From positions 3,162,001 through 3,226,000 of the forward strand of contig NC_018691.1 of the NCBI RefSeq assembly GCF_000300005.1: a stretch of DNA of 64,000 bases, written 5' to 3'. This stretch comes from Alloalcanivorax dieselolei B5. GTDB lineage: Bacteria; Pseudomonadota; Gammaproteobacteria; Pseudomonadales; Alcanivoracaceae. Each line of letters starts with the position of its first letter. Within the stretch, counting starts at the first letter, position 1. Positions 1-64,000 of the stretch are shown piece after piece. Made by a program: the position numbers and the translations under genes. The notes under the pieces were generated by a model that saw only the letters and a list, made by a program, of their open reading frames with translations, had not been told where the DNA came from and searched no databases.

Positions 1-291
1 TGCCAGGAACTGGCCACGGCCGCCCAGTACGGCGCCAACGTGATCGTCATCGCGGTCAACAACGGCTCCTACGGGTCGATTCGTATGCATCAGGAGCGGC
101 AGTATCCGGGCCGCCGTTACGGTACCGACCTGGTCAATCCGGATCTGATTTCCCTGGCGCGCGCCTTCGGCGCGGAGGCGGAACGGGTGACGAAGACGGG
201 GGATTTCGAGGCGGTGTTCGAGCGCGCTTTATCGGCGCAATGTCCCTTCCTGATCGAGCTGCCTCTGGATCCGGGCATTCTCAAACCCTGA
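1..291 (+). CDS. Thiamine diphosphate-dependent enzyme, C-terminal end (5' partial)
   Basis: Open from base 1 in frame 1, so only about the last 96 residues are inside the window. The stretch NNGSYGSIRMHQE is the typical acetolactate synthase/benzoylformate decarboxylase-like C-terminal ThDP-binding segment, where the Asn pair helps hold Mg2+ and diphosphate. It ends with the usual short tail after FLIELPLDP. The gene converges on the SDR gene, with 13 bases between the two stops. The substrate cannot be told from this fragment; acetolactate synthase-like, benzoylformate decarboxylase-like and glyoxylate carboligase-like enzymes all share the motif. Confidence 0.85.
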   Translation, partial: CQELATAAQYGANVIVIAVNNGSYGSIRMHQERQYPGRRYGTDLVNPDLISLARAFGAEAERVTKTGDFEAVFERALSAQCPFLIELPLDPGILKP

Positions 292-304
292 TCCTCACGG
301 CGGC

Positions 305-1063
305 TCAGTGCATCACCGAACCGCCATCCACCACCACACTTTCGCCGGTCATAAAGGCGCTCTCATCGGAGGCCAGGAACAGCAGCGGGCCGATCAGGTC
401 CTCCGGGGTCTGGTCACGCTTGAGGGCGCGGCTGGCCAGCACCGGAGCGGTGAGTTTGTCACGCATGGCCTGGTTGGCGATCACCCCTTCGCTGAGCACC
501 AGCCCCGGCGCCAGGGTGTTCACGGCGATACCGTGTTCGCCCAATTCCCGGGCCAGGGCCCGGGTCAGGGCCAGCACCGCGCCCTTGGAGGTGACGTAAT
601 GCAACAGGTTGGGCGTGCCCTTGAACGGCGTGCCCGAAGAGATGTTGATAATACGGCCGTAACCACGCGCCTTCATGCGGGGCGCCACCGCCCGGGCACA
701 GATAAAGGGACCGCGCACATTCACCGCCATCACCTTGTCCCACTCGTTCAGGTCGATATCCTCGAACGGCTGAATTTCCAGCGAGGCATAGATGGCCGCG
801 TTGTTGACCAGTACATCAATGCGTCCGAAGCGCTTCATCGCGGCCTGCGCCATCGCCTTCGCGGACACTTCGTCGGCAACGTCGGCGCGCACCGCCATGG
901 CCTCGGCGCCGGAGGCATTGATCTCTTCCGCCAGGGGCGCGCCATCGAGCACATCGGCGATCACTACCCGGGCGCCCTCGGCGGCCAGGGCCTTGGCATA
1001 GACAGCTCCGATGCCCTGGGCGGCGCCGGTAATGATCACCACTTTATCCTTCATTCGGGTCAT
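305..1063 (-). CDS. SDR family NAD(P)-dependent oxidoreductase
   Basis: About 252 residues, the normal size of a classical short-chain dehydrogenase. The N-terminal dinucleotide motif TGAAQGIG, the structural motif VNNAA, the catalytic Ser in IINISSGT and the pair Tyr-x-x-x-Lys in YVTSKGA are all present, followed by the NTLAPG substrate-loop start. The end, FMTGESVVVDGG, is typical of the family. I chose the ATG at 1063 because GGGAGA lies a few bases upstream; in-frame starts up to 1087 exist without a better ribosome site. It is downstream of the dctPQM genes on the same strand and may oxidise or reduce the transported compound. Substrate unknown. Confidence 0.9.
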   Translation of the reverse strand: MTRMKDKVVIITGAAQGIGAVYAKALAAEGARVVIADVLDGAPLAEEINASGAEAMAVRADVADEVSAKAMAQAAMKRFGRIDVLVNNAAIYASLEIQPFEDIDLNEWDKVMAVNVRGPFICARAVAPRMKARGYGRIINISSGTPFKGTPNLLHYVTSKGAVLALTRALARELGEHGIAVNTLAPGLVLSEGVIANQAMRDKLTAPVLASRALKRDQTPEDLIGPLLFLASDESAFMTGESVVVDGGSVMH

Positions 1064-1095
1064 TCCAGTCTCCCTTGCCTTCATCAAAATTACTT

Positions 1096-1125
1096 TTAAG
1101 CGTTACTTCCAAGCATAACGTTTAA
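1096..1125. repeat. Inverted repeat upstream of the SDR gene
   Basis: Arms TTAAGCGTTA (1096-1105) and TAACGTTTAA (1116-1125) are complementary at nine of ten positions with a 10-base spacer. The element overlaps the TAA stop of dctM and lies just ahead of the SDR start on the minus strand. It could be a regulator site; there is no T-run, so a terminator is less likely. Low confidence in function. Confidence 0.35.
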
Positions 1126-2387
1126 GAAAGAAACGCCGTGACCAGATCCGGCTGCCAGGAGATCAGGATCATCACCACCAGGGTGACCAGCAGGAACGGC
1201 AACAACGATTTAATGATGTCGCCGGGGCGACACTCGGTAACCCGGGACGCCACATAAAGCGCCGCCCCCACCGGCGGCGTCAGCAGGCCCAGGGTCAGGT
1301 TGATGCACATCACCACGCCCAAATGATAGGGGTCGATGCCGTACACCGACTGCGCCACCGGCAGCACGATCGGCACCAACAGGATCAGCGCCGCGATACC
1401 ATCGATGACCATGCCCACCAGCAGCAACAGACCGATCAGCAGCAACAGATAGACAAAGGGATCGGAGGTCATGCTCTGCATCAGGTCACCCAGCTGCTGG
1501 GGAATCTGTTCGTAGATAATCACCCAGCCGAATACCGCGGCGGCAGCCACCAGCGCCAGCACCACGCCGCTGTTGATGCCCACCCGCAACAGCATGTCCC
1601 CCATGCGATGCAACTTCATCTCGCCGTGGGCGAAGCGTCCTACCAGCACCGCCATGGCGGCCCCCACCGCCGCCGCTTCGGTGGGCGTGGCAATGCCACC
1701 GACGATACTGCCGATCATCACCGCCGGCACGCTCAGCGATGGCAGGCCCGCCAGCAGATCATGCAGAATCCGGCCTGGGGTCAGGCGTTCGTTCCTGGGA
1801 TATTCGTGAATAAAACCGAGAATCGCGATGACCAGAATGAAGCCCACCGTCATCATCAGACCAGGAATAATGCCGGCAATGAACAGGTCACCAATGGAGA
1901 TCTGCGCTAAGACACCGAAGATAACGAACAGCATGGACGGCGGAATCACCGGTGCCAGCAACGCGCCGGCGGCGGTGGTGGCGGTGGCGAAATCCCGTTT
2001 ATACCCTTTGCGCTCCATCTCCGGCACCATCACCCGTGCCATCACCGCCACTTGCGCGTTGGCGGAGCCGATAATCGACGCCAGCATCATGTTGGCGAGA
2101 ATATTGATGTAGGCCAGCCCGCCGCGCACCGAACCCAGGAACACCGAAGCGAAAGCGACCAGACGCCTGGTCAGTCCGCCTTCGTTCATCAATTCACCCA
2201 CCAGCATGAACAGGGGAATCGCCAGCAGACCATATTTGTCCAGCCCACCGAAAAACTGCTGTGGATAAGAGAGAAACAGCACACTGTTGTCACTCAGTTG
2301 GATATAGCCCATGGCACTGACCGCCAGCACCAGCGCGATGGGCACACCAATGAATAACAACACCACGAAAAGTGCGATCACCGGCAT
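1122..2387 (-). CDS. dctM: TRAP transporter large permease subunit (DctM family)
   Basis: About 421 residues and almost wholly hydrophobic, with roughly a dozen membrane segments, as expected for the DctM transport subunit. The family-typical stretches ASTGSANA-like (SIIGSANAQVAVMARV), IPPSMLFVIFG and TPPVGAALYV are present. The ATG at 2387 overlaps the dctQ stop (ATGA); longer in-frame extension upstream reads out of frame through dctQ and is not protein-like. It forms a Na+-driven uptake system with DctQ and the periplasmic DctP encoded just upstream. Substrate not evident, probably a carboxylate. Confidence 0.93.
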   Translation of the reverse strand: MPVIALFVVLLFIGVPIALVLAVSAMGYIQLSDNSVLFLSYPQQFFGGLDKYGLLAIPLFMLVGELMNEGGLTRRLVAFASVFLGSVRGGLAYINILANMMLASIIGSANAQVAVMARVMVPEMERKGYKRDFATATTAAGALLAPVIPPSMLFVIFGVLAQISIGDLFIAGIIPGLMMTVGFILVIAILGFIHEYPRNERLTPGRILHDLLAGLPSLSVPAVMIGSIVGGIATPTEAAAVGAAMAVLVGRFAHGEMKLHRMGDMLLRVGINSGVVLALVAAAAVFGWVIIYEQIPQQLGDLMQSMTSDPFVYLLLLIGLLLLVGMVIDGIAALILLVPIVLPVAQSVYGIDPYHLGVVMCINLTLGLLTPPVGAALYVASRVTECRPGDIIKSLLPFLLVTLVVMILISWQPDLVTAFLS

Positions 2388-2956
2388 CAATCCACCCCTT
2401 CCGCGCCCGGCCGGACCTGCTGAAAGTCCGCGCCTGGCGCACGCAGCGTGACCAATAAATTGGCCAGCGCATGCACGCTGGCGGTGAACGCCACTACCGG
2501 CATGATCAGCCAGAACCAGAACTTGGCGATGCCCAAGGTGGCGGTGGGCTCCTGGTACATGTAGTTGAAAGTTTCGGCGGCGAAGGCTTCCAGGTCGAGG
2601 CCGCTGTTCACCAACCCGATGGGATCGAACCAGCGGTAGCAAAGAATCAAAAAAATCACCGCGAACGCCAGCACCACCAGATCAGAGGCCAATCGCAGTC
2701 CCTTCCGGGCCGCCGCCGGCACCGCGTCGGTGAGGAGGGTCACCGCCACCGCGTCACGGTGTTTGAGGGTGACGCTCAAACCGATCATGGCCAGCCACAC
2801 CATGGTCAGGACCGCCAGCTCATCGAGCCAGAAAATCGGAGCCCTGAAGGCCCGCGCCGCCACGTTGACCAGAATCATCACCGGTATCAGCACCACCAGG
2901 GCACGCAGAACCACGCGCTCCAAGCGGCCCAGGAAATCACTTAACACCTGGATCAT
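2387..2956 (-). CDS. dctQ: TRAP transporter small permease subunit (DctQ family)
   Basis: About 189 residues with four hydrophobic segments, the standard architecture of the small membrane subunit. The conserved WLDELAVLTMVWLAMIG region after the first segment (FWxxE pattern) is typical of DctQ. The ATG at 2956 has GGAAGAG upstream. Stop and dctM start overlap as ATGA, showing translational coupling. Confidence 0.92.
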   Translation of the reverse strand: MIQVLSDFLGRLERVVLRALVVLIPVMILVNVAARAFRAPIFWLDELAVLTMVWLAMIGLSVTLKHRDAVAVTLLTDAVPAAARKGLRLASDLVVLAFAVIFLILCYRWFDPIGLVNSGLDLEAFAAETFNYMYQEPTATLGIAKFWFWLIMPVVAFTASVHALANLLVTLRAPGADFQQVRPGAEGVD

Positions 2957-2978
2957 AGTCGCTCTTCCGCTATCGGGG

Positions 2979-3956
2979 TTACAGTTCGGCGGCTTCCCCG
3001 CGGAGTTCCCCAAGCACCGGCGTCTTCTTCATCCAGAGCTCTTCCCACTGATCCAGCTTGTCGCCGAAGAAATCAAGCCCCACCTCGATTACCTTGACGT
3101 TCTTGGCCTCGATCTGGGCCTGGGTCTCGGCCTGGGACTTCTGGTAATACGGCGCCAGCTCCGCCAGACGCTTGCGGGTCAGAGTGCGGATAAGGTCGCG
3201 GTCGTCCTGGTCCAATTGCGACCAGGTGCGCGCCGAGATCAATCCCACCACCGGAAACATCATGTGGTTACTGCGCAGCACCGTCTTGGCACGCTCGTAA
3301 AGACGCAGTTTCCAGACCAGTTCCAGGTCCGCGTCGACGCCATCCACCTGACCGTTGGCCAGAGCATCGTAAACGTCGGTAACCGGCATCGGTGTGGAAA
3401 CAGCACCGAGCAAACGATAAAAGTCCTGCACCGGCGGGAAGGGAGTGATACGGATTTTATGGTCGTTAATCCCCTGCACATCCTCCGCCGGGAAGGCGGT
3501 GAGCATCAGACGCATGCCGGCAACGCCATAACCCAGGCCGACCACCCCGGCCTTGCGTGGCAATTCCTCCAGCAGGGCCTGAGCAGTGGGACCGTTAAGC
3601 AGTCGGTCTGCTTCCATGACGTTTTCCGCCAGATAAGGGGCGAACAGCGCGCCCAGGTCGGGGACCCGGTTGGCTACCTCGGCAGCGGTCATGAAGGCCA
3701 TGTCCAAAGCGCCGGTTTGCAACTGCTGCAACATCTGCGCTTCACTGCCCAATTGGCCGGCCGGGAACACCGCCACGCTGTATTCACCGCCGGATTGTTT
3801 TTCCAGATCCTCGCCAAACGTTTCCGCCGCCTTGCTCCAGGCATGGCTTCCGGGAACGATCAAACCGAGCTTCAGTTCCCTGGCTCCCGCCACGCTGGTC
3901 AGAACGACCAGCAACAAACACATCAACGCCCGGCATCCAAATCTTGTTTTGTTCAT
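2979..3956 (-). CDS. dctP: TRAP transporter substrate-binding protein (DctP family)
   Basis: About 325 residues with an N-terminal signal peptide (basic start, then LMCLLLVVLTSVAGA). The mature part reads as a DctP/DctB solute receptor: GSHAWSKAAETFGEDLEKQSGG, then QLGSEAQMLQQLQTGALDM, and a central VYDALANGQVDGVDADL. ATG at 3956 was preferred to an in-frame GTG at 3962. First gene of the dctPQM-SDR unit, 22 bases ahead of dctQ. The ligand would be captured in the periplasm; organic acids are the usual substrates of the family. Confidence 0.93.
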   Translation of the reverse strand: MNKTRFGCRALMCLLLVVLTSVAGARELKLGLIVPGSHAWSKAAETFGEDLEKQSGGEYSVAVFPAGQLGSEAQMLQQLQTGALDMAFMTAAEVANRVPDLGALFAPYLAENVMEADRLLNGPTAQALLEELPRKAGVVGLGYGVAGMRLMLTAFPAEDVQGINDHKIRITPFPPVQDFYRLLGAVSTPMPVTDVYDALANGQVDGVDADLELVWKLRLYERAKTVLRSNHMMFPVVGLISARTWSQLDQDDRDLIRTLTRKRLAELAPYYQKSQAETQAQIEAKNVKVIEVGLDFFGDKLDQWEELWMKKTPVLGELRGEAAEL

Positions 3957-4421
3957 TGGCACAACCTTTTTTCGTTGCTGTTGGTTATTGTTATTTACAA
4001 CCTGGTTCCGGACGCTAGCACGACGCGGTTCAAGCTTCCCATTAACTTATAATGATTCCTCCAATCAGCGAACATTATAGGGCGGGAGAACCAGTTGATA
4101 GTTGACAGCCGACAGGTGACAGCGAAAAGACAAAAAGCTATGAGGGCATGGCTTCCCCGGCGACCTCCAGGAAGTCACGGGCGTATCTCAAGCACTGATG
4201 GCGTGCATCAGAAATGCTTAATAGGAAGGCATCGATCCGGCTTATAGCATGACGGTCAAACAAAAATCGACAAAGAGACGCCGACATGCCCTTCTTGCCT
4301 GCCCGGACGAAACCCCTCGGAAAATCCACCACCTTGCCGCCGCCCTCCAGAAAGATGGCGACGGTACAGAAAGAACGACGAATGCTCCTCAATCCGAGCC
4401 ACCAAGGCCGAGGACATCAAG
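3957..4421. other. Intergenic region with no convincing gene
   Basis: About 465 bases between the divergent dctP and alpha-hydroxy-acid oxidase genes. It contains an inverted repeat, TATAATG (4048-4054) and CATTATA (4073-4079), near where the dctP promoter should lie. Short ORFs on both strands between 4138 and 4476 lack recognisable motifs and good ribosome sites. Base composition is less GC-rich than the genes around it. Presumed promoter region for both neighbours. Confidence 0.5.
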
Positions 4422-5648
4422 ATGGGTAAACCGGCTTGGGGCCCTGGATCAAAAACCGGTAATAGCGCCCATATGACTTATGCCGCCCCCACCTATGAAT
4501 TCCTTGAAGCGCGTGCACGGCGCCGCGTTCCGAAATTCGCATTCGACTTCGTACAGGGTGGTACCGGCGCTGATCGGGGGATCGAAACAAACCGTCGTGC
4601 CCTTGATGCGGTCGAGATCATTCCACGGTATGGAAATCTGAAAAAGGCCGACACCACTACAACGCTCTTCGGTACCCGGTTCATGGCGCCCATCGGGATT
4701 GCGCCGGTGGGCATGGATGCCTTGATCTGGCCAGGCGCGACAACCAGTCTTGCAAGGGCCGCAAAGGCCTCGAACATTCCCTATATTACCGGCACTCTGG
4801 CCAACTCCCCTCTTGAGGAGGTTGCTGACATAGCCGGCGGCGAGCGTACCTGGTTGCAGCTCTATGGGTTTCCTCGCGACGATCACCGCGTAACCATTGA
4901 CATGGTCCGCCGTGCGAAAGCCGCGGGGATAGCCGCGATCGTGGCGACACTCGACGCGCCCGTGCGTGCCAAACGCCCACGGGATTTGCACAACCGCTTG
5001 GTCGTACCATTCCGTCCGACCCTGAAAACAGTCTGGGAAGTCGCCACCTCGCCCGCGTGGGCCAGGGCACTTGTGCGGCATGGCACCCCGAAGTTCGCCA
5101 ATATCAACCGTTATGTGGATGGGGCGGCAACGCTCGATCGCGTCGCGGGGTTCGTTCAGAAGGAATTGATCGGCAGTTTTTCCTGGGCCGAGATTGCGCT
5201 AATGCGCAAGATCTGGGACGGCGCTCTGATCGTCAAGGGCGTGCTGCACCCCGAGGACGCGGAGGCCGCCGTCAATGTCGGCGCGGATGCCATCCTTATC
5301 TCGAACCACGGCGGCCGCCAGTCGGATGCGGCCCCAAGCCCCATCAACGTCCTGCCGGCCATCCGCGACCGAGTGAACGGGCGTGCAAGGCTGCTCTTCG
5401 ATAGCGGCATCCGCTCCGGTCTTGACGTCATGCGCGCACTGGCGCTCGGCGCGGAAGCCGCATTTTCAGGACGTGGCTTTCTCTATGCCCTGGCGGCGCT
5501 TGGGGAAAAGGGGGGTACCCATTTCGCCGACTTATTGCGCGAGGAATTCGCCGTGGCAATGGCACAGTCGGGAGCCTCGACCGTCGCCGACATCCCTGAT
5601 GTCAGTTGTCGACATGCCCATGCTTATCGCTTCCCAAACCCCGCCTGA
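4422..5648 (+). CDS. FMN-dependent alpha-hydroxy-acid oxidase/dehydrogenase
   Basis: A member of the L-lactate dehydrogenase/glycolate oxidase/(S)-mandelate dehydrogenase family. Visible landmarks are the N-terminal RRVPKFAFDFVQGG, then FMAPIGIAPVGM, a Lys in LIVKGVLHPEDA, and the signature SNHGGRQ carrying the catalytic His and substrate-binding Arg, followed by a TIM-barrel C-terminus LFDSGIRSGLDVMRALALGA. It would oxidise a 2-hydroxy acid to a 2-oxo acid. The ATG at 4422 has GAGGA seven bases upstream; an internal ATG at 4473 matches the usual family N-terminus better but lacks a ribosome site. It heads the plus-strand catabolic island. Confidence 0.92.
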   Translation: MGKPAWGPGSKTGNSAHMTYAAPTYEFLEARARRRVPKFAFDFVQGGTGADRGIETNRRALDAVEIIPRYGNLKKADTTTTLFGTRFMAPIGIAPVGMDALIWPGATTSLARAAKASNIPYITGTLANSPLEEVADIAGGERTWLQLYGFPRDDHRVTIDMVRRAKAAGIAAIVATLDAPVRAKRPRDLHNRLVVPFRPTLKTVWEVATSPAWARALVRHGTPKFANINRYVDGAATLDRVAGFVQKELIGSFSWAEIALMRKIWDGALIVKGVLHPEDAEAAVNVGADAILISNHGGRQSDAAPSPINVLPAIRDRVNGRARLLFDSGIRSGLDVMRALALGAEAAFSGRGFLYALAALGEKGGTHFADLLREEFAVAMAQSGASTVADIPDVSCRHAHAYRFPNPA

Positions 5649-5812
5649 ACTAAAAGTCCGACTCCATGAAAACCAATAAACCGAAGGCACGGGTATGAGC
5701 ACGGTCTTCTGATATTTCATCCTGGCCCGATTCGCATCTTCAAATCAAAACAAACCGAAAACCCGTCCCCCAGACAAGCAAAAAAATTCCACAATAAAAC
5801 AAAGGCCTTACA

Positions 5813-6997
5813 ATGATATCCACCAAAGAATATTTGCGTCATACCTTTACTCTCCTTATTTTTCTTCTCGCCACTCTGTCCAGCTCGATATGTTGGCCCG
5901 CCAGCATATCCACGGACTTTGACAACGATCCTGACACCAAGGAATCGTTGGAGATATACGGAAAGGTCCGACTCTCCATCGACTATGCTGATTCGGATCT
6001 GAACGGCGCCCCGGAAAGACCATCCCAGGGTTTAACGGACGGCAGCACCGGCATCTCCAGCAATGCCACGCTGATTGGCTTTCGTGGCTCCTACGGAATA
6101 AAAAACCAACCCTACACGGTGGTATGGCAGATGGAGCAAACTGTCGACGTTGATACCAGTGCCAATAATACTCTCGCCAACCGCGACACCTATCTGGGAC
6201 TGAGGACCCCGATCGGTGTATTCCGAGTTGGCCGCATGGACACGCCCTATAAGAAAATGGCGCTGGCCAACAGTCTCTATGTCAGCACGGTGGCCGACCC
6301 GTTCGCCATCCTTGGCAAAGGCTCCGCCGGTGGATCCCGCATGGACCTTAGGGGGGCGAATTCACTGTACTGGAACGGGGAAGTCGCCGGTGTGAAACTG
6401 GCCGCGCAGTACGCCCTGGACCAGGACAGCGGTGACTATACCCTTCCAGATGGTAGTTCAGTGAACGGTACCGACGGTTATATTGATGACAACGATGCCG
6501 ATATGTACAGCACTTCCATTTTCTATACCGTTTCCAACCTGACGCTTTCTGGTGCCTATAGCAAATACTCCGAAATCCACGGCGGCAAACTGGAAGGCTG
6601 GCGGCTAGGCGTCCGCTACATGTTGGGCAATTCATTGTTAGGTGGCATTTATGAAGAAATGGATGCCGACGATGAAGTGGCCTCCGGCACTCTCTCCCGA
6701 TCCGCCCATGGCATTTATATTCAACACCGTATTCTTCCACGCACCACGATCGGCGCTCAATGGATGCATGCGAATGAGTCCAAACTGGCCGCGGGCGACG
6801 ATGACGCCGACCAATTCACGGTGGCGATTCACCAACAGATCTTCAACCCCCTGGTGGTGTACTTTGCCACCACCATCACACGCAACGGCGAAAATGGCGC
6901 CTATCGTTCCGGGGACTACGCCCATGGTGATCTGATCGCCACGGCGCCTGGCGGAGATCCTCTGGCCGTGTCCGTCGGAGCGGAATTCATATTCTAA
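5813..6997 (+). CDS. Outer-membrane porin, Gram-negative general porin type
   Basis: About 394 residues with a signal peptide and alternating aromatic/hydrophobic beta strands. YGKVRLSIDYADSD, the GFRGSYG turn, and VGRMDTPYKK are typical of the 16-strand porin family, and the chain ends in ...VGAEFIF, the C-terminal Phe needed for outer-membrane assembly. It closely resembles in pattern the porin at 39708-40844. It probably admits the substrate that the neighbouring TAXI-TRAP system takes up. An AT-rich leader precedes it, and a 13-bp hairpin follows at 7068. Confidence 0.9.
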   Translation: MISTKEYLRHTFTLLIFLLATLSSSICWPASISTDFDNDPDTKESLEIYGKVRLSIDYADSDLNGAPERPSQGLTDGSTGISSNATLIGFRGSYGIKNQPYTVVWQMEQTVDVDTSANNTLANRDTYLGLRTPIGVFRVGRMDTPYKKMALANSLYVSTVADPFAILGKGSAGGSRMDLRGANSLYWNGEVAGVKLAAQYALDQDSGDYTLPDGSSVNGTDGYIDDNDADMYSTSIFYTVSNLTLSGAYSKYSEIHGGKLEGWRLGVRYMLGNSLLGGIYEEMDADDEVASGTLSRSAHGIYIQHRILPRTTIGAQWMHANESKLAAGDDDADQFTVAIHQQIFNPLVVYFATTITRNGENGAYRSGDYAHGDLIATAPGGDPLAVSVGAEFIF

Positions 6998-7067
6998 TCG
7001 GAAATGACCGCACTCCATTTAACTCCCCGGCGACCTTTTAGCACCTCGGCGAAGAGCCTGACCTTTT

Positions 7068-7096
7068 CCTTATCCCTGACCCTGTCAGGGATAAGG
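7068..7096. repeat. Perfect 13-bp inverted repeat with a 3-base loop
   Basis: Arms CCTTATCCCTGAC (7068-7080) and GTCAGGGATAAGG (7084-7096) pair perfectly. It lies 70 bases after the porin stop and 130 bases ahead of the ubiD-type gene. It is followed by CGGCGTTTTGG rather than a clean T-run, so it may be a weak terminator or attenuator, or a regulator site for the following operon. Confidence 0.55.
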
Positions 7097-7228
7097 CGGC
7101 GTTTTGGATACCCGCCAACTTCTCTGGACACTCAAGTCATCACGCATCGTTATAGAGGCGATAATCCAATGTTAATAGACGCTACTCCTTCGCCCTGCCT
7201 ACAGTTGCCTTCAACAGGAGGACATCGA

Positions 7229-8656
7229 ATGAACGCACCTGATACTCCCGGCCACCAACCAGAGAGCACAAAGACCGGGCGGCGCGATATGGGACTTCGC
7301 ACGTGGCTGAGGCATCTGGCGGCAACCCAGCGTCTGGCTGTCGCCAGACCCGGAATGCCATTGGAATTCGGCGTCGCCGGTCTTGCCAATCGGCTCGATG
7401 GTACCCGCGCCCTAATTGTTCCCCGCCCCAGGGGCGGGGAAAACGGCACCGTCGTCTCAGGTCTTTTATCACGCCGTGAGTGGATGGCGGAGGCGCTCGG
7501 CATCGAACCCGAAGCACTCCTGCCAGAGTTTCAGCGGGCCGCCGCCTGCCCCATCCCCTCGATAGAGGTGACGAAGGCGCCTTGTCAGGATCTTGTCCAC
7601 GAAGACATCGACCTCACGCGCCTGCTGCCCATCCCCACTCACAATGAACACGACAGTGGCGCCTATATCACGGCGGGTCTGATGATCTGCCGGGACCCGC
7701 GAACCGGCGTCCAGAACGTGTCGATCCACAGACTTCAGGTCTCCGGCCCACGTGAACTCGGGGCACTTCTTCTGCCGCGTCATACTCTGTCCTATTTCAC
7801 CGCGGCCGAGGAAGCGGGGAATGACCTCGAAGTGGCGATTGTTATAGGCGCTTCCCCGGCCTGCATGCTTGCCTCTCAGGCGATCGTACCGATGGATGTG
7901 GATGAACTCGAGATCGCCGGTGCGCTCGGTGGTGCGCCACTGGAAGTAGCACGCTGTCTCGGCAAGGATATCCTGGTGCCCGCCGAGAGCGAGATTGTCA
8001 TCGAAGGGCGCCTTCTGGCGAACACCCTGAGACCGGAAGGGCCATTCGGCGAGTTTCCGCAGTACTATGGGCCACGCGCGGATCGTCACGTAATTGAGGT
8101 TGATTGCGTTACGACACGACAATCTCCGCTGTTCCATACCATCGTTGGCGGTGGGCTTGAACATCTCATTCTCGGGGGCATCCCACGAGAAGCAACGATC
8201 CTGAACACCGTGCAAGCGATGTTTCCCAATGTGCGTAACGTGCATCTGGCACCAGGTGGTACCTGCCGCTACCACCTCTATGTCCAGATGAAGCCGCGCC
8301 ACCCCGGAGAAGTCAAGAACGTCATTCTCGGCGCCTTCGCCGCGCATTACGATATCAAGCACGTCGTCGTAGTCGACGAAGACGTGGACATTTTCGATGC
8401 CGAGATGGTGGAGTGGGCCATCGCCACGCGGTTTCAGGCGGATAAGGATCTGATCGTCATCAGTGGCTCTCAGGGTTCCAAGCTCGACCCTTCCACTGAT
8501 GAAGGTTTCGGCGCGAAGATGGGAATCGACGCCACCGCCGCGATAGACGCGCCCCCCTTCCGATTCAAACGCATCAGCGTTCCGGGTGAAAAAGAAATCG
8601 ACATCGACAATGTATTGGATGTCGATGCGAAGATTGGGGACCTTCTCCGTGACTGA
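7229..8656 (+). CDS. UbiD family prenyl-FMN-dependent decarboxylase
   Basis: About 475 residues, normal for UbiD enzymes. The hallmark EGPFGEFPQYYG is present and carries acidic active-site residues; upstream stands NVSIHRLQVSGPRELGALL and later GGLEHLILGGIPREATIL. The ATG at 7229 follows AGGAGG and is clearly the start; upstream in-frame sequence is not protein-like. UbiD enzymes reversibly decarboxylate aromatic or alpha,beta-unsaturated acids with prenylated FMN, which the UbiX homologue at 15273 could supply. It overlaps the next gene by 8 bases. The exact substrate is not deducible. Confidence 0.93.
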   Translation: MNAPDTPGHQPESTKTGRRDMGLRTWLRHLAATQRLAVARPGMPLEFGVAGLANRLDGTRALIVPRPRGGENGTVVSGLLSRREWMAEALGIEPEALLPEFQRAAACPIPSIEVTKAPCQDLVHEDIDLTRLLPIPTHNEHDSGAYITAGLMICRDPRTGVQNVSIHRLQVSGPRELGALLLPRHTLSYFTAAEEAGNDLEVAIVIGASPACMLASQAIVPMDVDELEIAGALGGAPLEVARCLGKDILVPAESEIVIEGRLLANTLRPEGPFGEFPQYYGPRADRHVIEVDCVTTRQSPLFHTIVGGGLEHLILGGIPREATILNTVQAMFPNVRNVHLAPGGTCRYHLYVQMKPRHPGEVKNVILGAFAAHYDIKHVVVVDEDVDIFDAEMVEWAIATRFQADKDLIVISGSQGSKLDPSTDEGFGAKMGIDATAAIDAPPFRFKRISVPGEKEIDIDNVLDVDAKIGDLLRD

Positions 8657-9854
8657 CCACACCGGCACTATCCCGAGAACGTACCAGGTAGATACTCCGC
8701 GCGGCGCGCTGCGGATTGCCGAGGTCAAAGCGTTTGCCGTTTCCGTGCCTCTGCCCGGACATGCACAGGTAACTCTCGGTGTCGGACATACCATCAAACG
8801 CGATGCGGTTATTGTACGCGTACGGACCATGGATGGACTCACCGGATGGGGCGAGGCGCACCACGGGCGGGCGCACACCGCAATCGCCACGATGATCAAC
8901 GATACCCTTGCTCATGATCTCAAGGGGCTTGACGCCAGCGACGCGGTGGGACTGAACACACGCATGGCAAGGATGCTGCGGCTCACTCAAGGTAGTTCGG
9001 GGGCCGCCGCCCTGGCAATTTCCGGGATCGATATGGCACTCTGGGATATTCGCGCACGGGCCGTCGATTTACCTCTTTGTCGGATGCTTGGCGGCGCACC
9101 CAAACCCATTCCTGCCTACGCCGGCGGCATCGCACTGGGCTGGGATAAACCCGAGGTACTGGTACAAGAGGCCGAAACTCTGGTTGCAAACGGATACCGG
9201 GCAATCAAGCAACGTCTCGGCGATACGGTGGAACGCGATCTCGCCCGCCTCGAAGCGCTGCGTACCGCTCTCGGCGAGAAGATCGAGATCTTGACCGACG
9301 CCAATTCTCTCTATACACCCATGGATGTGCGCCGCGTCCTGCCCCGCCTTGCCGAACTTGGTGTGCGCTGGCTCGAAGAACCCTTCATGCCGCAGGAAAG
9401 GCGTCGCTACCAAGACGCCGCCTCGCTTGCACGTGTACCGCTGGCGGCGGGCGAGAATCTGTTTACCCGCCAGGAATTCGCCAACCTGATCGCTGAAGGC
9501 GCCGTCACCGAGATTCAGCCGGATCTCTCGAAAGTTGGCGGCATCACCGAGGGACTGCGTATTGCCGCCCTGGCGCTTGCCAACGGTCTGGAAGTTCATC
9601 CGCACGCCTCCATGACCGCGATCAATGCCGCCGCGACACTTCATTTCCTGTGCGCGATCGAGGACGGCGGATACCTCGAATCAGACGTTTCCAAGTTCAA
9701 CCCGCTACGCGACGATCTCGTTCTTGGCCAGAGCCGGATTTCAGTTCAAGGCACCTTCACGCCTTCCGAGGCACCAGGCCTCGGTATCGAAGTTGATGAG
9801 CACTTCATCCGTGAGCATCCACCCATCGCCGGGTCAGCCTATCGCCGAACATAG
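8649..9854 (+). CDS. Enolase-superfamily enzyme, mandelate racemase/muconate lactonizing type
   Basis: About 402 residues with an N-terminal capping domain (IAEVKAFAVSVPL...GWGEAHHG) and a C-terminal barrel. Metal ligands are in TDANS (Asp), LEEPF (Glu) and AGEN (Glu); the KxK position reads KQR, so the second base is Arg; a His pair HPHAS is in the place of the C-terminal base. I chose the GTG at 8649, which overlaps the UbiD stop and has GGGGA upstream. Members racemise, dehydrate or cycloisomerise carboxylates by abstracting the alpha proton. Next to an alpha-hydroxy-acid oxidase it could act on a hydroxy acid; specificity is unproven. Confidence 0.9.
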   Translation: MTDHTGTIPRTYQVDTPRGALRIAEVKAFAVSVPLPGHAQVTLGVGHTIKRDAVIVRVRTMDGLTGWGEAHHGRAHTAIATMINDTLAHDLKGLDASDAVGLNTRMARMLRLTQGSSGAAALAISGIDMALWDIRARAVDLPLCRMLGGAPKPIPAYAGGIALGWDKPEVLVQEAETLVANGYRAIKQRLGDTVERDLARLEALRTALGEKIEILTDANSLYTPMDVRRVLPRLAELGVRWLEEPFMPQERRRYQDAASLARVPLAAGENLFTRQEFANLIAEGAVTEIQPDLSKVGGITEGLRIAALALANGLEVHPHASMTAINAAATLHFLCAIEDGGYLESDVSKFNPLRDDLVLGQSRISVQGTFTPSEAPGLGIEVDEHFIREHPPIAGSAYRRT

Positions 9855-9906
9855 ACGACACGACTAAAGCCTGACTGGTTTCAAAAAAAAGAAAGGAGAA
9901 AATACA

Positions 9907-10911
9907 ATGAAAACAAAGCTGAAATCCTTGATCGCCGGCGGCATGCTGGCGCTTGCAACCGCCTTCGGTGGGCAATCCGCCTACGCCCAGAATGCCGTCA
10001 ATCTGAAGATGGCGTCGTTCAATGTTGGCGGCAGCTGGTACATCTACGCCACCGCGCTGTCCAAGCTGGCCCAGGAAGCGCTGCCGGAGGGCTCAAAAGT
10101 GGAGGTGCTCCCATATCAGGGAGGCGTAGGCAACCCCATCCTTGTTAATCGTGGCGAAGCGGACATGGGCCTTAGTTTCTCGGCCCTCTCGAACTGGGCC
10201 TATAACGGCAAGATCACCTTTAGCGAGGAAAACCAGAATATCCGTGCTCTGTTCGGCGGTCTGAACCAGCCTCACCGTCTGGGTATCGTTGTGCGCAAGG
10301 ACAGCGGCATCGCCAGTCTTGCCGACCTCAGCAAAGAGAAAGCGCGTCTGGTGACGGTGCAACGTGGCGGCGCGGGCGAGGCGCTGGCTCATATGGCGCT
10401 CGAAGCCTATGGCACCAGCTACAGCGATCTCGAAAAAGCCGGCGGGCGCGTAACCCACGTTGACCTTCCGGTCGCAATCCAGCAGATGCGTGACGGTCAG
10501 GCGGACATCTTCATCCATAACATTGGCTACAAGCAGCCCGACGTCATGGAGCTCGCCCTGAGCGGCAAGGTGAAGTTCATCCCACTCGGTGAAAAACAGA
10601 TGAACGTGCTCGAGAACGACTATGGTCTTCTCGGTGATCTGTCGATCAAACCTGAGGAATTCGATGGCGTTGACACCGCGGTGCCGTCCGTCGGCTATCC
10701 CACGGGCGTCATCGCAAACGCCGATATGCCGGATAACGTGGCCTACGCGATCACCAAGGCCGTGATCGAACACCCGGACCGTATCCGCGCCGCTCATGCT
10801 TCTCTCTCCGCGTTTGACCCCGCCAAAGCGGGCAAGGCTGCCGTGAACGGGAACATTCCTCTGCACCCGGGCGCGGCGCGTTACTACCGCGAAGCCGGCC
10901 TGATCGAATGA
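9907..10911 (+). CDS. TAXI family TRAP transporter solute-binding protein
   Basis: About 334 residues with a clear signal peptide ending SAYAQ. The mature start LKMASFNVGGSWYIYATALSK and the stretch VLPYQGGVGNPILVNRGEADMGLS fit the TAXI receptor family, as does the ending GAARYYREAG. AAAGGAG precedes the ATG. It pairs with the fused TRAP permease encoded 73 bases downstream for secondary uptake of an organic acid across the inner membrane. It sits inside the ubiD operon, so the ligand is probably the substrate of that pathway. Confidence 0.93.
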   Translation: MKTKLKSLIAGGMLALATAFGGQSAYAQNAVNLKMASFNVGGSWYIYATALSKLAQEALPEGSKVEVLPYQGGVGNPILVNRGEADMGLSFSALSNWAYNGKITFSEENQNIRALFGGLNQPHRLGIVVRKDSGIASLADLSKEKARLVTVQRGGAGEALAHMALEAYGTSYSDLEKAGGRVTHVDLPVAIQQMRDGQADIFIHNIGYKQPDVMELALSGKVKFIPLGEKQMNVLENDYGLLGDLSIKPEEFDGVDTAVPSVGYPTGVIANADMPDNVAYAITKAVIEHPDRIRAAHASLSAFDPAKAGKAAVNGNIPLHPGAARYYREAGLIE

Positions 10912-10984
10912 GTCACTGCTTTTTCGGAAGCCGGTTTATGCCAATAAAGTTCAGCTTGCGAAAAAGGCGGCTGGGGATAAAAAA

Positions 10985-12871
10985 ATGACCAAAGCCCTGA
11001 CCTTCTGCGTACGTATGATCGCCTTGGCGATCACCGCTCTTCAACTGTACAGTGTGATCTGGCAGCCGCTTCCCCTGCACATGCACTATGTGCTTTTTCT
11101 CGGCGCCGTGCTCCTTCTGGTGTTTGGCCAACAGCAGGACACCGTGACCCGGGTAAAACTGGCGACGGATGTGCTGTGGATTGTCATCACAATCAGCTGG
11201 GTCGTCTATCTGACAATGAATCATGATCGCTATCTCACAAGGATAGCCTTTGTCGACCGTCCCACCCTGTTTGATCTGGTCGCCGGCACGGCCCTGGTCG
11301 TTACCTTATTGGAGGCAACCCGGCGTGTGGCGGGTCTGGGGCTCTTCGTCATCGCGGCGACGTTCATCGCCTATGCCTTCCTCGGCCAGTATCTCCCTTC
11401 GGGCATCGGTCATTCAGGTCTGGGGCTCAGCCGTTTCATCGATATCGAAGTGCTGTCGAACAACGGTGTCTTTGGCGTGCCTCTTGGGGCCGTGGTCTCC
11501 TATATTTTTTACTTCATTCTGTTCGCGACCTTCCTTGAGCTTTCCGGTGGCGGGCAACTGTTTATCGACCTCGCCTTCGCACTGACCGGACGCTCGCGTG
11601 GCGGCCCGGCCAAGAGCGCGGTCATTTCCTCTGGTCTGATGGGATCAATCAACGGATCGGCTGTCGCCAATGTGGTCGGCACGGGCACCTTCACCATTCC
11701 ATTGATGAAGCGCTTTGGCTACAAGCCGCATTTCTCCGGCGCTGTCGAGGCTGCCTCCTCCACGGGCGGGCAGCTTATGCCGCCAATCATGGGGGCGGCG
11801 GCCTTCGTCATGGTCGAGCTGACGGGTCTGAACTATGTCACTATCCTCAAGGGCGCGGCTCTTCCCGCTCTGCTCTACTACCTCGCCATTCTCTTCGCCG
11901 TCGATCTCACCGCAAAAAAAGAAGGTCTCAGTGGCATGTCCAAGGCGGACCTGCCCAATATCCGCGAGGGTCTTCTCAAGCGCATCCATCTTCTTCTACC
12001 GCTGGCCGTTCTCATCGGCATGATGGTATCAGGCGCCTCGCTGATGATGTCAGCGATCTACGCTTTCGTCAGTTCCGTCCTGGCCAGCCTGCTCACCAGG
12101 GAAACCAGGATCGGGCTAAGGAAAATGTTCGAGGGCTTCATTCAGGCCGCGAAGTCAATCATCGTCGTCGCTGTCCCTTGCGCTACCGCCGGGCTGATCA
12201 TCGGGATCATCGTGCAAACCGGCATCGGCCTGAAGTTCACGGAGTTCGTTCTGACCCTGGCCTCCGGTTCCATGATTCTGTCCCTGATCGCGGTGATGTT
12301 CGCATGCATCATTCTCGGCATGGGAATGCCGACCGTTTCGGCCTACATCATGGTCGCCATCCTGATGGCACCCGCGCTCGGCGAGATGGGTATCTACGTG
12401 CTCTCCGCGCACCTGTTTATCTTCTACTTCGCACTGTTGAGTTTCGTGACACCGCCGGTGGCGCTGGCTTCCTACGCGGCCGCCGCGCTCGCCAAAGCGG
12501 ACGCCACCCGCACCGGGCTGACCGCCTTCAAACTGACGCTTCCGGGCTTCATCGTTCCCTTCGCCTTCGTCTACAACCCGGCGCTGGTGATGAACGGAGC
12601 CTGGTACGAGATTCTGCTGGTAGCGCTTTCTTCCATTCTCGGCGTTTACACCATGGCCGGCACCGCCGTCGGGATGCACCTGCGCCACTCTACCCGCATC
12701 GAACGTCTCACCGGCTTCGTCGGCGCCATTCTTTTAATCACCCCGAATCTGATCACCGACCTCGCGGGCTTTGTCCTCGTAGCGGGCATGCTCGCTCTTC
12801 AGCTTCGCCGGCCCCGGGAGGCCGAGGTCACCTCCCCCCCTCTGCAAGGAGCACTCCATCATGTCGAATAA
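10985..12871 (+). CDS. TRAP transporter permease, fused small and large subunits
   Basis: About 628 residues, hydrophobic throughout, with a DctQ-like N-terminal block and a DctM-like block of many segments, the usual form in TAXI systems. Conserved stretches GSINGSAVANVVGTGTFTIPLM and STGGQLMPPIMGAAAF and GMGMPTVSAYI are present. GGGGATAAAAAA lies before the ATG. The end overlaps the aldehyde dehydrogenase gene by 11 bases, indicating co-translation. Confidence 0.94.
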   Translation: MTKALTFCVRMIALAITALQLYSVIWQPLPLHMHYVLFLGAVLLLVFGQQQDTVTRVKLATDVLWIVITISWVVYLTMNHDRYLTRIAFVDRPTLFDLVAGTALVVTLLEATRRVAGLGLFVIAATFIAYAFLGQYLPSGIGHSGLGLSRFIDIEVLSNNGVFGVPLGAVVSYIFYFILFATFLELSGGGQLFIDLAFALTGRSRGGPAKSAVISSGLMGSINGSAVANVVGTGTFTIPLMKRFGYKPHFSGAVEAASSTGGQLMPPIMGAAAFVMVELTGLNYVTILKGAALPALLYYLAILFAVDLTAKKEGLSGMSKADLPNIREGLLKRIHLLLPLAVLIGMMVSGASLMMSAIYAFVSSVLASLLTRETRIGLRKMFEGFIQAAKSIIVVAVPCATAGLIIGIIVQTGIGLKFTEFVLTLASGSMILSLIAVMFACIILGMGMPTVSAYIMVAILMAPALGEMGIYVLSAHLFIFYFALLSFVTPPVALASYAAAALAKADATRTGLTAFKLTLPGFIVPFAFVYNPALVMNGAWYEILLVALSSILGVYTMAGTAVGMHLRHSTRIERLTGFVGAILLITPNLITDLAGFVLVAGMLALQLRRPREAEVTSPPLQGALHHVE

Positions 12872-14324
12872 CCGGGCATATAAACTTCCCCATGCCTTGC
12901 ACAGCATTGGCGGACATTCGCTCGAAGGTAACAGCAAGGCCCGGTCCGTCAACCCGGCAACCGGGGAAGTTGTCGGGACCTTCTCCGTCGGAGATCGGGA
13001 GGTGGCCGAAGCGGCCATTGCCGCCGCACGCAAGGCTTTCGATACCACGCTCTGGCCACAGGATCCCCGTACCCGGCAGATGGTCCTTCTGCGCTGGGCC
13101 GATGCCCTGGAAAGAGACAAGGAGCGTCTGGCCACCCTGCTCACGGCGACAAACGGCAAACCACTGGCACAGGCCAAAGGCGAGATCGCCGGCGCGATTT
13201 CGGAAATCCGCTATTACGCTGGGCTGAGCCGCCACAATCCCGGGCGGGCTATGGAGGTCGCGCCCGGTGAAATCTCCATCACACTGCGCGAACCGGCGGG
13301 TGTGGCGTCTCTCATCATCCCGTGGAATGCCCCGGCGGTTCTGCTGATCCGAGCCCTGGCGCCCGCACTCGCGGTAGGTTGCACAGCCATCACCAAACCC
13401 GCGCCGCAAACCGCTCTTTTCACGGCGGCCTGTATGGCACCACTGATCGCCGATGCAAGCTTGCCGCCCGGCGTGGTCAATGTCGTCCTCGAAACCGGTC
13501 ATGAAATCGCTGAGACAATGACGACACACAACGACGTGGATGTGGTCAGCTTTACCGGCTCCAACCTCGTTGGCCAGCGCATCATGAGCGCCGCCGCTGG
13601 GACCATGAAGAAACTCTCGCTCGAGCTCGGCGGAAAGTCCTGCTGCATCGTCATGGAGGATGCGCAAATCGAGACTGTCGCCCCCAAGATCGCCGCCGCG
13701 GCGATGATCATTTCCGGTCAGCAATGCACAGCCGCCCGCCGTGTACTCGTCCACGCCTCACGCATGAAGGAGATGAAAGCCGCGCTCTCCGCCGCTCTCT
13801 CTGGCACCAAGATCGGCAACGGGCTGGACGCGGGTGTCGAAATGGGTCCACTTATTGATGCCGCCTCCCGCGACAAAGTCTGGGACGAAATTTCCAGGAG
13901 CTTCGATCTGGCGGACGAAGTGGTTCTAAAAGGCGAGAAACTGGCCGGCCCGAACGGTAGCGCCTTTATGTCCCCTTCGCTTGTCGCCCATTCCGACGAA
14001 AACGCGCCTTTTTGTCAGGAAGAGATCTTCGGGCCGCTCCTTGTGCTCGAACCCTTCGAGACAGAAGCCGAGGCCATCGCCAAGGCCAACAATACAGTTT
14101 TCGGCCTTTCAGCCTCTGTCTGGACGCGTCAGTCGGACAGCGCATGGCGCATGGCTCGAGCGCTGCGCAATGGTACAGTATGGATCAATGACCACAACAA
14201 ACTGTTCGCCGAGGCGGAAACCGGTGGCTATCGCAAAAGCGGCCTCGGGCGACTGCACGGCTATGACGCCCTGCTGGACTTCACCGAACTCAAACATATC
14301 TATCAGAGTGTCGGGGCGGTCTAG
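12861..14324 (+). CDS. Aldehyde dehydrogenase (NAD(P)-dependent)
   Basis: About 487 residues, a standard ALDH. The cofactor loop PWNAPAVLLIRALAPALAVG, SFTGSNLVGQ, the general-base Glu in LELGGKS and the nucleophile Cys289 in SGQQCTAARR are all intact, and the end KSGLGRLHGYDALLDFTE is typical. It starts within the permease gene, with GGAGC upstream. It would oxidise an aldehyde to the acid; in this operon the aldehyde may come from decarboxylation of a 2-oxo acid or from the UbiD step. Betaine-aldehyde and benzaldehyde dehydrogenases share this signature, so the substrate is open. Confidence 0.94.
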   Translation: MSNNRAYKLPHALHSIGGHSLEGNSKARSVNPATGEVVGTFSVGDREVAEAAIAAARKAFDTTLWPQDPRTRQMVLLRWADALERDKERLATLLTATNGKPLAQAKGEIAGAISEIRYYAGLSRHNPGRAMEVAPGEISITLREPAGVASLIIPWNAPAVLLIRALAPALAVGCTAITKPAPQTALFTAACMAPLIADASLPPGVVNVVLETGHEIAETMTTHNDVDVVSFTGSNLVGQRIMSAAAGTMKKLSLELGGKSCCIVMEDAQIETVAPKIAAAAMIISGQQCTAARRVLVHASRMKEMKAALSAALSGTKIGNGLDAGVEMGPLIDAASRDKVWDEISRSFDLADEVVLKGEKLAGPNGSAFMSPSLVAHSDENAPFCQEEIFGPLLVLEPFETEAEAIAKANNTVFGLSASVWTRQSDSAWRMARALRNGTVWINDHNKLFAEAETGGYRKSGLGRLHGYDALLDFTELKHIYQSVGAV

Positions 14325-14341
14325 CCGGCAAGACCGAGGCC

Positions 14342-15286
14342 ATGATGGAGCTACGTCAGCTAAAATACTTTACCTGCCTCTACGAGGAAGGGTCGGTCAC
14401 ACGAGCCGCCCATCAGCTCAATATTGTGCAACCCGCCCTTTCCATGCAGATCTCGAAACTGGAGGAGGAACTCGGGCAGCCGTTGTTCGAGCGTACGTCC
14501 AAAGGCATGATCCCCACCGAGACCGGCGAGCAAGCGTACCGTCTGTTCATGCCGCTACTCGGCCAACTCCTGGAGGCCCGGCAAACCCTCATTCACCGCA
14601 ACGGGGAAATCAGTGGACGCATCCATGCCGGCCTCATTGCCTCGGCGGCCAATCAGGCCCTCGCCAGCACCCTGGCTTACTTTGTCGAGCATCACCCCAA
14701 TGTGGAACTGCAGATCAGCTATGGCTACAGCCAGAACCTGATCGACCGGGTGCTCTCCGGCGATCTCGATTTCGCCGTCATCAACCAGAGTTTCCAGCAG
14801 GAACGTCTTGCCCGCATTGATCTGGTGGACGAAGAACTGCTGGTGGCCACCGGCGCCGCCAATCGCCTGCGGGTAGCGGCGCCGGTACCGCTGTCGGCCT
14901 TGAGCAAACTGAAACTGGTGCTGCCCTCGCGGCTACATGGCCTGCGCATTGTCATCGATCATTCCATGGCGGCGCTGGGGCTGGAACTGACCCCGGAACT
15001 CGAACTCGACGACCTTACCGTGATCGAGAGTTTTCTGCGCCGCAGCGACTACGTCAGCATACTGCCCGCCACGGTGCTGCGCCCGGGCCTGGAGGAAGGC
15101 GCCTTGCGCGCCTATCCGCTGGACAGTCCGGGACTGACTCGCAGCATGGTGTGCGTGCACGATAGCCGCCGTCCGTTGTCCCCCGCGGCCCGGCTGTTCG
15201 TGGACATCATCGGCAAGACTCTGGTGACCGGCCTCAACGCCATTCACTTCTATAAGGAGGGCGCCCTCGATCATGAGCTGGACTGA
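14342..15286 (+). CDS. LysR family transcriptional regulator
   Basis: About 314 residues. The N-terminal winged helix-turn-helix is textbook: MELRQLKYFTCLYEEGSVTR, AAHQLNIVQPALSMQISKLE, then LGQPLFERTSKGM. The rest is a substrate-binding-like sensor domain, GRIHAGLIASAANQALAS onward. It lies in the operon, 17 bases after the aldehyde dehydrogenase, and its 3' end overlaps the UbiX-type gene by 14 bases. It probably controls this island in response to the aromatic or hydroxy-acid substrate; LysR proteins usually bind upstream of the genes they control. Confidence 0.94.
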   Translation: MMELRQLKYFTCLYEEGSVTRAAHQLNIVQPALSMQISKLEEELGQPLFERTSKGMIPTETGEQAYRLFMPLLGQLLEARQTLIHRNGEISGRIHAGLIASAANQALASTLAYFVEHHPNVELQISYGYSQNLIDRVLSGDLDFAVINQSFQQERLARIDLVDEELLVATGAANRLRVAAPVPLSALSKLKLVLPSRLHGLRIVIDHSMAALGLELTPELELDDLTVIESFLRRSDYVSILPATVLRPGLEEGALRAYPLDSPGLTRSMVCVHDSRRPLSPAARLFVDIIGKTLVTGLNAIHFYKEGALDHELD

Positions 15287-15890
15287 TTCCCGATCACAAC
15301 GATTGATCATCGGTATCTCCGGCGCCTCCGGTGCCGTCTACGGTGTGCGCCTGCTTGAACTACTGCGCGACACACCCGTTGAAACCCATTTGGTGGTCAG
15401 CAAATCCGCCCTGATTACCGTAGCGCACGAAACAGGGCTGTCCTGGTCGGAACTCAAGAATATGGCCTCCGTTCACTACTCCAATCAGGACATCGGCGCC
15501 GCCATCGCCAGCGGCTCATTCAAGACCATGGGCATGGTCGTGGCGCCCTGCTCCATACGTTCCATGTCCGAAATCGCCAGTGGCGTCACTTCCACCCTGT
15601 TGACCCGCGCGGCGGATGTGATTCTCAAGGAACAACGACGCCTGGCGCTGATGGTCCGGGAAACGCCGCTGCATCGGAATCACCTGCGTACCATGATGGA
15701 GTTGGCGGAACTGGGCGCCATCATTACGCCACCAGTGCCGGCCTTCTACGCCCGGCCCGAGTCCCTGAACGAAATGGTCGATCACAGTCTGGGGCGAGTC
15801 CTGGACTTGTTCGACATCGAACTGGGCATTGTCCGTCGCTGGCGGGAAGAGCCAGGGGCGGATCCGGAACCGCACCATGCAACACCTTGA
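15273..15890 (+). CDS. UbiX family flavin prenyltransferase
   Basis: About 205 residues. GISGASGAVYGVRLLELL is the flavin-binding start and VVAPCSIRSMSEIASGVTST, LLTRAADVILKEQRRLALMV and RETPLHRNHLRTM are conserved UbiX segments. The enzyme makes prenyl-FMN from FMN and dimethylallyl phosphate. An AAGGAGG lies ahead of the ATG, inside the end of the LysR gene. Its presence in the same operon as the UbiD decarboxylase is the common arrangement for dedicated, non-ubiquinone UbiD pathways. It overlaps xdhC-type gene by 14 bases. Confidence 0.94.
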   Translation: MSWTDSRSQRLIIGISGASGAVYGVRLLELLRDTPVETHLVVSKSALITVAHETGLSWSELKNMASVHYSNQDIGAAIASGSFKTMGMVVAPCSIRSMSEIASGVTSTLLTRAADVILKEQRRLALMVRETPLHRNHLRTMMELAELGAIITPPVPAFYARPESLNEMVDHSLGRVLDLFDIELGIVRRWREEPGADPEPHHATP

Positions 15891-16842
15891 TCTGCAAGTC
15901 ATGGAACAAGCTCTGCAATGGGCGCGGGACGGCCATGAAGTCTGGCTGTGCACGGTACTTTCCACTTTCGGTTCCGCGCCGCGTCCGCCTGGAGCAATGC
16001 TGATAGCGCGCGCCGACGGTGCCTATACCGGCTCCCTGTCCGGCGGTTGCGTTGAGGAGGAATTCCTGGCCAGTTTGTGCCGGGGCGCCTTCCGCGACAC
16101 CGTGCAAATCATTCGCTACGGGGATGACGAGGATGAGCGGCGCCGCTTCCGTCTGCCCTGTGACGGTATGCTTCAGGTCCTCATAGAACGCCGGCTTCCC
16201 AGCCAGGACTGGCTTTCCCATCTGCAATCCCTGCTTGCCACTCTGCACGGCCAGCAGCGCCAGCTGCGCCGTGTGGATCTCACCACCGGCGAGGCTACCT
16301 TGCATGCCGACCAGGGTGGCGAGGCGGCCCGGGTAAAGGACGAGCAGGTGGAGATCCGGATCGGCCCGGTATTACGGCTATTGCTGGCGGGGGTCTCCCC
16401 CGTGGCCCGGATCTGCGCCAGCTACGCCCGCGAATTGGGCTGCGAGATTATCGCCTGTGATCCCCGTGAAGAAGCGCAAGGAGAGCTGATTGATAACATC
16501 CCGGTACAGCCCGTCCTTCCCTCTCTCTATATCGCCTCCGGCGGCTGCCACGAAACCACCGCCGTGGTGGCCCTGACCCACGATCCCAGAATCGACGATC
16601 TGGCTTTGATGGAGGCGGTACATACGCCGGCATTCTATATCGGCGTGATGGGCTCGGTACGGACATCCGCGAAAAGAGCGGAACGATTGAAACGGGTGGG
16701 CGGACTCAGTGATGAGGAAATCCAGCGCATTCATATGCCCATTGGCCTTGGCCTGGGTAGCAAAACACCGGCGGAGATTGCTCTGGCGGTGATGGCCGAT
16801 GTACTGCGCGTTTACCGGGGGAAGGCCAGAGATGAACTCTAG
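15877..16842 (+). CDS. XdhC/CoxI family protein (molybdenum hydroxylase maturation)
   Basis: About 321 residues. The N-terminal XdhC_CoxI part shows VLSTFGSAPRPPGAMLIARADG and SGGCVEEEFLASL; the C-terminal Rossmann part has IACDPREE, IGVMGSVRTSAKRAERL and MPIGLGLGSKTPAEIALAVMADVL. XdhC proteins bind and sulfurate molybdenum cofactor for insertion into xanthine dehydrogenase-type enzymes. No molybdenum hydroxylase subunits are in the window, so its client is elsewhere or lost. First ATG at 15877 lies inside the UbiX gene. It is followed by a shrunken MocA-like ORF. Confidence 0.9.
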   Translation: MQHLDLQVMEQALQWARDGHEVWLCTVLSTFGSAPRPPGAMLIARADGAYTGSLSGGCVEEEFLASLCRGAFRDTVQIIRYGDDEDERRRFRLPCDGMLQVLIERRLPSQDWLSHLQSLLATLHGQQRQLRRVDLTTGEATLHADQGGEAARVKDEQVEIRIGPVLRLLLAGVSPVARICASYARELGCEIIACDPREEAQGELIDNIPVQPVLPSLYIASGGCHETTAVVALTHDPRIDDLALMEAVHTPAFYIGVMGSVRTSAKRAERLKRVGGLSDEEIQRIHMPIGLGLGSKTPAEIALAVMADVLRVYRGKARDEL

Positions 16843-16966
16843 CACGGACTCCGTCATCGCTCTGGGCCCGGCCGCCGGAACAGACGCTCTCTCCGGACAA
16901 CCGGCTCGAGCACTGGCGGACAATATCGTACGACCCTGTTATCAGGGGCAGCCTGGAGGAAGCTAG
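16832..16966 (+). pseudogene. Internally deleted remnant of a MocA-type molybdenum cofactor nucleotidyltransferase
   Basis: A 44-codon ORF that starts within the XdhC gene (11-base overlap) and stops two bases before the AraC start. Its opening, DSVIALGPAAGT, resembles the VIALVLAAG start of MobA/MocA-like NTP transferases, but the nucleotide-binding motif is missing. Its end, DNIVRPCYQGQPG, resembles the later IVRPVYQGQPGHPV segment of the same family. About 150 residues between and after are gone. XdhC genes are commonly followed by mocA, which supports the reading. No function is expected, though the ORF is still open and coupled. Confidence 0.6.
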
Positions 16967-16968
16967 CA

Positions 16969-17823
16969 ATGTCCGTTGCCCGACGCGTATTCCATGGTTT
17001 GTTCGGCCGCGTTGCCTTGCTCGATATGGACCGCCCGTTGACCACGCATTCCCACCACGAGTGCCATGTGCTTGTGAAGGTGTCCGGTGCGGACACCTAT
17101 TTCAATGTCGATGGTCACCGGGTACCTCTCACCGACCGCGGCGCGGTATTGGTCAATGCCTGGCAGCCCCATTTCTACGATCACCAGCCGAACACCCCCA
17201 ATACTCAAATCCTGGCGCTCTACATTGAGCCCACCTGGCTCACCAATATTCAGAAATCACTGGCCCTTTGTGCCCACCCGGGCTTTTTCTCACGGCCGCA
17301 TATCGCATTGAGCAGTACACATCGACGCCTGGCCGACTGCCTGATTGCCGAGTGCTACTCCTCCGATCTGGTACTCAGAGAACACATCGAATCGCTCCTG
17401 TTCGACTTTCTGATCGCCTTGATCGAGGACCACTCCCAATGGCACGAACTGAAAAGACAAGCCTGTATGCCACGGTACCGTTTTCAGGACGCCCGCATCC
17501 GCCGTGCTTGCGCTTACCTGCAAAGCCACTTCAACGAACCCCAATGCCTGGCGAACGCGGCGCGTATCGCCGATCTGTCGCGGGCACATTTCTTCACGTT
17601 ATTCCGTCATGATACCGGCATGTCACCAATGTTGATGCTGAATGACATACGCATGCGCCACGCTTTCCGCTGGCTGGAACATGAGCGCGTCGGCACTTTA
17701 TGTCAGTTGGCGGAAACCTTGGGCTTTTCCGAACAAGGCCATTTTACCCGCTTCTTTCAACAGCATATCGGTGCGGCTCCAAGCCAATATCGCCGGGTGA
17801 TCGATAGCTACTCATCGGTCTGA
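16969..17823 (+). CDS. AraC family transcriptional regulator with cupin sensor domain
   Basis: About 284 residues. The N-terminal half is a cupin-like sensor with the His cluster THSHHECH and VDGHRVPLTDRGAVLVNAWQ. The C-terminal half has the two AraC helix-turn-helix motifs: CLANAARIADLSRAHFFTLF, and later LCQLAETLGFSEQGHFTRFF followed by GAAPSQYRR. GGAGGA stands before the ATG. Its 3' end converges on and overlaps the DUF454 gene by 16 bases. It is probably a second regulator of the upstream island. Confidence 0.92.
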   Translation: MSVARRVFHGLFGRVALLDMDRPLTTHSHHECHVLVKVSGADTYFNVDGHRVPLTDRGAVLVNAWQPHFYDHQPNTPNTQILALYIEPTWLTNIQKSLALCAHPGFFSRPHIALSSTHRRLADCLIAECYSSDLVLREHIESLLFDFLIALIEDHSQWHELKRQACMPRYRFQDARIRRACAYLQSHFNEPQCLANAARIADLSRAHFFTLFRHDTGMSPMLMLNDIRMRHAFRWLEHERVGTLCQLAETLGFSEQGHFTRFFQQHIGAAPSQYRRVIDSYSSV

Positions 17824-18197
17824 TACCCCGCTCCCGGCTCCGGGCGACGCCACAGCCACAGCAGCACCATCGCCATGGTCAGCGGCAGCAGGCCCTTGGC
17901 CCAGTGCGGCAGGGAAGAGATCAGAATCAATATCACGCCAAGGGACATGGTCAGCGTCGCCATCCATTTCGCGTGACGGGAGATCGCGCCATGCTCCCGC
18001 CAGCGGCGGATCGGCGGCCCGAAACGGGGATGGGCCAGCAGCCACCGCTCCAGGGCCGGCCAGCCGTGCCCGGCGGCCCAGGCCGACAACAGCAGGAACT
18101 CCACTGTCGGCAGCCCGGGCAACACCACCCCCAGCATGGCGATGGCCAGCGCCAATAACGCCAGCGCCCGCCATAACAAAATACGCATGCCGTTCAC
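17808..18197 (-). CDS. DUF454 (YbaN family) small membrane protein
   Basis: About 129 residues with three or four hydrophobic stretches. The start ILLWRALALLALAIAMLGVV and LPGLPTVEFLLLSAWAAG are the recognisable YbaN core, followed by HPRFGPPIRRWREHGAISRH. The GTG at 18197 overlaps the heme oxygenase stop (GTGA); an ATG nine bases inside is an alternative. DUF454 proteins are often found next to heme uptake or heme oxygenase genes, but their role is not known to me. It is the last gene of the has unit. Confidence 0.85.
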   Translation of the reverse strand: MNGMRILLWRALALLALAIAMLGVVLPGLPTVEFLLLSAWAAGHGWPALERWLLAHPRFGPPIRRWREHGAISRHAKWMATLTMSLGVILILISSLPHWAKGLLPLTMAMVLLWLWRRPEPGAGYQTDE

Positions 18198-18823
18198 GCC
18201 GGGCGCGGCAAATCCGCCATCAGTTCTTCCACCGCCGAGTTGACGAAGGCGAAGGCCTCCCGCGCTCCGCGCACCGCCTGCGCTTTGTCCTCGTCAGTGA
18301 ACGCCAGCGCGTCCAGTTGCGCCTTGAAACGTTTCCAGTGCAGGCCGCGTCCGTCCGGGTGCCCGGCCAGATGCCGGGCGCCGTGGCTTTCGCTCAGTCC
18401 CAGTTTGTCCTGCGCCAGTTTGAACAGGAAAGCCGCGCCCAGGTTGGAACCTTCATTGGTGTATAACCAACCCACCGCCGCCGGCATGCCGGTGATCAGG
18501 GCGGTGGTGCCGGCCAGACGATCGAAGGACAGATCGGAATCGCTCACTTTCAGATCACGGCAATCCGCTTCCACCTCCGGCAAGCGCGATCGCTCCGCCA
18601 GGCCGGGAAACAGCTTTTGCAGTTCCTCAGCCTGATATAACGGCGCGGTGGCGCATTGCAGCCGTAACTGCATGCGCAGGAAGCGGCGATAGCTTTGCTC
18701 GTCGGCGAACGGCGCGAAGCCGGACAAACGGTTATCCAGGTTTTCATGGATCTGATGGGTGCCTTCCTTGAGACACAAGGACAGGGGTTTTTCCATAAGT
18801 TCCACAGTGTCGGCCTGAGTCAT
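18194..18823 (-). CDS. Biliverdin-producing heme oxygenase
   Basis: About 209 residues, the size of HemO/HmuO-type enzymes. Near the N-terminus, LKEGTHQIHENLDNRL carries the proximal heme His, and ALITGMPAAVGWLYTNEGSNLGA matches the distal helix region with its Gly-rich and EGS pattern. It opens the heme ring to biliverdin, CO and Fe2+ in the cytoplasm. The ATG at 18823 has AGGAC upstream; longer in-frame extension is less likely. Being placed after the hemophore exporter genes, it completes iron extraction from imported heme. Confidence 0.9.
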   Translation of the reverse strand: MTQADTVELMEKPLSLCLKEGTHQIHENLDNRLSGFAPFADEQSYRRFLRMQLRLQCATAPLYQAEELQKLFPGLAERSRLPEVEADCRDLKVSDSDLSFDRLAGTTALITGMPAAVGWLYTNEGSNLGAAFLFKLAQDKLGLSESHGARHLAGHPDGRGLHWKRFKAQLDALAFTDEDKAQAVRGAREAFAFVNSAVEELMADLPRPA

Positions 18824-18878
18824 GATGAGTCCTATATGCGATGCCAATGGGGGATGCCGATAAAGAGGCTTCTATAAG

Positions 18879-20420
18879 TTATGACGAGTGAGCCGGCGAA
18901 AAGGACAATGCCCGGTCCACGGTTTTCAGTTCCCGCACGCCCAGAACCCCGCTTTGCTGATGCAGCTCCAGCCAGGCATTGAGATAATCGTAACCGGCGC
19001 CGAGCCATTCCAGGCGGGCCTCGTGCAATTGCCGACGCGCTTCCAGCAGGTCCTGGTTGTTTCGCTCACCGCCGCGCAGACTTTGGCGGGTGGCTTCCAC
19101 CAATTGCTCGGCGCTCGTCACCGCCTCGGCCAGCGCTTCCAGGCGGGAAGCACCGCCACGACAATCGCGAAAGCGTTGCTCCACCGCCAACAACAATTGC
19201 TGCCGGGCGGAAAGCAGCCGCTGTTGTTCAGCATCCTGGCGGGCGGCGGCCTGACGGCGAGCAGCCGCCACACCACCGCCGGCGTACAGTGGCACCTGCA
19301 CCTGCACGCCGACGCTGTCGGTATCGTAGTGTTGACCGTAAGTGTTCTCGCTATCGGAATCCGTGCGCCGGGTGCTGGCGTAAAGACTGACCGTGGGCCA
19401 ATGACCCGCTTTCTGCCGGTCCACCTCTCGCTCCGCCAACGTCACGTCTTCACGCCGCACCGCCAGCACCGGACTGTGACGCAGGGCCTGTTCGCGCCAG
19501 CGGGCCAGATCGCCGTCCAGCGGCAACGGCGATACCGCGCCTTGCGCCTGTGGTTGCCAGCCGCTGAGATCCACACCGGTCAGTTGCGTCAAACGGCGTT
19601 CGGCCACCTTCGCCCGCTCCTCGGCGGCGAGCCGCTCGGCCCGGGCCAGGGCCAGGCGGGAACGGGTTTCCAGCACCTCGGTCAGGGTTCCTTCGCCGGC
19701 TTTTCGCAATGCCTCATTACGCTCCAGCAACGCCTTCAATACCGACGTCTGTTCCCGCGCCCAGCGGCGCCGGGACCAGGCCACCAGGGTGTCGGTGTAG
19801 GCCCGCGATACTTTCACCACTAGTTCCTGCAAGCGAGCCTCGAATTCCAGTTCCGCCCGCGCCGCTCGCAAACGGCCGATATCCCGCGCCACCCAGGCGC
19901 CGTAATCGAACAGTGGCTGTTCCAGTCTCAACGAGGAACTGTAGCTGCGATAATCCCGTTCCTCCGTTACCGGCCCGAACAGGGAATCCTGTTCCACTTC
20001 GGACCAGTTCTTGCCCCAGGAGTAACTGTAGGCCAAGGTCGGCAGCAGATTGGCCCGGCCCAGCACCTTGAATTCACCGGCGGCGCGACGGTCATGGATC
20101 GCCGCCTGGAACTCCGGCTCGTGGCGCAGCGCCGCATCGAACGCCTGTTCCAGCGTCAACGCTGACGCCAGCGGGCTCAGACATAGCAAAAGCAGCAGCC
20201 AGGCCAAGGGTTGAGACCGGCGGAGGGCCAAGGGCTTGGCGGGGGGCTGTTCACCCTCTCCCTGTCCCTCTCCCCTCAAGGGAGAGGGGACCGAATAGAG
20301 GGGTTTGTCTTGCCTCCCCTCTCCCTTGAGGGGAGACGGCTGCATGGACGCAGGAGGTAGAGCGACGCAGGATGCCAAAGCCGAGGGGTCGGGGGAGAGG
20401 GTGAAGGTCATCGACGTCAT
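18879..20420 (-). CDS. hasF: TolC family outer-membrane protein of a type I secretion system, with an odd N-terminus
   Basis: The body, from LTLEQAFDAALRHEPEFQAA onward, is a TolC/HasF-type outer-membrane efflux protein of about 425 residues with long coiled-coil helices. The signal peptide LAWLLLLLCLSPLASA only begins near residue 70 of this ORF. The first 63 codons come from a palindromic repeat read in frame (SPDPSALA..., PSPLKGEG twice). The ATG at 20420 overlaps a duplicated copy of the HlyD stop. If translation starts there the signal peptide is internal, so a start such as TTG at 20231 may be used. Forms the exit duct for HasA with the ABC and HlyD proteins. Confidence 0.85.
   Translation of the reverse strand: MTSMTFTLSPDPSALASCVALPPASMQPSPLKGEGRQDKPLYSVPSPLRGEGQGEGEQPPAKPLALRRSQPLAWLLLLLCLSPLASALTLEQAFDAALRHEPEFQAAIHDRRAAGEFKVLGRANLLPTLAYSYSWGKNWSEVEQDSLFGPVTEERDYRSYSSSLRLEQPLFDYGAWVARDIGRLRAARAELEFEARLQELVVKVSRAYTDTLVAWSRRRWAREQTSVLKALLERNEALRKAGEGTLTEVLETRSRLALARAERLAAEERAKVAERRLTQLTGVDLSGWQPQAQGAVSPLPLDGDLARWREQALRHSPVLAVRREDVTLAEREVDRQKAGHWPTVSLYASTRRTDSDSENTYGQHYDTDSVGVQVQVPLYAGGGVAAARRQAAARQDAEQQRLLSARQQLLLAVEQRFRDCRGGASRLEALAEAVTSAEQLVEATRQSLRGGERNNQDLLEARRQLHEARLEWLGAGYDYLNAWLELHQQSGVLGVRELKTVDRALSFSPAHSS
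20252..20404. repeat. Palindromic repetitive element (PSPLKGEG-coding type)
   Basis: Outer arms CACCCTCTCCC (20252-20262) and GGGAGAGGGTG (20394-20404) are complementary. Inside are two hairpins: CCCTCTCCC with GGGAGAGGG (20266-20288) and CTCCCCTC with GAGGGGAG (20314-20335). Such elements are dispersed between genes in many proteobacteria; here the element lies inside the 5' end of the tolC-type ORF and stays in frame. Part of it recurs at 20618-20711 through the tandem duplication. Confidence 0.75.
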
Positions 20421-20915
20421 TGCCCCTCCAGCGCCAGCGGGATGCGATCCAGCAACGGCTTGAACAGATAGCTCATCAGCGAACGCTCACCGGTACGCAC
20501 GAAGGCCTGCACCGGCATGCCCGGCTGCACCACCAGGTCACCGAGCGCGGCGCGAGCCTCCTGATCCACCCGCAGGCGGGCAGCGTAATAAGGCTGGTCG
20601 TTGTGCGGTTTTGTCTTGCCTCCCCCTCTCCCTTGAGGGGAGACGGCTGCATGGACGCAGGAGGTAGAGCGACGCAGGATGCCAAAGCCGAGGGGTCGGG
20701 GGAGAGGGTGAAGGTCATCGACGTCATTGCCCCTCCAGCGCCAGCGGGATGCGATCCAGCAACGGCTTGAACAGATAGCTCATCAGCGAACGCTCACCGG
20801 TACGCACGAAGGCCTGCACCGGCATGCCCGGCTGCACCACCAGGTCACCGAGCGCGGCGCGAGCCTCCTGATCCACCCGCAGGCGGGCAGCGTAATAAGG
20901 CTGGTCGTTGTGCGG
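20304..20915. repeat. 307-bp direct tandem duplication across the HlyD/TolC junction
   Basis: Bases 20304-20608 recur almost perfectly at 20609-20915, offset 306-307 bases; the only difference seen is one extra C near 20621-20626. Each copy carries the last ~190 bases of the HlyD gene, its ATGA junction with the next ORF, and half of the palindromic element. The upstream copy leaves HlyD whole and starts a dead 83-codon ORF (20727 down to 20476). The downstream copy gives the 5' end of the tolC-type ORF. The near identity implies a recent event. Confidence 0.92.
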
Positions 20916-22067
20916 ATCCTCCAGCCGGTCCGGTGACACCCGCGCCACCGTGGCGGGAATGCGTGGTGTGCTGGCCCGATTAAAGGCGGTGAACATCAAC
21001 TCCACCGGCAAGCCGGCGTGCACCGAGTCAATGCGATCCACCGGTACCCTGGCATCCACCCACAGCGGCTCATCCGCCGGCAGAATTTCCATCACTGTAT
21101 CGCCGGGGCGAATCACCGAGCCTCGGGTCAGCACCTGCAGGTTCACCACCCGGCCGGATACCGGCGCGGTAATCTCACTGTGCTCCAGTTGGAAACGGGC
21201 GTTGGCCAGCCGCTCGCTTTCACTGGCGGCCCGTAAGCGGTGTTCGGCTAGCGCCTGCTCCACGTCACGGTTCTGGTTGTCACGCAGGGCGTCCAGCCGG
21301 GCCCGGGCCTCGCCGAAACCGGCCCGGGCCGCCCGCGCCGAAGCACCGGTGGCGGCCAGCTCACCGCTCAGGCGCGCCCGCTCCTCTTCCAGTTCCAATA
21401 CCCGGTTGCGAGGCACGTAATCCTGCTCCGCCAATGGCCGCAACGCCGCCAGTCTTTGATCCAGCAAGGCCAGACGCTGCCGCAAACCGGATTGTTGGGC
21501 CTGCTGCCCCTGCCAGCGCGCCTCGGCACCGGCCATCGCCTGTTCAAGGCCGGCGCGTTCGGATTGCAGCGCCAGCCGGCGGCTGCGGAAAAGCTGCCGC
21601 TGTGCTTCCAGCGCCGAGGCCAGTACCGGGTCGGTGGCTGCCTGCCGCGTCAGTGCCGGGTCCAGGACCAGGGTCTCAAGCCCTTGTCTTTCCGCTTCCA
21701 GGCGGGCGATACCGGCCACCGCCATGGCCTGATGCAACCGCGCGGAAGCCAGCTCCGCCCGCGCCACTTGAGCGTCCAGTTTCAGCAGTGTCTGCCCTTG
21801 GCTGACGCTCTCTCCTTCGGTCACCGGCACCTCGGCCACCACACCACCAGCAGGATGTTGAATACGCTTGCGATAACCGTCCACGGTCACCGTGCCTTCC
21901 AGTGCCACGCCACCATCCAATGGCGCCAGCACCGCCCACAGCAGAAAGGCGGCAAACCCGCCCAGCAGCGTCACGCCGCCCCACAACACCAGCTTGCGCT
22001 GACCACGGCGGCGCAGCCCCGCGCCCGGCGCGGCCTCCATCGGCGGCGGTTCCATGCGTGCATTCAT
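20724..22067 (-). CDS. hasE: HlyD family type I secretion periplasmic adaptor
   Basis: About 447 residues. One N-terminal membrane segment (LVLWGGVTLLGGFAAFLLWAV), a barrel/lipoyl start VALEGTVTVDGYRKRIQHPA, long coiled-coil helices in the middle, then HSEITAPVSGRVVNLQVLTRGSVI and the terminal barrel GMPVQAFVRTGERS. It bridges the ABC exporter and the TolC duct. The start overlaps the ABC gene stop. Its 3' end is duplicated (20420-20608), but this copy stays full length. Confidence 0.93.
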   Translation of the reverse strand: MNARMEPPPMEAAPGAGLRRRGQRKLVLWGGVTLLGGFAAFLLWAVLAPLDGGVALEGTVTVDGYRKRIQHPAGGVVAEVPVTEGESVSQGQTLLKLDAQVARAELASARLHQAMAVAGIARLEAERQGLETLVLDPALTRQAATDPVLASALEAQRQLFRSRRLALQSERAGLEQAMAGAEARWQGQQAQQSGLRQRLALLDQRLAALRPLAEQDYVPRNRVLELEEERARLSGELAATGASARAARAGFGEARARLDALRDNQNRDVEQALAEHRLRAASESERLANARFQLEHSEITAPVSGRVVNLQVLTRGSVIRPGDTVMEILPADEPLWVDARVPVDRIDSVHAGLPVELMFTAFNRASTPRIPATVARVSPDRLEDPHNDQPYYAARLRVDQEARAALGDLVVQPGMPVQAFVRTGERSLMSYLFKPLLDRIPLALEGQ

Positions 22068-23800
22068 GCCCCGCCTCCTTCAGCGCCGAAGCTGTAGGAC
22101 ACGCGGGGCGCTTGTTTCGCCGCCGGCCGGCGCTGCCCCATCACCTCGGCGGTAACGCCGAACTTCTGCATCACGCCGTCCTTGAGCACCAGCACCTTGT
22201 CGGTGACCGCCAGCACCGCCGCCCGGTGGGTGATCAACACCACGGTGCGGCCCTGCGCCTTCCAAGCTTTCAGGGTTTCCGCCAGCGCCGCCTCGCCGAC
22301 GTCATCGAGATTGGCGTTGGGTTCATCCAGCACCAACAGCGCCGGTTCGCCGTACAGCGCTCGCGCCAACGCCACCCGCTGTTTCTGACCACCGGACAAG
22401 CCGCCGCCATCCTCGCCGAGCACGGTGTCGTAGCCTTGGGGTAAACGAAGGATCATGTCGTGCACGCCAGCGCGACGCGCCGCATCGATCACCGCCTGCT
22501 GGGCACCGCCGGTCAGTTCGCCGAAGCGGGCGATGTTTTCCGCCACGGTGCCGGCGAACAGATCCACCTCCTGCGGCAGATAGCCGATCGCCGGGCCCAA
22601 TTCGTCCGCCGGCCAGCCGTGCAGGTCCGCGCCGTCCAGACGAACCTTGCCGGCGCGCGGCGGCCACAATCCCACCAGCGCCCGCGCCAGGGACGACTTG
22701 CCGGAACCGGAAGGCCCGACCACGCCAAGCACTTCTCCCGGCGTCAGCTCGAAACGCACATTGGTCAGACTGGGACGTTCCGCGCCGGGGGGCATCAACG
22801 TCAGACCTTCCACCGTCAACGTGCCTTGCGGGCGTGGCAGACTCAACCCCCGCGCCGGTTGCGGGTGCGCCTGCAACAGCGCCTGCAAGCGATTCACCGC
22901 GATGCGTGTACCGCTCCACTGACGCCACGCGCCCACCACCTGCTCCACCGGCGCCAGCATGCGGCCCACCAGAATCGAACCGGCCACCATCATGCCGGCG
23001 CTGACCTGGCCGTGGATCGCCAGCCAGGCGCCGGCGCCGAGCATCAGTGATTGCAGCGCCAGCCGCAGCGCCCGCGTCACCGCGCTGATCAACACACTGC
23101 GTTCGCTGGCCAGGTGCTGATGGTCCACGTAACCGTCCTGCAACTCACGCCAGCGGCGGCGCAGACGGCCGCCCATACCCAACGCCTTGATGGTGGCGGC
23201 GCCGCGCCAGTGTTCCTGGGCCAGGCGGCCGGCGTTGATGGACAAGGCACTGGCTTCGTTCAACGGCGCCCGGGACCAGCGTTCGTTGACGAACGCCAGC
23301 GCCAGCAATACCAGAGCGCCCAGCAACGCCAAGGCCCCCAGTAGCGGATGAAACAGAAACAGCACGATCAAATAGAGCGGCGCCCAGAGGGCGTCGAAAA
23401 ACGCGAACAAGGCACTGCCGGCGAAGAACTGGCGCAGCTGATTCAGATCCGACAACGCCTGGGCCGAGGACAGATTGCCGCCCTGCAAACCATGCCGGCC
23501 GGCAGCGTCATAAACACGCTCGCCCAATTGTTGGTCAAGGGCTTCGCCGACACGAATCACCAGCAAACCGCGCAACCAGTCCAACGCGGCCATCAGCGCG
23601 TACAACCCCAGGGCGATCACCGTCAGCATCAGCAAGGTCACGCCATTACCGGACGCCAGCACCCGGTCGTAGACCTGTAACATATACAGCGCCGGCACCA
23701 GCATCAGCAGATTGATCACCGCGCTGAACACGCCGACGGAAACGAAAGTGCCGCGCTGCAACGCCAGCGCCGCGCGCAGATCGTCCCTGGTCTTTTTCAT
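22064..23800 (-). CDS. hasD: Type I secretion ABC permease/ATPase (HasD/PrtD type)
   Basis: About 578 residues. An N-terminal six-helix membrane domain without a C39 peptidase domain is followed by an ATPase: Walker A GPSGSGKSS, Q-loop YLPQEVDLF, signature LSGGQKQR and Walker B LLVLDEPNANLDD, then the H-loop VVLITHR. The lack of a peptidase domain fits exporters of proteins with uncleaved C-terminal signals such as HasA. ATG at 23800 (MKKTRDDLR); the in-frame extension upstream runs through the neighbouring gene out of frame. Overlaps both neighbours by 4 bases. Confidence 0.94.
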   Translation of the reverse strand: MKKTRDDLRAALALQRGTFVSVGVFSAVINLLMLVPALYMLQVYDRVLASGNGVTLLMLTVIALGLYALMAALDWLRGLLVIRVGEALDQQLGERVYDAAGRHGLQGGNLSSAQALSDLNQLRQFFAGSALFAFFDALWAPLYLIVLFLFHPLLGALALLGALVLLALAFVNERWSRAPLNEASALSINAGRLAQEHWRGAATIKALGMGGRLRRRWRELQDGYVDHQHLASERSVLISAVTRALRLALQSLMLGAGAWLAIHGQVSAGMMVAGSILVGRMLAPVEQVVGAWRQWSGTRIAVNRLQALLQAHPQPARGLSLPRPQGTLTVEGLTLMPPGAERPSLTNVRFELTPGEVLGVVGPSGSGKSSLARALVGLWPPRAGKVRLDGADLHGWPADELGPAIGYLPQEVDLFAGTVAENIARFGELTGGAQQAVIDAARRAGVHDMILRLPQGYDTVLGEDGGGLSGGQKQRVALARALYGEPALLVLDEPNANLDDVGEAALAETLKAWKAQGRTVVLITHRAAVLAVTDKVLVLKDGVMQKFGVTAEVMGQRRPAAKQAPRVSYSFGAEGGGA

Positions 23801-25734
23801 CGCCGGGCGCTCCACTTGGAACGGGCCGCCAGCAACACCCCCATGCCCGCGAGTAACCACCAGGATGGGCTGCCGCCGCCGTTGCCGTACTCTCGGGTTT
23901 GTTCGTCGGTGGTGCGGTCCTGCGCGCCGACACCGAGAGAGGCCACGTCGCCGACCTGGCCGCCGGTCAGAGTGTTTTCGCAAGTCAGAGTGTAATAATA
24001 GGTACCCGGCTCGGGACTGACCTGAAGATAGCCGCTGTCTTCCCGCGCACCGGTCCAGCCGTCGCCGTCACTGCCGCCGCTGGCGGTGCAGTTGGACGCC
24101 TCCACCGTGCTCCATTGCAGCAAGGCGGTGTCCCCTTCTTCGATTTCGCCGGGGGTGATGGTGACGGTGACTCTTGATCGCGCTTCTTCCGGGTCCAGGC
24201 TGAGACGGAAGATCGTGCCTTTACGGGTATAGATATCACCGAAACTGGTTTTGTAGGGCTCGCCACCGCCGGTGGTGGCCCCGTAAAGACCACCATCGCT
24301 CCCTAGATGCAAGCCCACCGGCCGGCGGCCGTCATAGCGAACATTGCCTTGTTCATCACTGCCGTCAATAAACCGATGGACCACCTCAAAACCTTTGCCG
24401 GTCTCATTGGATTGCGGGTCGAATCGGAACAGTACACCGAAACGGTTCATCGACTCCCTGGCGGGAATTTCCACGGGCTCTCCGGGAAGAATCGTACCGC
24501 CACTCCACACACCGCCGGCCTGGGTTGTCCCGTAGATGAAACCATCCGAGGCTTGCACCATGGGGCCGCGAGGTTGGCCCCCATCATTCCCCGAGAACGA
24601 ATGGATCACGGAAAAATCACCCTGCCCGACATCCAGACGCCACAGAGCGCCGTACCAGTTAGGACCATCGTAGTAAGGCGGCTGGCCCTGGTGGGGATGA
24701 CCGAATGGAGGGGTATATTCGCCATCGATGCCGGTACATAACGGCAATGCAATCACCGCGTCCCAGCTGGTCGGAGTCGAGGAACTACTGCGAGCCTGGC
24801 AGAACGCCACGGATAGGGCGCCATAAACGGAGCCGTCCGCTCCCTCCACGGGCCAGGCAAGGGTCGCAACGTCCAGATCATAATCACAGTTTCGCTGCGT
24901 GGCGCCCGCTTCCTGCCATTCAGTACACCCGTACCAGGGCACCTCGCCCTCTTCGAGCGTAAAGACATGCAGGATTTCGAAAGTTTCCGGCGCCATCGGG
25001 TCGAGTCGATAGACGGTGCCCGTCGGTGTCGCAAGTTCCGAGGGCGTGCCGGGGGCTCCAATAATACCGCGGACATAAGCGGTGATGCCGTAAAGCCAAC
25101 CATCAACCCCCAACATCATGCCATTGGGAAATTGACGCATCCCTTGAGGCCCCACGGAAAACGCATATACCGTTTCCAGTTGCGGTGTTGCCGCATCCAG
25201 GTCGAAGGCGAACAGACGCCCGTTCCCCTCTGGCCCTTCATCCAGGCCATAAAGAATACGGTCCTTGATGATCAAAGCACCATTGGGCCGAACCAGATCC
25301 TCCGAGATCAATTCCGGGTGGGTACCATCGAATTCCAACCGGAACAGGATACCCTGGGCACTCTCTTCACTATCGGCCCGAGGTGTCGCCACACCATAAA
25401 AATAGTTCGTTTCGTCTTGAACCAACCCCATCTGAGGGCCACTATCCGGCCAAACGTTAAAGGCTTCCTTCAGATCCGCCACATCCACATACTGGGCAGG
25501 GTAAGTTGGCAACGAGTAGATACTGGGATTGTTATAGGCGGCGCCATACAGCCGGCCGTTATTCGCCAGAATGGGCGGCATCAAAGGATGTCCGGCCTTT
25601 TGTTCCACGCCATCCAGGGACTCCATCCCAAGCGCTCGCAGCACCGTCATCTCCGGCATCACCGTCTGTGCCTGTAGCGGTGGAATCTGAAGCAGAAGAG
25701 AGCCCAACAACAGACCACTGAGTACGCGCAACAT
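23797..25734 (-). CDS. Secreted GloVer/TIGR03803-like repeat protein with Ig-like domain and GlyGly-CTERM-type tail
   Basis: About 645 residues. A signal peptide (LSGLLLGSLLLQIPPLQAQ) precedes a large region of repeats of the form LYG-T/A...GGTIFRLD, as in the TIGR03803 extracellular repeat family. Then comes an Ig-like segment VTVTITPGEIEEGDTALLQW with a Cys pair, and the end GNGGGSPSWWLLAGMGVLLA plus basic residues, a GlyGly-CTERM-like sorting signal. It lies between hasA and the exporter genes and overlaps hasD by 4 bases. It is a paralogue of the protein at 26655-28388. A role in surface capture of heme proteins is only inference. Confidence 0.85.
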   Translation of the reverse strand: MLRVLSGLLLGSLLLQIPPLQAQTVMPEMTVLRALGMESLDGVEQKAGHPLMPPILANNGRLYGAAYNNPSIYSLPTYPAQYVDVADLKEAFNVWPDSGPQMGLVQDETNYFYGVATPRADSEESAQGILFRLEFDGTHPELISEDLVRPNGALIIKDRILYGLDEGPEGNGRLFAFDLDAATPQLETVYAFSVGPQGMRQFPNGMMLGVDGWLYGITAYVRGIIGAPGTPSELATPTGTVYRLDPMAPETFEILHVFTLEEGEVPWYGCTEWQEAGATQRNCDYDLDVATLAWPVEGADGSVYGALSVAFCQARSSSSTPTSWDAVIALPLCTGIDGEYTPPFGHPHQGQPPYYDGPNWYGALWRLDVGQGDFSVIHSFSGNDGGQPRGPMVQASDGFIYGTTQAGGVWSGGTILPGEPVEIPARESMNRFGVLFRFDPQSNETGKGFEVVHRFIDGSDEQGNVRYDGRRPVGLHLGSDGGLYGATTGGGEPYKTSFGDIYTRKGTIFRLSLDPEEARSRVTVTITPGEIEEGDTALLQWSTVEASNCTASGGSDGDGWTGAREDSGYLQVSPEPGTYYYTLTCENTLTGGQVGDVASLGVGAQDRTTDEQTREYGNGGGSPSWWLLAGMGVLLAARSKWSARR

Positions 25735-25758
25735 AGATTCTTTTCCCAGATCATAAGA

Positions 25759-25784
25759 AACGCCCACCAATGACGGCGGGCGTT
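25759..25784 (-). terminator. Hairpin after hasA
   Basis: On the minus strand a 10-bp stem with one mismatch, AACGCCCGCC and GGTGGGCGTT, is followed by TTCTTATG. It lies about 25 bases after the hasA stop and before the large secreted protein gene. It could end most hasA transcripts, leaving read-through for the exporter genes, which would fit the need for far more hemophore than exporter. Confidence 0.7.
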
Positions 25785-25807
25785 CCGTTACTTCATGTCA
25801 GCAGCCA

Positions 25808-26509
25808 TTAAGCCGCCAGTTCCAACTCAACATCGGTGGTTTCGGCAACACCCAGAACTTCGGTCATTGAAGAACTCACTCCGGCTGCATCCAGTGCTGC
25901 CCAAAGTGCGGAGGCGTCGCCATCCTTGAGGCCGTTAACGATATTGTGGGTATCGTTGAGCTCGGTGGTGCGGTCGATCACATCCCCGTTGGCGTCCAGA
26001 CCACCGTTCAGGCCGATGGAGTCCAGGCCATCGATGGTCACCAGCTCTTCCTCAAAGTAGTACAGGCCGTTGCTGTCCTGTTCCAGACCCAGACCAAAGG
26101 TGATGGAACCGATCTCCCCATAGAGGGTATGGGTGGGACTGGCGAAGAAGGTGTAGTTGAGGTAGGAGCCGTCCGCCGCTTCGACGATAAAGCCCAGATC
26201 CAGGCCGCCATATTCGCCGGAGGAAGCATATTGGGTGCCTGAGAAAGTTCCAAAGGCATCCCAGATACCCAGATCCACTACCGGGTTCGGATCTTCATCA
26301 CCAGCAAAGGCACCGGGGTTATCGCTGTGATCGGCGATTTGGAACAGGCGATTGAAAGCAGGCAAGAAGCCATCTTCCTCGCTGAACACGGTCGTCCCGG
26401 TATTATCACTGAACAGGTCATCCGCGCCATTCCAGCCGGCAATACTGTCAGGGCCATAGTTACCGCTGTAATCACCAAACGTCGCTGAGTAAGTTACGGT
26501 TACGCTCAT
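25808..26509 (-). CDS. hasA: HasA-type heme-binding hemophore
   Basis: About 233 residues without a signal peptide. The start VTVTYSATFGDYSG and the core YLNYTFFASPTHTLYGEIGS match HasA: Tyr119 and His127 stand where the heme-ligand Tyr and its partner His occur. His61 (ADHSDN) may be the second heme ligand. The chain ends VELELAA, like the uncleaved type I signal of HasA. It is about 30-45 residues longer than known HasA proteins because of an insert around residues 30-58. ATG at 26509 has ACAGGAG upstream. Secreted by the adjacent ABC/HlyD/TolC system to scavenge heme for the receptor. Confidence 0.9.
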   Translation of the reverse strand: MSVTVTYSATFGDYSGNYGPDSIAGWNGADDLFSDNTGTTVFSEEDGFLPAFNRLFQIADHSDNPGAFAGDEDPNPVVDLGIWDAFGTFSGTQYASSGEYGGLDLGFIVEAADGSYLNYTFFASPTHTLYGEIGSITFGLGLEQDSNGLYYFEEELVTIDGLDSIGLNGGLDANGDVIDRTTELNDTHNIVNGLKDGDASALWAALDAAGVSSSMTEVLGVAETTDVELELAA

Positions 26510-26654
26510 TTCAGATACTCCTGTAGCTCTATATTTGATGTACCCCGTTATGGGGTGAGTACCCGGCACTTATGCGCCGGGGCGTCCGAGGCTGGCGCGA
26601 GGCGGCTGGCTTTCGGTTGCCTTTTGAGCGGCGGGCCAGCCCGTCGCTCGCCAT

Positions 26655-28388
26655 TCAGAGATTCACGGCACGACGACGCCGGGCCGCCAGGAACCCAAGC
26701 GCGGAGAGCCACAGCAAAGACAAGGTGCCACCGCCACCACCGCCGGAAGAACCACCGCCGTTGCCGCCGTTATCCACCGGTTCGACGGTAACGGTGACGC
26801 TGGCTTCCACCCGTTCGTCGCCGCCGTCCGTGCACCCCAGGATGTAGGTGAATTCGCCGTCCAGGGGGGGCGTGAGGGATTCGCTGCCTTCGCTGGCTTT
26901 GTTACCGCCCCAGTCGCCATCGCCCGCGCAGTTGTCGGCATTGCTCACCGACCAGGTCAGGGTCGTGCTTTCACCCAGGGTAATGGTTTGTGGATCGGCG
27001 CTGAGTTGAATATCGGCGGTCACCGGTAGCTCGATATCAACGGCAAAAAGGGTGCCATAGCCATCGGCGTCGTTGGTGTTCAAGGCATCGCCGGAATTAC
27101 CGCCGCGCTTAGTAGCGCCGTACAGGGTCTGCATCTGTTCCACTACCGGCCCAGCGGTAAGCCCGACCGGGAAGGCGCCGTCGATTTCCACATCGAATCG
27201 GTGCAGGATCTCGTATTCGTCGTCGCTGTGATTATCGGCTTGTCCGATCATCACCCGGAACAGGACGCCGGCGCCGCTGGGCTCATCTTCCGCCGTCACC
27301 GTGCGCCGGGCGGTGCCGTAAACATGGCCGTCGGCGGCCAGGACCAAAGGCCCCCAGGGCGTGATACCGTCGTCTTGCTCTTCAGCAAAGGTATGCACCA
27401 GCGCGAAGCTGCCTGGCGTGCCGGGTTTAAATCGCCACAGAGCTGTGGTTGTGGTGCCGTACAGCCAGTCGCCGACTTGCACCAGAGCTTGTTGCCCTGA
27501 ATCACTTCCCTTGATTTCCCCTTCCGCCTCTTTGGCGAAGGTATGCAGGATCGTTACCGGCGTGGTGCCATCGGTGGCTACGTCGGACAGGTCGATACTG
27601 AACAGGGTGCCCGCGCTTTCGTCTCCATCGGGGAGCCCTTCCGGATCGCCCGCGCCAGCGGACTGATCGCGTACATTGATACCGTAAAGGGTGCGATTGG
27701 CCTCATCCACCAGCAGGGCCGCCGGATACTGTCCCTTTTTATAAACGGTGCTGTTACCGGAGCCTTCCGCGTAGTTCTCGAATTCCACCAAACGCACCAA
27801 GGTGCCGTCGGCCGCGAGCCGGAACAACCCGTTACCGTTTCTCCCTCCTCCACCGCCGAAATACACGTTGTCGTCGGTGTCCACGGAGAATAGGCCACGC
27901 GGTTCGAACGATGAGCCAAAACCGTCGCTGTCGTCGCCCGGGTCAGCTGGTGTGGCCACGGCGTTCACCGGCACCTCTGCGAAGGTCCAACGAAACACCG
28001 TGGGCTCGGCAGGAAACTGCGGAAAAGAAAATGGATTGGTTCCGAAAATCACATCACCGGTACTATCTTCCACCAATCCCGTATAGAGCCCGCTGGCTCC
28101 CCCTTCGGCCAAGAGGCTGGAGGAGAACTGGGGCACCCCCGCCGCGAAGTCCAGGGCATAGTAGTGCCCGACTGAGTCCGTACTGGCAGGCACTACCCCA
28201 ACCAATGTGCGCGATTCCCTGGCATTCAAATAGATTGGCGGAGAGTGAGGCTGCTGCCCCCCCTCATTGGAAAACACATGCAATACGCGCGGCGCCATAT
28301 CGGCCATCACCGAAGAGGTCATAAACAGTAAGGTCGTACCGAGGCTACTGAGCCAGGGGCGTGCGCCTTGAGAAACGATTCGCGTCAT
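26655..28388 (-). CDS. Secreted propeller-like protein with Ig-like domain and GlyGly-CTERM-type tail
   Basis: About 577 residues. It shows a signal peptide, repeats such as TLYGINVRDQ, WLYGTTTTALWRF, HVYGTARR and TLYGATKRGGNSG with GTLFxxD, an Ig-like segment ADIQLSADPQTITLGESTTL with a Cys pair, and a tail GGGGGGTLSLLWLSALGFLA ending in Arg residues, a classic GlyGly-CTERM signal. It is a paralogue of the gene at 23797-25734. AAGGAAGGAG precedes the ATG. It lies 16 bases from hasR and 145 bases from hasA, so it is probably co-expressed with the receptor. Function unknown. Confidence 0.87.
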   Translation of the reverse strand: MTRIVSQGARPWLSSLGTTLLFMTSSVMADMAPRVLHVFSNEGGQQPHSPPIYLNARESRTLVGVVPASTDSVGHYYALDFAAGVPQFSSSLLAEGGASGLYTGLVEDSTGDVIFGTNPFSFPQFPAEPTVFRWTFAEVPVNAVATPADPGDDSDGFGSSFEPRGLFSVDTDDNVYFGGGGGRNGNGLFRLAADGTLVRLVEFENYAEGSGNSTVYKKGQYPAALLVDEANRTLYGINVRDQSAGAGDPEGLPDGDESAGTLFSIDLSDVATDGTTPVTILHTFAKEAEGEIKGSDSGQQALVQVGDWLYGTTTTALWRFKPGTPGSFALVHTFAEEQDDGITPWGPLVLAADGHVYGTARRTVTAEDEPSGAGVLFRVMIGQADNHSDDEYEILHRFDVEIDGAFPVGLTAGPVVEQMQTLYGATKRGGNSGDALNTNDADGYGTLFAVDIELPVTADIQLSADPQTITLGESTTLTWSVSNADNCAGDGDWGGNKASEGSESLTPPLDGEFTYILGCTDGGDERVEASVTVTVEPVDNGGNGGGSSGGGGGGTLSLLWLSALGFLAARRRRAVNL

Positions 28389-28404
28389 CGAAACACTCCT
28401 TCCT

Positions 28405-30900
28405 TCAAAATTTCAGTGAGACCGTGCCGGTGACGGTGCGGCCCGGCGCGATCCAGTAAGAGAGGCCGTTGAGTTCGGCGTAGTTGCGGTCGCGCAGGTT
28501 GTCCACCGCGAGCCGCAGGGTGAGGCGATCATTGGGCTGGTAGCTGGCCCAGGCGTCGTAGACGGTCCAGTCCACCACGTCTTCGTAGGCGCTGCCGCCG
28601 CGGCCATCGTTGTCTTCGTAGCGGGCCCGGGCACCGAGAGTGAGTTTGCGATCGAGCAGCCGCAGACCGGCGCTCAAGGTGCCTTTCTTCACCGGCGGCA
28701 ACAGATAGAACATGCCGCCGCCATTGGCGTCGCCGATCGTGGTTGGCAGACAATCAGTAAAGCAGCCGAGCGGGTAAGGGTCATAACCGCCCCGGCCCAG
28801 GTCGTGCAGGGTCCGCGTCCAGCTGGCTTCGAGGAAATAGCCGCCGGCGTCGTATTCGGCCTGCCATTCCAAGCCGTAGAAACGCACCTCGTCCCGCAGA
28901 TTGACGAACGCCAGGGATTGGGAAGTGCTGGCTCCAGGGGCAGGCCCAATGACCCGCCCTTGGGTGATGTAGTCCTTGACGCGGGTGTCGAACCAGGCGG
29001 TCTTCATGCGCAGGCGATCACCGTTCTTGAACAAGGATTGCCAGTTGAGATTGGCCCCCACTTCCCAGGTACGAGAACGTTCCGGTTCCAGACCGGGATT
29101 GGGAAAGAACGGAAAGGTATTGCCGATGTGGGCGCCCCACATGATCGACTCGGTGATGGCCGGCGGCCGCACGCCCTGGCCGTAGCTGGCGAACAGTTGC
29201 AGCGGGTTGGCCACCTGCCAGGCGGCTTTCAAAGTCGGCGAGACGAAGCCATCGTGGCGGGCCACGTCGAACTTGCTGTACAAAAGGGTGTAAGGTGGAC
29301 GCACGCCGTCTTCATTTTTATGCCGGCCGACAAACATCTCGCCGTCGCCTTCGAGGCGGAACCAGTCGTAACGCACACCGCCGGTCAGTTCCCAGCCGTC
29401 GTAATGGGCCAGGCGCGCCGTAGTGAAGGCGCTGATCACGGAACGCTCCCCTTCCGGCGTCGGGCCGGAAAACCAATCGGCGCCACGCTCATCGCCGCTG
29501 TTATCCGGCCGGGTCCAGTCGTGGTAGAACTCGCCACCATAGGTTAAGTCCAGAGAGCCGCGCCAATCGCCGACGGGCACCTCCATGCGGTTCACCAGGG
29601 TGCCGCCGACGGTGTTGGTTTCGTAGCGCAGATCAAACTCGCCGTAGTCGTCGTCCGGATCGTCCGGGCGATACTCGTCGTTGCGGGTGCGAGTGTAATA
29701 GAGGCTGGCGTCCAGGTCCCACCAGCGGCTACCGGGGTAGAAGGCGTAGTTGATCAGGAAGGTGTCGGAGTGGATCTGGTTTTCATCGGTGGCGTCACTG
29801 CCGGGCGCAGTATTGCTGCCTTCATCGAAATCCGCTCGCAGGCCGATGTAGCTGAATTTAACGGACTGGTTGTCGGCGAAACGCCAGGTGCTTTTCAGCA
29901 ACGCGGACCACTGCTCCTGACCAGTGAACTGGCTGGTGCCGTGCCAGTAGCCGCCGCTGTTGCCGCCCCGTTCGCCTTTCTTGAACGCGCCCACGTTCTT
30001 GCGGCTCACCGCCGCCATCAGATCCACGTTGTCACTGGCGCGTACGGCGCCGGCGACACTGCCGGAAAAGTGGTAGGCATTGTCACCGGTGGTGGCGTTG
30101 ACGCGCCCGCCCGCCTTTTGCTCCGGCTCGAGCAGATCGTCCACGTCCAGGGTGCGGAAGTTGACCATGCCGCCGATCACCGCCGCGCCGCCGGCGCCGG
30201 AGCTGGGGCCTTTGCTGATATCCACGCCAGCCAGCAATTCCGGATCCACGTACACCTGGCCGTTGCTGCCGTGGCCACTTTGCTGGTAGTTCTGCCGGGT
30301 GCCGTCGATCATCACATTGACGCGGCCGAAATCCTGCAGACCGCGAATATTCACCGACACCCCCGGATCCTGGCGACTTTGCGAGGTATGCACGCCGGGC
30401 ACCGCCGCCAACACATCGGAGGTATTGCGCGGCGGCATCCGGTCGATCTGGTCCCGGGAGATGATCGTCATGGACCCCGGCGTGCGATAGGCCCGCCCGC
30501 GCGGGTCCAGCTCACCGGTGACGGTCACCCGTGGCAAAGAGTTGGCGCCATCGCCGCCCTCCCCACCTTCTCGGCGCAATACATATTGGCCCCGCGCTTC
30601 CGGCTCGGCGCTGAGCCCGGTCCCAAGCAGCAACGCGGCGAAGCCATCCGGCACGGCATAGTGTCCGCGCAGTCCGCGAGTGTGTTTGCCCTCGGTGAGG
30701 CCAGGATCGAAGTACATCACCACTCCGGCTTCCAGCGCGAAGCGATTCAACGCCGGTGCCAGGGCGCCGGCGGGTATCTGGTAGTGTCTTTGCGTCACGG
30801 AGGACGCCTCGGCTTGCGCCCGGGTCTGGCCGGGGCCGCCAAGCAGAAAGACCGCCGCCAGGAGGCCCATGGCGAAGCGGGGTCGGAGACAGCGCTGCAT
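28405..30900 (-). CDS. hasR: TonB-dependent heme/hemophore receptor with STN signalling domain (HasR type)
   Basis: About 831 residues. After a signal peptide, an STN (secretin/TonB N-terminal) domain (YQIPAGALAPALNRFALEAG) is followed by the plug (DVLAAVPGVHTSQS, VNIRGLQDFGRVNVMIDGTR) and a 22-strand barrel ending TVSLKF. In the barrel, GQGVRPP and NPGLEPERS are the FRAP and NPNL boxes of heme receptors, with a His (WGAHIGN) between them where heme receptors carry a heme ligand. The STN domain matches the sigma/anti-sigma pair upstream. ATG at 30900 is chosen over an in-frame TTG. Confidence 0.93.
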   Translation of the reverse strand: MQRCLRPRFAMGLLAAVFLLGGPGQTRAQAEASSVTQRHYQIPAGALAPALNRFALEAGVVMYFDPGLTEGKHTRGLRGHYAVPDGFAALLLGTGLSAEPEARGQYVLRREGGEGGDGANSLPRVTVTGELDPRGRAYRTPGSMTIISRDQIDRMPPRNTSDVLAAVPGVHTSQSRQDPGVSVNIRGLQDFGRVNVMIDGTRQNYQQSGHGSNGQVYVDPELLAGVDISKGPSSGAGGAAVIGGMVNFRTLDVDDLLEPEQKAGGRVNATTGDNAYHFSGSVAGAVRASDNVDLMAAVSRKNVGAFKKGERGGNSGGYWHGTSQFTGQEQWSALLKSTWRFADNQSVKFSYIGLRADFDEGSNTAPGSDATDENQIHSDTFLINYAFYPGSRWWDLDASLYYTRTRNDEYRPDDPDDDYGEFDLRYETNTVGGTLVNRMEVPVGDWRGSLDLTYGGEFYHDWTRPDNSGDERGADWFSGPTPEGERSVISAFTTARLAHYDGWELTGGVRYDWFRLEGDGEMFVGRHKNEDGVRPPYTLLYSKFDVARHDGFVSPTLKAAWQVANPLQLFASYGQGVRPPAITESIMWGAHIGNTFPFFPNPGLEPERSRTWEVGANLNWQSLFKNGDRLRMKTAWFDTRVKDYITQGRVIGPAPGASTSQSLAFVNLRDEVRFYGLEWQAEYDAGGYFLEASWTRTLHDLGRGGYDPYPLGCFTDCLPTTIGDANGGGMFYLLPPVKKGTLSAGLRLLDRKLTLGARARYEDNDGRGGSAYEDVVDWTVYDAWASYQPNDRLTLRLAVDNLRDRNYAELNGLSYWIAPGRTVTGTVSLKF

Positions 30901-31044
30901 TAATATCAATTCCCATTCTCATCCTTGTTCATCTGTGATGACGGGCGAGATCGGGAAAGGGACAGTGATGGGGAAAGAAATTCTGGTCGGACGTCAGACC
31001 TTTTTGCAGGGGCGGTCCGCGGACCGCCATTCACACGCTATGTG

Positions 31045-32016
31045 TCAGCGACGGCCGATCACGGTCAGCCAGCGGGTGTAGTTGGTCACTTGAATCGGCA
31101 GATAATCCGCCAGCAGCGCCAGAGCCTGGTCGGTATCGTCGAGCGGGAAAACGCCGGACACACGCAGCCCCGCCAGTTCCAGATCGTCGAATCGCAACAA
31201 TCCGGGCCGATAACGCGCCAGTTCCTCCAGCACCGCCGTCAAGGGTTGGTCGTCGGCCACCAGACGCCGGTCCAGCCAGGCGGTGGCCAGGCGCACATCG
31301 ACGCCGCGCGGTGATTTGATGATCGTTCCGTCGGTGGCGGTGCGCTGACCCGCATGAGCATCAACACAGGCGTGGCGGGCCGGCGGTGGCGGTGTGGCGG
31401 CACACACCTGCACGCTGGATTCGGTCACCACCACCGCCATGCGCCGGTCACGCAAACTGACGGCGTAACGGGTTCCCAGGGCACGGGCCGACCCCAGGCC
31501 GGTGGCCACCACGAAGGGTCTGTCGGGGTCTGGCGCCACCGTGGCGTAAACGTCGCCATCGCGCAAAATCACCCGACGCTCGTCGCCGTCGTAATCCACA
31601 TCAACGGCGGCGCCGCTGTTCAGTACCAGTGAACTGCCGTCCGGCAAGGTCACCTGACGCTGTTCGCCAACGGCGGCGCGATAATCGGAAGTCAGATTCA
31701 AGGACGCTAGCGGCCACCAGGCCAGGCCCACTCCAAGCAGTCCGGCCAGCGCCAGCAAACTGGTGCGGCGGTTGCGGCGCACCGGCCCCAGTACTTTACC
31801 CAGCACCGGGCCGGCTTCCGGGCGATGCCGCCCGGACACCGGTTCGAGACGATGCCACAGGGATTCGGCGCGCACATAGGCACGCTCGTGACGGGCATCG
31901 GCCCGACGCCAGCGGCGGCAGGCTTCCCGTTCTTCCTCGGTGACGGCCCCGGAGTGCAGAGTGGCGATCCACTCCGCCGCCTCGCGCAAAAAAGGCCCTT
32001 CGTCTCCCTCGGTCAT
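31045..32016 (-). CDS. hasS: FecR family anti-sigma/sigma regulator
   Basis: About 323 residues. A cytoplasmic N-terminal part with EAAEWIATLHSG and ACRRWRRADARHERAY (typical DUF4880 start of FecR proteins), one membrane span (LLALAGLLGVGLAWWPLA), and the periplasmic FecR domain with VGEQRQVTLPDGSSLVLNSG. It would receive the signal from the STN domain of the receptor and control the ECF sigma factor encoded 3 bases upstream. A C-terminal STN-like part (RRLVADDQPLTAVLEELARY) is also visible. Confidence 0.93.
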   Translation of the reverse strand: MTEGDEGPFLREAAEWIATLHSGAVTEEEREACRRWRRADARHERAYVRAESLWHRLEPVSGRHRPEAGPVLGKVLGPVRRNRRTSLLALAGLLGVGLAWWPLASLNLTSDYRAAVGEQRQVTLPDGSSLVLNSGAAVDVDYDGDERRVILRDGDVYATVAPDPDRPFVVATGLGSARALGTRYAVSLRDRRMAVVVTESSVQVCAATPPPPARHACVDAHAGQRTATDGTIIKSPRGVDVRLATAWLDRRLVADDQPLTAVLEELARYRPGLLRFDDLELAGLRVSGVFPLDDTDQALALLADYLPIQVTNYTRWLTVIGRR

Positions 32017-32019
32017 GCT

Positions 32020-32541
32020 TCAATCGGTCTCGTTCAGAGCCAGGCAGTGCAATAACGCCTGCGCCACGTATTTCTTCACCATGCTCACCGATACGCCGAG
32101 CCGTTCGCCGATCTCGGCATGGGACAGTCCGTCCAGACGGCTCATTATAAAGGCCTGACGTGGCTTCGCCGGCAAATCCTCCAACCAGCCCGCCACTTCC
32201 GTGAGCAGTTCCACCACTGCCACCAGTTCCTCGGACGATGGCGCCGAGGCGCAGTCCCCGTACAGCGCCATCCAGGTTTCCAGGTACGCCTGCTCCACCT
32301 TTTTGCGCCGGGCATCGTCGATGATCAGACGACCGGCGATGGTGGTGAGAAAGGCGCGTGGCTCACGCACGCCCTGCAAATCCGAGGAGCTGGTCAGCAC
32401 TCTCACGAAGGTGTCATGGGCCATGTCCGCCGCGCGCTGTGAACAGCCCAGCTTCTTTCTCAACCAACCCAGCAGCCAGCCGTGGTGATCGCTGTACAGC
32501 ACCGCCACCAGATCACGTTTCAGGTAGCTCGTCGCCCCCAT
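32020..32541 (-). CDS. hasI: ECF sigma-70 factor of the FecI/HasI type
   Basis: About 173 residues. Region 2 reads AADMAHDTFVRVLTSSDLQG-like, followed by EPRAFLTTIAGRLIIDDARR, and region 4 carries the helix-turn-helix FIMSRLDGLSHAEIGERLGV then SVSMVKKYVAQALLHC. A GGGGAGGGG lies before the ATG at 32541. A perfect Fur-like box stands about 60 bases upstream. Together with the FecR gene it should switch on hasR and the downstream genes when the receptor is occupied. Confidence 0.94.
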   Translation of the reverse strand: MGATSYLKRDLVAVLYSDHHGWLLGWLRKKLGCSQRAADMAHDTFVRVLTSSSDLQGVREPRAFLTTIAGRLIIDDARRKKVEQAYLETWMALYGDCASAPSSEELVAVVELLTEVAGWLEDLPAKPRQAFIMSRLDGLSHAEIGERLGVSVSMVKKYVAQALLHCLALNETD

Positions 32542-32599
32542 CCGTTCGCCCCTCCCCTGCGGGATTCCGTCGTTGGTACGCTATAGCCAATTCAGAACA

Positions 32600-32614
32600 T
32601 GAGAATAATTCTCA
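32600..32614. promoter_or_regulatory. Fur box
   Basis: TGAGAATAATTCTCA is a perfect 7-1-7 inverted repeat matching the Fur core TGATAATNATTATCA at 13 of 15 positions. It lies just upstream of the ECF sigma gene, so iron should repress the whole signalling cascade. A weaker look-alike, GAGAATGGGAATT, lies directly before the receptor ATG (minus strand, near 30906-30920). Confidence 0.8.
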
Positions 32615-32795
32615 ATTGCTATAAAGGTCAAGTCGCGATCCTTCAGTGCCCCAAAGCAAGGCAATGGCGATTTTCCAAGCGACGGCTTTGCTCTCCTTCC
32701 CGGGGCGGCGGAATCCCTGATGAAACCAGGCCCGGCGCCAGGCGGCCCGAGTCTGGCAATGCAGTGGCACGGTTTCTGCTTGGTGACAGTTTACA

Positions 32796-32843
32796 CCGGG
32801 ACGACCCGGCCGGCCCTTGCCGGAACCATGCTGGACGGCCAGC
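32796..32843 (+). ncRNA. Guanidine-II (mini-ykkC) riboswitch
   Basis: Two small hairpins with the class-defining ACGR loops: CCGGG-ACGA-CCCGG at 32796-32809 and GCTGG-ACGG-CCAGC at 32830-32843. Each loop is closed as GG-ACGR-CC, and the 20-base linker is inside the usual range. A third possible hairpin (CCGGC...GCCGG) lies in the linker. The ribosome site AAGGAGG of the oxygenase gene follows 22 bases later. Guanidine-II RNAs bind guanidinium and turn on downstream genes, typically by freeing the ribosome site. Not tested by covariance search. Confidence 0.85.
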
Positions 32844-32879
32844 CGCTTTTTCTGCCCTTGAAGAAAAGGAGGCGTCGTC

Positions 32880-33953
32880 ATGTATTCATCCCGCCACTAT
32901 TCATCCCGCCACACCGCGTTTCAATCCATCCCGGTGGTCGATATCACCGGCCTGCGCGCCGATCACCCGGCGACACGCCAGGCCACCGCCGCCAACCTTG
33001 GCCAGGCGGCCCGGGAGGCCGGTTTTTTCTACCTCTCGGGTCACGGTATTCCCACACCGCTGATCGAACGTTTACAGGCCCGGACCCGCGACTACTTCGC
33101 CCAACCGCTGGCGGAAAAGATGCGCGATTACATCGGCCAGTCGCACAACCACAGCGGCTATGTGCCGGAGGGCGAGGAGCAATTCTACGGCGGTAAAGTG
33201 GATAAAAAGGAGGCCTATGACGTGGGCTTCGACCTTACCCGCGAGCCGACCAAATGGCCCATGGTCGGCGCCAATCAATGGCCCTCCTTGCCCGGCTTCA
33301 AAGAGGATGTGAAGGCCTACTACGATGCGGCCCTGGCGCTGGGGCAACACCTGTTTCGCGGTTTTGCCCTGGCACTGGGCCTGCCGGAAACCACGTTCAC
33401 CGATCAGATCACCACGCCGCCCAGCCAGTTGCGGCTGATCCACTACCCGTTCGATCCGGATACGCCGGCGGACCGTCCCGGCATAGGCGCCCACACCGAC
33501 TATGAGTGTTTCACGTTACTGCTGCCCACCGCGCCGGGGCTGGAAGTGATGAACGGCGCCGGCGAGTGGATCGACGTGCCGGTGAAACCCGGCTGCTTCG
33601 TGGTCAATATCGGCGACATGATGGAAGTGCTCAGCAACGGCGCTTTCGTCGCCACCTCCCATCGGGTGCGCAAGGTGGCGGAGGAGCGCTACTCTTTTCC
33701 GTTGTTCTGCAGTTGCGACTACGACACCGTGATCGCCCCGGTTTTGCCGCCGGCGGAGGGGGTCACCAACGACCGCTATCAACCGGTTGTCTGTGGCGAG
33801 CACCTGTATGCGCAAACCATTCAGACCTTCCGCTATCTGCGTGATCAATGGCAGGCAGGCACCCTCGCCTTGCCGGATGCGGCCCGGGCGCTGGCGTCGT
33901 TCGGGCGGCTGGCGGACAATGACGAAGCGGAGCGGCCCCATGCATCTGAATGA
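32880..33953 (+). CDS. Isopenicillin N synthase-like Fe(II)/2-oxoglutarate oxygenase
   Basis: About 357 residues. The DIOX_N part begins with IPVVDITGL and EAGFFYLSGHGIP; the catalytic core has the iron ligands His205 and Asp207 in GAHTDYE and His261 in TSHRV, and the co-substrate pair Arg270-x-Ser272 in ERYSFPLF. An AAAGGAGG precedes the ATG. It follows directly after the guanidine-II hairpins, so guanidine probably induces it. A guanidino compound or its relative is the likely substrate, oxidised at a C-H bond. Overlaps the next gene by 14 bases. Confidence 0.93.
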   Translation: MYSSRHYSSRHTAFQSIPVVDITGLRADHPATRQATAANLGQAAREAGFFYLSGHGIPTPLIERLQARTRDYFAQPLAEKMRDYIGQSHNHSGYVPEGEEQFYGGKVDKKEAYDVGFDLTREPTKWPMVGANQWPSLPGFKEDVKAYYDAALALGQHLFRGFALALGLPETTFTDQITTPPSQLRLIHYPFDPDTPADRPGIGAHTDYECFTLLLPTAPGLEVMNGAGEWIDVPVKPGCFVVNIGDMMEVLSNGAFVATSHRVRKVAEERYSFPLFCSCDYDTVIAPVLPPAEGVTNDRYQPVVCGEHLYAQTIQTFRYLRDQWQAGTLALPDAARALASFGRLADNDEAERPHASE

Positions 33954-34872
33954 ATGGCTCCAACGCTTCCCCACGGTCCCGCAAAGATCGGTACCAGACT
34001 GGATGCTCGGCTGCTTTCGGCGCCACTGTATCAGTTTCGCCAATGGCGAGAGCGATACCCGCACCCGGGTGTTCTGGATACAAAGCCGCAATTTCACTGT
34101 CGACCTGCGTCTGCCCGAAACAGATGCCTTGCTTTCCGCCGCCCCCTTCTCCGATCAGAAGCCCTCACAACAAAACGCCCGTGCCAACAGCGAAGGCTGG
34201 TTCGCCCACACTCACTGGGATGGCCAGCAGCTGAGCTGGTCCGGCGGAAGCGACTTTCAGCTGCACACGCGCTGGCCGGAACCGGCGCTCTTGCAGCGGG
34301 TGGGGAACTGCCTGATCGAAACGGCACCCAGCGGCATCTATATGGAGGACTGGCGCCTGCAACCATCAGACGCCGGACCACTGGTGGGGCTGGAACTGAT
34401 CGAGGAGCGGAACCTGGAGACTGATCAGGTCCTGCATCGCGGCGGCGGCGTGATCATTTGCGGCGAGTACGCCGCTCTGGTACGCGGCCGCGCCGAGAGC
34501 ATCGATGACGCTCGCCCCAATGCCCTGCGCCAGCGCCTGCTGTCCGGCATCCGCGATAGTGACGCCTTGCTGGCATTCGAAACCTCCCTTGCCCACGGCA
34601 ACCTGACCGACGGCTTCACCATCACCCACACTTTGCAACCGGAACGTCAAGGTCAGCCGCTGATGCCGCTGGACGGATTTGAACCCCACGCCAGTGGTGA
34701 ACTGTGGCAACGGCTTGAAATCGAAGGGCGCAACAGCCTGCGACGTTATCGCGTTGACAGTGCCGAAGCCCGCTTTGTTTTTTCGCTGGCCACCCCCGCC
34801 GACGACAACGCCCGCGCCTGGTTCCAACAGGAAAGCGACACCCTTACCCGCTACACCCGAACGCTTCGTTAA
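33940..34872 (+). CDS. Protein of unknown function in the guanidine-riboswitch operon
   Basis: About 310 residues, no signal peptide and no membrane segment. I do not recognise the family. It looks rich in beta strands, with a repeated style of GWFAHTHWDGQQLSWSGG and EDWRLQPSDAGPLVGLELIE, then GGGVIICGEYAALVRGRAES and ITHTLQPERQGQ. That could be a double lipocalin-like or beta-barrel fold, but this is a guess. ATG at 33940 overlaps the oxygenase stop by 14 bases, so the two proteins are made together. It probably acts on, binds or relays the product of the oxygenase. Confidence 0.85.
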   Translation: MHLNEWLQRFPTVPQRSVPDWMLGCFRRHCISFANGESDTRTRVFWIQSRNFTVDLRLPETDALLSAAPFSDQKPSQQNARANSEGWFAHTHWDGQQLSWSGGSDFQLHTRWPEPALLQRVGNCLIETAPSGIYMEDWRLQPSDAGPLVGLELIEERNLETDQVLHRGGGVIICGEYAALVRGRAESIDDARPNALRQRLLSGIRDSDALLAFETSLAHGNLTDGFTITHTLQPERQGQPLMPLDGFEPHASGELWQRLEIEGRNSLRRYRVDSAEARFVFSLATPADDNARAWFQQESDTLTRYTRTLR

Positions 34873-34897
34873 CCCAACCCCATCTGGAGGTGCCTTC

Positions 34898-35989
34898 ATG
34901 GGAAAACTGATGACAGGTAAACCAACGCGAACCTGGCTGCATGCACTGTTGCTCATCGCCGGGCTGGCATTGTTATGGCCGCTACAGGCCAACGCCCAGC
35001 AAACCCGCTTCAAAGTGGCCTGGTCGATTTACTCCGGCTGGATGCCCTGGGGTTATGCCGCCGAACACGGCATTGTCGATAAATGGGCGGACAAGTACGG
35101 CATCGACATCGAGATGGTGCAGTTCAATGACTACATCGAATCAATCAACCAGTACACCGCCGGTGACTTCGATGCCTGCACCATGACCAATATGGATGCC
35201 CTCACCCTGCCCGCCGCCAGCGGTGTCGATACCACCGCTTTCATTCTCGGCGATTATTCCGACGGCAACGATGCCATCGTATTGAAGAACGGCACCACCA
35301 TGCGGGACATCAAGGGCCGCCGTGTCAATCTGGTGGAGCTGTCCGTGTCCCACTACCTGCTGGCGCGGGCGCTGGATATGCACGGTCTGTCGGAGAAGGA
35401 CGTCACCGTGGTGAACACCTCCGACGCCGACGCGGCCTCCTCCTTCCTGACTCGCGATGTCACCGCCGCCGCGGCCTGGAACCCGCAACTGAGCCGTATC
35501 ATGGCGCAATCCCCGGATGCGGTTCAGGTGTTTACCTCAAAACAGATTCCGGGTGAGATCATCGACATGATGGCGGCGAAAACCGAAGTGCTGAAAGACA
35601 ATCCGGCGCTGGCGAAGGCACTCACGGGCGCCTGGTTCGAGACCCTGGCGCTGATGCGATCCGACACCGATGCCGCCGCCGACGCGCGTGCCGAGATGGC
35701 CCGTGATTCCGGCACCGACCTGGCCGGCTATGACGCTCAGTTGGCGCTGACGCATATCTTTTACAGCCCGGCCGAGGCCCATCGTTTCACCGCTGCCCCC
35801 GGTCTGCGCGAGACCATGAACAAAGTGCGGCGGTTCTCCTTCGAGAAAGGCCTGCTGGGAGAAAGCACTCCCAGCCCCGATGCCATCGGCATGGCCTTTG
35901 ACGACGGCAGCCGGCTCGGCGACCAGCACAACGTAAAACTGCGCTTTGACGCCCGCTACGTGAAACTGGCGGCGGACGGTGGGCTATGA
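34898..35989 (+). CDS. ABC transporter substrate-binding protein of the urea-carboxylase-region type
   Basis: About 363 residues with a signal peptide ending in ANAQQ. The mature start FKVAWSIYSGWMPWGYAAEH and GDFDACTMTNMDALTLPAAS, then VNLVELSVSHYLLARALD, match the TIGR03427-like family of NMT1/TauA-fold receptors encoded near urea or guanidine carboxylase genes. A CTGGAGG stands before the ATG. No permease or ATPase gene follows, so it is an orphan receptor that must work with components elsewhere. It shares the operon led by the guanidine-II element. Confidence 0.88.
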   Translation: MGKLMTGKPTRTWLHALLLIAGLALLWPLQANAQQTRFKVAWSIYSGWMPWGYAAEHGIVDKWADKYGIDIEMVQFNDYIESINQYTAGDFDACTMTNMDALTLPAASGVDTTAFILGDYSDGNDAIVLKNGTTMRDIKGRRVNLVELSVSHYLLARALDMHGLSEKDVTVVNTSDADAASSFLTRDVTAAAAWNPQLSRIMAQSPDAVQVFTSKQIPGEIIDMMAAKTEVLKDNPALAKALTGAWFETLALMRSDTDAAADARAEMARDSGTDLAGYDAQLALTHIFYSPAEAHRFTAAPGLRETMNKVRRFSFEKGLLGESTPSPDAIGMAFDDGSRLGDQHNVKLRFDARYVKLAADGGL

Positions 35990-36114
35990 AAGCCGTCCGA
36001 AGGCAGCCCGATGTCCCACTGTTCGCCGGCTCGCTTACACGTAACACGCTGGCATACCAAACCTCAATCTTGCTTACCGACCATGGAGACATGAATTCAG
36101 AGGTCACCGCAAGA

Positions 36115-36192
36115 CCGCTGTAGGAGCTAGCCCTGCTGGCGAAGAGGGCACAAAGCCAAAAAAATCGCCAGCAGGGCTAGCTCCTACAGCGG
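36115..36192. repeat. REP-like palindromic element with perfect 28-base arms
   Basis: The arm starting CCGCTGTAGGAGCTAG (36115-36142) is fully repeated in inverse at 36165-36192, with a 22-base A-rich loop. Similar TGTAGGAGC palindromes are dispersed in pseudomonad and related genomes. It lies between the riboswitch operon and the converging enoyl-CoA hydratase gene and may end transcription from both sides. The rest of 35990-36285 shows no gene. Confidence 0.85.
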
Positions 36193-36285
36193 CTTCGTAA
36201 GGCGCTCCTTAGCATCGATCAGTATGTGGCGGACCTGCGCCCTCTCCACACAGGAAAAGACCACGATGCCCTCACATCCAGCGAA

Positions 36286-37068
36286 TCAGCCTCCTTTAAA
36301 GTGAGGCCGGCGTTTTTCCAGAAAGGCGCTGGCGCCTTCGACGAAGTCCTCGGAGGCGAACGTTTCCGCCGCGGTTTCCCGCTCCACCCGCAGACGCTCC
36401 ACCAGATCCGCCGGCAGCGCGGTGAACAGCCGCTTGATCGTGGCCTGAGCCAACGGCGGTCCGGCGGCGAGACGGCGGGCGTGTTTCAGCGCAGTTTCCA
36501 GAGCCGCGCCCTGCTCCGCGCGCACGTCAGCGAGACCGATATGAATTGCCTCGTCCAGTGACACTTCCTCACCGGTGAGCAGAATCCGGCGCGCCCGGCC
36601 AGCACCCACACGAAAAGGCAGTGCCCACCAAAGGGCGCCATCCGGCGCCGCGCCGACACGAATCTGAGCGGCGCAGAAACGGGCACCCTCCGCGGCCACC
36701 ATCAAATCACAACAGGCGGCCAGCCCCAGACCGGCACCGAAAGCGGGACCTTCCACCGCCGCTATATACAGCTTTTCCGACGTCAATATGCGTTGCAGCA
36801 AGGGGCCGCCCGCTTCCAGACGCTGGCGGATTTTCTCCACGTCACGAATGCGGCGCAGCGCATCCAGGTTACCACCGGCGGAGAACACTCCCCCCGCTCC
36901 GGTCAACACCATGACGCGCAGGCTGTCGTCGTTTTCAAACCGCTCCATGGCCTCCAACAGCCCCTCACGCACTCCAGGCGCGCCCATGGCGTTTCGCATG
37001 GCGTAGGCGTTGATGGTGACCACCGCCACCGCCTCCCGGGTTTCCATCAATACCGCTTGTTCCGTCAT
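36286..37068 (-). CDS. Enoyl-CoA hydratase/isomerase family protein
   Basis: About 260 residues, normal crotonase size. The oxyanion-hole segments VLTGAGGVFSAGGNL and AAVEGPAFGAGLGLAACCDLMVA are present, as is RVGAAPDGALWWALP where the catalytic acids of true hydratases lie: here the second position carries Asp rather than the usual Glu. ATG at 37068. It is the last gene of the minus-strand catabolic run, 4 bases after the acyl-CoA dehydrogenase. Confidence 0.91.
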   Translation of the reverse strand: MTEQAVLMETREAVAVVTINAYAMRNAMGAPGVREGLLEAMERFENDDSLRVMVLTGAGGVFSAGGNLDALRRIRDVEKIRQRLEAGGPLLQRILTSEKLYIAAVEGPAFGAGLGLAACCDLMVAAEGARFCAAQIRVGAAPDGALWWALPFRVGAGRARRILLTGEEVSLDEAIHIGLADVRAEQGAALETALKHARRLAAGPPLAQATIKRLFTALPADLVERLRVERETAAETFASEDFVEGASAFLEKRRPHFKGG

Positions 37069-37072
37069 CGTC

Positions 37073-38182
37073 TCAGGCCTCCATACGTTCGAGATAAAGT
37101 CGTCCGTTATGCGTGGCGTCACCGAGCAACCGGCTTAGTGCGTTCACGCGCAACAGATAACGGCCGATGCCGAGTTCCAGAGTCATGCCGATGCCACCGT
37201 GCATCTGAATCGCCTCCCGGCATACGCGGTCACCCACCGGTACCGCCAGCGCCATTGCCGCGAAGGCGTCGGCGTGGGCCGGTTCGTGGGTCAGACTTTG
37301 TGCCGCACCGGACACCAGCGAGCGCAGCATTTCCAGATCCGCATGCAGATCGCTGGCGCGATGTTGCAAAGCCTGGAAGCGAGCCAATTTAGTGCCGAAC
37401 TGCTCCCGCAGTCGCAGATAATCCAGGGTCTGCTCCAGGGCTCCCTCGCACGCGCCCAGGGTTTCCGCCGCCGCAGCCAGGGCACCATGGGCCAGCGCCG
37501 CATCCAGTGCCGCCCGTGCCTCCGCGCCGCGGGCCAGCACTGCCTCTTCCGGTAGCAAAACGCCATTGAAGGTGAGCGTCGCCAGGCTGCTGCCATCAAA
37601 GGCCGCGTAGGAAGCCACCGCCATTCCCTCCGTCTCCGGCGCCAGCAGCACCAGCGCGAGCTCACCATTCAATCGGCAGGACACGATGAACGCGTCGACA
37701 CCTGCGGCATCCATCACCGCTCTTTTACGGCCATTCAACACATAGCCCTGCTGGCATCGCTGACCCTCGATTGCCGTGTGATGGTGGTCATACCCGGCCC
37801 CATCTTCCAATGTGGCCAGTGTCAAAGCTGCGTCGCCGGTGGCTAACCGTCGCAGCCATTGATCCCGCAAGGCACTCGACGGCGAGCACGTCAACGCGGT
37901 GCCGCCCAGGATCAACGAGGAGAGAAAAGGCGAGCGCAGCTGGTCCCGGCCAAAACGACGGCACAACACCGTCAGCTCCACCGGCCCCATACCACCACCG
38001 CCGTACTCCTCGGGCAACGCGATCCCCAACAGACCCAACTCGGCCAGTTCATGCCACAAGGGCAGGCGGGCCACGTCGGCGGACAGCAGCGCCTGATCCC
38101 GGCGCGGGTCCCATTGTTTTTCCAGCAACCGTGCCACCGTGTCTTCGATGAGTTGCTGCTCTTCGGTCAACATAAACTCCAT
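37073..38182 (-). CDS. Acyl-CoA dehydrogenase, second (beta-like) subunit
   Basis: About 369 residues. The N-terminal helical part EEQQLIEDTVARLLEKQWDP and LGIALPEEYGGGGMGPVEL is typical, and the end IQMHGGIGMTLELGIGRYLL belongs to the C-terminal helical domain. Compared with the neighbour it lacks the usual central YSEPxAGSD FAD/substrate loop. Such shorter partner subunits occur in heterotetrameric dehydrogenases of steroid side-chain breakdown. The stop of the next gene lies within 9 bases of this start. Confidence 0.88.
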   Translation of the reverse strand: MEFMLTEEQQLIEDTVARLLEKQWDPRRDQALLSADVARLPLWHELAELGLLGIALPEEYGGGGMGPVELTVLCRRFGRDQLRSPFLSSLILGGTALTCSPSSALRDQWLRRLATGDAALTLATLEDGAGYDHHHTAIEGQRCQQGYVLNGRKRAVMDAAGVDAFIVSCRLNGELALVLLAPETEGMAVASYAAFDGSSLATLTFNGVLLPEEAVLARGAEARAALDAALAHGALAAAAETLGACEGALEQTLDYLRLREQFGTKLARFQALQHRASDLHADLEMLRSLVSGAAQSLTHEPAHADAFAAMALAVPVGDRVCREAIQMHGGIGMTLELGIGRYLLRVNALSRLLGDATHNGRLYLERMEA

Positions 38183-38190
38183 GGGATACC

Positions 38191-39384
38191 TCACAGATCG
38201 AGCACGTGCTTGGCGATGATATTGCGCTGCACTTCATTGGAGCCGGCGGCGATGGCCGGCCCTCGCAGGTAGTAGCGGGACTCCGCCACATAGCGGGCGT
38301 CGCCGCCGTCGTTCAACAGGTCCCGGGCCAAGTCGTCATAGGCGGCATCGGCGGCGAGCGCATCAACACCTGCGATGTCCATGATCGCTTCATCCACCGC
38401 CTGGTTAATGGCCACCCCTTTCAGGTTGAGTGATGAGGCGAAGACACCGATACGGCCATCGCGAATCAGCATTTCCAGACCACGGCGGGTAGCGAATTCG
38501 AGAGCTTTGACCTGCACCGCCACTTGAGCGATGCGCGCGTTGAGATCCGCTCGTTGATACAAGGTGCCAGAGGCATCCTGGTTGGTGTTGGCCAGCGCCA
38601 GCAGACGGCCCAGTTTGCGGCGCGCCTCGGCGTGACGAGAGGTGGCCAGTCGCTCGTGCTCGAGCAAGGCCTTGGCCGTGGTCCAGCCGGTGTTTTCCTC
38701 GCCGATACGCTGGTCCACCGGCACTTTGACATCTTCCAGCAACACCTGATTGAGCAAGTGCGCGCCATAGAAATGGTGGATCGGCTCGACACCGACCCCT
38801 TCACTGCGCATATCCAGCAGCAGGAAGGAAATACCTTTCTGCTTCTTGGCTTCGGGGTCGGTGCGCACCAGACAGAACATCCAGTCGGCATAGTGGGCAT
38901 AGCTGGTCCAGATCTTGCCACCGTTGACGCGGTAGTAATCCCCTTCACGAACCGCACGGGTCCGCAGCGCCGCCAGATCCGACCCCGCGGAAGGCTCCGA
39001 ATAGCCCTGGCACCACCATTGATCCATGTTCAAAGCGCCGGGCAGAAAGCGCTCCTTCTGCTCCTCGGTACCGTATTCCAGCAAGATCGGCCCCAGCATG
39101 CGGGTATTGAAAGGCGGTATGGAAGGCGCTCCGGCCAGTGCCATCTCTTCCTCGAAGACAAATCGCTTTTGCAGACTCCAGTCCGTGCCCCCCCAGCGTT
39201 TCGGCCAATGCACCGCACCCCAGCCCCGGGCAACCAGCTTGCGTTGCCAGGCGATCGTCTCGTCACGGCTGACGTCCCTGCCCTGTTCCACTTTCAGGCG
39301 AATGGACTCCGGCACTTCACTGGCCACGAACTCGCGAATCTCCTGTCGGAATCGGATTTCCTCCGATCGGCTCGGATCCGTCAT
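38191..39384 (-). CDS. Acyl-CoA dehydrogenase, first (alpha-like) subunit
   Basis: About 397 residues. WWCQGYSEPSAGSDLAALRT is the classic FAD-binding signature, KIWTSYAHYADWMFCLVRTD the next strand region, and the C-terminus GSNEVQRNIIAKHVLDL the conserved end. It starts at the ATG at 39384 after AGGAG. With the adjacent shorter gene it probably forms an alpha2beta2 enzyme that puts a 2,3 double bond into an acyl-CoA; the adjacent enoyl-CoA hydratase would take the next step. Confidence 0.92.
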   Translation of the reverse strand: MTDPSRSEEIRFRQEIREFVASEVPESIRLKVEQGRDVSRDETIAWQRKLVARGWGAVHWPKRWGGTDWSLQKRFVFEEEMALAGAPSIPPFNTRMLGPILLEYGTEEQKERFLPGALNMDQWWCQGYSEPSAGSDLAALRTRAVREGDYYRVNGGKIWTSYAHYADWMFCLVRTDPEAKKQKGISFLLLDMRSEGVGVEPIHHFYGAHLLNQVLLEDVKVPVDQRIGEENTGWTTAKALLEHERLATSRHAEARRKLGRLLALANTNQDASGTLYQRADLNARIAQVAVQVKALEFATRRGLEMLIRDGRIGVFASSLNLKGVAINQAVDEAIMDIAGVDALAADAAYDDLARDLLNDGGDARYVAESRYYLRGPAIAAGSNEVQRNIIAKHVLDL

Positions 39385-39535
39385 CTTCAAGCACTCCTGT
39401 TGATGGTTTACTGGTTTTGGGGCGACTGAGCCGACCCCGTCTGCTCTGGAGGGTTAAAAAATTGCCGGGAGCAATTTTTAACGTTGCTCCACGAAGGCCC
39501 GAAGGGTGACCGCCACGGACGGTGGTCATAAAAAA

Positions 39536-39556
39536 GCGCCGGCCAAAGGCCGGCGC
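39536..39556 (-). terminator. Rho-independent terminator after the porin gene
   Basis: A perfect 9-bp GC stem (GCGCCGGCC with GGCCGGCGC, AAA loop) is followed on the minus strand by TTTTTAT; a T-run on the other side would make it work on the plus strand too. It ends transcripts of the porin gene 150 bases downstream of its stop. The rest of 39385-39707 shows no gene and should hold the promoter of the acyl-CoA dehydrogenase genes. Confidence 0.88.
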
Positions 39557-39707
39557 AAAAAAGGACACGGCAGGCGGTGTCACAATCGACACTACATTCG
39601 ACACCACTCCGGCGATGGGGAGAGCATCCGCCCCGGAGAGTCTCGACACCGCCCGGACAACGTGGAGGATGTCCGGAGAACACACCGCATCCAGTGAACA
39701 ACGGCAT

Positions 39708-40844
39708 TCAGAACTTCAACTGGGCGCCGATGGACAGAGCCCACGGATCGCGACCGGCCAACGTGCCCACTTTGTCGCCGTGGGCATAATCCACGCCACG
39801 GTAGGCGGCGTTGTCGCCGTTTTTAGTCACCGTGTACATGGCATGCAGCAATACCGAATCACTGAGGGAATGGAATACACCAACGCTGTACTGATCCGCT
39901 TCATCGTCTCCAGCCTCCGACTCTTCAGCGTGGTTCCACTGCGCTGCCAGATTCCAACGTGGTGCCACCGTATATTGCGCTTGCAATCCATAGGCTTCGC
40001 GATCGAGAGACGCGAAATCATCCGGACTGATATCCTCGTAGATAGCACCAAGAGTCAAAGCCGAGAATTTATATTTGGCGAACACGCGCCAAGCATCAAG
40101 GCTCCCCCTGGTCGCAAAATCGGAGTAATGAATATAGGCACTGCTCAACTGCAGTCCGCCTCCCTTCCAGTCCAACCAAATGCTTGAACTGTCGCGATCA
40201 TTATCATCCGCGCTATTAACAGAGCCGGCCTGATCAGCCGCATACTGCAAAGCCACGTTGACACCAGCCAGGCGGAACTTCCAGTTCAGGCTGTTAGCGC
40301 CGAACAAATCCAGTCGGCCGCCGGCGCCCGCCGAGGGTGCGCCGAGAATAGCGTGGGAGTCAGCCACCGTGGTGTTGAAATAACCGAGATACGACACTCC
40401 CAGGTTCTTGAATGGCGTGTTGATGCGTCCCACCAGGAAAGTGCCCACTGGTGTACCCAATCCCAGAAAGCTGTCACGGGTAGTCCAGACGTCATTACCG
40501 TCGGTGTCATCCATGTCAACCTGCTGCTCGTACTGCCAGAGGAACGTATAATCCTCGTTGTAAGGCACCTCACCGCGAAAGCCAATCATCGTGGTGTTGC
40601 TGGAGACACCGATTCCGCCTTCGGAAAGCAGCGGCGAGGTGTCCGCTTGCGCATCACTGACATCGGAGTCCACGTAGTCCACCGACATGCGCAGCGCCCC
40701 ATACAACTCCATCTTCTTTTTAATCGCCTGTTCCGGATGAATAACGTCTTCCAGAACTTGAATATCCGCAGCCTGTGCTGACAGTGGCAGCAAAGCCATC
40801 AGCAGACCGGAGCCTGCCGCAGTGAAAAGAGGACGGATTGTCAT
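39708..40844 (-). CDS. Outer-membrane porin, general porin type
   Basis: About 378 residues with a signal peptide ending SAQAAD. MELYGALRMSVDYVDSD, TTMIGFRGE, LVGRINTPFKNLG and the last residues ALSIGAQLKF (terminal Phe) match the family and the porin at 5813. GAGGAGAAACTA precedes the ATG. A strong terminator follows, so its mRNA ends before the acyl-CoA dehydrogenase genes. It likely serves the nearby TAXI-TRAP uptake pathway. Confidence 0.91.
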   Translation of the reverse strand: MTIRPLFTAAGSGLLMALLPLSAQAADIQVLEDVIHPEQAIKKKMELYGALRMSVDYVDSDVSDAQADTSPLLSEGGIGVSSNTTMIGFRGEVPYNEDYTFLWQYEQQVDMDDTDGNDVWTTRDSFLGLGTPVGTFLVGRINTPFKNLGVSYLGYFNTTVADSHAILGAPSAGAGGRLDLFGANSLNWKFRLAGVNVALQYAADQAGSVNSADDNDRDSSSIWLDWKGGGLQLSSAYIHYSDFATRGSLDAWRVFAKYKFSALTLGAIYEDISPDDFASLDREAYGLQAQYTVAPRWNLAAQWNHAEESEAGDDEADQYSVGVFHSLSDSVLLHAMYTVTKNGDNAAYRGVDYAHGDKVGTLAGRDPWALSIGAQLKF

Positions 40845-40900
40845 TAGTTTCTCCTCGAATCGTTTTTTGTTGTTTCATTAGTACGGGTCAGAACCCGGAG

Positions 40901-42148
40901 TTATCTCCCGTTCAGTCGCGTCGCCACCGAACGATAGATTTGCGCGGAGACAAAAGACGGAGAGGCCTCCGCTAGTTGTTCCAGAATTTCCGCCTTCAGG
41001 GCGCGGGCACGAGCTCCGATTTCGTCCTGGCTCCGCTCCGGAGACAGCAGATCCAGTACATGCAAAGCCAGTTGCGGCTGGCCTTCCTCCCGCTTGCGCC
41101 GTGCCACCGCCAGCACCTGTTCGGGGTCACTGATTGCCTCGCGTAGCGCGGCCGCCACCGCATCAGGCTCCCCCGGATGCAGTTGGGTGGCATTGCGGTC
41201 CCACCAGCCGTTCTCCGAGCGCCAGATATCGCGCACGATGTACTCCGGCATCCCGTAGCTTGGCTTCATCAACGGATGGCCAAAGATCTCATCCGGGTAG
41301 GCGATGTCGTGCAGGATCTCCGCTTCGGTCATACCGCGATTCATTCGCTTCACGGTTTCCTCTCGCAGATAGCGCAAAGCCTTGATGGTGAGGGCCATCG
41401 CTTCACGAACCGCTTCCCGGCCTTCGATCGGCTTGCCGAATTCGGGAATCAGCATTTCCGGCTCCAGCGCCAGCAGCTTTTCCATGGTTTCCGCCCAGCG
41501 CACCGGATCACGCAGCGTGCGCAGCGGCGTGCCGATATTGGGAATGGATTTGATGAAGGCCGGGCCGGCATAAAGGATCCTTTCCTCCGGCAACCACAAC
41601 GCCATGGCGTCATCGGTTTCCGAAGGCGATTCCAGAATCTCCACCTGACGATCTCCACCCTCGATGACATAGCGTTCGCGGAAGGTGACATCCGGATAGG
41701 TGAACCATTTTTGCGGCGCGGTTTCCGGAAATTGGGAATTGAACTGCAGACCATTGAGATGCGCCTGCAAGCCCCAGGTCTCCTGGTAGCGGTCATAGCG
41801 ACGCGGCAGGTTGGCCTGAGCCACCATTTTCGGCCGCGGGTGACCGCGCTCGGCGGCGTCCGCCAGCCAGCTGTGAGCACCGTGGTTGTAACCTAAATGG
41901 CCGTGACTATAGACAATCGCCAGCACCGGTTTATCGGTAAGCTGGCGAATGTGTTCGATCATCGACCGGGTGATCTTGCCGCCGGGGCCGGAGTCAGTGA
42001 CCACCACGCCATTAGCGGTTTCCACCACCACACTGTTGCCCTGCCCTCCGAGCAAATGGACACCGGGAGCGATCGTCTTGAGATCCTTGTTGGCGAGCAG
42101 AAATTCGCCCAGGATCGGCGATTCCTGCTTGTTGCTGTTGCCCGTCAT
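40901..42148 (-). CDS. Alkylsulfatase-like metallo-beta-lactamase-fold protein with a degenerate metal site
   Basis: About 415 residues. The fold is clear from VVVETANGVVVTDSGPGG and IVYSHGHLGYNHGAHSW, and the C-terminal helical part resembles alkylsulfatase dimerisation domains (WWDRNATQLHPGEPDA). The HxHxDH signature reads HGHLGY, so the Asp and second His of the second metal site are missing, while the paralogue at 50256 keeps HGHLDH. The GGH-like TDDAMALWLPEERILYAGPA strand follows. CAGGAG lies before the ATG. It may be a one-metal enzyme or no longer a hydrolase. Confidence 0.88.
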   Translation of the reverse strand: MTGNSNKQESPILGEFLLANKDLKTIAPGVHLLGGQGNSVVVETANGVVVTDSGPGGKITRSMIEHIRQLTDKPVLAIVYSHGHLGYNHGAHSWLADAAERGHPRPKMVAQANLPRRYDRYQETWGLQAHLNGLQFNSQFPETAPQKWFTYPDVTFRERYVIEGGDRQVEILESPSETDDAMALWLPEERILYAGPAFIKSIPNIGTPLRTLRDPVRWAETMEKLLALEPEMLIPEFGKPIEGREAVREAMALTIKALRYLREETVKRMNRGMTEAEILHDIAYPDEIFGHPLMKPSYGMPEYIVRDIWRSENGWWDRNATQLHPGEPDAVAAALREAISDPEQVLAVARRKREEGQPQLALHVLDLLSPERSQDEIGARARALKAEILEQLAEASPSFVSAQIYRSVATRLNGR

Positions 42149-42253
42149 GACATATCTCCTGCGTTATCACCGGCGGCGGGGCGGGCACAGGGACGCCCGT
42201 AACGGCCACCGGTGGTGCCGTTGGAAAAAAGGAAAAAACAGGTGATTCAGTGT

Positions 42254-43534
42254 TTACAGGCGTTCGACGCGCGGCAGCCGGTAACGGCCTTCCATCAGAT
42301 CCGCCTTCGGCATATAACCTCGGAAAAACAGGGCAAAAGGTCCCTCGTTGGCAGGCAACCAGTTGCTCTCCCGGTCCGCGCCGGGACTGCGTGCACCGAT
42401 CCAGAGATCCAAAGAGCCGTCCTCGTTGTACTGAAGGCCGGGGCTGCGATCCCCCACGGCGTAGCGGCGCAACGGGGTATCGGCAAAGAAAAACTGTCCG
42501 TCGTCCATGGCTTCGTACAGTGTCAGGGACCAGAACGAATTCAACGGCGGCATGGCGCCGGCGGGGAAATGCAGACGATAGTTCTGGTTGCCATCGAACA
42601 GCCCTTCTTCGGCGTCCCCTTCGGCACGCATATAGATGGCTTCTTCCAACGGCAAGGCGCCCAGGCCACCCACCGATACCACTGCTCGCAGCGTATAGTT
42701 CTGGCCATAATCACCATTGCGCATGCTGGGATAAGTCCAGCCATCAATGGCGCTGCGGCGCGCGCGCTGGATCTGAACCAGCCAGTTCCTGGCCTCTTCC
42801 ACGCCCCGCTCAATCGCTTCCGCCTGTTCCTGGTCGAAAGCATCCGCGTCGAACATCTGATCTGGACCGATACCCATTGCACGGATCTGCTCCAGAATCA
42901 GGCCGTCGGTAACCGGCGGCGGCTCACGGCGTAACAAGCGATTTGCAGTGGCCAGATACTCAGGCCAGTCGGCCGAGCGCTGTACCGGGTCGCCCGGCGC
43001 GACATCTTCGGGGGCGGCGCCGTCGTGAACGAACAAACCATCCTGCACGGCGCAGGCCGCTGGCAGATCGTCGGGGCCATCCACCAGAATACGCGCCAGC
43101 GCCCAAACTCTGGGCGTCGGTGCGCGGACCACATTGGTGGCACCCTCCGGCACCGCCTGATTCGGACCGACCACGGTATAAACACCGCCGTTATTCCCCG
43201 TGGTGCGGGTACCGAGAATGTCGAAGTTGTTGGTGTACATGTCCATGAACGCCAACGAGAAGTAGCGCTCGCCAGTGGCCGGCACGGTAATCTTTACCGG
43301 CCCTTTGGAGAGATCCAGCCAGGCATCGGAGTACAGGGTGTCGTTGTTCGGTGTGGTTACCCAGCGGCTGCGGTGCGTCAGCAACTTGCGGGCATGATTG
43401 AAGACGTTGGCCCCGGCGCCCATACGCCATTTACGGGTGGTTTCCATGATCACCAGCGGAACCGTGTAGATGTACGCGCGCTTGGCCGCGGACTTCAGCT
43501 CGGCCGGCGACACCGGCGTAAATTCACTGCTCAT
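42254..43534 (-). CDS. DUF1254/DUF1214 domain protein
   Basis: About 426 residues without a signal peptide. The N-terminal DUF1254 part shows AAKRAYIYTVPLVIMETTRKW and TPNNDTLYSDAWLDLSKGPV; the C-terminal DUF1214 part shows FPAGAMPPLNSFWSLTLYEA and then NWLPANEGPFALFFRGYMP. These proteins are widespread in catabolic clusters but I know of no firmly assigned reaction. GAGGAAGC precedes the ATG. It is co-directional with the alkylsulfatase-like and TAXI genes; a small hairpin (42201-42222) lies just after its stop. Confidence 0.92.
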   Translation of the reverse strand: MSSEFTPVSPAELKSAAKRAYIYTVPLVIMETTRKWRMGAGANVFNHARKLLTHRSRWVTTPNNDTLYSDAWLDLSKGPVKITVPATGERYFSLAFMDMYTNNFDILGTRTTGNNGGVYTVVGPNQAVPEGATNVVRAPTPRVWALARILVDGPDDLPAACAVQDGLFVHDGAAPEDVAPGDPVQRSADWPEYLATANRLLRREPPPVTDGLILEQIRAMGIGPDQMFDADAFDQEQAEAIERGVEEARNWLVQIQRARRSAIDGWTYPSMRNGDYGQNYTLRAVVSVGGLGALPLEEAIYMRAEGDAEEGLFDGNQNYRLHFPAGAMPPLNSFWSLTLYEAMDDGQFFFADTPLRRYAVGDRSPGLQYNEDGSLDLWIGARSPGADRESNWLPANEGPFALFFRGYMPKADLMEGRYRLPRVERL

Positions 43535-43635
43535 GTTGCTTCCTCTTACTCTTTTTCAAAGGACTGCCCAAGGCCATCCGGGCTCAATGCCGGCATCAAG
43601 GTCTCGGAGAGTGTCCAGGTTTTTCTTTGCGCTTC

Positions 43636-44670
43636 TCAACGAACTTCCGGCGGCACCATCGTATCCGGCACATCCAGGCCAATTTCCCGGTAGTACCGTA
43701 AGGCCCCGGCCTGCAGCGGGGTGTTCACCTGGTTGAGTGCGTTCTCCAGCGTGATGGTGTCCATGAACTTGGCGGCGTCATGGAACGTCTGAAGATTCTC
43801 GAAAATGGTTTTGGTGATCTGATAACCCAGTTCGGGATCCAGATCCTTCTGCGTGCCCAGAGTGACCCAGGTGCCGACGGTTTTTACCGGGCCTTCGTTG
43901 GTCTGGTTTTCGCCGTAAATGCCGGCGGGAATTTTCGCAACGGTACGGCCGGGCAACGACATCACTTGTTTCATCGGCTCGCTATCGAAAGCCTCCTCGG
44001 GGATGCCCAGAAATCGAATCTTTTGCAGCAGCACCACTTGTTCGATGGAGGCGGACGGCAGCTGGGTCGGGCCGATATACATATCCACCTGGCCATCCTG
44101 GAATGCCTGCTGCCCTGAGTTCCAGTCCAGCTTTGCCATCTCGTAATCCTCACCCGCCTTGTAACCGGTGGCGCCTTCGATGATCGACAAGGCAACCAGA
44201 GTGGCGGCACCACCCGGCGGGCCGATGAAGACACGACGGTCCTTGATGTCCTTGAGAGAACGGATACCCGATTTCTCGTGCACCATGATGTGGTACGGTC
44301 CGAGCGGGAAGCTCATGATGGTACGGATGTTCTTGAACAGTTCCGGCGCGCTGGACATTTTGCTGAACATACCCGTGCCGGTGCTCATGAAATGATTGAT
44401 GGACTGGCTGCCGATATACAGATCAACCTGCCCCTTCGCCGCGTCCAGGGTGGAGCGGGTGGACGCCATGCTGGAGGTCATGTTGATGCGAACCGGCAGG
44501 TGCTTTTGCAACACGGATTGCAGAGTCACCGAGAAGACGTAAGGCGACGATCCCGGCTGAGCGGTATGCATGCGCAGGTTGGTATCAGCATTGGCATAAC
44601 TGGCCAGCGATGCGGTTGCCAGGAGTACCAGACCACTCGCCCAGCGGATCAAAGGGTGTTTCAGTTTCAT
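43636..44670 (-). CDS. TAXI family TRAP solute-binding protein (copy 1)
   Basis: About 344 residues with a signal peptide ending SYANAD. LRMHTAQPGSSPYVFSVTLQ, MVHEKSGIRSLKDIKDRRVF and PGGAATLVALSIIEGATGYK match TAXI receptors. It is a close paralogue of the protein at 46833-47864, sharing long segments such as KLDWNSG and QLPSASxEQ. Only one permease gene (47921) is present, so the two receptors probably share it and widen the substrate range. Separated from copy 2 by the CoA ligase gene. Confidence 0.93.
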   Translation of the reverse strand: MKLKHPLIRWASGLVLLATASLASYANADTNLRMHTAQPGSSPYVFSVTLQSVLQKHLPVRINMTSSMASTRSTLDAAKGQVDLYIGSQSINHFMSTGTGMFSKMSSAPELFKNIRTIMSFPLGPYHIMVHEKSGIRSLKDIKDRRVFIGPPGGAATLVALSIIEGATGYKAGEDYEMAKLDWNSGQQAFQDGQVDMYIGPTQLPSASIEQVVLLQKIRFLGIPEEAFDSEPMKQVMSLPGRTVAKIPAGIYGENQTNEGPVKTVGTWVTLGTQKDLDPELGYQITKTIFENLQTFHDAAKFMDTITLENALNQVNTPLQAGALRYYREIGLDVPDTMVPPEVR

Positions 44671-44727
44671 TCCAATCTCCCGATTTGTTGTTTTATCTAG
44701 CTGTTACTTGATTCCGGGCGCCCTATA

Positions 44728-46833
44728 TCAGCGCCCGATGACCAGGGCATCCAATGCCACCACGCCCTGCCCCTCGGCACGCACGCGCACCGGATTGATG
44801 TCCAGACTTTCCAGACTGTCCCCGGCGGCCACGGCGAAGTGCGACACTTTAACCAGCAGATCGGCCAGGGCGCCGATGTCCGCCGGCGGCTGCCCACGGA
44901 CACCGTCAAGAATCGCTCTACCGCGCAGCTCGTTGATCATGTCCATGGCCATGTCCCGGTTCAGCGGCGCGCTGCGGAAGCTGACATCCTTGAGCACCTC
45001 CACCAATACGCCACCAAGTCCCAGCATCACCACTGGCCCAAAGGCAGGATCCCGCTGCACGCCGACGATGCATTCGACGCCCTGTTCTTCCATCGGAGAG
45101 AGCAACACACCATCAATACGTGCCTTCGGGCAGGCGCGACGGGCCGCGGCGAGCACTTCATCACTGGCCTGGCCAACGGCCTCGGCGCCACGCAGATTCA
45201 GGCGCACGCCACCGATGTCGGATTTATGCAGAATGTCGGGGGAAGCGATTTTCGCCACCCAGGCGCGGGAGTCCTGCGCTACCCGAGCCTGGGCCTCGGC
45301 ACCATCGGCGACCAGGTGAGATTCCGGCACCGGCACTCCGAAGTCGGCCAGCAGTTGGAAGCTGTCCGCCTCCGAATAACTGCCGGTACGCAACGTTACG
45401 CTGGCGTCGTACGAATCCACCGGCACCGCCGGTTTTTGCCGTTGCCGGGCAAACCAGGCCAGGGCGGACAGCGCGCGAATGGCACGGGTAGGATCCTCGA
45501 AGGCAAGACAGCGATTACGTTCCAGCAAGGCGCGCACCGGCTCCTTGAATACCGATACAGCACAGAACACCCGATCCGGATACCGGTCGCGAACCCGGCC
45601 GATCTGCTCGGCGATGTGCTCCCCCATGGGACCTTGGCCAGCCGCCGCCAGGAAGGCGGCGACCAGGTGGTAATCACCCTGCTCGAGCATGATATCGAGG
45701 CTGGTCTCGAACAGACCGATGTCGTTGGTGATCTGCCCGGTGATGTCCACTGGATTACGTGGCGCGGCGAACGGAACCAATTCCCGGATGCGGTCCTGAG
45801 CTTTTTGATTAAGCTCTGGCAGCGCCAGCCCTTCATCGGCGGCGGCGTCCGCCATCAGCACGCCGGCACCGCCGGACACCGTGAACACACCGAGGTTTTC
45901 CCCGCCCGGGATACCCGCCACGGAAAAGGCGTAGCCCACATCGAAAAACTCTTCGATGGAATAAGCCCGATAGACACCGTACTGGCGGAACACCGCATCA
46001 AAGACCGCATCTTCGCCGGCCAGCGCGGCGGTATGAGACGCGGCGGCCTGGGCACCGATATCGGTGCGCCCCACTTTGGTCATCACCACCGGCTTGCCAG
46101 CGGCGCGGGCCTCGGCCAGGGCGGCTTCCAGTTTGCGGCCGTCGCGGCAACCTTCCATATAGCCCAGGATCACATCGGTGTCCGGATCCCGCGCCAGCCA
46201 GCTCAGGCAATCGGCGAAATCCACGTTGCCTTCGTTGCCGGTGGTGATCCAGTAGCTCAACCCCAAACCGCGTTGACGGGCCAAGGTAAAGGCATAGGCG
46301 CCATAGGCACCGCTCTGACTGATCAGGCCGATACGCCCTTTTGGCGTCACACCTTGCCCCACCACGGGTGAGAACGTCGCGAACACCTTCTCGGAAAGAT
46401 TCATGAAACCGAGACAGTTCGGTCCAAGAATACGAACACCGGCCGCGCGGGCACGAGCCATCAGGGCTTCCTGTGCCAGGCGCCCTTCCTCGCTGATCTC
46501 GGCGAAGCCGGATGAAAACAGGACAATACCTTTGACGTCGGCGGCAATGGCTTCGTCCACAGCCTGATCGACCAGCGCTGCCGGCACCGCGACGATGGCC
46601 AGATCCACCTGACCGGCTACTTCACCAATGCGGGCGTAGGCCTTAAGCCCCTGCACTTCCGAGGCCTTCGGGTTGATTGAAAAGATGGGGCCTTCGAAGC
46701 CTTGGGCGAGCAGGAACGCGATCGGCAGGCCGCCGATTTTTGTCGGCGTGGCGCTGGCGCCGATGACCGCCACCGAGCGGGGTCGGAAAAGACGATCCAG
46801 ATCCTCAATGGCGTGTTCTGATGCGGCATTCAT
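44728..46833 (-). CDS. NDP-forming acyl-CoA synthetase (acetate-CoA ligase family), fused subunits
   Basis: About 701 residues. In order: CoA-binding Rossmann domain (PRSVAVIGASATPTKIGG), succinyl-CoA-ligase-like domain (GRIGLISQSGAYGAYAFTLA and the conserved SHTAALAG His), and an ATP-grasp domain at the C-terminus (GSYSEADSFQLLADFGVPVP, AKIASPDILHKSDIGGVRLN). It would activate an acid imported by the TRAP system to its CoA thioester with ATP to ADP. Start overlaps the upstream TAXI stop by one base (TAATG). Confidence 0.93.
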   Translation of the reverse strand: MNAASEHAIEDLDRLFRPRSVAVIGASATPTKIGGLPIAFLLAQGFEGPIFSINPKASEVQGLKAYARIGEVAGQVDLAIVAVPAALVDQAVDEAIAADVKGIVLFSSGFAEISEEGRLAQEALMARARAAGVRILGPNCLGFMNLSEKVFATFSPVVGQGVTPKGRIGLISQSGAYGAYAFTLARQRGLGLSYWITTGNEGNVDFADCLSWLARDPDTDVILGYMEGCRDGRKLEAALAEARAAGKPVVMTKVGRTDIGAQAAASHTAALAGEDAVFDAVFRQYGVYRAYSIEEFFDVGYAFSVAGIPGGENLGVFTVSGGAGVLMADAAADEGLALPELNQKAQDRIRELVPFAAPRNPVDITGQITNDIGLFETSLDIMLEQGDYHLVAAFLAAAGQGPMGEHIAEQIGRVRDRYPDRVFCAVSVFKEPVRALLERNRCLAFEDPTRAIRALSALAWFARQRQKPAVPVDSYDASVTLRTGSYSEADSFQLLADFGVPVPESHLVADGAEAQARVAQDSRAWVAKIASPDILHKSDIGGVRLNLRGAEAVGQASDEVLAAARRACPKARIDGVLLSPMEEQGVECIVGVQRDPAFGPVVMLGLGGVLVEVLKDVSFRSAPLNRDMAMDMINELRGRAILDGVRGQPPADIGALADLLVKVSHFAVAAGDSLESLDINPVRVRAEGQGVVALDALVIGR

Positions 46834-47864
46834 TAGCGTGCCTCCGGTGGAATCAGATGATCCGGAAGGTCAACGCCGGCCTCCCGATAGTAACGAACCG
46901 CACCGGCGTGCAGCGGCGTCCTCATCTCGGTCAGCGCATTCTCCAGAGTGATCTCTTCCATGAACTTCGCAGCACTGTGGAAGGCATCCAGATTCTCGAA
47001 CAGGGTCTTGATAATCTGGTACACCAACTCTTCATCGAGATCCTTGCGGGTACCGAGGCCGGCCCAGGAACCAATCGTTCTTACATCCGTTTCATTGGTT
47101 TGATTACCGCCGTAAATACCAGCTGGAATAGTGGCCTGGGTTCTTCCCGGCAGAGCCATGATTTCTTTCATCTGATCGGACTCGAAGGCCGCATCGGGAA
47201 TCCCCAGAAAGCGCACCTTCTCGAGCAATGCCATCTGTTCCATTGAGGCGGACGGCAGTTGCGTGGGCATCACCAGCATGTCCACATGGCCATCCTGGAA
47301 AGCCTGCAGGCCGGAATTCCAATCCAGTTTCGCCAGCTCGTAGTCCTGGCCGGCTTTATAGCCTGTAGCGCCTTCGACGATGGAGATGGCCACCAGAGTC
47401 GCCGCCCCGCCCGGGGCGCCGAGAAAGATGCGCCGCCCTTTGATGTCCTCAAGGGAACGAATACCGGACTTTTCGTGCACCACGATATGGTAGGGTCCGG
47501 CCGGGAACGTCATGATCTGCCTGACGTTCTTGTACAGCTCCGGGGCCGTTTTCATTTTCGCGAACATACCCGTGCCGGTGCGCATGAAATGATTGATGGA
47601 CGGGCTGCTGATGAACAGATCCGTTTGTCCGCGCGCGGCGTCCAGGGGCGAGCGCGGCCCGGTGACACCGGCCGTCATATTGATCTTCACCGGCAGTTTC
47701 TTCTGCAGAATCGACTGCAAGGTAACGGAGAAAACGTAGTATCCCGAGCCGGGGGTGGCGGTCTGCATGCGCAGATGGCTCTCCTGCGCCTGCGCGGCTT
47801 GGCCCAGCGCCAGGGTGGCGGTCAGTACACAGGCCGCCCGTTTTATCGTTCTCAATCCAAACAT
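46833..47864 (-). CDS. TAXI family TRAP solute-binding protein (copy 2)
   Basis: About 343 residues with a signal peptide ending AQAQE. LRMQTATPGSGYYVFSVTLQ, VVHEKSGIRSLEDIKGRRIF, PGGAATLVAISIVEGATGYK and QLPSASMEQMALLEKVRFLG show the same family and close kinship to copy 1. AAAGGAGAAAAGA precedes the ATG. It lies 57 bases after the permease gene with a palindrome between, and directly precedes the CoA ligase gene. Confidence 0.93.
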   Translation of the reverse strand: MFGLRTIKRAACVLTATLALGQAAQAQESHLRMQTATPGSGYYVFSVTLQSILQKKLPVKINMTAGVTGPRSPLDAARGQTDLFISSPSINHFMRTGTGMFAKMKTAPELYKNVRQIMTFPAGPYHIVVHEKSGIRSLEDIKGRRIFLGAPGGAATLVAISIVEGATGYKAGQDYELAKLDWNSGLQAFQDGHVDMLVMPTQLPSASMEQMALLEKVRFLGIPDAAFESDQMKEIMALPGRTQATIPAGIYGGNQTNETDVRTIGSWAGLGTRKDLDEELVYQIIKTLFENLDAFHSAAKFMEEITLENALTEMRTPLHAGAVRYYREAGVDLPDHLIPPEAR

Positions 47865-47879
47865 TCTTTTCTCCTTTTG

Positions 47880-47897
47880 GGGGCTCAGCTGAGCCCC
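47880..47897. repeat. Perfect intercistronic palindrome
   Basis: GGGGCTCAGCTGAGCCCC is its own reverse complement. It lies between the TRAP permease and the second TAXI receptor gene, whose ribosome site is right after it. No T-run follows in the direction of transcription. It could shield the receptor mRNA or tune the ratio of receptor to permease; a terminator is less likely. Confidence 0.6.
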
Positions 47898-47920
47898 TCT
47901 CTCTTTTACTTATCTGTCTT

Positions 47921-49825
47921 TCACTTATCCGCCGATGCGCAACCAAGCCAACGCGGCCTGCGGTGCGGCATGAAATCGAACAGCAGGATAAGCAGCGCCA
48001 GAGCCAGACCGACCAGTTCCACCGAGGTGCCGCGCGCCATCAGCAATGCCGCCACCACCAGTCTCAGAATCCGCGCCAACATGCTCAGCCGCTCACCGCC
48101 AAATCCGGCGAACCCTGTGGTTACCGCCCACACCACCAGAGTCAGGCGCACCACGCCCCAGGCCAGATCCATTGGATCAAAGCCCTCCACGATCAACAGC
48201 AGCGACGGATTGAATACGAACAGGAACGGCACCAGAAATCCGACCAGAGTCAGACGTACGGAGAGCATGGCCACTTTCATCGGGTTGGCCTCGGCCAATG
48301 GCGCCGCGGCAAAGGCCGCCAGGGCCACGGGCGGCGTGATGGCGGATAGCACCCCGAAATAAAGAACGAACAGATGCACGGAAAGCAGCGGCACATCAAA
48401 GCTGGTCAGCGCCGGCCCCATGACCAAAACGATGATCAGGTAGGCCGGCAAAGTCGGCATGCCCATACCGAGAACCAGGCAGCCCAACGCGGTCAATATC
48501 AGACTTAACAGCAAACTGCTCTCGCCCAGCCCGGCCACCGCCTGCGCGAAGCTCAGTCCCAGACCTGTGAGGTCCATGCCGGCGATGACGATACCAATGG
48601 CCCCCACCGCGATCATGATGCGCGAGCCGGCCACGCCGCCTTTTGCCAAAGCGCCGATCAACGCCCAGGGACGGCGGCGAATTTCCGGATTGAGGAAACC
48701 AAAGGCCATGGCCACCAGCGTCGCCCACACCCCGGCCATGGCCGGCGAGCGGCCCGCGGCCAGCACCAGAATCACCGTCAAAACCGGTGCCACGAACATT
48801 AGCGAACGCAGCCAGTCGTCCTTGGTCAGGACCGGCAATTCATGCTCCGGAGTGGGCTTGATACCAAGCCGGCGAGCCTCGTAGTACACCGCCGCGAACA
48901 GAGCGATCACGTAGAACGCCGCCGGCAATAACGCCGCCACGCAAATCAGCAGATAAGGTGTGCCGGTAAGCTGCGCCATCATGAACGCGGCGGCGCCCAT
49001 TACCGGAGGAATCACCTGCCCACCGGTGGACGCGGCGGCTTCGACGGCACCGGCGAAGGCGGGGCTGAAACCGCGCTTCTTGATCATCGGAATGGTGAAA
49101 GCGCCGGTCCCCGCCACGTTGGCGGTAACACTGCCAGACATGGTACCGAACAGCATGCTGGCAAAGATCGCGGCGTGGGCCGGACCACCGGGCAGGCGGC
49201 CAGTGACACGAATGGACATACGCACCAGCGCCGGTCCGGCGCCGGTAGCCTCAAGCATGACGCCGAAGATGATGTAGATGAACAGCAACTCGATCATCAC
49301 CGCCACCGGCGTGCCGAATACGCCGCTGAAGCCGTACCACATTCCCTGCATGATCTGATCCAGGGAAAAGCCGGCGTGGCGCAAGGCATCGGGCAGCAGA
49401 TCGCCCCACAGGCAGTACAGCAAGGTCACACCAGCGAACAAGGACAGCCCGAGGCCGAACTCCCGGCGGGTCAGTTCAATCACCGCCACCACGCCAGTCA
49501 GCGCGATCAACTGATCGGTGCGGCTGTAGTCGACCAGCATGTTTTCCATATCACCGGCGAAGGCCAGAAAACGCGCGACCGCCAACAAGATCGCACCGAC
49601 CAGGACCAGGTCGATGAGCCAGAACAAGGTGCGAATCAATGCGGTACGTGGCGGATTCGCCACCACCAACGGTTTGACCAGTACGGCGACGAGAATACAA
49701 GCAGCGAACGTCAGCGGACGCTGATAGCTCGGATCAAAGATCCCGAAAAGAGACGTATAAATACTGATGGCGGCCAGAACCACGGCAATCGCCAAGCCAA
49801 GCCGACGACTTGAATCTGTGAGCAC
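47921..49825 (-). CDS. TRAP transporter fused permease
   Basis: About 634 residues, hydrophobic throughout, with DctQ-like and DctM-like parts joined as usual for TAXI systems. GTMSGSVTANVAGTGAFTIP, STGGQVIPPVMGAAAFMM and GMGMPTLPAYLIIV are conserved. I chose the GTG at 49825 because GGGAGA stands 6 bases before it; a GTG at 49855 would add 10 residues. First gene of the receptor-ligase operon; works with either TAXI receptor encoded downstream. Confidence 0.92.
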   Translation of the reverse strand: MLTDSSRRLGLAIAVVLAAISIYTSLFGIFDPSYQRPLTFAACILVAVLVKPLVVANPPRTALIRTLFWLIDLVLVGAILLAVARFLAFAGDMENMLVDYSRTDQLIALTGVVAVIELTRREFGLGLSLFAGVTLLYCLWGDLLPDALRHAGFSLDQIMQGMWYGFSGVFGTPVAVMIELLFIYIIFGVMLEATGAGPALVRMSIRVTGRLPGGPAHAAIFASMLFGTMSGSVTANVAGTGAFTIPMIKKRGFSPAFAGAVEAAASTGGQVIPPVMGAAAFMMAQLTGTPYLLICVAALLPAAFYVIALFAAVYYEARRLGIKPTPEHELPVLTKDDWLRSLMFVAPVLTVILVLAAGRSPAMAGVWATLVAMAFGFLNPEIRRRPWALIGALAKGGVAGSRIMIAVGAIGIVIAGMDLTGLGLSFAQAVAGLGESSLLLSLILTALGCLVLGMGMPTLPAYLIIVLVMGPALTSFDVPLLSVHLFVLYFGVLSAITPPVALAAFAAAPLAEANPMKVAMLSVRLTLVGFLVPFLFVFNPSLLLIVEGFDPMDLAWGVVRLTLVVWAVTTGFAGFGGERLSMLARILRLVVAALLMARGTSVELVGLALALLILLFDFMPHRRPRWLGCASADK

Positions 49826-50255
49826 TCTCCCTCTCCCGTGGACATCGAAGTCCACCTTGGTTTTTTTGTGCGCTCATCAGATCATGCCGATTTAATGACT
49901 GTCAATTAGATTGTTACCAATACCTCAAACGCCATGACAATTTATTCATTGCCTGACACTGCCCAAAGAGGCATAAGTGAACATTCGTTCAAGACGCAAA
50001 TTTTTATCCTGTAAAAACCATAAGTCATTGTATTTATTTTATTTTACCTTAAATTAACATGAAAAAAACGCACAGATGTCGGCATGCAGAATCTCACCCC
50101 AAAGAAACTTCGACTCGCCACTTCCATCTCTAAACCAAACATGATTCCCCTAAAAAGTAATGCGAGAACATGAATTTCACCTATCTTTTCTAATGAAGTG
50201 ACATTACTTTAGGTAGCACTCTGTTCCTGATTTTCACCCTCAGAGGAGACCTCAA
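49826..50255. promoter_or_regulatory. AT-rich divergent promoter region with operator-like palindromes
   Basis: About 430 bases between the TRAP permease and the plus-strand metallo-hydrolase gene, distinctly AT-rich and without a gene. Two inverted repeats stand out: TGAACATTCGTTCA (49978-49991), with 5-base arms like many TetR operators, and TAATG...CATTA (50191-50206), sharing the TAATG end of the repeat before the TetR gene. Promoters of both operons are expected here. Confidence 0.6.
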
Positions 50256-51572
50256 GTGATCAACGAAGAACTCAGAGCTATCGGCGATGCCTGCTGGGAC
50301 CGGTTTGATTTCGGCCGTGACTGGAATCGCCATCTGCACGGCAGCCAGGTCATACCGATCAATGACCACCTGGTCTACATCGCTTCGAAAGGCGTGGTGG
50401 GTAACGTCACCGTCCTCAATACCGGACAGGGCCTGGTGGTGTTCGACAGCGGCAGCCGCAATACCGCCGCCGCCATTCATAAGGCGATCCGCGCCTGGTC
50501 GGACCAGCCCATCCGTCATGTCGTCTATACCCACGGCCATCTGGACCACGCCTTTGGCACACCACTGTTCGACCAGGAAGCACAACAAGCCGGGGAGCCC
50601 AAACCCGAGGTCATCGGCCAGGCCAACATCCGCCGCCGTTTCGAGCGCTATCAGAGCAGCGCTGGATGGAATGCACGCATCAACGGCCGGCAGTTCAAGG
50701 TGGCGGGCTTCCACTGGCCGGAGGAGTACCGTTACCCGGACCGCTTCTATGAAGAACAGATGATTCTGGAATGCGGCGACAACCAGGTGGAGCTCAACCA
50801 CGGCATGGGTGAAACCGACGACCATACCTGGAGCTGGATTGCGGAGGACCGTACCGTTATTACCGGGGATTTCATCATCTGGGCAGCGCCCAATGCCGGC
50901 AACCCACAAAAGGTCCAGCGCTTTGCCCACCAATGGGCGCAAGCCTTACGCGCCATGGCAGCAAAGAAACCGGAAGTGCTGGTGCCCGGCCACGGACCGG
51001 CGGTGTTCGGTGCCGACCGTGTCGCCACACTACTGGACGACACCGCCACTTTCCTGGAGACCATCCATGACCAGACTTTGGAGGGTATGAACCAGGGCTT
51101 GCCCCTGGCCGATATCGTGCAACAGATGACGCTGCCCGAAGGTCTGCTCGACCGGCCCTATCTGCATCCTTCCTACGATGATCCGGAGTTTCTGATTCGC
51201 AATGTCTGGCGTTTGTACGGTGGCTGGTATGACGGCAATCCAGCGCACTTGAAGCCGGCACACCCGGACGCGCTAAGCGGTGCCCTGGCGGAACTCTGTG
51301 GCGGAGCACAAGCCCTGACACAGGCCGCGGCCAAGCACCTGGACCAGGGCGATCTGCGCCTGGCCGGCCACCTCAGTGAAATGGCGGTGCGCGCGGAACC
51401 GGAGAATCAGGAAGCTCACCGGGTTCGCGCGGCTGTGAATCAGGTACGGGCCAAAGCAGAGACCTCGCTGATGGCCAGGGGCATTTTCACCGATGCCGCC
51501 AACGCCTCACTGAAGGCACTGGGCGGTGACGGTGGCGAGGGCTATTCTCGAAATCAAGTTGGTATCGGATAA
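50256..51572 (+). CDS. Alkylsulfatase-like metallo-beta-lactamase-fold hydrolase
   Basis: About 438 residues. The zinc motif THGHLDHAFG is intact, with further ligands in MGETDDHTWSWI, VITGDFI and VLVPGHGP. The C-terminal part NPAHLKPAHPDALSGAL and the helical end resemble the dimerisation and SCP2-like parts of SDS-hydrolase type alkylsulfatases, but the chain is shorter than those enzymes. GTG start at 50256 with AGAGGAGA upstream. It is a paralogue of the degenerate protein at 40901. It may split a sulfate or other ester of the compound used by this region. Confidence 0.9.
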   Translation: MINEELRAIGDACWDRFDFGRDWNRHLHGSQVIPINDHLVYIASKGVVGNVTVLNTGQGLVVFDSGSRNTAAAIHKAIRAWSDQPIRHVVYTHGHLDHAFGTPLFDQEAQQAGEPKPEVIGQANIRRRFERYQSSAGWNARINGRQFKVAGFHWPEEYRYPDRFYEEQMILECGDNQVELNHGMGETDDHTWSWIAEDRTVITGDFIIWAAPNAGNPQKVQRFAHQWAQALRAMAAKKPEVLVPGHGPAVFGADRVATLLDDTATFLETIHDQTLEGMNQGLPLADIVQQMTLPEGLLDRPYLHPSYDDPEFLIRNVWRLYGGWYDGNPAHLKPAHPDALSGALAELCGGAQALTQAAAKHLDQGDLRLAGHLSEMAVRAEPENQEAHRVRAAVNQVRAKAETSLMARGIFTDAANASLKALGGDGGEGYSRNQVGIG

Positions 51573-51595
51573 AGCTTTTTTAATTCTCACGGCGC

Positions 51596-52393
51596 TTAAG
51601 TGGCACCAGGATCAACACCCTCGGTGCCACCATAGGCAGTATCCCCGTAGATGGAAACCTCAATATAGGCTGGCAACCCATGGCGCGCCCCGGCTTCCCG
51701 AATGGCTGCCAGCGTGGCTGGTGACAGGGGCGCATCGTACATCGCCGCGGTGGAGGTAATCATATCTTCCACGCGAATCCAGCCTTCCTCATACCTGAAA
51801 TCCTCCCCTTTTTCCCACAGAATGCGCTCCAGCGCCGCCAGGCCGTTAGTGTGGATATACTGCATATTGAGGAAGCGTTGCTCAATGATTGCCCGAGGAA
51901 TATAGGGACGGCTCTCACGTAAAGCAGCCAGGCACTTCTCCATTCCCTTTCCATACATATTGTTGAAATACAGCCAGAGTTTGCGCTCCATACGTAGTTG
52001 CACAAGGAAGCGCAGATAGAAACTACGATTTCCATCATCCAGTAGGTAACACGCCAATGGCATGATGGCGCAGCGTACCGTCTGTTCGGTGGACAAAGGC
52101 CTTCCGCCGTTGCCACGCTTCATCTCGTCAAACATGGTCTGGCGGGCATGATCAAGGGGATTCGCACGCAACGACAAAACGGATTCGATGATCGCTTCCC
52201 GGGAACCGAAATAATAATGGATCGCCGATTCGTTTTTCTGTCCGGCCTCCTCACGAATCTGGCGTAAGGAAGCGCCCTGCACGCCATGGATGGCAAAGAC
52301 CTTCTCCGCCGCCAGGGTCAGCTCCAATTTGGTTCCGGAAATCTCTTCCGCCTTGCTCTTCTTACGACGCGTGGGTTTCCTTGCTGCCGCCAT
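51596..52393 (-). CDS. TetR family transcriptional regulator
   Basis: About 265 residues. A basic start (RKPTRRKKSK) is followed by a TetR DNA-binding domain: LTLAAEKVFAIHGVQGASLR, QIREEAGQKNESAIHYYFGS, REAIIESVL. The long all-helical ligand domain follows. It converges with the metallo-hydrolase gene, 23 bases between stops. A 30-base inverted repeat at 52417-52446 lies in its own promoter, suggesting autoregulation; related TAATG repeats in 49826-50255 suggest it also controls the TRAP/ligase and hydrolase operons. Confidence 0.94.
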   Translation of the reverse strand: MAAARKPTRRKKSKAEEISGTKLELTLAAEKVFAIHGVQGASLRQIREEAGQKNESAIHYYFGSREAIIESVLSLRANPLDHARQTMFDEMKRGNGGRPLSTEQTVRCAIMPLACYLLDDGNRSFYLRFLVQLRMERKLWLYFNNMYGKGMEKCLAALRESRPYIPRAIIEQRFLNMQYIHTNGLAALERILWEKGEDFRYEEGWIRVEDMITSTAAMYDAPLSPATLAAIREAGARHGLPAYIEVSIYGDTAYGGTEGVDPGAT

Positions 52394-52416
52394 CCTTCTC
52401 CACCCTTTACAAAAAT

Positions 52417-52446
52417 TAATGGAACAATACTAACATTATTCCATTA
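52417..52446. promoter_or_regulatory. Candidate TetR operator
   Basis: Arms TAATGGAA (52417-52424) and TTCCATTA (52439-52446) are perfect inverse copies; matching continues inward with AAT and ATT. The repeat lies 24 bases before the TetR ATG, on the AT-rich promoter stretch, the usual place for autorepression. Confidence 0.7.
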
Positions 52447-52480
52447 GCCGGGCTTGCGATCCCTGTTGATTGCCACTGGC

Positions 52481-53875
52481 TCAGAAAAAACCGGCGCTGG
52501 CCGCACCGGGCTGATCCAGAGTGTCGGCAATCAAATGCAGTGCGTGCGCCAGATCCTGACGGCTGATCGGCCCGCCAAGGCACAATCTCACCGCCTCCGG
52601 CGGCTTGCCATTCACCGCGAAGGCATCACTGACCACGACATTGATGCCCTGCGCTCTCATGCGCGCGGCAAAGGCCACCCGGCTCCAGGGCCCGGGCATT
52701 CGCAGCCACACGTGGAACGCTTCGGGGTGGGTTTGGTAATCGGCTCCCGAAAGGTTTTCGTTCACCAGCGCCTGCCGCAACTGCGATTCCTTACGGGTCA
52801 GAGAAACCGCCAGATCGGCCGTTCCATCCTGCACCCAACACGAGGCCAAAGCCGCCGTGACCGGAGAAGCCATTACCGTGGTGGCCCGCAACGTGACCGC
52901 CAACCGGGATTTCAGACGCGCTGAAGGCAACACCAGGTATGCGATTCTCAGTCCCGCTCCAAGCGATTTACTGAACCCACAGAGATAGTAGGTCAGCTCA
53001 GGCGCCAAGGCGGCCAGCGCGGTGGGTCGGTGGGTCGGCAACAAACCATAGGCATCATCCTCGATGATCGGCAGGCTATAGCGCCGGGCGACCTGGACCA
53101 GCCGCTGGCGGCGCTCCTCACTGAGCGTCACTACCGCAGGATTGAGTAACACCGGATTGCAGTACAGCGCCTTGGGGCGGTGCTCCGCGCATAACCGCGC
53201 CAGATCATCCGGGTCGATACCGTCCTGATCCAACGGCAACCCGATCAAGCGAATCCCGAGCTGGCCGGCGATGGCGCGCAGGCCCGGATAAGTCAGTGCC
53301 TCGCACACCACCACATCTCCGGGCCGGGCGAGACTGCCAAGCACCGCCAGCAACGCGCTCTGTACGCCCGGGCAGACCAGAACCCGATCAACATCAATGG
53401 TCAGCGGGCGGCGCTGCAGCCAGGCCACCGCCGCCGCCTTGTCCTCGGCGGACCCACCGAACCCCTGGTAGCGCATTAATGGCTGCAGGTCCGGCCCCAG
53501 GGCACGCAGCCCCGCCTCCATGCGCTCTCGCAATAGCGGGTTCCCGGATTCCGGCGGCAGGTTCATGGTCATATCCACGGCGCGGTCGGCGCTGGCGCCG
53601 CGACGACTTATTCCCCCCGGCCGACACACAAAAGAGCCTTGTCCAACCCGAGAATAAATCAAACCGCGCCGCTGGGCCTCGTTGTAGGCCTTGGAGATCG
53701 TGGCGTAGTTCAGACTCAGCAATCCCGCCAGGTCCCGCAACGGCGGCAACCGCTCTCCCACCGCCAGCCGCCCGGCAAGGATGTCATCGGTAATGGCATC
53801 GGCAATCCGGATATAAATCGGCTTGTCGCCGTCCTTGAGAATAGGCCGCCAGGGCTCGTCACGGACGTTCTTCAC
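52481..53875 (-). CDS. MocR/PdxR-type regulator (GntR domain fused to aminotransferase fold)
   Basis: About 464 residues. An N-terminal GntR winged helix (KPIYIRIADAITDDILAGRL, ERLPPLRDLAGLLSLNYATI, SKAYNEAQRRGLIYSRVGQG) is joined to a type I aminotransferase fold with the PLP lysine in YYLCGFSKSLGAGLRIAYL. I chose the GTG at 53875 with GGAGATGGG upstream; the longer ORF up to 54061 is not protein-like. It is divergent from the Nit1 cluster, with repeats typical of MocR sites between them, and probably activates that cluster. Confidence 0.92.
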   Translation of the reverse strand: MKNVRDEPWRPILKDGDKPIYIRIADAITDDILAGRLAVGERLPPLRDLAGLLSLNYATISKAYNEAQRRGLIYSRVGQGSFVCRPGGISRRGASADRAVDMTMNLPPESGNPLLRERMEAGLRALGPDLQPLMRYQGFGGSAEDKAAAVAWLQRRPLTIDVDRVLVCPGVQSALLAVLGSLARPGDVVVCEALTYPGLRAIAGQLGIRLIGLPLDQDGIDPDDLARLCAEHRPKALYCNPVLLNPAVVTLSEERRQRLVQVARRYSLPIIEDDAYGLLPTHRPTALAALAPELTYYLCGFSKSLGAGLRIAYLVLPSARLKSRLAVTLRATTVMASPVTAALASCWVQDGTADLAVSLTRKESQLRQALVNENLSGADYQTHPEAFHVWLRMPGPWSRVAFAARMRAQGINVVVSDAFAVNGKPPEAVRLCLGGPISRQDLAHALHLIADTLDQPGAASAGFF

Positions 53876-54053
53876 TTTTTCCCATCTCCAAAAATCAGCG
53901 TTTTCGCACCACCGAGGGGCATAACCCGCACCGACACGGATCAGTTCGCGAGCCACTGCCCCGTTCCCACCGCCCACTTTGATTGGTCCGCTCTTCCTAC
54001 CATTGACGAAAAAGTCGCCAAGAGCACGGTGCATTAGCGCAAAACCAGACCAA

Positions 54054-54092
54054 CCAATCAATCAATTTTTTATTTGATTGGCACTTTGATTG
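54054..54092. promoter_or_regulatory. Candidate MocR operator: direct and inverted TTTGATTG repeats
   Basis: TTTGATTG occurs at 54073-54080 and again at 54085-54092, a 12-base period, and the inverse form CCAATCAATCAA lies at 54054-54065. MocR regulators commonly bind a pair of direct repeats plus an inverted one. It lies in the 305-base gap between the divergent regulator and the nitrilase cluster; no gene is seen in that gap. Confidence 0.6.
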
Positions 54093-54180
54093 CAATTGTT
54101 AATGCCGAGATTGTTAACGCAGAGGATGGCGACCAGATACGGACCGCCCCCATTGCTTCCATCACTCCGAGGAGACCGTT

Positions 54181-54663
54181 ATGCCTACCGTAAGCAAAGC
54201 AGCACATCAGAAAGGTGATTTTTTTGTCGACTACGAAGAAAAGGTATTCGAGGACGTCAAGGCGGAGCCCGGAGAAAAGGCATTGGTGACCTTTCATACC
54301 GTTGCCTTTGAAGGCTCCATTGGCCTGGTCAATATGTTGCAGGCCACAAGATTGTTGCGCAAAGGGTTCGACACCTCGGTACTGCTCTATGGTCCCGGCG
54401 TCACCCTGGGTGTCCAGCGTGGTTTCCCGACCCTCGGCGATGAGGCGTTCCCCGGGCATATGGCGATCAATAATCAGATCACCAAGTTCATGGGAGAAGG
54501 CGGCAAGGTCTACGCCTGCCGCTTCGCTCTTCAAGCCCTTTATGGGCACGGCGAGCCGTCATTGATTGAGGGGATCACACCAATCAATCCATTGGACGTT
54601 CTGGATCTGGTACTGCTTCATCGCCGGGACAACGCCTTCATCCTCGACACCTGGACCCTGTAA
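54181..54663 (+). CDS. MSMEG_0572/Sll0783 family nitrogen-starvation response protein
   Basis: About 160 residues, cytoplasmic. [40 protein letters not shown] and [20 protein letters not shown] are the recognisable core of a family tied to Nit1 gene clusters. It has a DsrE-like look (an alpha/beta fold with [14 protein letters not shown]) but the catalytic role is unknown. CGAGGAGA precedes the ATG. First gene of the cluster, 13 bases ahead of the nitrilase. Confidence 0.9.
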
Positions 54664-54676
54664 CCGGAGAGGCGCG

Positions 54677-55705
54677 ATGAGCGATGCTCGCACGGTAACG
54701 GCCGCGGCGGCCCAGGTCGCCCCGGACCTGGAAATTCCCGGCGGCACCTTGAACAAGGTCTGCGCCCTGATCGAAGAGGCCGCCGGACAGGGTGTGGAAC
54801 TGATTGTGTTCCCGGAAACCCTGGTGCCCTACTACCCGTATTTCTCGTTCGTGCGCGCGCCGGCGTTCTCCGGCCCGGACCATCTCGCGCTGTATCAACA
54901 GGCGGTGACGGTACCGGGCCCGGAGATCGACCGGGTCGCCGCCCTGGCCCGCCGCCACGCCATGGTGGTGGTGCTGGGCGTCAACGAGCGGGATCAGGGC
55001 ACGCTGTACAACACCCAGGTGGTGCTGGACCGTGACGGCCGTCTGCTGCTCAAACGCCGCAAGATCACCCCCACCCATCATGAACGGATGATCTGGGGCC
55101 AAGGCGACGCCAGCGGCCTCACCGTGGTGGACAGTGGCGTCGGTCGCATCGGCGCCCTTGCCTGTTGGGAGCATTACAACCCGCTGGCGCGCTACGCGCT
55201 GATGACTCAGCACGAGGAAATTCACTGCGCGCAATTCCCCGGTTCCATGGTCGGCCAGGTGTTCGCCGATCAGATCGAGGCGGCCATGCGTCATCACGCG
55301 GCGGAGTCCGGCTGCTTCGTGGTCAACGCCACCGGCTGGTTGGAAAACCATCAGATCGAAGCGATCACCACCGATCCGGCGCAACAGAAAGCGCTGCGCG
55401 GCGGTTGCATGACCATGATCGTATCACCGGAGGGCAAGGTACTCGGCCAGCCCCTCACCGAAGGCGAAGGCCTGTGCGTGGCGGAGCTGGACATGGGCCT
55501 GATCCTCAAACGCAAACGGATGATGGATTCGGTCGGCCATTACGCCCGCCCGGAACTACTGAGCTTGATGATTGACCGCCGTCCGGCGGCCACCTCCCAC
55601 GATCTCACCCGATACGGCGGCGACAGCGATCCCGCCTTTGCCATTGCCAGGAGCGACGACGATGAGTGCGAACAGCAAGCTCTCCGAGCGGCAGCTCATC
55701 AATGA
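54677..55705 (+). CDS. nit1: Nitrilase of the Nit1 type
   Basis: About 342 residues of the nitrilase branch. The catalytic triad is visible: Glu47 in [12 protein letters not shown], Lys129 in [12 protein letters not shown] and Cys163 in [21 protein letters not shown] stands before the ATG. It would turn an organic nitrile into acid and ammonia in the cytoplasm. It overlaps the radical SAM gene by 44 bases, an unusually long same-strand overlap in the cluster. Natural substrate of Nit1 clusters is not known to me. Confidence 0.93.
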
Positions 55706-56762
55706 ACTGCAAACCCGGGGTGTACGCCTGACCGATCCTGCCGCCGGAGCCCCCAGCCGGCGCGGCGGCGCCGGCCCGTCCGATCACAAGGCCGTCGAGA
55801 TCGGCGGCAAGGTGGTAATGATCCCGGTGCACACCGCCGGTGCCGGTAACTCACCCTATCGTCTGGATGGCGCCAGGGTATCGCGCGACGGCCAGGAAAT
55901 CGCGCGTATGGCGTTCACCGATACGCCGCGCTTCTACGATCTCAAAACCGCCGAGGGCATACCCTACTCCCACATCGCCACCCTGCATGGCAAGGATGTG
56001 CTCGCCACCACCGTGTTGCAGACCTGCATTCGCTACAACAATCGCAAGATCTCGTGCCAGTTTTGCGCCATCGGCCAGTCCCTGGACGAAGGCCGCACCA
56101 TCGCCCACAAGACCCCGCAGCAACTCGCCGAGGTGGCGCGGGCGGCGGTGGAATTGGACGGCGTCAAACATATGGTGATGACCACCGGCACCCCGAATCT
56201 GCAGGATCGCGGCGCCCGGGTGCTGTGCGACAGCGCCGAAGCGGTAACCGCCGCCGTCGATCTGCCGATCCAGGGTCAGTGCGAACCACCGGATGATCGC
56301 GCCTGGTTCCGCCGCTTGCGCGACAGCGGCATCCAGAGCCTGGGCATGCACCTGGAAATCGCCACCCCGGCGCTGCGCGAGACCCTCATGCCGAGCAAGT
56401 CATCGATCACCGTGGAACACTATCTGGAGGCGTTCGCCGACGCCGTGGACGTATTCGGTCGTGGCCAGGTGAGCACCTATCTGCTGGCCGGGCTGGGCGA
56501 CACCGTCGACACCACTCTCGCCTTATGCGAGCGGCTGGTGGCTCTGGGCGTCTATCCCTTCGTGGTGCCGTTCGTGCCAATCTCCGGCACACCACTGGCG
56601 CATCACCCAGCGCCGACGGCGGCACACATGAAGCGCATTCTGGAACCGCTTGGCACGCTGTTACGCAAGGCGGAGTTGCGCTCCACCGAGATCAAGGCCG
56701 GCTGTGGCCGCTGCGGCGCCTGTTCGTCACTGTCCGCGTTCGAGGAGGAGGCCGCCTCATGA
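55662..56762 (+). CDS. Radical SAM protein, MSMEG_0568 family
   Basis: About 366 residues. Instead of the common CxxxCxxC cluster motif, the cysteines are Cys122, Cys132 and Cys135 ([15 protein letters not shown]), a CX9CX2C pattern. A second cysteine group GCGRCGACS (348, 351, 354) is at the C-terminus. [10 protein letters not shown]-like [11 protein letters not shown] and [11 protein letters not shown] follow in the barrel. ATG at 55662 with CAGGAG upstream. Overlaps the GNAT gene by 4 bases (ATGA). Likely makes or modifies a small molecule with the other cluster proteins. Confidence 0.9.
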
Positions 56763-57301
56763 TCCTGGAACCGGTCAAACCATTCCGCAGCTGCGAATAC
56801 GCGGTGAAAACCACGACCGAGGCGTGGGAATACCGCGCCGCGCGCACGCTGCGCCAAACGGTGTTCTGCCAGGAACAGCGTCTGTTCGAGGACAACGACG
56901 ACGATGCCCACGATCATCACGCCATCACCATCGTCGCCCTCGCCTACGTGGCCGGTGGCCCGGAGGAAGTGGTCGGCACGGTGCGCATCCACAGCGACCG
57001 CCCGGGTATCTGGTACGGCTCGCGCCTGGCGGTGGCGCGCGGCTATCGCCGTGATGCCCACCTGGGCAGCGCACTGATCCGGCTGGCGGTGGGCCACGCC
57101 AGGGCGCTGGGCTGTGAGAGTTTTTTCGCCCAGGTACAGGCCGCCAATGAAGCGCTCTTTCAGCGACTGCACTGGCGTACCTTGCGGTATCAGACCCTGC
57201 ACGGGTTGGAACACGCCTTGATGCGCGCCGACCTGTCCCACTATCCGCCCCTGCCCGAAGGGCGCCTGCCGCTACTGACCCGTGCCAGGAGGGCATCGTG
57301 A
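56759..57301 (+). CDS. GNAT N-acetyltransferase, MSMEG_0567/Sll0786 family
   Basis: About 180 residues. The GNAT core shows VVGTVRIHSDRPGIWYGSRL, then AVARGYRRDAHLGSALIRLA (acetyl-CoA loop region) and ESFFAQVQAANEALFQRLHW. The start ATG overlaps the radical SAM stop (ATGA), and the stop overlaps the next start (GTGA), so three proteins are coupled. Acceptor substrate unknown. Confidence 0.9.
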   Translation: MILEPVKPFRSCEYAVKTTTEAWEYRAARTLRQTVFCQEQRLFEDNDDDAHDHHAITIVALAYVAGGPEEVVGTVRIHSDRPGIWYGSRLAVARGYRRDAHLGSALIRLAVGHARALGCESFFAQVQAANEALFQRLHWRTLRYQTLHGLEHALMRADLSHYPPLPEGRLPLLTRARRAS

Positions 57302-58287
57302 ATCTGCATGCCCTGATGCGCGGTTTGCGCGACAGCAACGCCTTCGCCCATAAACGTGATATTCAGCCCATGATCGCCGGCCTCGCAGGGCTGGACAGCG
57401 GTGCCCTGCCGTTGGGTGATGACAGCGCCGCCCTGCGCGACGGCGACGGCCACCTGTTGATCGCCATAGAGGGCTTCATCAATGAATTCGTCGCCGCCGA
57501 GCCGGCCTTCGCCGGCTATTGCGGCGTGATGGTCAATGTCAGCGACATCTACGCCATGGGCGGCCGGCCGCTGGCGGTGGTCGATGCCCTGTGGAGTGAT
57601 GGGTCGGAACACGCCGACGCGATACTGGGCGGTTTGCGCGAAGCGGCGGCGAAATACCGTGTGCCGGTGGTCGGCGGCCACAGCAACGTTCGCACCGATC
57701 GCCCCCAGTTGGCGGTGGCGATTCTGGGACGCGCCCGGGCCCTGTTGACCAGTTTCGACGCCAATCCCGGAGATAGCCTGATCACGGTTTACGATCCGCG
57801 TGGCCGCTATCGTCCGGTGGCTGACAACTGGGATGCCAGCAGTGAAGCGCCGGCCGAGCGTCTGCGCGGCGATCTTGAAATCCTGCCGATGCTGGCCGAA
57901 CAAGGCCTGTGCCGGGCCGCCAAGGACATCAGCATGGCCGGCGTGGTGGGCACCACGCTGATGCTGCTGGAAGCCTCCGGGGTCGGCGCGGTGCTTGACC
58001 TCGATGCCCTGCCCCGTCCCGCCGGCGTGCCGCTGGAGCGCTGGCTGCGCACTTTTCCCAGCTACGGTTTCGTGCTGTCGGTGGCACCGGCGCACCGCGC
58101 CGCGGTGCTGCGCGCCTTCCATGAAAGAAATCTGGCCGCCGCCGAGGTCGGCACGGTGACCGCCAGCGGCCGCTTCGAACTGTCGCTCAACGGCAAACGG
58201 GGTTTGTTCTGGGACCTGCGGCGCCAGCCGTTCATCGGTAGCACACCACGTTCCCAATCGCTTTGCGCGATCCACCAAGGAGGCTGA
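57298..58287 (+). CDS. AIR synthase-like protein, sll0787 family
   Basis: About 329 residues of the PurM/ThiL/SelD fold. The N-terminal part has LPLGDDSAALRDGDGHLLIA and FAGYCGVMVNVSDIYAMGGR (metal and ATP-binding Asp residues), the C-terminal part AAKDISMAGVVGTTLMLLEA. It probably phosphorylates or amidates a small molecule using ATP. GTG start inside the GNAT stop. Fifth gene of the cluster. Confidence 0.9.
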   Translation: MNLHALMRGLRDSNAFAHKRDIQPMIAGLAGLDSGALPLGDDSAALRDGDGHLLIAIEGFINEFVAAEPAFAGYCGVMVNVSDIYAMGGRPLAVVDALWSDGSEHADAILGGLREAAAKYRVPVVGGHSNVRTDRPQLAVAILGRARALLTSFDANPGDSLITVYDPRGRYRPVADNWDASSEAPAERLRGDLEILPMLAEQGLCRAAKDISMAGVVGTTLMLLEASGVGAVLDLDALPRPAGVPLERWLRTFPSYGFVLSVAPAHRAAVLRAFHERNLAAAEVGTVTASGRFELSLNGKRGLFWDLRRQPFIGSTPRSQSLCAIHQGG

Positions 58288-58288
58288 T

Positions 58289-58618
58289 ATGCCTGAAGTT
58301 CATTTTGATCTGCACTGGCCGGATGGCAGCGAAATGCACTGCTACTCACCATCCACCGTGGTGCGGGACTATTTCCACGCCGGCGAGAGCTATCCGTTGG
58401 CTGAATTCCTGCGCCTCAGCCACGACGCCCTGACCCTGGCCGGCGACCGGGTGGAAGCCAAATACGGTTACCGCTGCAGCAGCGCCGACAGTCAGTTGCT
58501 GGCCATCGAACGCCGCGGTCGCCAGTTCGCCAACCAGGCGCGCGCCCGCGTCACCGTGACACGGATCGACCCGCCGGTTGCCGTTACCACCGTTGCTGTT
58601 ACCACCAAGGAGTCCTGA
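58289..58618 (+). CDS. MSMEG_0570 family nitrogen-starvation response protein
   Basis: About 109 residues, no signal peptide. VHFDLHWPDGSEMHCYSPST, VVRDYFHAGESYPLAEFLRL and VEAKYGYRCSSADSQLLAIE mark the family. AAGGAGG lies before the ATG, two bases after the previous stop's end. The C-terminus (VAVTTVAVTTKES) is low in complexity and may be an extension. Function unknown. Confidence 0.9.
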   Translation: MPEVHFDLHWPDGSEMHCYSPSTVVRDYFHAGESYPLAEFLRLSHDALTLAGDRVEAKYGYRCSSADSQLLAIERRGRQFANQARARVTVTRIDPPVAVTTVAVTTKES

Positions 58619-58623
58619 TTCCC

Positions 58624-59910
58624 ATGAACGCCTCGATTCAGTATTTCCCGCGCCACCACTATCCGGTCATCGTGGTGGGCGGCGGGCAGGCCGGCCTGTC
58701 CGCCAGCTATCTACTGCAACAGCGCGGCATCGATCATCTGGTCCTGGAAAAACATCAGGCCTTCCACGCCTGGAAACATCAGCGCTGGGACAGCTTTTGC
58801 CTGGTCACGCCCAATTGGCAGTGCCGCTTGCCCGATCACCCCTATGACGGCGGCGATCCGCACGGGTTCATGGTCAAGGACGAGATCATCAGTTGGATGG
58901 AGCGCTTTCGCGCCGCCTTCGAACCGCCGTTGTTCGAAGGTGTCACCGTTACCCGGGTGATTGCCCTTGATGTGGGCGGCTACCGCCTGGAAACCGATCA
59001 TGGGCCGCTCACCGCCGACCAGGTGGTGATCGCGGTCAGCAGCTATCACCTCCCCAAAATTCCCGAGTACGCCGCCAATCTGCCGCCTTCGATTCATCAG
59101 CTGGACGCCTCCGCCTACAGCAATCCGGATGCCCTCCCCGACGGCGCCGTACTGGTGGTGGGTACCGGCCAATCCGGCTGCCAGATCGCCGAGGACCTGC
59201 ACCTTGCCGGACGTGACGTGCATCTGGCGGTGGGCCCGGCCCCGCGAGTATCGCGCTTCTATCGCGGCCGCGACGTGGTGGACTGGCTCGACGATATGGG
59301 CCATTACCGCATTCCAGTGCAGGAGCACCTCACCGAGGAACAGGTGCGCGCCAAGGCCAATCACTATGTCACCGGCCGCGACGGTGGCCGCGACATCGAC
59401 TTGCGTCGCTTTGCCCTGGAAGGCATGCGGCTCCACGGCCGGCTCAATGACATCGGCGCTGGCGTGGCGCATTTCGGCAACGATCTCAAGCACAACCTTG
59501 ATGCCGCCGATGCCACCAACGCCCGCATCAAAGGCAACATCGACGAGTACATCGCCCAACAGGGCATCATTGCACCGGAGGAGCAACCCTACCAACCGGT
59601 CTGGGAACCACCTCGCGACCCGGTGACGTGCCTGGACCTGGAAGCGGCGAACATCGGCGCGGTGATCTGGTGCATCGGCTACGCTCCGGACTTCAGTTGG
59701 ATCGATGCACCGGCTTTCGACGCCACCAGTTACCCGAAACAGGTACGCGGCGTCACCGCCAGTCCCGGCCTCTATTTTCTTGGCCTGCCCTGGCAGAACA
59801 CCTGGGGATCCGGACGTATTTACGCCATCGCCGAGGACGCCGGATATGTCGTGGAGAGGGTCGCCGATGCCGCTGTACAACTTCCCCAACGTCGTCTTAC
59901 CGGGTCGTGA
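58624..59910 (+). CDS. Flavin-dependent oxidoreductase, MSMEG_0569 family
   Basis: About 428 residues, similar to CzcO-like monooxygenases. FAD motif VIVVGGGQAGLSASYLLQQR at the N-terminus, NADPH Rossmann motif VLVVGTGQSGCQIAEDLHLA in the middle, and a late GVTASPGLYFLGLPWQNTWG. AAGGAG precedes the ATG. Last gene of the Nit1 cluster. It may oxidise an amine or aldoxime-like compound to give the nitrile substrate, but this is a guess. Confidence 0.91.
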   Translation: MNASIQYFPRHHYPVIVVGGGQAGLSASYLLQQRGIDHLVLEKHQAFHAWKHQRWDSFCLVTPNWQCRLPDHPYDGGDPHGFMVKDEIISWMERFRAAFEPPLFEGVTVTRVIALDVGGYRLETDHGPLTADQVVIAVSSYHLPKIPEYAANLPPSIHQLDASAYSNPDALPDGAVLVVGTGQSGCQIAEDLHLAGRDVHLAVGPAPRVSRFYRGRDVVDWLDDMGHYRIPVQEHLTEEQVRAKANHYVTGRDGGRDIDLRRFALEGMRLHGRLNDIGAGVAHFGNDLKHNLDAADATNARIKGNIDEYIAQQGIIAPEEQPYQPVWEPPRDPVTCLDLEAANIGAVIWCIGYAPDFSWIDAPAFDATSYPKQVRGVTASPGLYFLGLPWQNTWGSGRIYAIAEDAGYVVERVADAAVQLPQRRLTGS

Positions 59911-60044
59911 CAACAGAACCGATGGCGCGCCCGATTCAGGATCCGCCAACGATGGAGACAATGACGCCGGTGGCGATGACAGTCAGCAGAAAGTCATTAC
60001 CCACTTTTACCCAGTGGTGGGCCGGCGATCCGGCGACCGCGCCG

Positions 60045-60512
60045 TCAGGACATTTGCGACTGGCGGTAGTTTTCCTCGCCGATGTGCTTGATCAAACGCA
60101 GCTGTTGTTCCAGCCAGTGGGTATGATCCTCTTCCGTGTCCTGCAACTGCTGGCGCAGCATTTCCCGGGTCACGTAATCCCCCACCGACTCACACAATGC
60201 CATGGCTTTGGCCAGATCTTCCCGCACTTTATATTCGAGACGCAGATCCGCCTCCAGCATCTCCATGACGGTGCGGCCCGCAGACATGGCATGGGGCGTC
60301 ATATCCGGCACGCCTTCCAGGAACAATAGCCGCCGCAGAATGGCATCCGCGTGTTCGGTCTCTTCCTGCATCTCGTGGTTGATGCGCTCGTAGAGGCGGC
60401 CATACCCCTGATCCTCGTACTGGCGTGAATGCAGAAAATACTGGTCACGGGCGGCCAGTTCGCCGCGCAGCAGCTCCTGCAAACACTTGATCACATCAGG
60501 ATGGCCCTTCAT
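60045..60512 (-). CDS. bfr: Bacterioferritin-type ferritin without the heme-ligand Met
   Basis: About 155 residues. The ferroxidase ligands Glu18, Tyr25, Glu51 and His54 are present, with the second set in [13 protein letters not shown]. At position 52, where heme-binding bacterioferritins have Met, this protein has Thr (EETEHAD). It thus resembles the BfrA/FtnA type, which forms shells or partners a heme subunit. AGGAGTTTTTCC precedes the ATG. Stores iron as ferric mineral, fitting the nearby heme-iron genes in role, though 28 kb away. Confidence 0.93.
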
Positions 60513-60692
60513 GGAAAAACTCCTCGAATTACAGATAACCGGACAACGTGCGCAGTATGACGCTCCTCGTTGCGACACGCCAGCCCTGGCGAAGATTTTA
60601 TCATTTAATTCAAAGAGTTAGAGAACAGCTAGCGGAATAACGAATCGCAACCAGAATGGTTATCGAGCGCACCGCCGCCCTCATAACGCACA

Positions 60693-60718
60693 AAGCCCGG
60701 ATCAAACGACCCGGGCTT
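60693..60718 (-). terminator. Hairpin after the beta-oxidation alpha subunit gene
   Basis: On the minus strand AAGCCCGG and CCGGGCTT form an 8-bp stem with a 10-base loop, followed by TGTGCG, a weak T-tract. It lies 26 bases after the stop and is the likely end of the thiolase/alpha-subunit transcript. The remaining 60513-60743 holds the ferritin promoter and shows no gene. Confidence 0.65.
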
Positions 60719-60743
60719 CGGCGTTTCCAACGAAAGCGGCGGA

Positions 60744-62924
60744 CTATTTGAAGATCTCGCCTTTCTCCGCTTTTTCCACCAGCAGCGGCGGCGGATTGAA
60801 ACGCTCACCGTAGCGATCGGCCAGTTCCTCGGCACGGGCCACGAAGCCGCGCAGACCACCCTCGTACTGGTTCATGTACTGCACCACACCGCCGGACCAG
60901 GCCGGAAAACCAATGCCAAAGATGGAACCAATGTTGGTATCGCCAACGGACTCGATCACCCCTTCCTGGAAGCACTTGACCGTTTCCAGGGCTTCGGCGA
61001 ACAGCATCCGCTCCTGCATATCCCGGAACGGAATAGCTTCCCGGGCCGGGAACTGCTCCTTCAAACCGGCCCAAAGGTGCGCCTTGCCATTATCCGGATA
61101 TTCATAAAAGCCCTTGCCATCCAGCTTGCCGGGGCGATCCAGTTGGTTGACCATTTTCTCCATCACCGCCAGCGCGGGATGGGCCTGGGGGCTACCGCCC
61201 TGCGCCTGCGCCGCCTGCTTGTACTCACCGGCAATCTTCAGGGACAGCTTCATGTTGATCTCATCGATCAGCTTGAGCGCGCCCACTGGATAGCCGGCCT
61301 GAGTGGCGGCCTGCTCAATGGAGTTGGCGTTCTGCCCTTCGCCGACCATGGCGATGGCTTCGTTGATGAAGGTGCCGATCACCCGGCTGGTGAAGAAGCC
61401 GCGGGAGTCGTTGACCACGATCGGCGTCTTGTTGATTTGCAGAGTGTAGTCGAACACCTTGGCCAGCACTTCGTCGCTGGTGTTCTCACCACGGATGATT
61501 TCCACCAGCGGCATTTTATCCACCGGGCTGAAGAAATGGATGCCGATGAAGTTGTCCTGTTTCTTCACCCCTTCCGCCAGGCCGGTGATCGGCAGCGTCG
61601 AGGTGTTGGAGCCCAGCACCGCGTCCGCATTGACCACGTCCTCGATTTCCTGGAACACCTTGTGCTTCAGGTCGGTGTTTTCGAACACGGCTTCGACGAC
61701 GAAGTCCACGCCTTGCAGATCTTTAACGTCAGCGGAGGGCGTAATACGGGCAAGGATTTCTTCTTTCTTTTCCTTGCTCATCCCGCCCTTGGACACCGCC
61801 TTGTCCAGCAGCTTCTCGGAGTACGCCTTGCCTTTCTCCGCGTTCTCCAGAGAAACATCCTTGAGCACCACCTCGGCACCGGAACGGGCGGTGACGTAGG
61901 CGATCCCCGCGCCCATCATGCCGGCACCGAGCACCGCCACTTTTTGCGCTTTGTATTTCGGCACATCCTTGGGACGGCTGGCGCCGGCGTTGATGGCCTG
62001 CAGATTGAAGAAAAAGGCGGTGGTCATGTTCTTCGCCACCTGACCGCAAGCCAGCTCAACGAAGTAACGGCCCTCGATCTTGATCGCATTGTCGAAGTCC
62101 ACCTGGGCGCCTTCCACCGCCGCCGCCAGGATATTGCGCGGTGCCGGATAATTGGCGCCTTTGAGCTGCTTGCGCAGATTGGCGGGGAACGCCGGCAGGT
62201 TCTGCGCGAAACCGGGGTTGCTCGGCGAACCGCCGGGAATCTTGTAGCCTTTCTCGTCCCAGGGCTGTTTGGCCTTGGGGTTGGCTTTGATCCAGGCACG
62301 GGCCTGTTCCAGCATCGCTTCCGGGGTATCCACGACTTCGTCGACAAGACCCAGCGCCTTGGCTTTGTCCACCTTGTGGCGCTGGCCTTGCAGCAGGACC
62401 TGCATCAGAGCGTTCTGAATCCCCAGCATGCGCACGGTGCGTACCACACCGCCGCCACCGGGCAACAGCCCCAGGGTCACCTCCGGCAGACCGAATACCG
62501 CTTTCGGATTGTTCAGCGCGATACGGTGATGACAGGACAAGGCGATTTCCAGACCGCCGCCCAGGGCGGTGCCGTTCAACGCGGCCACCACCGGAATCCC
62601 CAGGGTTTCCAGGGTACGCAGCTGTGCCTTGGCGGTTTCCACACCGGCGGAAAATTCCGCCGCCCGCTCCGGCGTTACCTGGATCAGATCGTTCAGATCG
62701 CCGCCGGCAAAGAAGGTGCTCTTCGCCGAGGTAATGATCACCCCGGTGATGTTGTCCTTTTCTTTTTCCAGCCGCTCGACGGTGGCGGCCATGGAGCGCA
62801 TGTAGCGCTCGTTCATGGTATTGGCGGATTGCTTGGGATCATCCAGGACCAGGGTGACGATATTGTCCGCGTCCTGTTCCCAGCGGATGGTGCTTTCTTT
62901 GTCGTTAAGGGTTTGCTCATTCAT
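60744..62924 (-). CDS. Fatty acid oxidation complex alpha subunit (enoyl-CoA hydratase/3-hydroxyacyl-CoA dehydrogenase)
   Basis: About 726 residues. N-terminal crotonase domain (AALNGTALGGGLEIALSCHH, VFGLPEVTLGLLPGGGG) and a dehydrogenase part with the NAD motif VAVLGAGMMGAGIAYVTARS, the IHFFSPVDKMPLVEII segment and the GFFTSRV His/Asn region. It hydrates enoyl-CoA and oxidises the hydroxyacyl-CoA. ATG at 62924. It lies 22 bases after the thiolase gene, as in fad operons. It is the FadJ/FadN-like type rather than certain FadB. Confidence 0.93.
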   Translation of the reverse strand: MNEQTLNDKESTIRWEQDADNIVTLVLDDPKQSANTMNERYMRSMAATVERLEKEKDNITGVIITSAKSTFFAGGDLNDLIQVTPERAAEFSAGVETAKAQLRTLETLGIPVVAALNGTALGGGLEIALSCHHRIALNNPKAVFGLPEVTLGLLPGGGGVVRTVRMLGIQNALMQVLLQGQRHKVDKAKALGLVDEVVDTPEAMLEQARAWIKANPKAKQPWDEKGYKIPGGSPSNPGFAQNLPAFPANLRKQLKGANYPAPRNILAAAVEGAQVDFDNAIKIEGRYFVELACGQVAKNMTTAFFFNLQAINAGASRPKDVPKYKAQKVAVLGAGMMGAGIAYVTARSGAEVVLKDVSLENAEKGKAYSEKLLDKAVSKGGMSKEKKEEILARITPSADVKDLQGVDFVVEAVFENTDLKHKVFQEIEDVVNADAVLGSNTSTLPITGLAEGVKKQDNFIGIHFFSPVDKMPLVEIIRGENTSDEVLAKVFDYTLQINKTPIVVNDSRGFFTSRVIGTFINEAIAMVGEGQNANSIEQAATQAGYPVGALKLIDEINMKLSLKIAGEYKQAAQAQGGSPQAHPALAVMEKMVNQLDRPGKLDGKGFYEYPDNGKAHLWAGLKEQFPAREAIPFRDMQERMLFAEALETVKCFQEGVIESVGDTNIGSIFGIGFPAWSGGVVQYMNQYEGGLRGFVARAEELADRYGERFNPPPLLVEKAEKGEIFK

Positions 62925-62946
62925 GATTCTTTTCTCTCCGTCCGGC

Positions 62947-64000
62947 TCACAGGCGCTCGATGATGGTGGCGATCCCCATGCCACCGCCCACGCAGAGGGT
63001 GCACAGTCCGTACTTCTGGTCACGACGTTCCAGCTCATCCAGCACGGTGCCCATGATCATGGCGCCGGTGGCGCCCAGCGGGTGGCCCATGGCGATGGCA
63101 CCGCCATTGACGTTCACCTTGTCGTGACTCAGGCCCATGTCCTTCATGAAACGCATGGCCACGGAGGCGAAGGCTTCGTTGATTTCCACCAGGTCGATCT
63201 GATCGATGGTCATGCCGGCTTTCTTCAGTACCTTGCGGCAAGCCGGCGCCGGGCCGGTGAGCATGATGGTGGGATCAGCGCCGCTGATGGCGGTGGCCAC
63301 CACTCGCCCTCGCGGTGTCATGCCGTAATCCTTGCCTACCTGGGCATTGCCGATGGCCACCAGAGAAGCGCCATCGACAATGCCGGAGGAGTTGCCGCCG
63401 GTGTGCACGTGATCGATCTTCTCCACCCAGTGGTATTTCTGCAGCGCCACGGCGTCGAATCCGCCCATTTCGCCCATGACGGCAAACGACGGATTCAAGT
63501 TGCCAAGCACATCGGCGGTAGTGCCCGCGCGCACATGTTCGTCCCGGTCGAGCACCACCAGGCCATTGCGGTCCTTCACCGGCACCACGGAGCGCTGGAA
63601 GTAGCCTTTTTCCCAGGCATTGGCGGCGCGGGCCTGGGACTCAGCGGCGAATTCGTCCACATCGCGGCGGGAAAAGCCTTCGATGGTGGCGATCAGGTCG
63701 GCGCCGATGCCCTGAGGCACGAAGCCGGTTTCGTAGTTGGTGATCGGATCCATCGCCCAGGCGCCGCCGTCGGAGCCCATCGGCACCCGGCTCATGGCTT
63801 CAACACCGCCGGCCAGAATCAGATCGTCCCAACCGGACGCCACTTTCTGGGCCGCCGTGTTAACCGCTTCCAGGCCGGACGCACAAAACCGGTTCAGTTG
63901 ATAGCCCGCCACCGTTTCCGGCAGACCGGCGGCCAGGGCCGCGGTCTTGGCGATACAGGCTCCCTGATCCCCCACCGGCGAGACCACGCCGAGCAACACA
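62947..64000 (-). CDS. Acetyl-CoA acyltransferase (thiolase), 5' end beyond window
   Basis: About 351 residues in the window; the first ~50 are cut off at 64000. Nucleophile Cys in [12 protein letters not shown], the general-base segment [15 protein letters not shown] and the second catalytic Cys in [11 protein letters not shown] are intact. It cleaves 3-oxoacyl-CoA to acetyl-CoA and a shorter acyl-CoA and should be translated ahead of the alpha subunit gene in one operon. Confidence 0.93.

Follow-up and report, generated by a model that had tools for sequence, protein, structure and literature searches.

The question raised by this locus is what is served by a pair of guanidine-II (mini-ykkC) type hairpins that stands before an oxygenase gene, a gene for a protein of no evident family and a receptor gene. 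The window analysed here, that is the whole 64,000-nucleotide stretch of the Alloalcanivorax dieselolei B5 genome (NC_018691.1, positions 3,162,001 to 3,226,000), carries on its forward (+) strand the aptamer (32793..32846), a Shine-Dalgarno sequence AAGGAGG read off at about 32866..32872, an mgdH-like gene for a 357-aa Fe(II)/2OG oxygenase (32880..33953, the ATG being at 32880), an mgdL-like gene for a 310-aa predicted lyase (33940..34872) that overlaps the former by 14 bp, and a gene for a 363-aa periplasmic receptor (34898..35989). The presence, identity, conservation and co-occurrence of these parts are what the analysis establishes; very probably they represent a horizontally gained cassette for the demethylation of methylguanidine, with the resulting guanidine, which is rich in nitrogen, then used as food. 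An oxidative route for guanidine or a guanidino compound, as proposed in an earlier sequence-only reading, is thus right in outline, except that methylguanidine is the expected substrate and guanidine the expected product.

The precedent is Vreelandella boliviensis, in which MgdH and MgdL convert methylguanidine to guanidine and formaldehyde, MgdL being an experimentally studied N-(hydroxymethyl)guanidine lyase (Sinn et al. 2025, PMC12508155). The Vreelandella-type locus L122 was used as a stand-in for V. boliviensis and not equated with it, because of the four sequences derived from that paper's primers only two match the locus exactly. The window oxygenase is 57% identical over 345 aa to the MgdH of L122, with long conserved runs, and its Pfam domains PF14226 (DIOX_N) and PF03171 (2OG-FeII_Oxy) bear out its earlier identification as a 2OG oxygenase. 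The domain has the HxD...H and R residues of the 2OG-Fe(II) oxygenases, as H205, D207, H261 and R270 are conserved in 67 of 67 filled alignment rows; by the known motif we take the first three to be the putative Fe ligands and R270 to be the 2OG arginine. The enzyme would be a relative of MgdH and is expected to be a methylguanidine hydroxylase. Guanidine itself was ruled out as the substrate, O2 use being reported only with methyl- and dimethylguanidine (PMC12508155).

For the 310-aa protein no Pfam or NCBIfam match was found at E 0.001 or better, in line with its first description as belonging to no recognised family, but a remote relative, MgdL, had already been studied (PMC12508155). BLASTP against the MgdL of L122 aligned 23 residues (E 4e-4), and profile-profile comparison with Vreelandella-type MgdL covered 212 columns at 97.6% probability (E 2.6e-12). 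The catalytic residues of V. boliviensis MgdL are Asp49 and Arg51, and its substrate site lies within a beta-barrel (PMC12508155); in L122 MgdL the D and R fall precisely on positions 49 and 51, and the window protein has D55 and R57 at the catalytic columns, kept in 71 of 71 rows. These two columns are among 12 that are invariant over 55 rows from three MgdL subtypes. The AlphaFold2 model of the window lyase is confident (pLDDT 95.0) and strand-rich. A Foldseek comparison of this model with the PDB gave no match at E 0.001 or better, the top rows being mostly sliding clamps with a TM of about 0.1 and a lipocalin-like protein standing at E 7.7e-3, and a sequence search of the PDB gave no match at E 1 or better. 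As a remote relative of MgdL the protein is expected to be an N-(hydroxymethyl)guanidine lyase, the same substrate being less sure for it than for MgdH because of the short BLASTP alignment.

In the locus survey mgdH lies immediately 5' of mgdL in 68 of 71 loci, counts that leave aside the weak or other-subtype matches L018 (the same place as L030 and L114), L019, L020, L031, L032 and L035-L037, the repeats of counted places L022, L024, L025 and L027-L029, and 20 further listed loci. Relatives of the window pair occur in Pseudomonas, Stutzerimonas, Gilvimarinus, Haliea, Marinobacter, Microbulbifer, Variovorax, Thalassolituus and others. The family has diversified, since L114-L119 carry a third kind of MgdH/MgdL-like pair that adjoins an ABC ATPase, and such diversity would suit the alternative that the window pair acts on some other guanidino compound with methyl groups, such as N,N-dimethylguanidine, a methylated biguanide or one derived from creatine. 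The length of the window-type MgdL (310 aa against 237 aa, with 21-26% identity to nine Vreelandella-type rows) would fit a larger hydroxylated intermediate, and V. boliviensis MgdH accepts N,N-dimethylguanidine as well, a compound to which neither the MgdL nor the guanidine-II RNA of that species responds (PMC12508155). Nevertheless, the closeness of the two MgdH proteins, the invariance of catalytic and core residues across MgdL subtypes, and the linkage to a guanidine-II RNA, the studied example of which ignores dimethylguanidine (PMC12508155), make this alternative unlikely.

The receptor matches TIGR03427 over its full length and far over the cut-off (526.7 against 333.9 bits). The sequence-only reading had called it an orphan, and no permease or ATPase was seen beside it when the ORF list from 28000 to 42000 was inspected by eye; it is not a true orphan, however, since the genome has another member of the family and a guanidine-carboxylase-type operon with both a permease and an ATPase. 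This operon, about 1.9 Mb from the window, stands behind a Gd-I riboswitch and has the order receptor, permease, ATPase, CgdB, CgdA, a Gd-II element and Gca. At locus L021 the gca-linked aptamer lies at 9814-9864 and the other receptor gene at about 12923-13906, both on the minus strand. The genome encodes a urea-carboxylase-family enzyme (TIGR02712, 1871 bits), a DUF1989 protein pair (TIGR03424, 334 bits; TIGR03425, 341 bits) and the allophanate hydrolase AtzF (TIGR02713, 785 bits), so that the families of the Gca pathway and the guanidine riboswitches (Gd-I, Gd-II) are all present; the families alone cannot separate guanidine from urea, and guanidine is the presumed substrate because guanidine riboswitches precede the genes. 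CgdA occurs in 31 of the 32 other trio genomes and was not found in the remaining one (locus L042), a 3.2 Mb metagenome assembly. In a receptor tree that omits matches of less than 40% identity, of fewer than 250 residues or with a stop, as well as L103-L105, a single branch (SH-aLRT 96) divides the 33 trio receptors from the rest, and the clade of the window receptor is separate from the TIGR03427 receptors of guanidine-carboxylase-type operons. In four of the 32 other trio genomes no receptor of the family besides the trio one was found, and in Pseudomonas saliphila (L044) the search likewise found a single one. The ligand of the window receptor is probably (methyl)guanidine.

This company also bears on the proposal that the oxygenase hydroxylates arginine or homoarginine and so makes guanidine, as do the ethylene-forming enzyme and plant 2-ODD-C23, and does not feed on methylguanidine. 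The top solved-structure match of the oxygenase bears the name ethylene/succinate-forming enzyme, and such enzymes release guanidine from arginine (PMC12186494), yet the protein is much closer to MgdH, is accompanied by an uptake receptor and catabolic genes, and is followed in those same 68 loci by a lyase-like gene although amino-acid hemiaminals decay by themselves (PMC12508155), all of which leaves this proposal very improbable.

With regard to horizontal gain, mgdL was found in one of 46 genomes of the host's family, namely that of the host itself. In three same-genus genomes the left flank aligns as far as 32635 and the right flank from 36264 onwards (91-96%), and the trio is absent in between, so that the cassette, missing at the same place in all three, extends over approximately 32670..36263, its left edge having been set by eye.

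The RNA ahead of these genes consists of two G-C-closed hairpins, CCGGG-ACGA-CCCGG (32796-32809) and GCTGG-ACGG-CCAGC (32830-32843), which confirms the earlier description of two ACGR loops 20 bases apart ahead of the oxygenase ribosome site; two such hairpins joined by a short linker just 5' of a ribosome-binding site are also what characterises RF01068. The sequence-only reading had held that the lack of a covariance match above cut-off would tell against a guanidine-II riboswitch, and none was obtained, the RF01068 match at 32793-32843 scoring 26.5 bits (E 0.0019, 401 nt searched) against a gathering score of 32. Because of this score a default Rfam scan of the whole window lists no RF01068 match; genome-wide, the aptamer is third of 13 listed matches, below those of 39.3 and 32.7 bits and above one of 18.9 bits. 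A score under the cut-off is usual for the group: 21 distinct mgdH-linked aptamers were scanned, and not one reached the gathering score. A model (R1) of 37 aptamers from other genomes, 36 before mgdH and one before mgdL, with the window left out, gave the window aptamer 48.1 bits (E 1.1e-9) and the runner-up place in the window 11.6 bits. Moreover, genes of the window's subtype do not occur mostly without a guanidine riboswitch, a case that the earlier reading had raised against itself: the hairpin pair precedes mgdH in 67 of 68 loci, compared with 8 of 6800 dinucleotide shuffles. The former figure depends on a loosened linker and stem rule, the stricter rule having found 61 of 68; six extra loci were accepted after their sequences had been viewed, and the loosened rule was then applied to all loci and shuffles. 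The sole exception among the 68 is the mgdH-mgdL locus L059, and in the third-subtype locus L030 the pair was not found upstream of the oxygenase. Both-sided changes affect five of 11 base pairs among the 37 other aptamer sequences. These comparisons override the Rfam score and bear out the earlier assignment of the element as a predicted guanidine-II riboswitch. It differs from the gca-linked members of its class in that the third pair from the loop of hairpin 2 is U-A, or in one case U-G, in all 61 tabulated aptamers of the mgdH-linked group but G-C in all 25 gca-linked aptamers, a contrast that persists where both kinds share one locus.

In predicted folds the Shine-Dalgarno sequence is mostly paired in the free RNA, and hairpin 2 is opened in the best fold of the window RNA taken alone. 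With the aptamer imposed on the window RNA, the Shine-Dalgarno sequence stays almost as paired as before (0.82 after 0.85) and the start-codon value goes from 0.34 to 0.68; with other limits, pairing of the Shine-Dalgarno sequence is predicted to fall from 0.80 to 0.64. A conserved pairing of hairpin 2 with the Shine-Dalgarno sequence as the off-state is not supported, since complementarity lies near shuffle level over 42 loci, ranking 0.1 or better against shuffles in seven of them, after four of 46 aptamers in which the pattern recognised no ribosome site had been dropped. Least credible of all is the view that the hairpins arose by chance or are a decayed remnant, with no riboswitch control of the genes, which could draw on the low Rfam score, on a free RNA predicted to be 7.6 kcal/mol better without both hairpins together and on an expression platform not conserved in these simple tests, but which is rejected on the counts in loci and shuffles and on the E value of model R1, with covariation and the normality of low scores in this group also against it.

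Under the preferred reading of methylguanidine demethylation, cytoplasmic guanidine or methylguanidine would bind the guanidine-II RNA and raise translation of mgdH, and expression of mgdL and the receptor gene would be raised too, via the overlap and the operon structure. The receptor would hand methylguanidine, and perhaps guanidine, to the ABC importer of the guanidine-carboxylase-type operon; the window MgdH and MgdL would, by homology to V. boliviensis, form guanidine from it, and guanidine would be carboxylated and hydrolysed by Gca, CgdAB and AtzF. A more speculative extension, which as a whole we regard as possible but doubtful, is that the guanidine-II RNAs linked to mgdH form an aptamer subtype of their own and serve as the cell's methylguanidine sensor, that a dedicated methylguanidine receptor swaps with the guanidine receptor on one shared importer, and that the guanidine operon stays with guanidine-I, a class that does not respond to methylguanidine in the case studied. 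Two related nutrients would then be shared out between two riboswitch classes.

If the function holds, methylguanidine use, for which the 2025 paper (PMC12508155) names two halophile genera, would extend to Pseudomonas, Variovorax, Marinobacter and others, and methylguanidine would then look like a widespread nutrient; a second receptor on the guanidine importer is a candidate route for its uptake. A scan at the Rfam threshold misses the mgdH-linked group of guanidine-II RNAs. Since Gd-I precedes gca-type operons and Gd-II precedes mgdH, the biological meaning of their differing ligand selectivity can be tested directly.

Among open-licence titles and abstract starts no description of MgdH/MgdL other than PMC12508155 was found, and the stand-alone trio looks unpublished, as judged on the open-licence papers searched. 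The guanidine carboxylase pathway (gca, cgdAB, atzF) is represented in this genome by same-family genes, which, unlike the cassette, lie outside the window. The cassette resembles the V. boliviensis system (PMC12508155) in the order of oxygenase and lyase, in the Asp and Arg at the catalytic positions of the lyase, in its linkage to a guanidine riboswitch and in its predicted supply of a guanidine-carboxylase pathway. What looks new in comparison with that paper is the stand-alone cassette, the dedicated receptor clade, the long MgdL subtype, and the riboswitch class ahead of mgdH, guanidine-II in place of guanidine-I. In V. boliviensis the pair is part of the gca operon, with gca on one side and atzF on the other, and that operon has Gd-I, an internal Gd-II and one ABC receptor (PMC12508155), whereas the window pair, with its longer and remotely related lyase, forms a separate cassette that has its own Gd-II riboswitch and a second receptor.

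The two hairpins described in the sequence-only reading are found on the plus strand, one at 32796-32809 with the loop ACGA and one at 32830-32843 with the loop ACGG. Their spacing of 20 nt is as claimed, and AAGGAGG and the ATG at 32880 of an mgdH-like oxygenase gene come after them. The expectation of a covariance match above cut-off did not hold: 32793-32843 matches the Rfam guanidine-II model from end to end at 26.5 bits, against a gathering score of 32, and a scan of the 64-kb window at Rfam's default threshold listed nothing. Among the 13 matches listed genome-wide for this model the site ranks third, behind two above the cut-off (39.3 and 32.7 bits) and ahead of one at 18.9 bits. With a covariance model built from 37 aligned aptamers, the window itself excluded, it scores 48.1 bits (E 1.1e-9 in 86.6 kb), the second-best place in the window reaching 11.6 bits.

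Loci for comparison were gathered through the mgdL-like protein, the RNA playing no part in their collection. This protein is encoded in 12 of 293 order-level genomes and in 5 of 369 class-level genomes, own genome counted in both (the other class-level matches being 25-33% identical), and in 68 loci of the named genome collection; these 68, together with the window, L023 and L026, make up the 71 loci used. In 68 of them mgdL is immediately preceded by an mgdH-type oxygenase gene, which is not adjoining in L043, L071 and L077, the last of which begins at a contig end. When loop-to-loop distances of up to 110 nt are allowed, a pair of ACGR hairpins occurs within 250 nt upstream of mgdH in 67 of the 68, compared with 8 of 6800 dinucleotide shuffles overall and 0 of 100 for the window. 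The sole mgdH-mgdL pair without a recognised guanidine-II pair is at L059:8946-10942, in a Burkholderiales metagenome record; the hairpin pair is also absent from L030, a more distant locus of the third subtype discussed below. A strict rule (18-60 nt, stems of at least four pairs) retains 62 of the 71 loci, that is, 61 of the 68 with mgdH plus L043. At L043 a guanidine-II hairpin pair (9893-9956) directly precedes mgdL (10001-10939) beside a gca operon, and mgdH was not found in this 20.9-kb locus, leaving a lyase without its hydroxylase. An alignment of 37 of the 46 distinct aptamers (neither the window nor L092 is among them, and nine whose linkers differ were omitted; 36 precede mgdH and one, that of L043, mgdL) has 97.8% of its cells paired, with both-sided changes at five pairs. 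At Rfam's threshold none of the mgdH-linked aptamers was reported in 21 distinct loci (batches of 8, 6 and 7 plus the window, L024 and L101 being one place).

The mgdH-type aptamers differ from those linked to gca in hairpin 2, although near-identical Pseudomonas loci inflate both counts. Of 61 tabulated mgdH-type aptamers (strict rule, including the window and L043, without L092), 60 have U-A and one has U-G as the third pair from the loop, and by eye the six loose-rule aptamers have U-A as well; all 25 gca-linked aptamers, which were obtained from 28 gca loci, have G-C there. The loop of hairpin 2 reads ACGG in every one of these 25 and ACGA in 49 of the 61. Common descent, tuning or ligand preference may account for this difference.

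The window oxygenase (357 residues, 32880-33953) has the domains DIOX_N and 2OG-FeII_Oxy, and its putative iron ligands H205, D207 and H261 and 2OG-binding arginine R270, whose roles we assign from the 2OG-oxygenase family, are conserved in all 67 filled rows of the alignment. It is 57% identical over 345 residues to MgdH of L122, a Vreelandella-type locus. Of the four primer-derived sequences given in the available text of PMC12508155 this locus carries two as exact matches, and is thus that of a close relative of the V. boliviensis strain, not proven identical. According to that text (Sinn et al. 2025, PMC12508155), the 2OG oxygenase MgdH of V. boliviensis hydroxylates methylguanidine, and the lyase MgdL cleaves N-(hydroxymethyl)guanidine and needs Asp49 and Arg51, both present in L122 under the same numbering. 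The 310-residue protein of the window (33940-34872), for which no family had been recognised, is by profile comparison a remote relative of L122 MgdL (212 columns, E 2.6e-12), where BLASTP aligns 23 residues only (E 4e-4). D55 and R57 correspond to D49 and R51 and are kept in 71 of 71 rows, and twelve residues (G24, R28, D39, V44, W46, Q48, D55, R57, W100, E127, Y134, E136) are invariant over 55 rows from three subtypes. The protein remains without a matching PDB chain, either by sequence or by fold at E <=0.001; its confidently predicted structure (pLDDT 95.0, pTM 0.92) consists mainly of strands, in line with the barrel described in PMC12508155. The third subtype (L114-L119, the family of G073), related to the Vreelandella type at E 2e-25, is an MgdH/MgdL-like pair followed by an ABC ATPase, its MgdH being about 40-45% identical to the window's; this pair possibly serves demethylation of another guanidino compound.

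The receptor (34898-35989) matches TIGR03427 over its full length (526.7 bits). Its description as an orphan suits the cassette itself and not the genome, where the one other TIGR03427 receptor listed (530.2 bits) opens a locus, about 1.9 Mb away, of receptor, permease, ATPase, CgdB, CgdA and Gca. In the family scan CgdB matches TIGR03425, CgdA TIGR03424 and Gca the urea carboxylase TIGR02712 (1871 bits), the remaining genes encoding an ABC permease and ATPase. A guanidine-I riboswitch (89.9 bits) precedes the receptor gene of this operon and a guanidine-II riboswitch (39.3 bits) precedes gca; from these we read its substrate as guanidine rather than urea, and which of the two DUF1989 proteins is CgdA and which CgdB is likewise our assignment. 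Allophanate hydrolase is encoded elsewhere in the genome (785.1 bits), and CgdA occurs in 31 of the 32 other genomes with the trio of mgdH, mgdL and receptor (65-81% identity). In a receptor tree made by a quick method without bootstrap (n=69), a branch with SH-aLRT 96 separates the 33 receptors that follow mgdL from 24 belonging to gca operons and 12 that make up a third group. At E <=1e-60, 28 of the 32 genomes hold two to four such receptors; in L040, L044, L050 and L057 the one after mgdL is the only one, and the neighbouring gca operon encodes a permease and an ATPase but no receptor, the simplest reading being that the mgdL-following receptor serves this importer. The window receptor would, by the same reasoning, use the importer of the gca operon. 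Some Pseudomonas loci (L074, L079, L081, L084, L086-L089, L092, L096, L098, L102) have a receptor of a third TIGR03427-type clade upstream of the permease, with extra guanidine-I motifs, so that a single gca operon is surrounded by two receptors and three such motifs.

In the proposed pathway the receptor would bind methylguanidine, which the guanidine ABC importer would take in; MgdH would hydroxylate it, MgdL would split the product into guanidine and formaldehyde, and Gca, CgdAB and AtzF would degrade the guanidine. The parts and their linkage are established here; the chemistry is carried over by homology from V. boliviensis, for which it is reported. There, as far as the available text goes, the guanidine-II RNA before gca binds guanidine and methylguanidine equally, and no binding of methylguanidine to the guanidine-I RNA was seen over the tested range (PMC12508155). 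By sequence pattern, none of the 68 mgdH loci has a guanidine-I motif in the 600 nt preceding mgdH on its strand, and 27 of 28 gca loci (own L021 included) have one somewhere in the locus, which is in line with these selectivities. In the predicted free-RNA fold of the window (z -3.15) hairpin 2 is opened, and its GACGGC pairs with a GUCGUC that lies after the ribosome site and ahead of the start codon; forcing both hairpins costs a predicted 7.6 kcal/mol and barely exposes the ribosome site. Over 42 loci, forcing the hairpins leaves the ribosome site less paired in 22 and more paired in 4 (predicted mean pairing 0.80 to 0.72), and direct complementarity to this site is not clearly above shuffles.

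Within the family Alcanivoracaceae mgdL was found in own genome only (1 of 46). The right flank of the cassette is present in 6 of 10 same-genus genomes. Three of these six were inspected; they match the window at 91-96% as far as 32635 on the left (by eye, left-flank similarity extends to about 32670) and again from 36264 on the right, around some 0.24-0.27 kb of different sequence. Aligned flanks without the cassette suggest that some 3.6 kb were acquired at this place, repeated loss being less likely. The G+C of the three cassette genes (0.621) is unremarkable against the window (0.61) and the neighbours (0.652 and 0.63). Right after the receptor gene is a REP-like inverted repeat (36115-36192) whose two arms of 28 bases, CCGCTGTAGGAGCTAGCCCTGCTGGCGA and its complement, pair perfectly, at an intergenic spot that holds different sequence in relatives (L145, L147). 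The cassette sits between acyl-CoA genes and an iron-uptake block (28405-32541, minus strand) encoding a FecI-like sigma factor, a FecR-like regulator and a TonB-dependent heme-receptor-family protein.

For Alcanivorax dieselolei B-5, a published survey of small RNAs (PMC9788540) reports, in its available text, a guanidine-I riboswitch ahead of a urea-type receptor gene and gives a SugE-like gene as the only one preceded by guanidine-II. Own genome shares both features, at L021 (its gca-type operon) and at L002, which encodes a SugE-family SMR protein; if the strain is the same, the survey missed the mgdH-linked site. In the open-licence literature searched, the MgdH/MgdL enzyme pair is described only in PMC12508155, whose available text names Vreelandella and Salinisphaera and locates the pair inside the gca operon. 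Whereas V. boliviensis has the pair within that operon, in the window it stands about 1.9 Mb from the gca-type operon.
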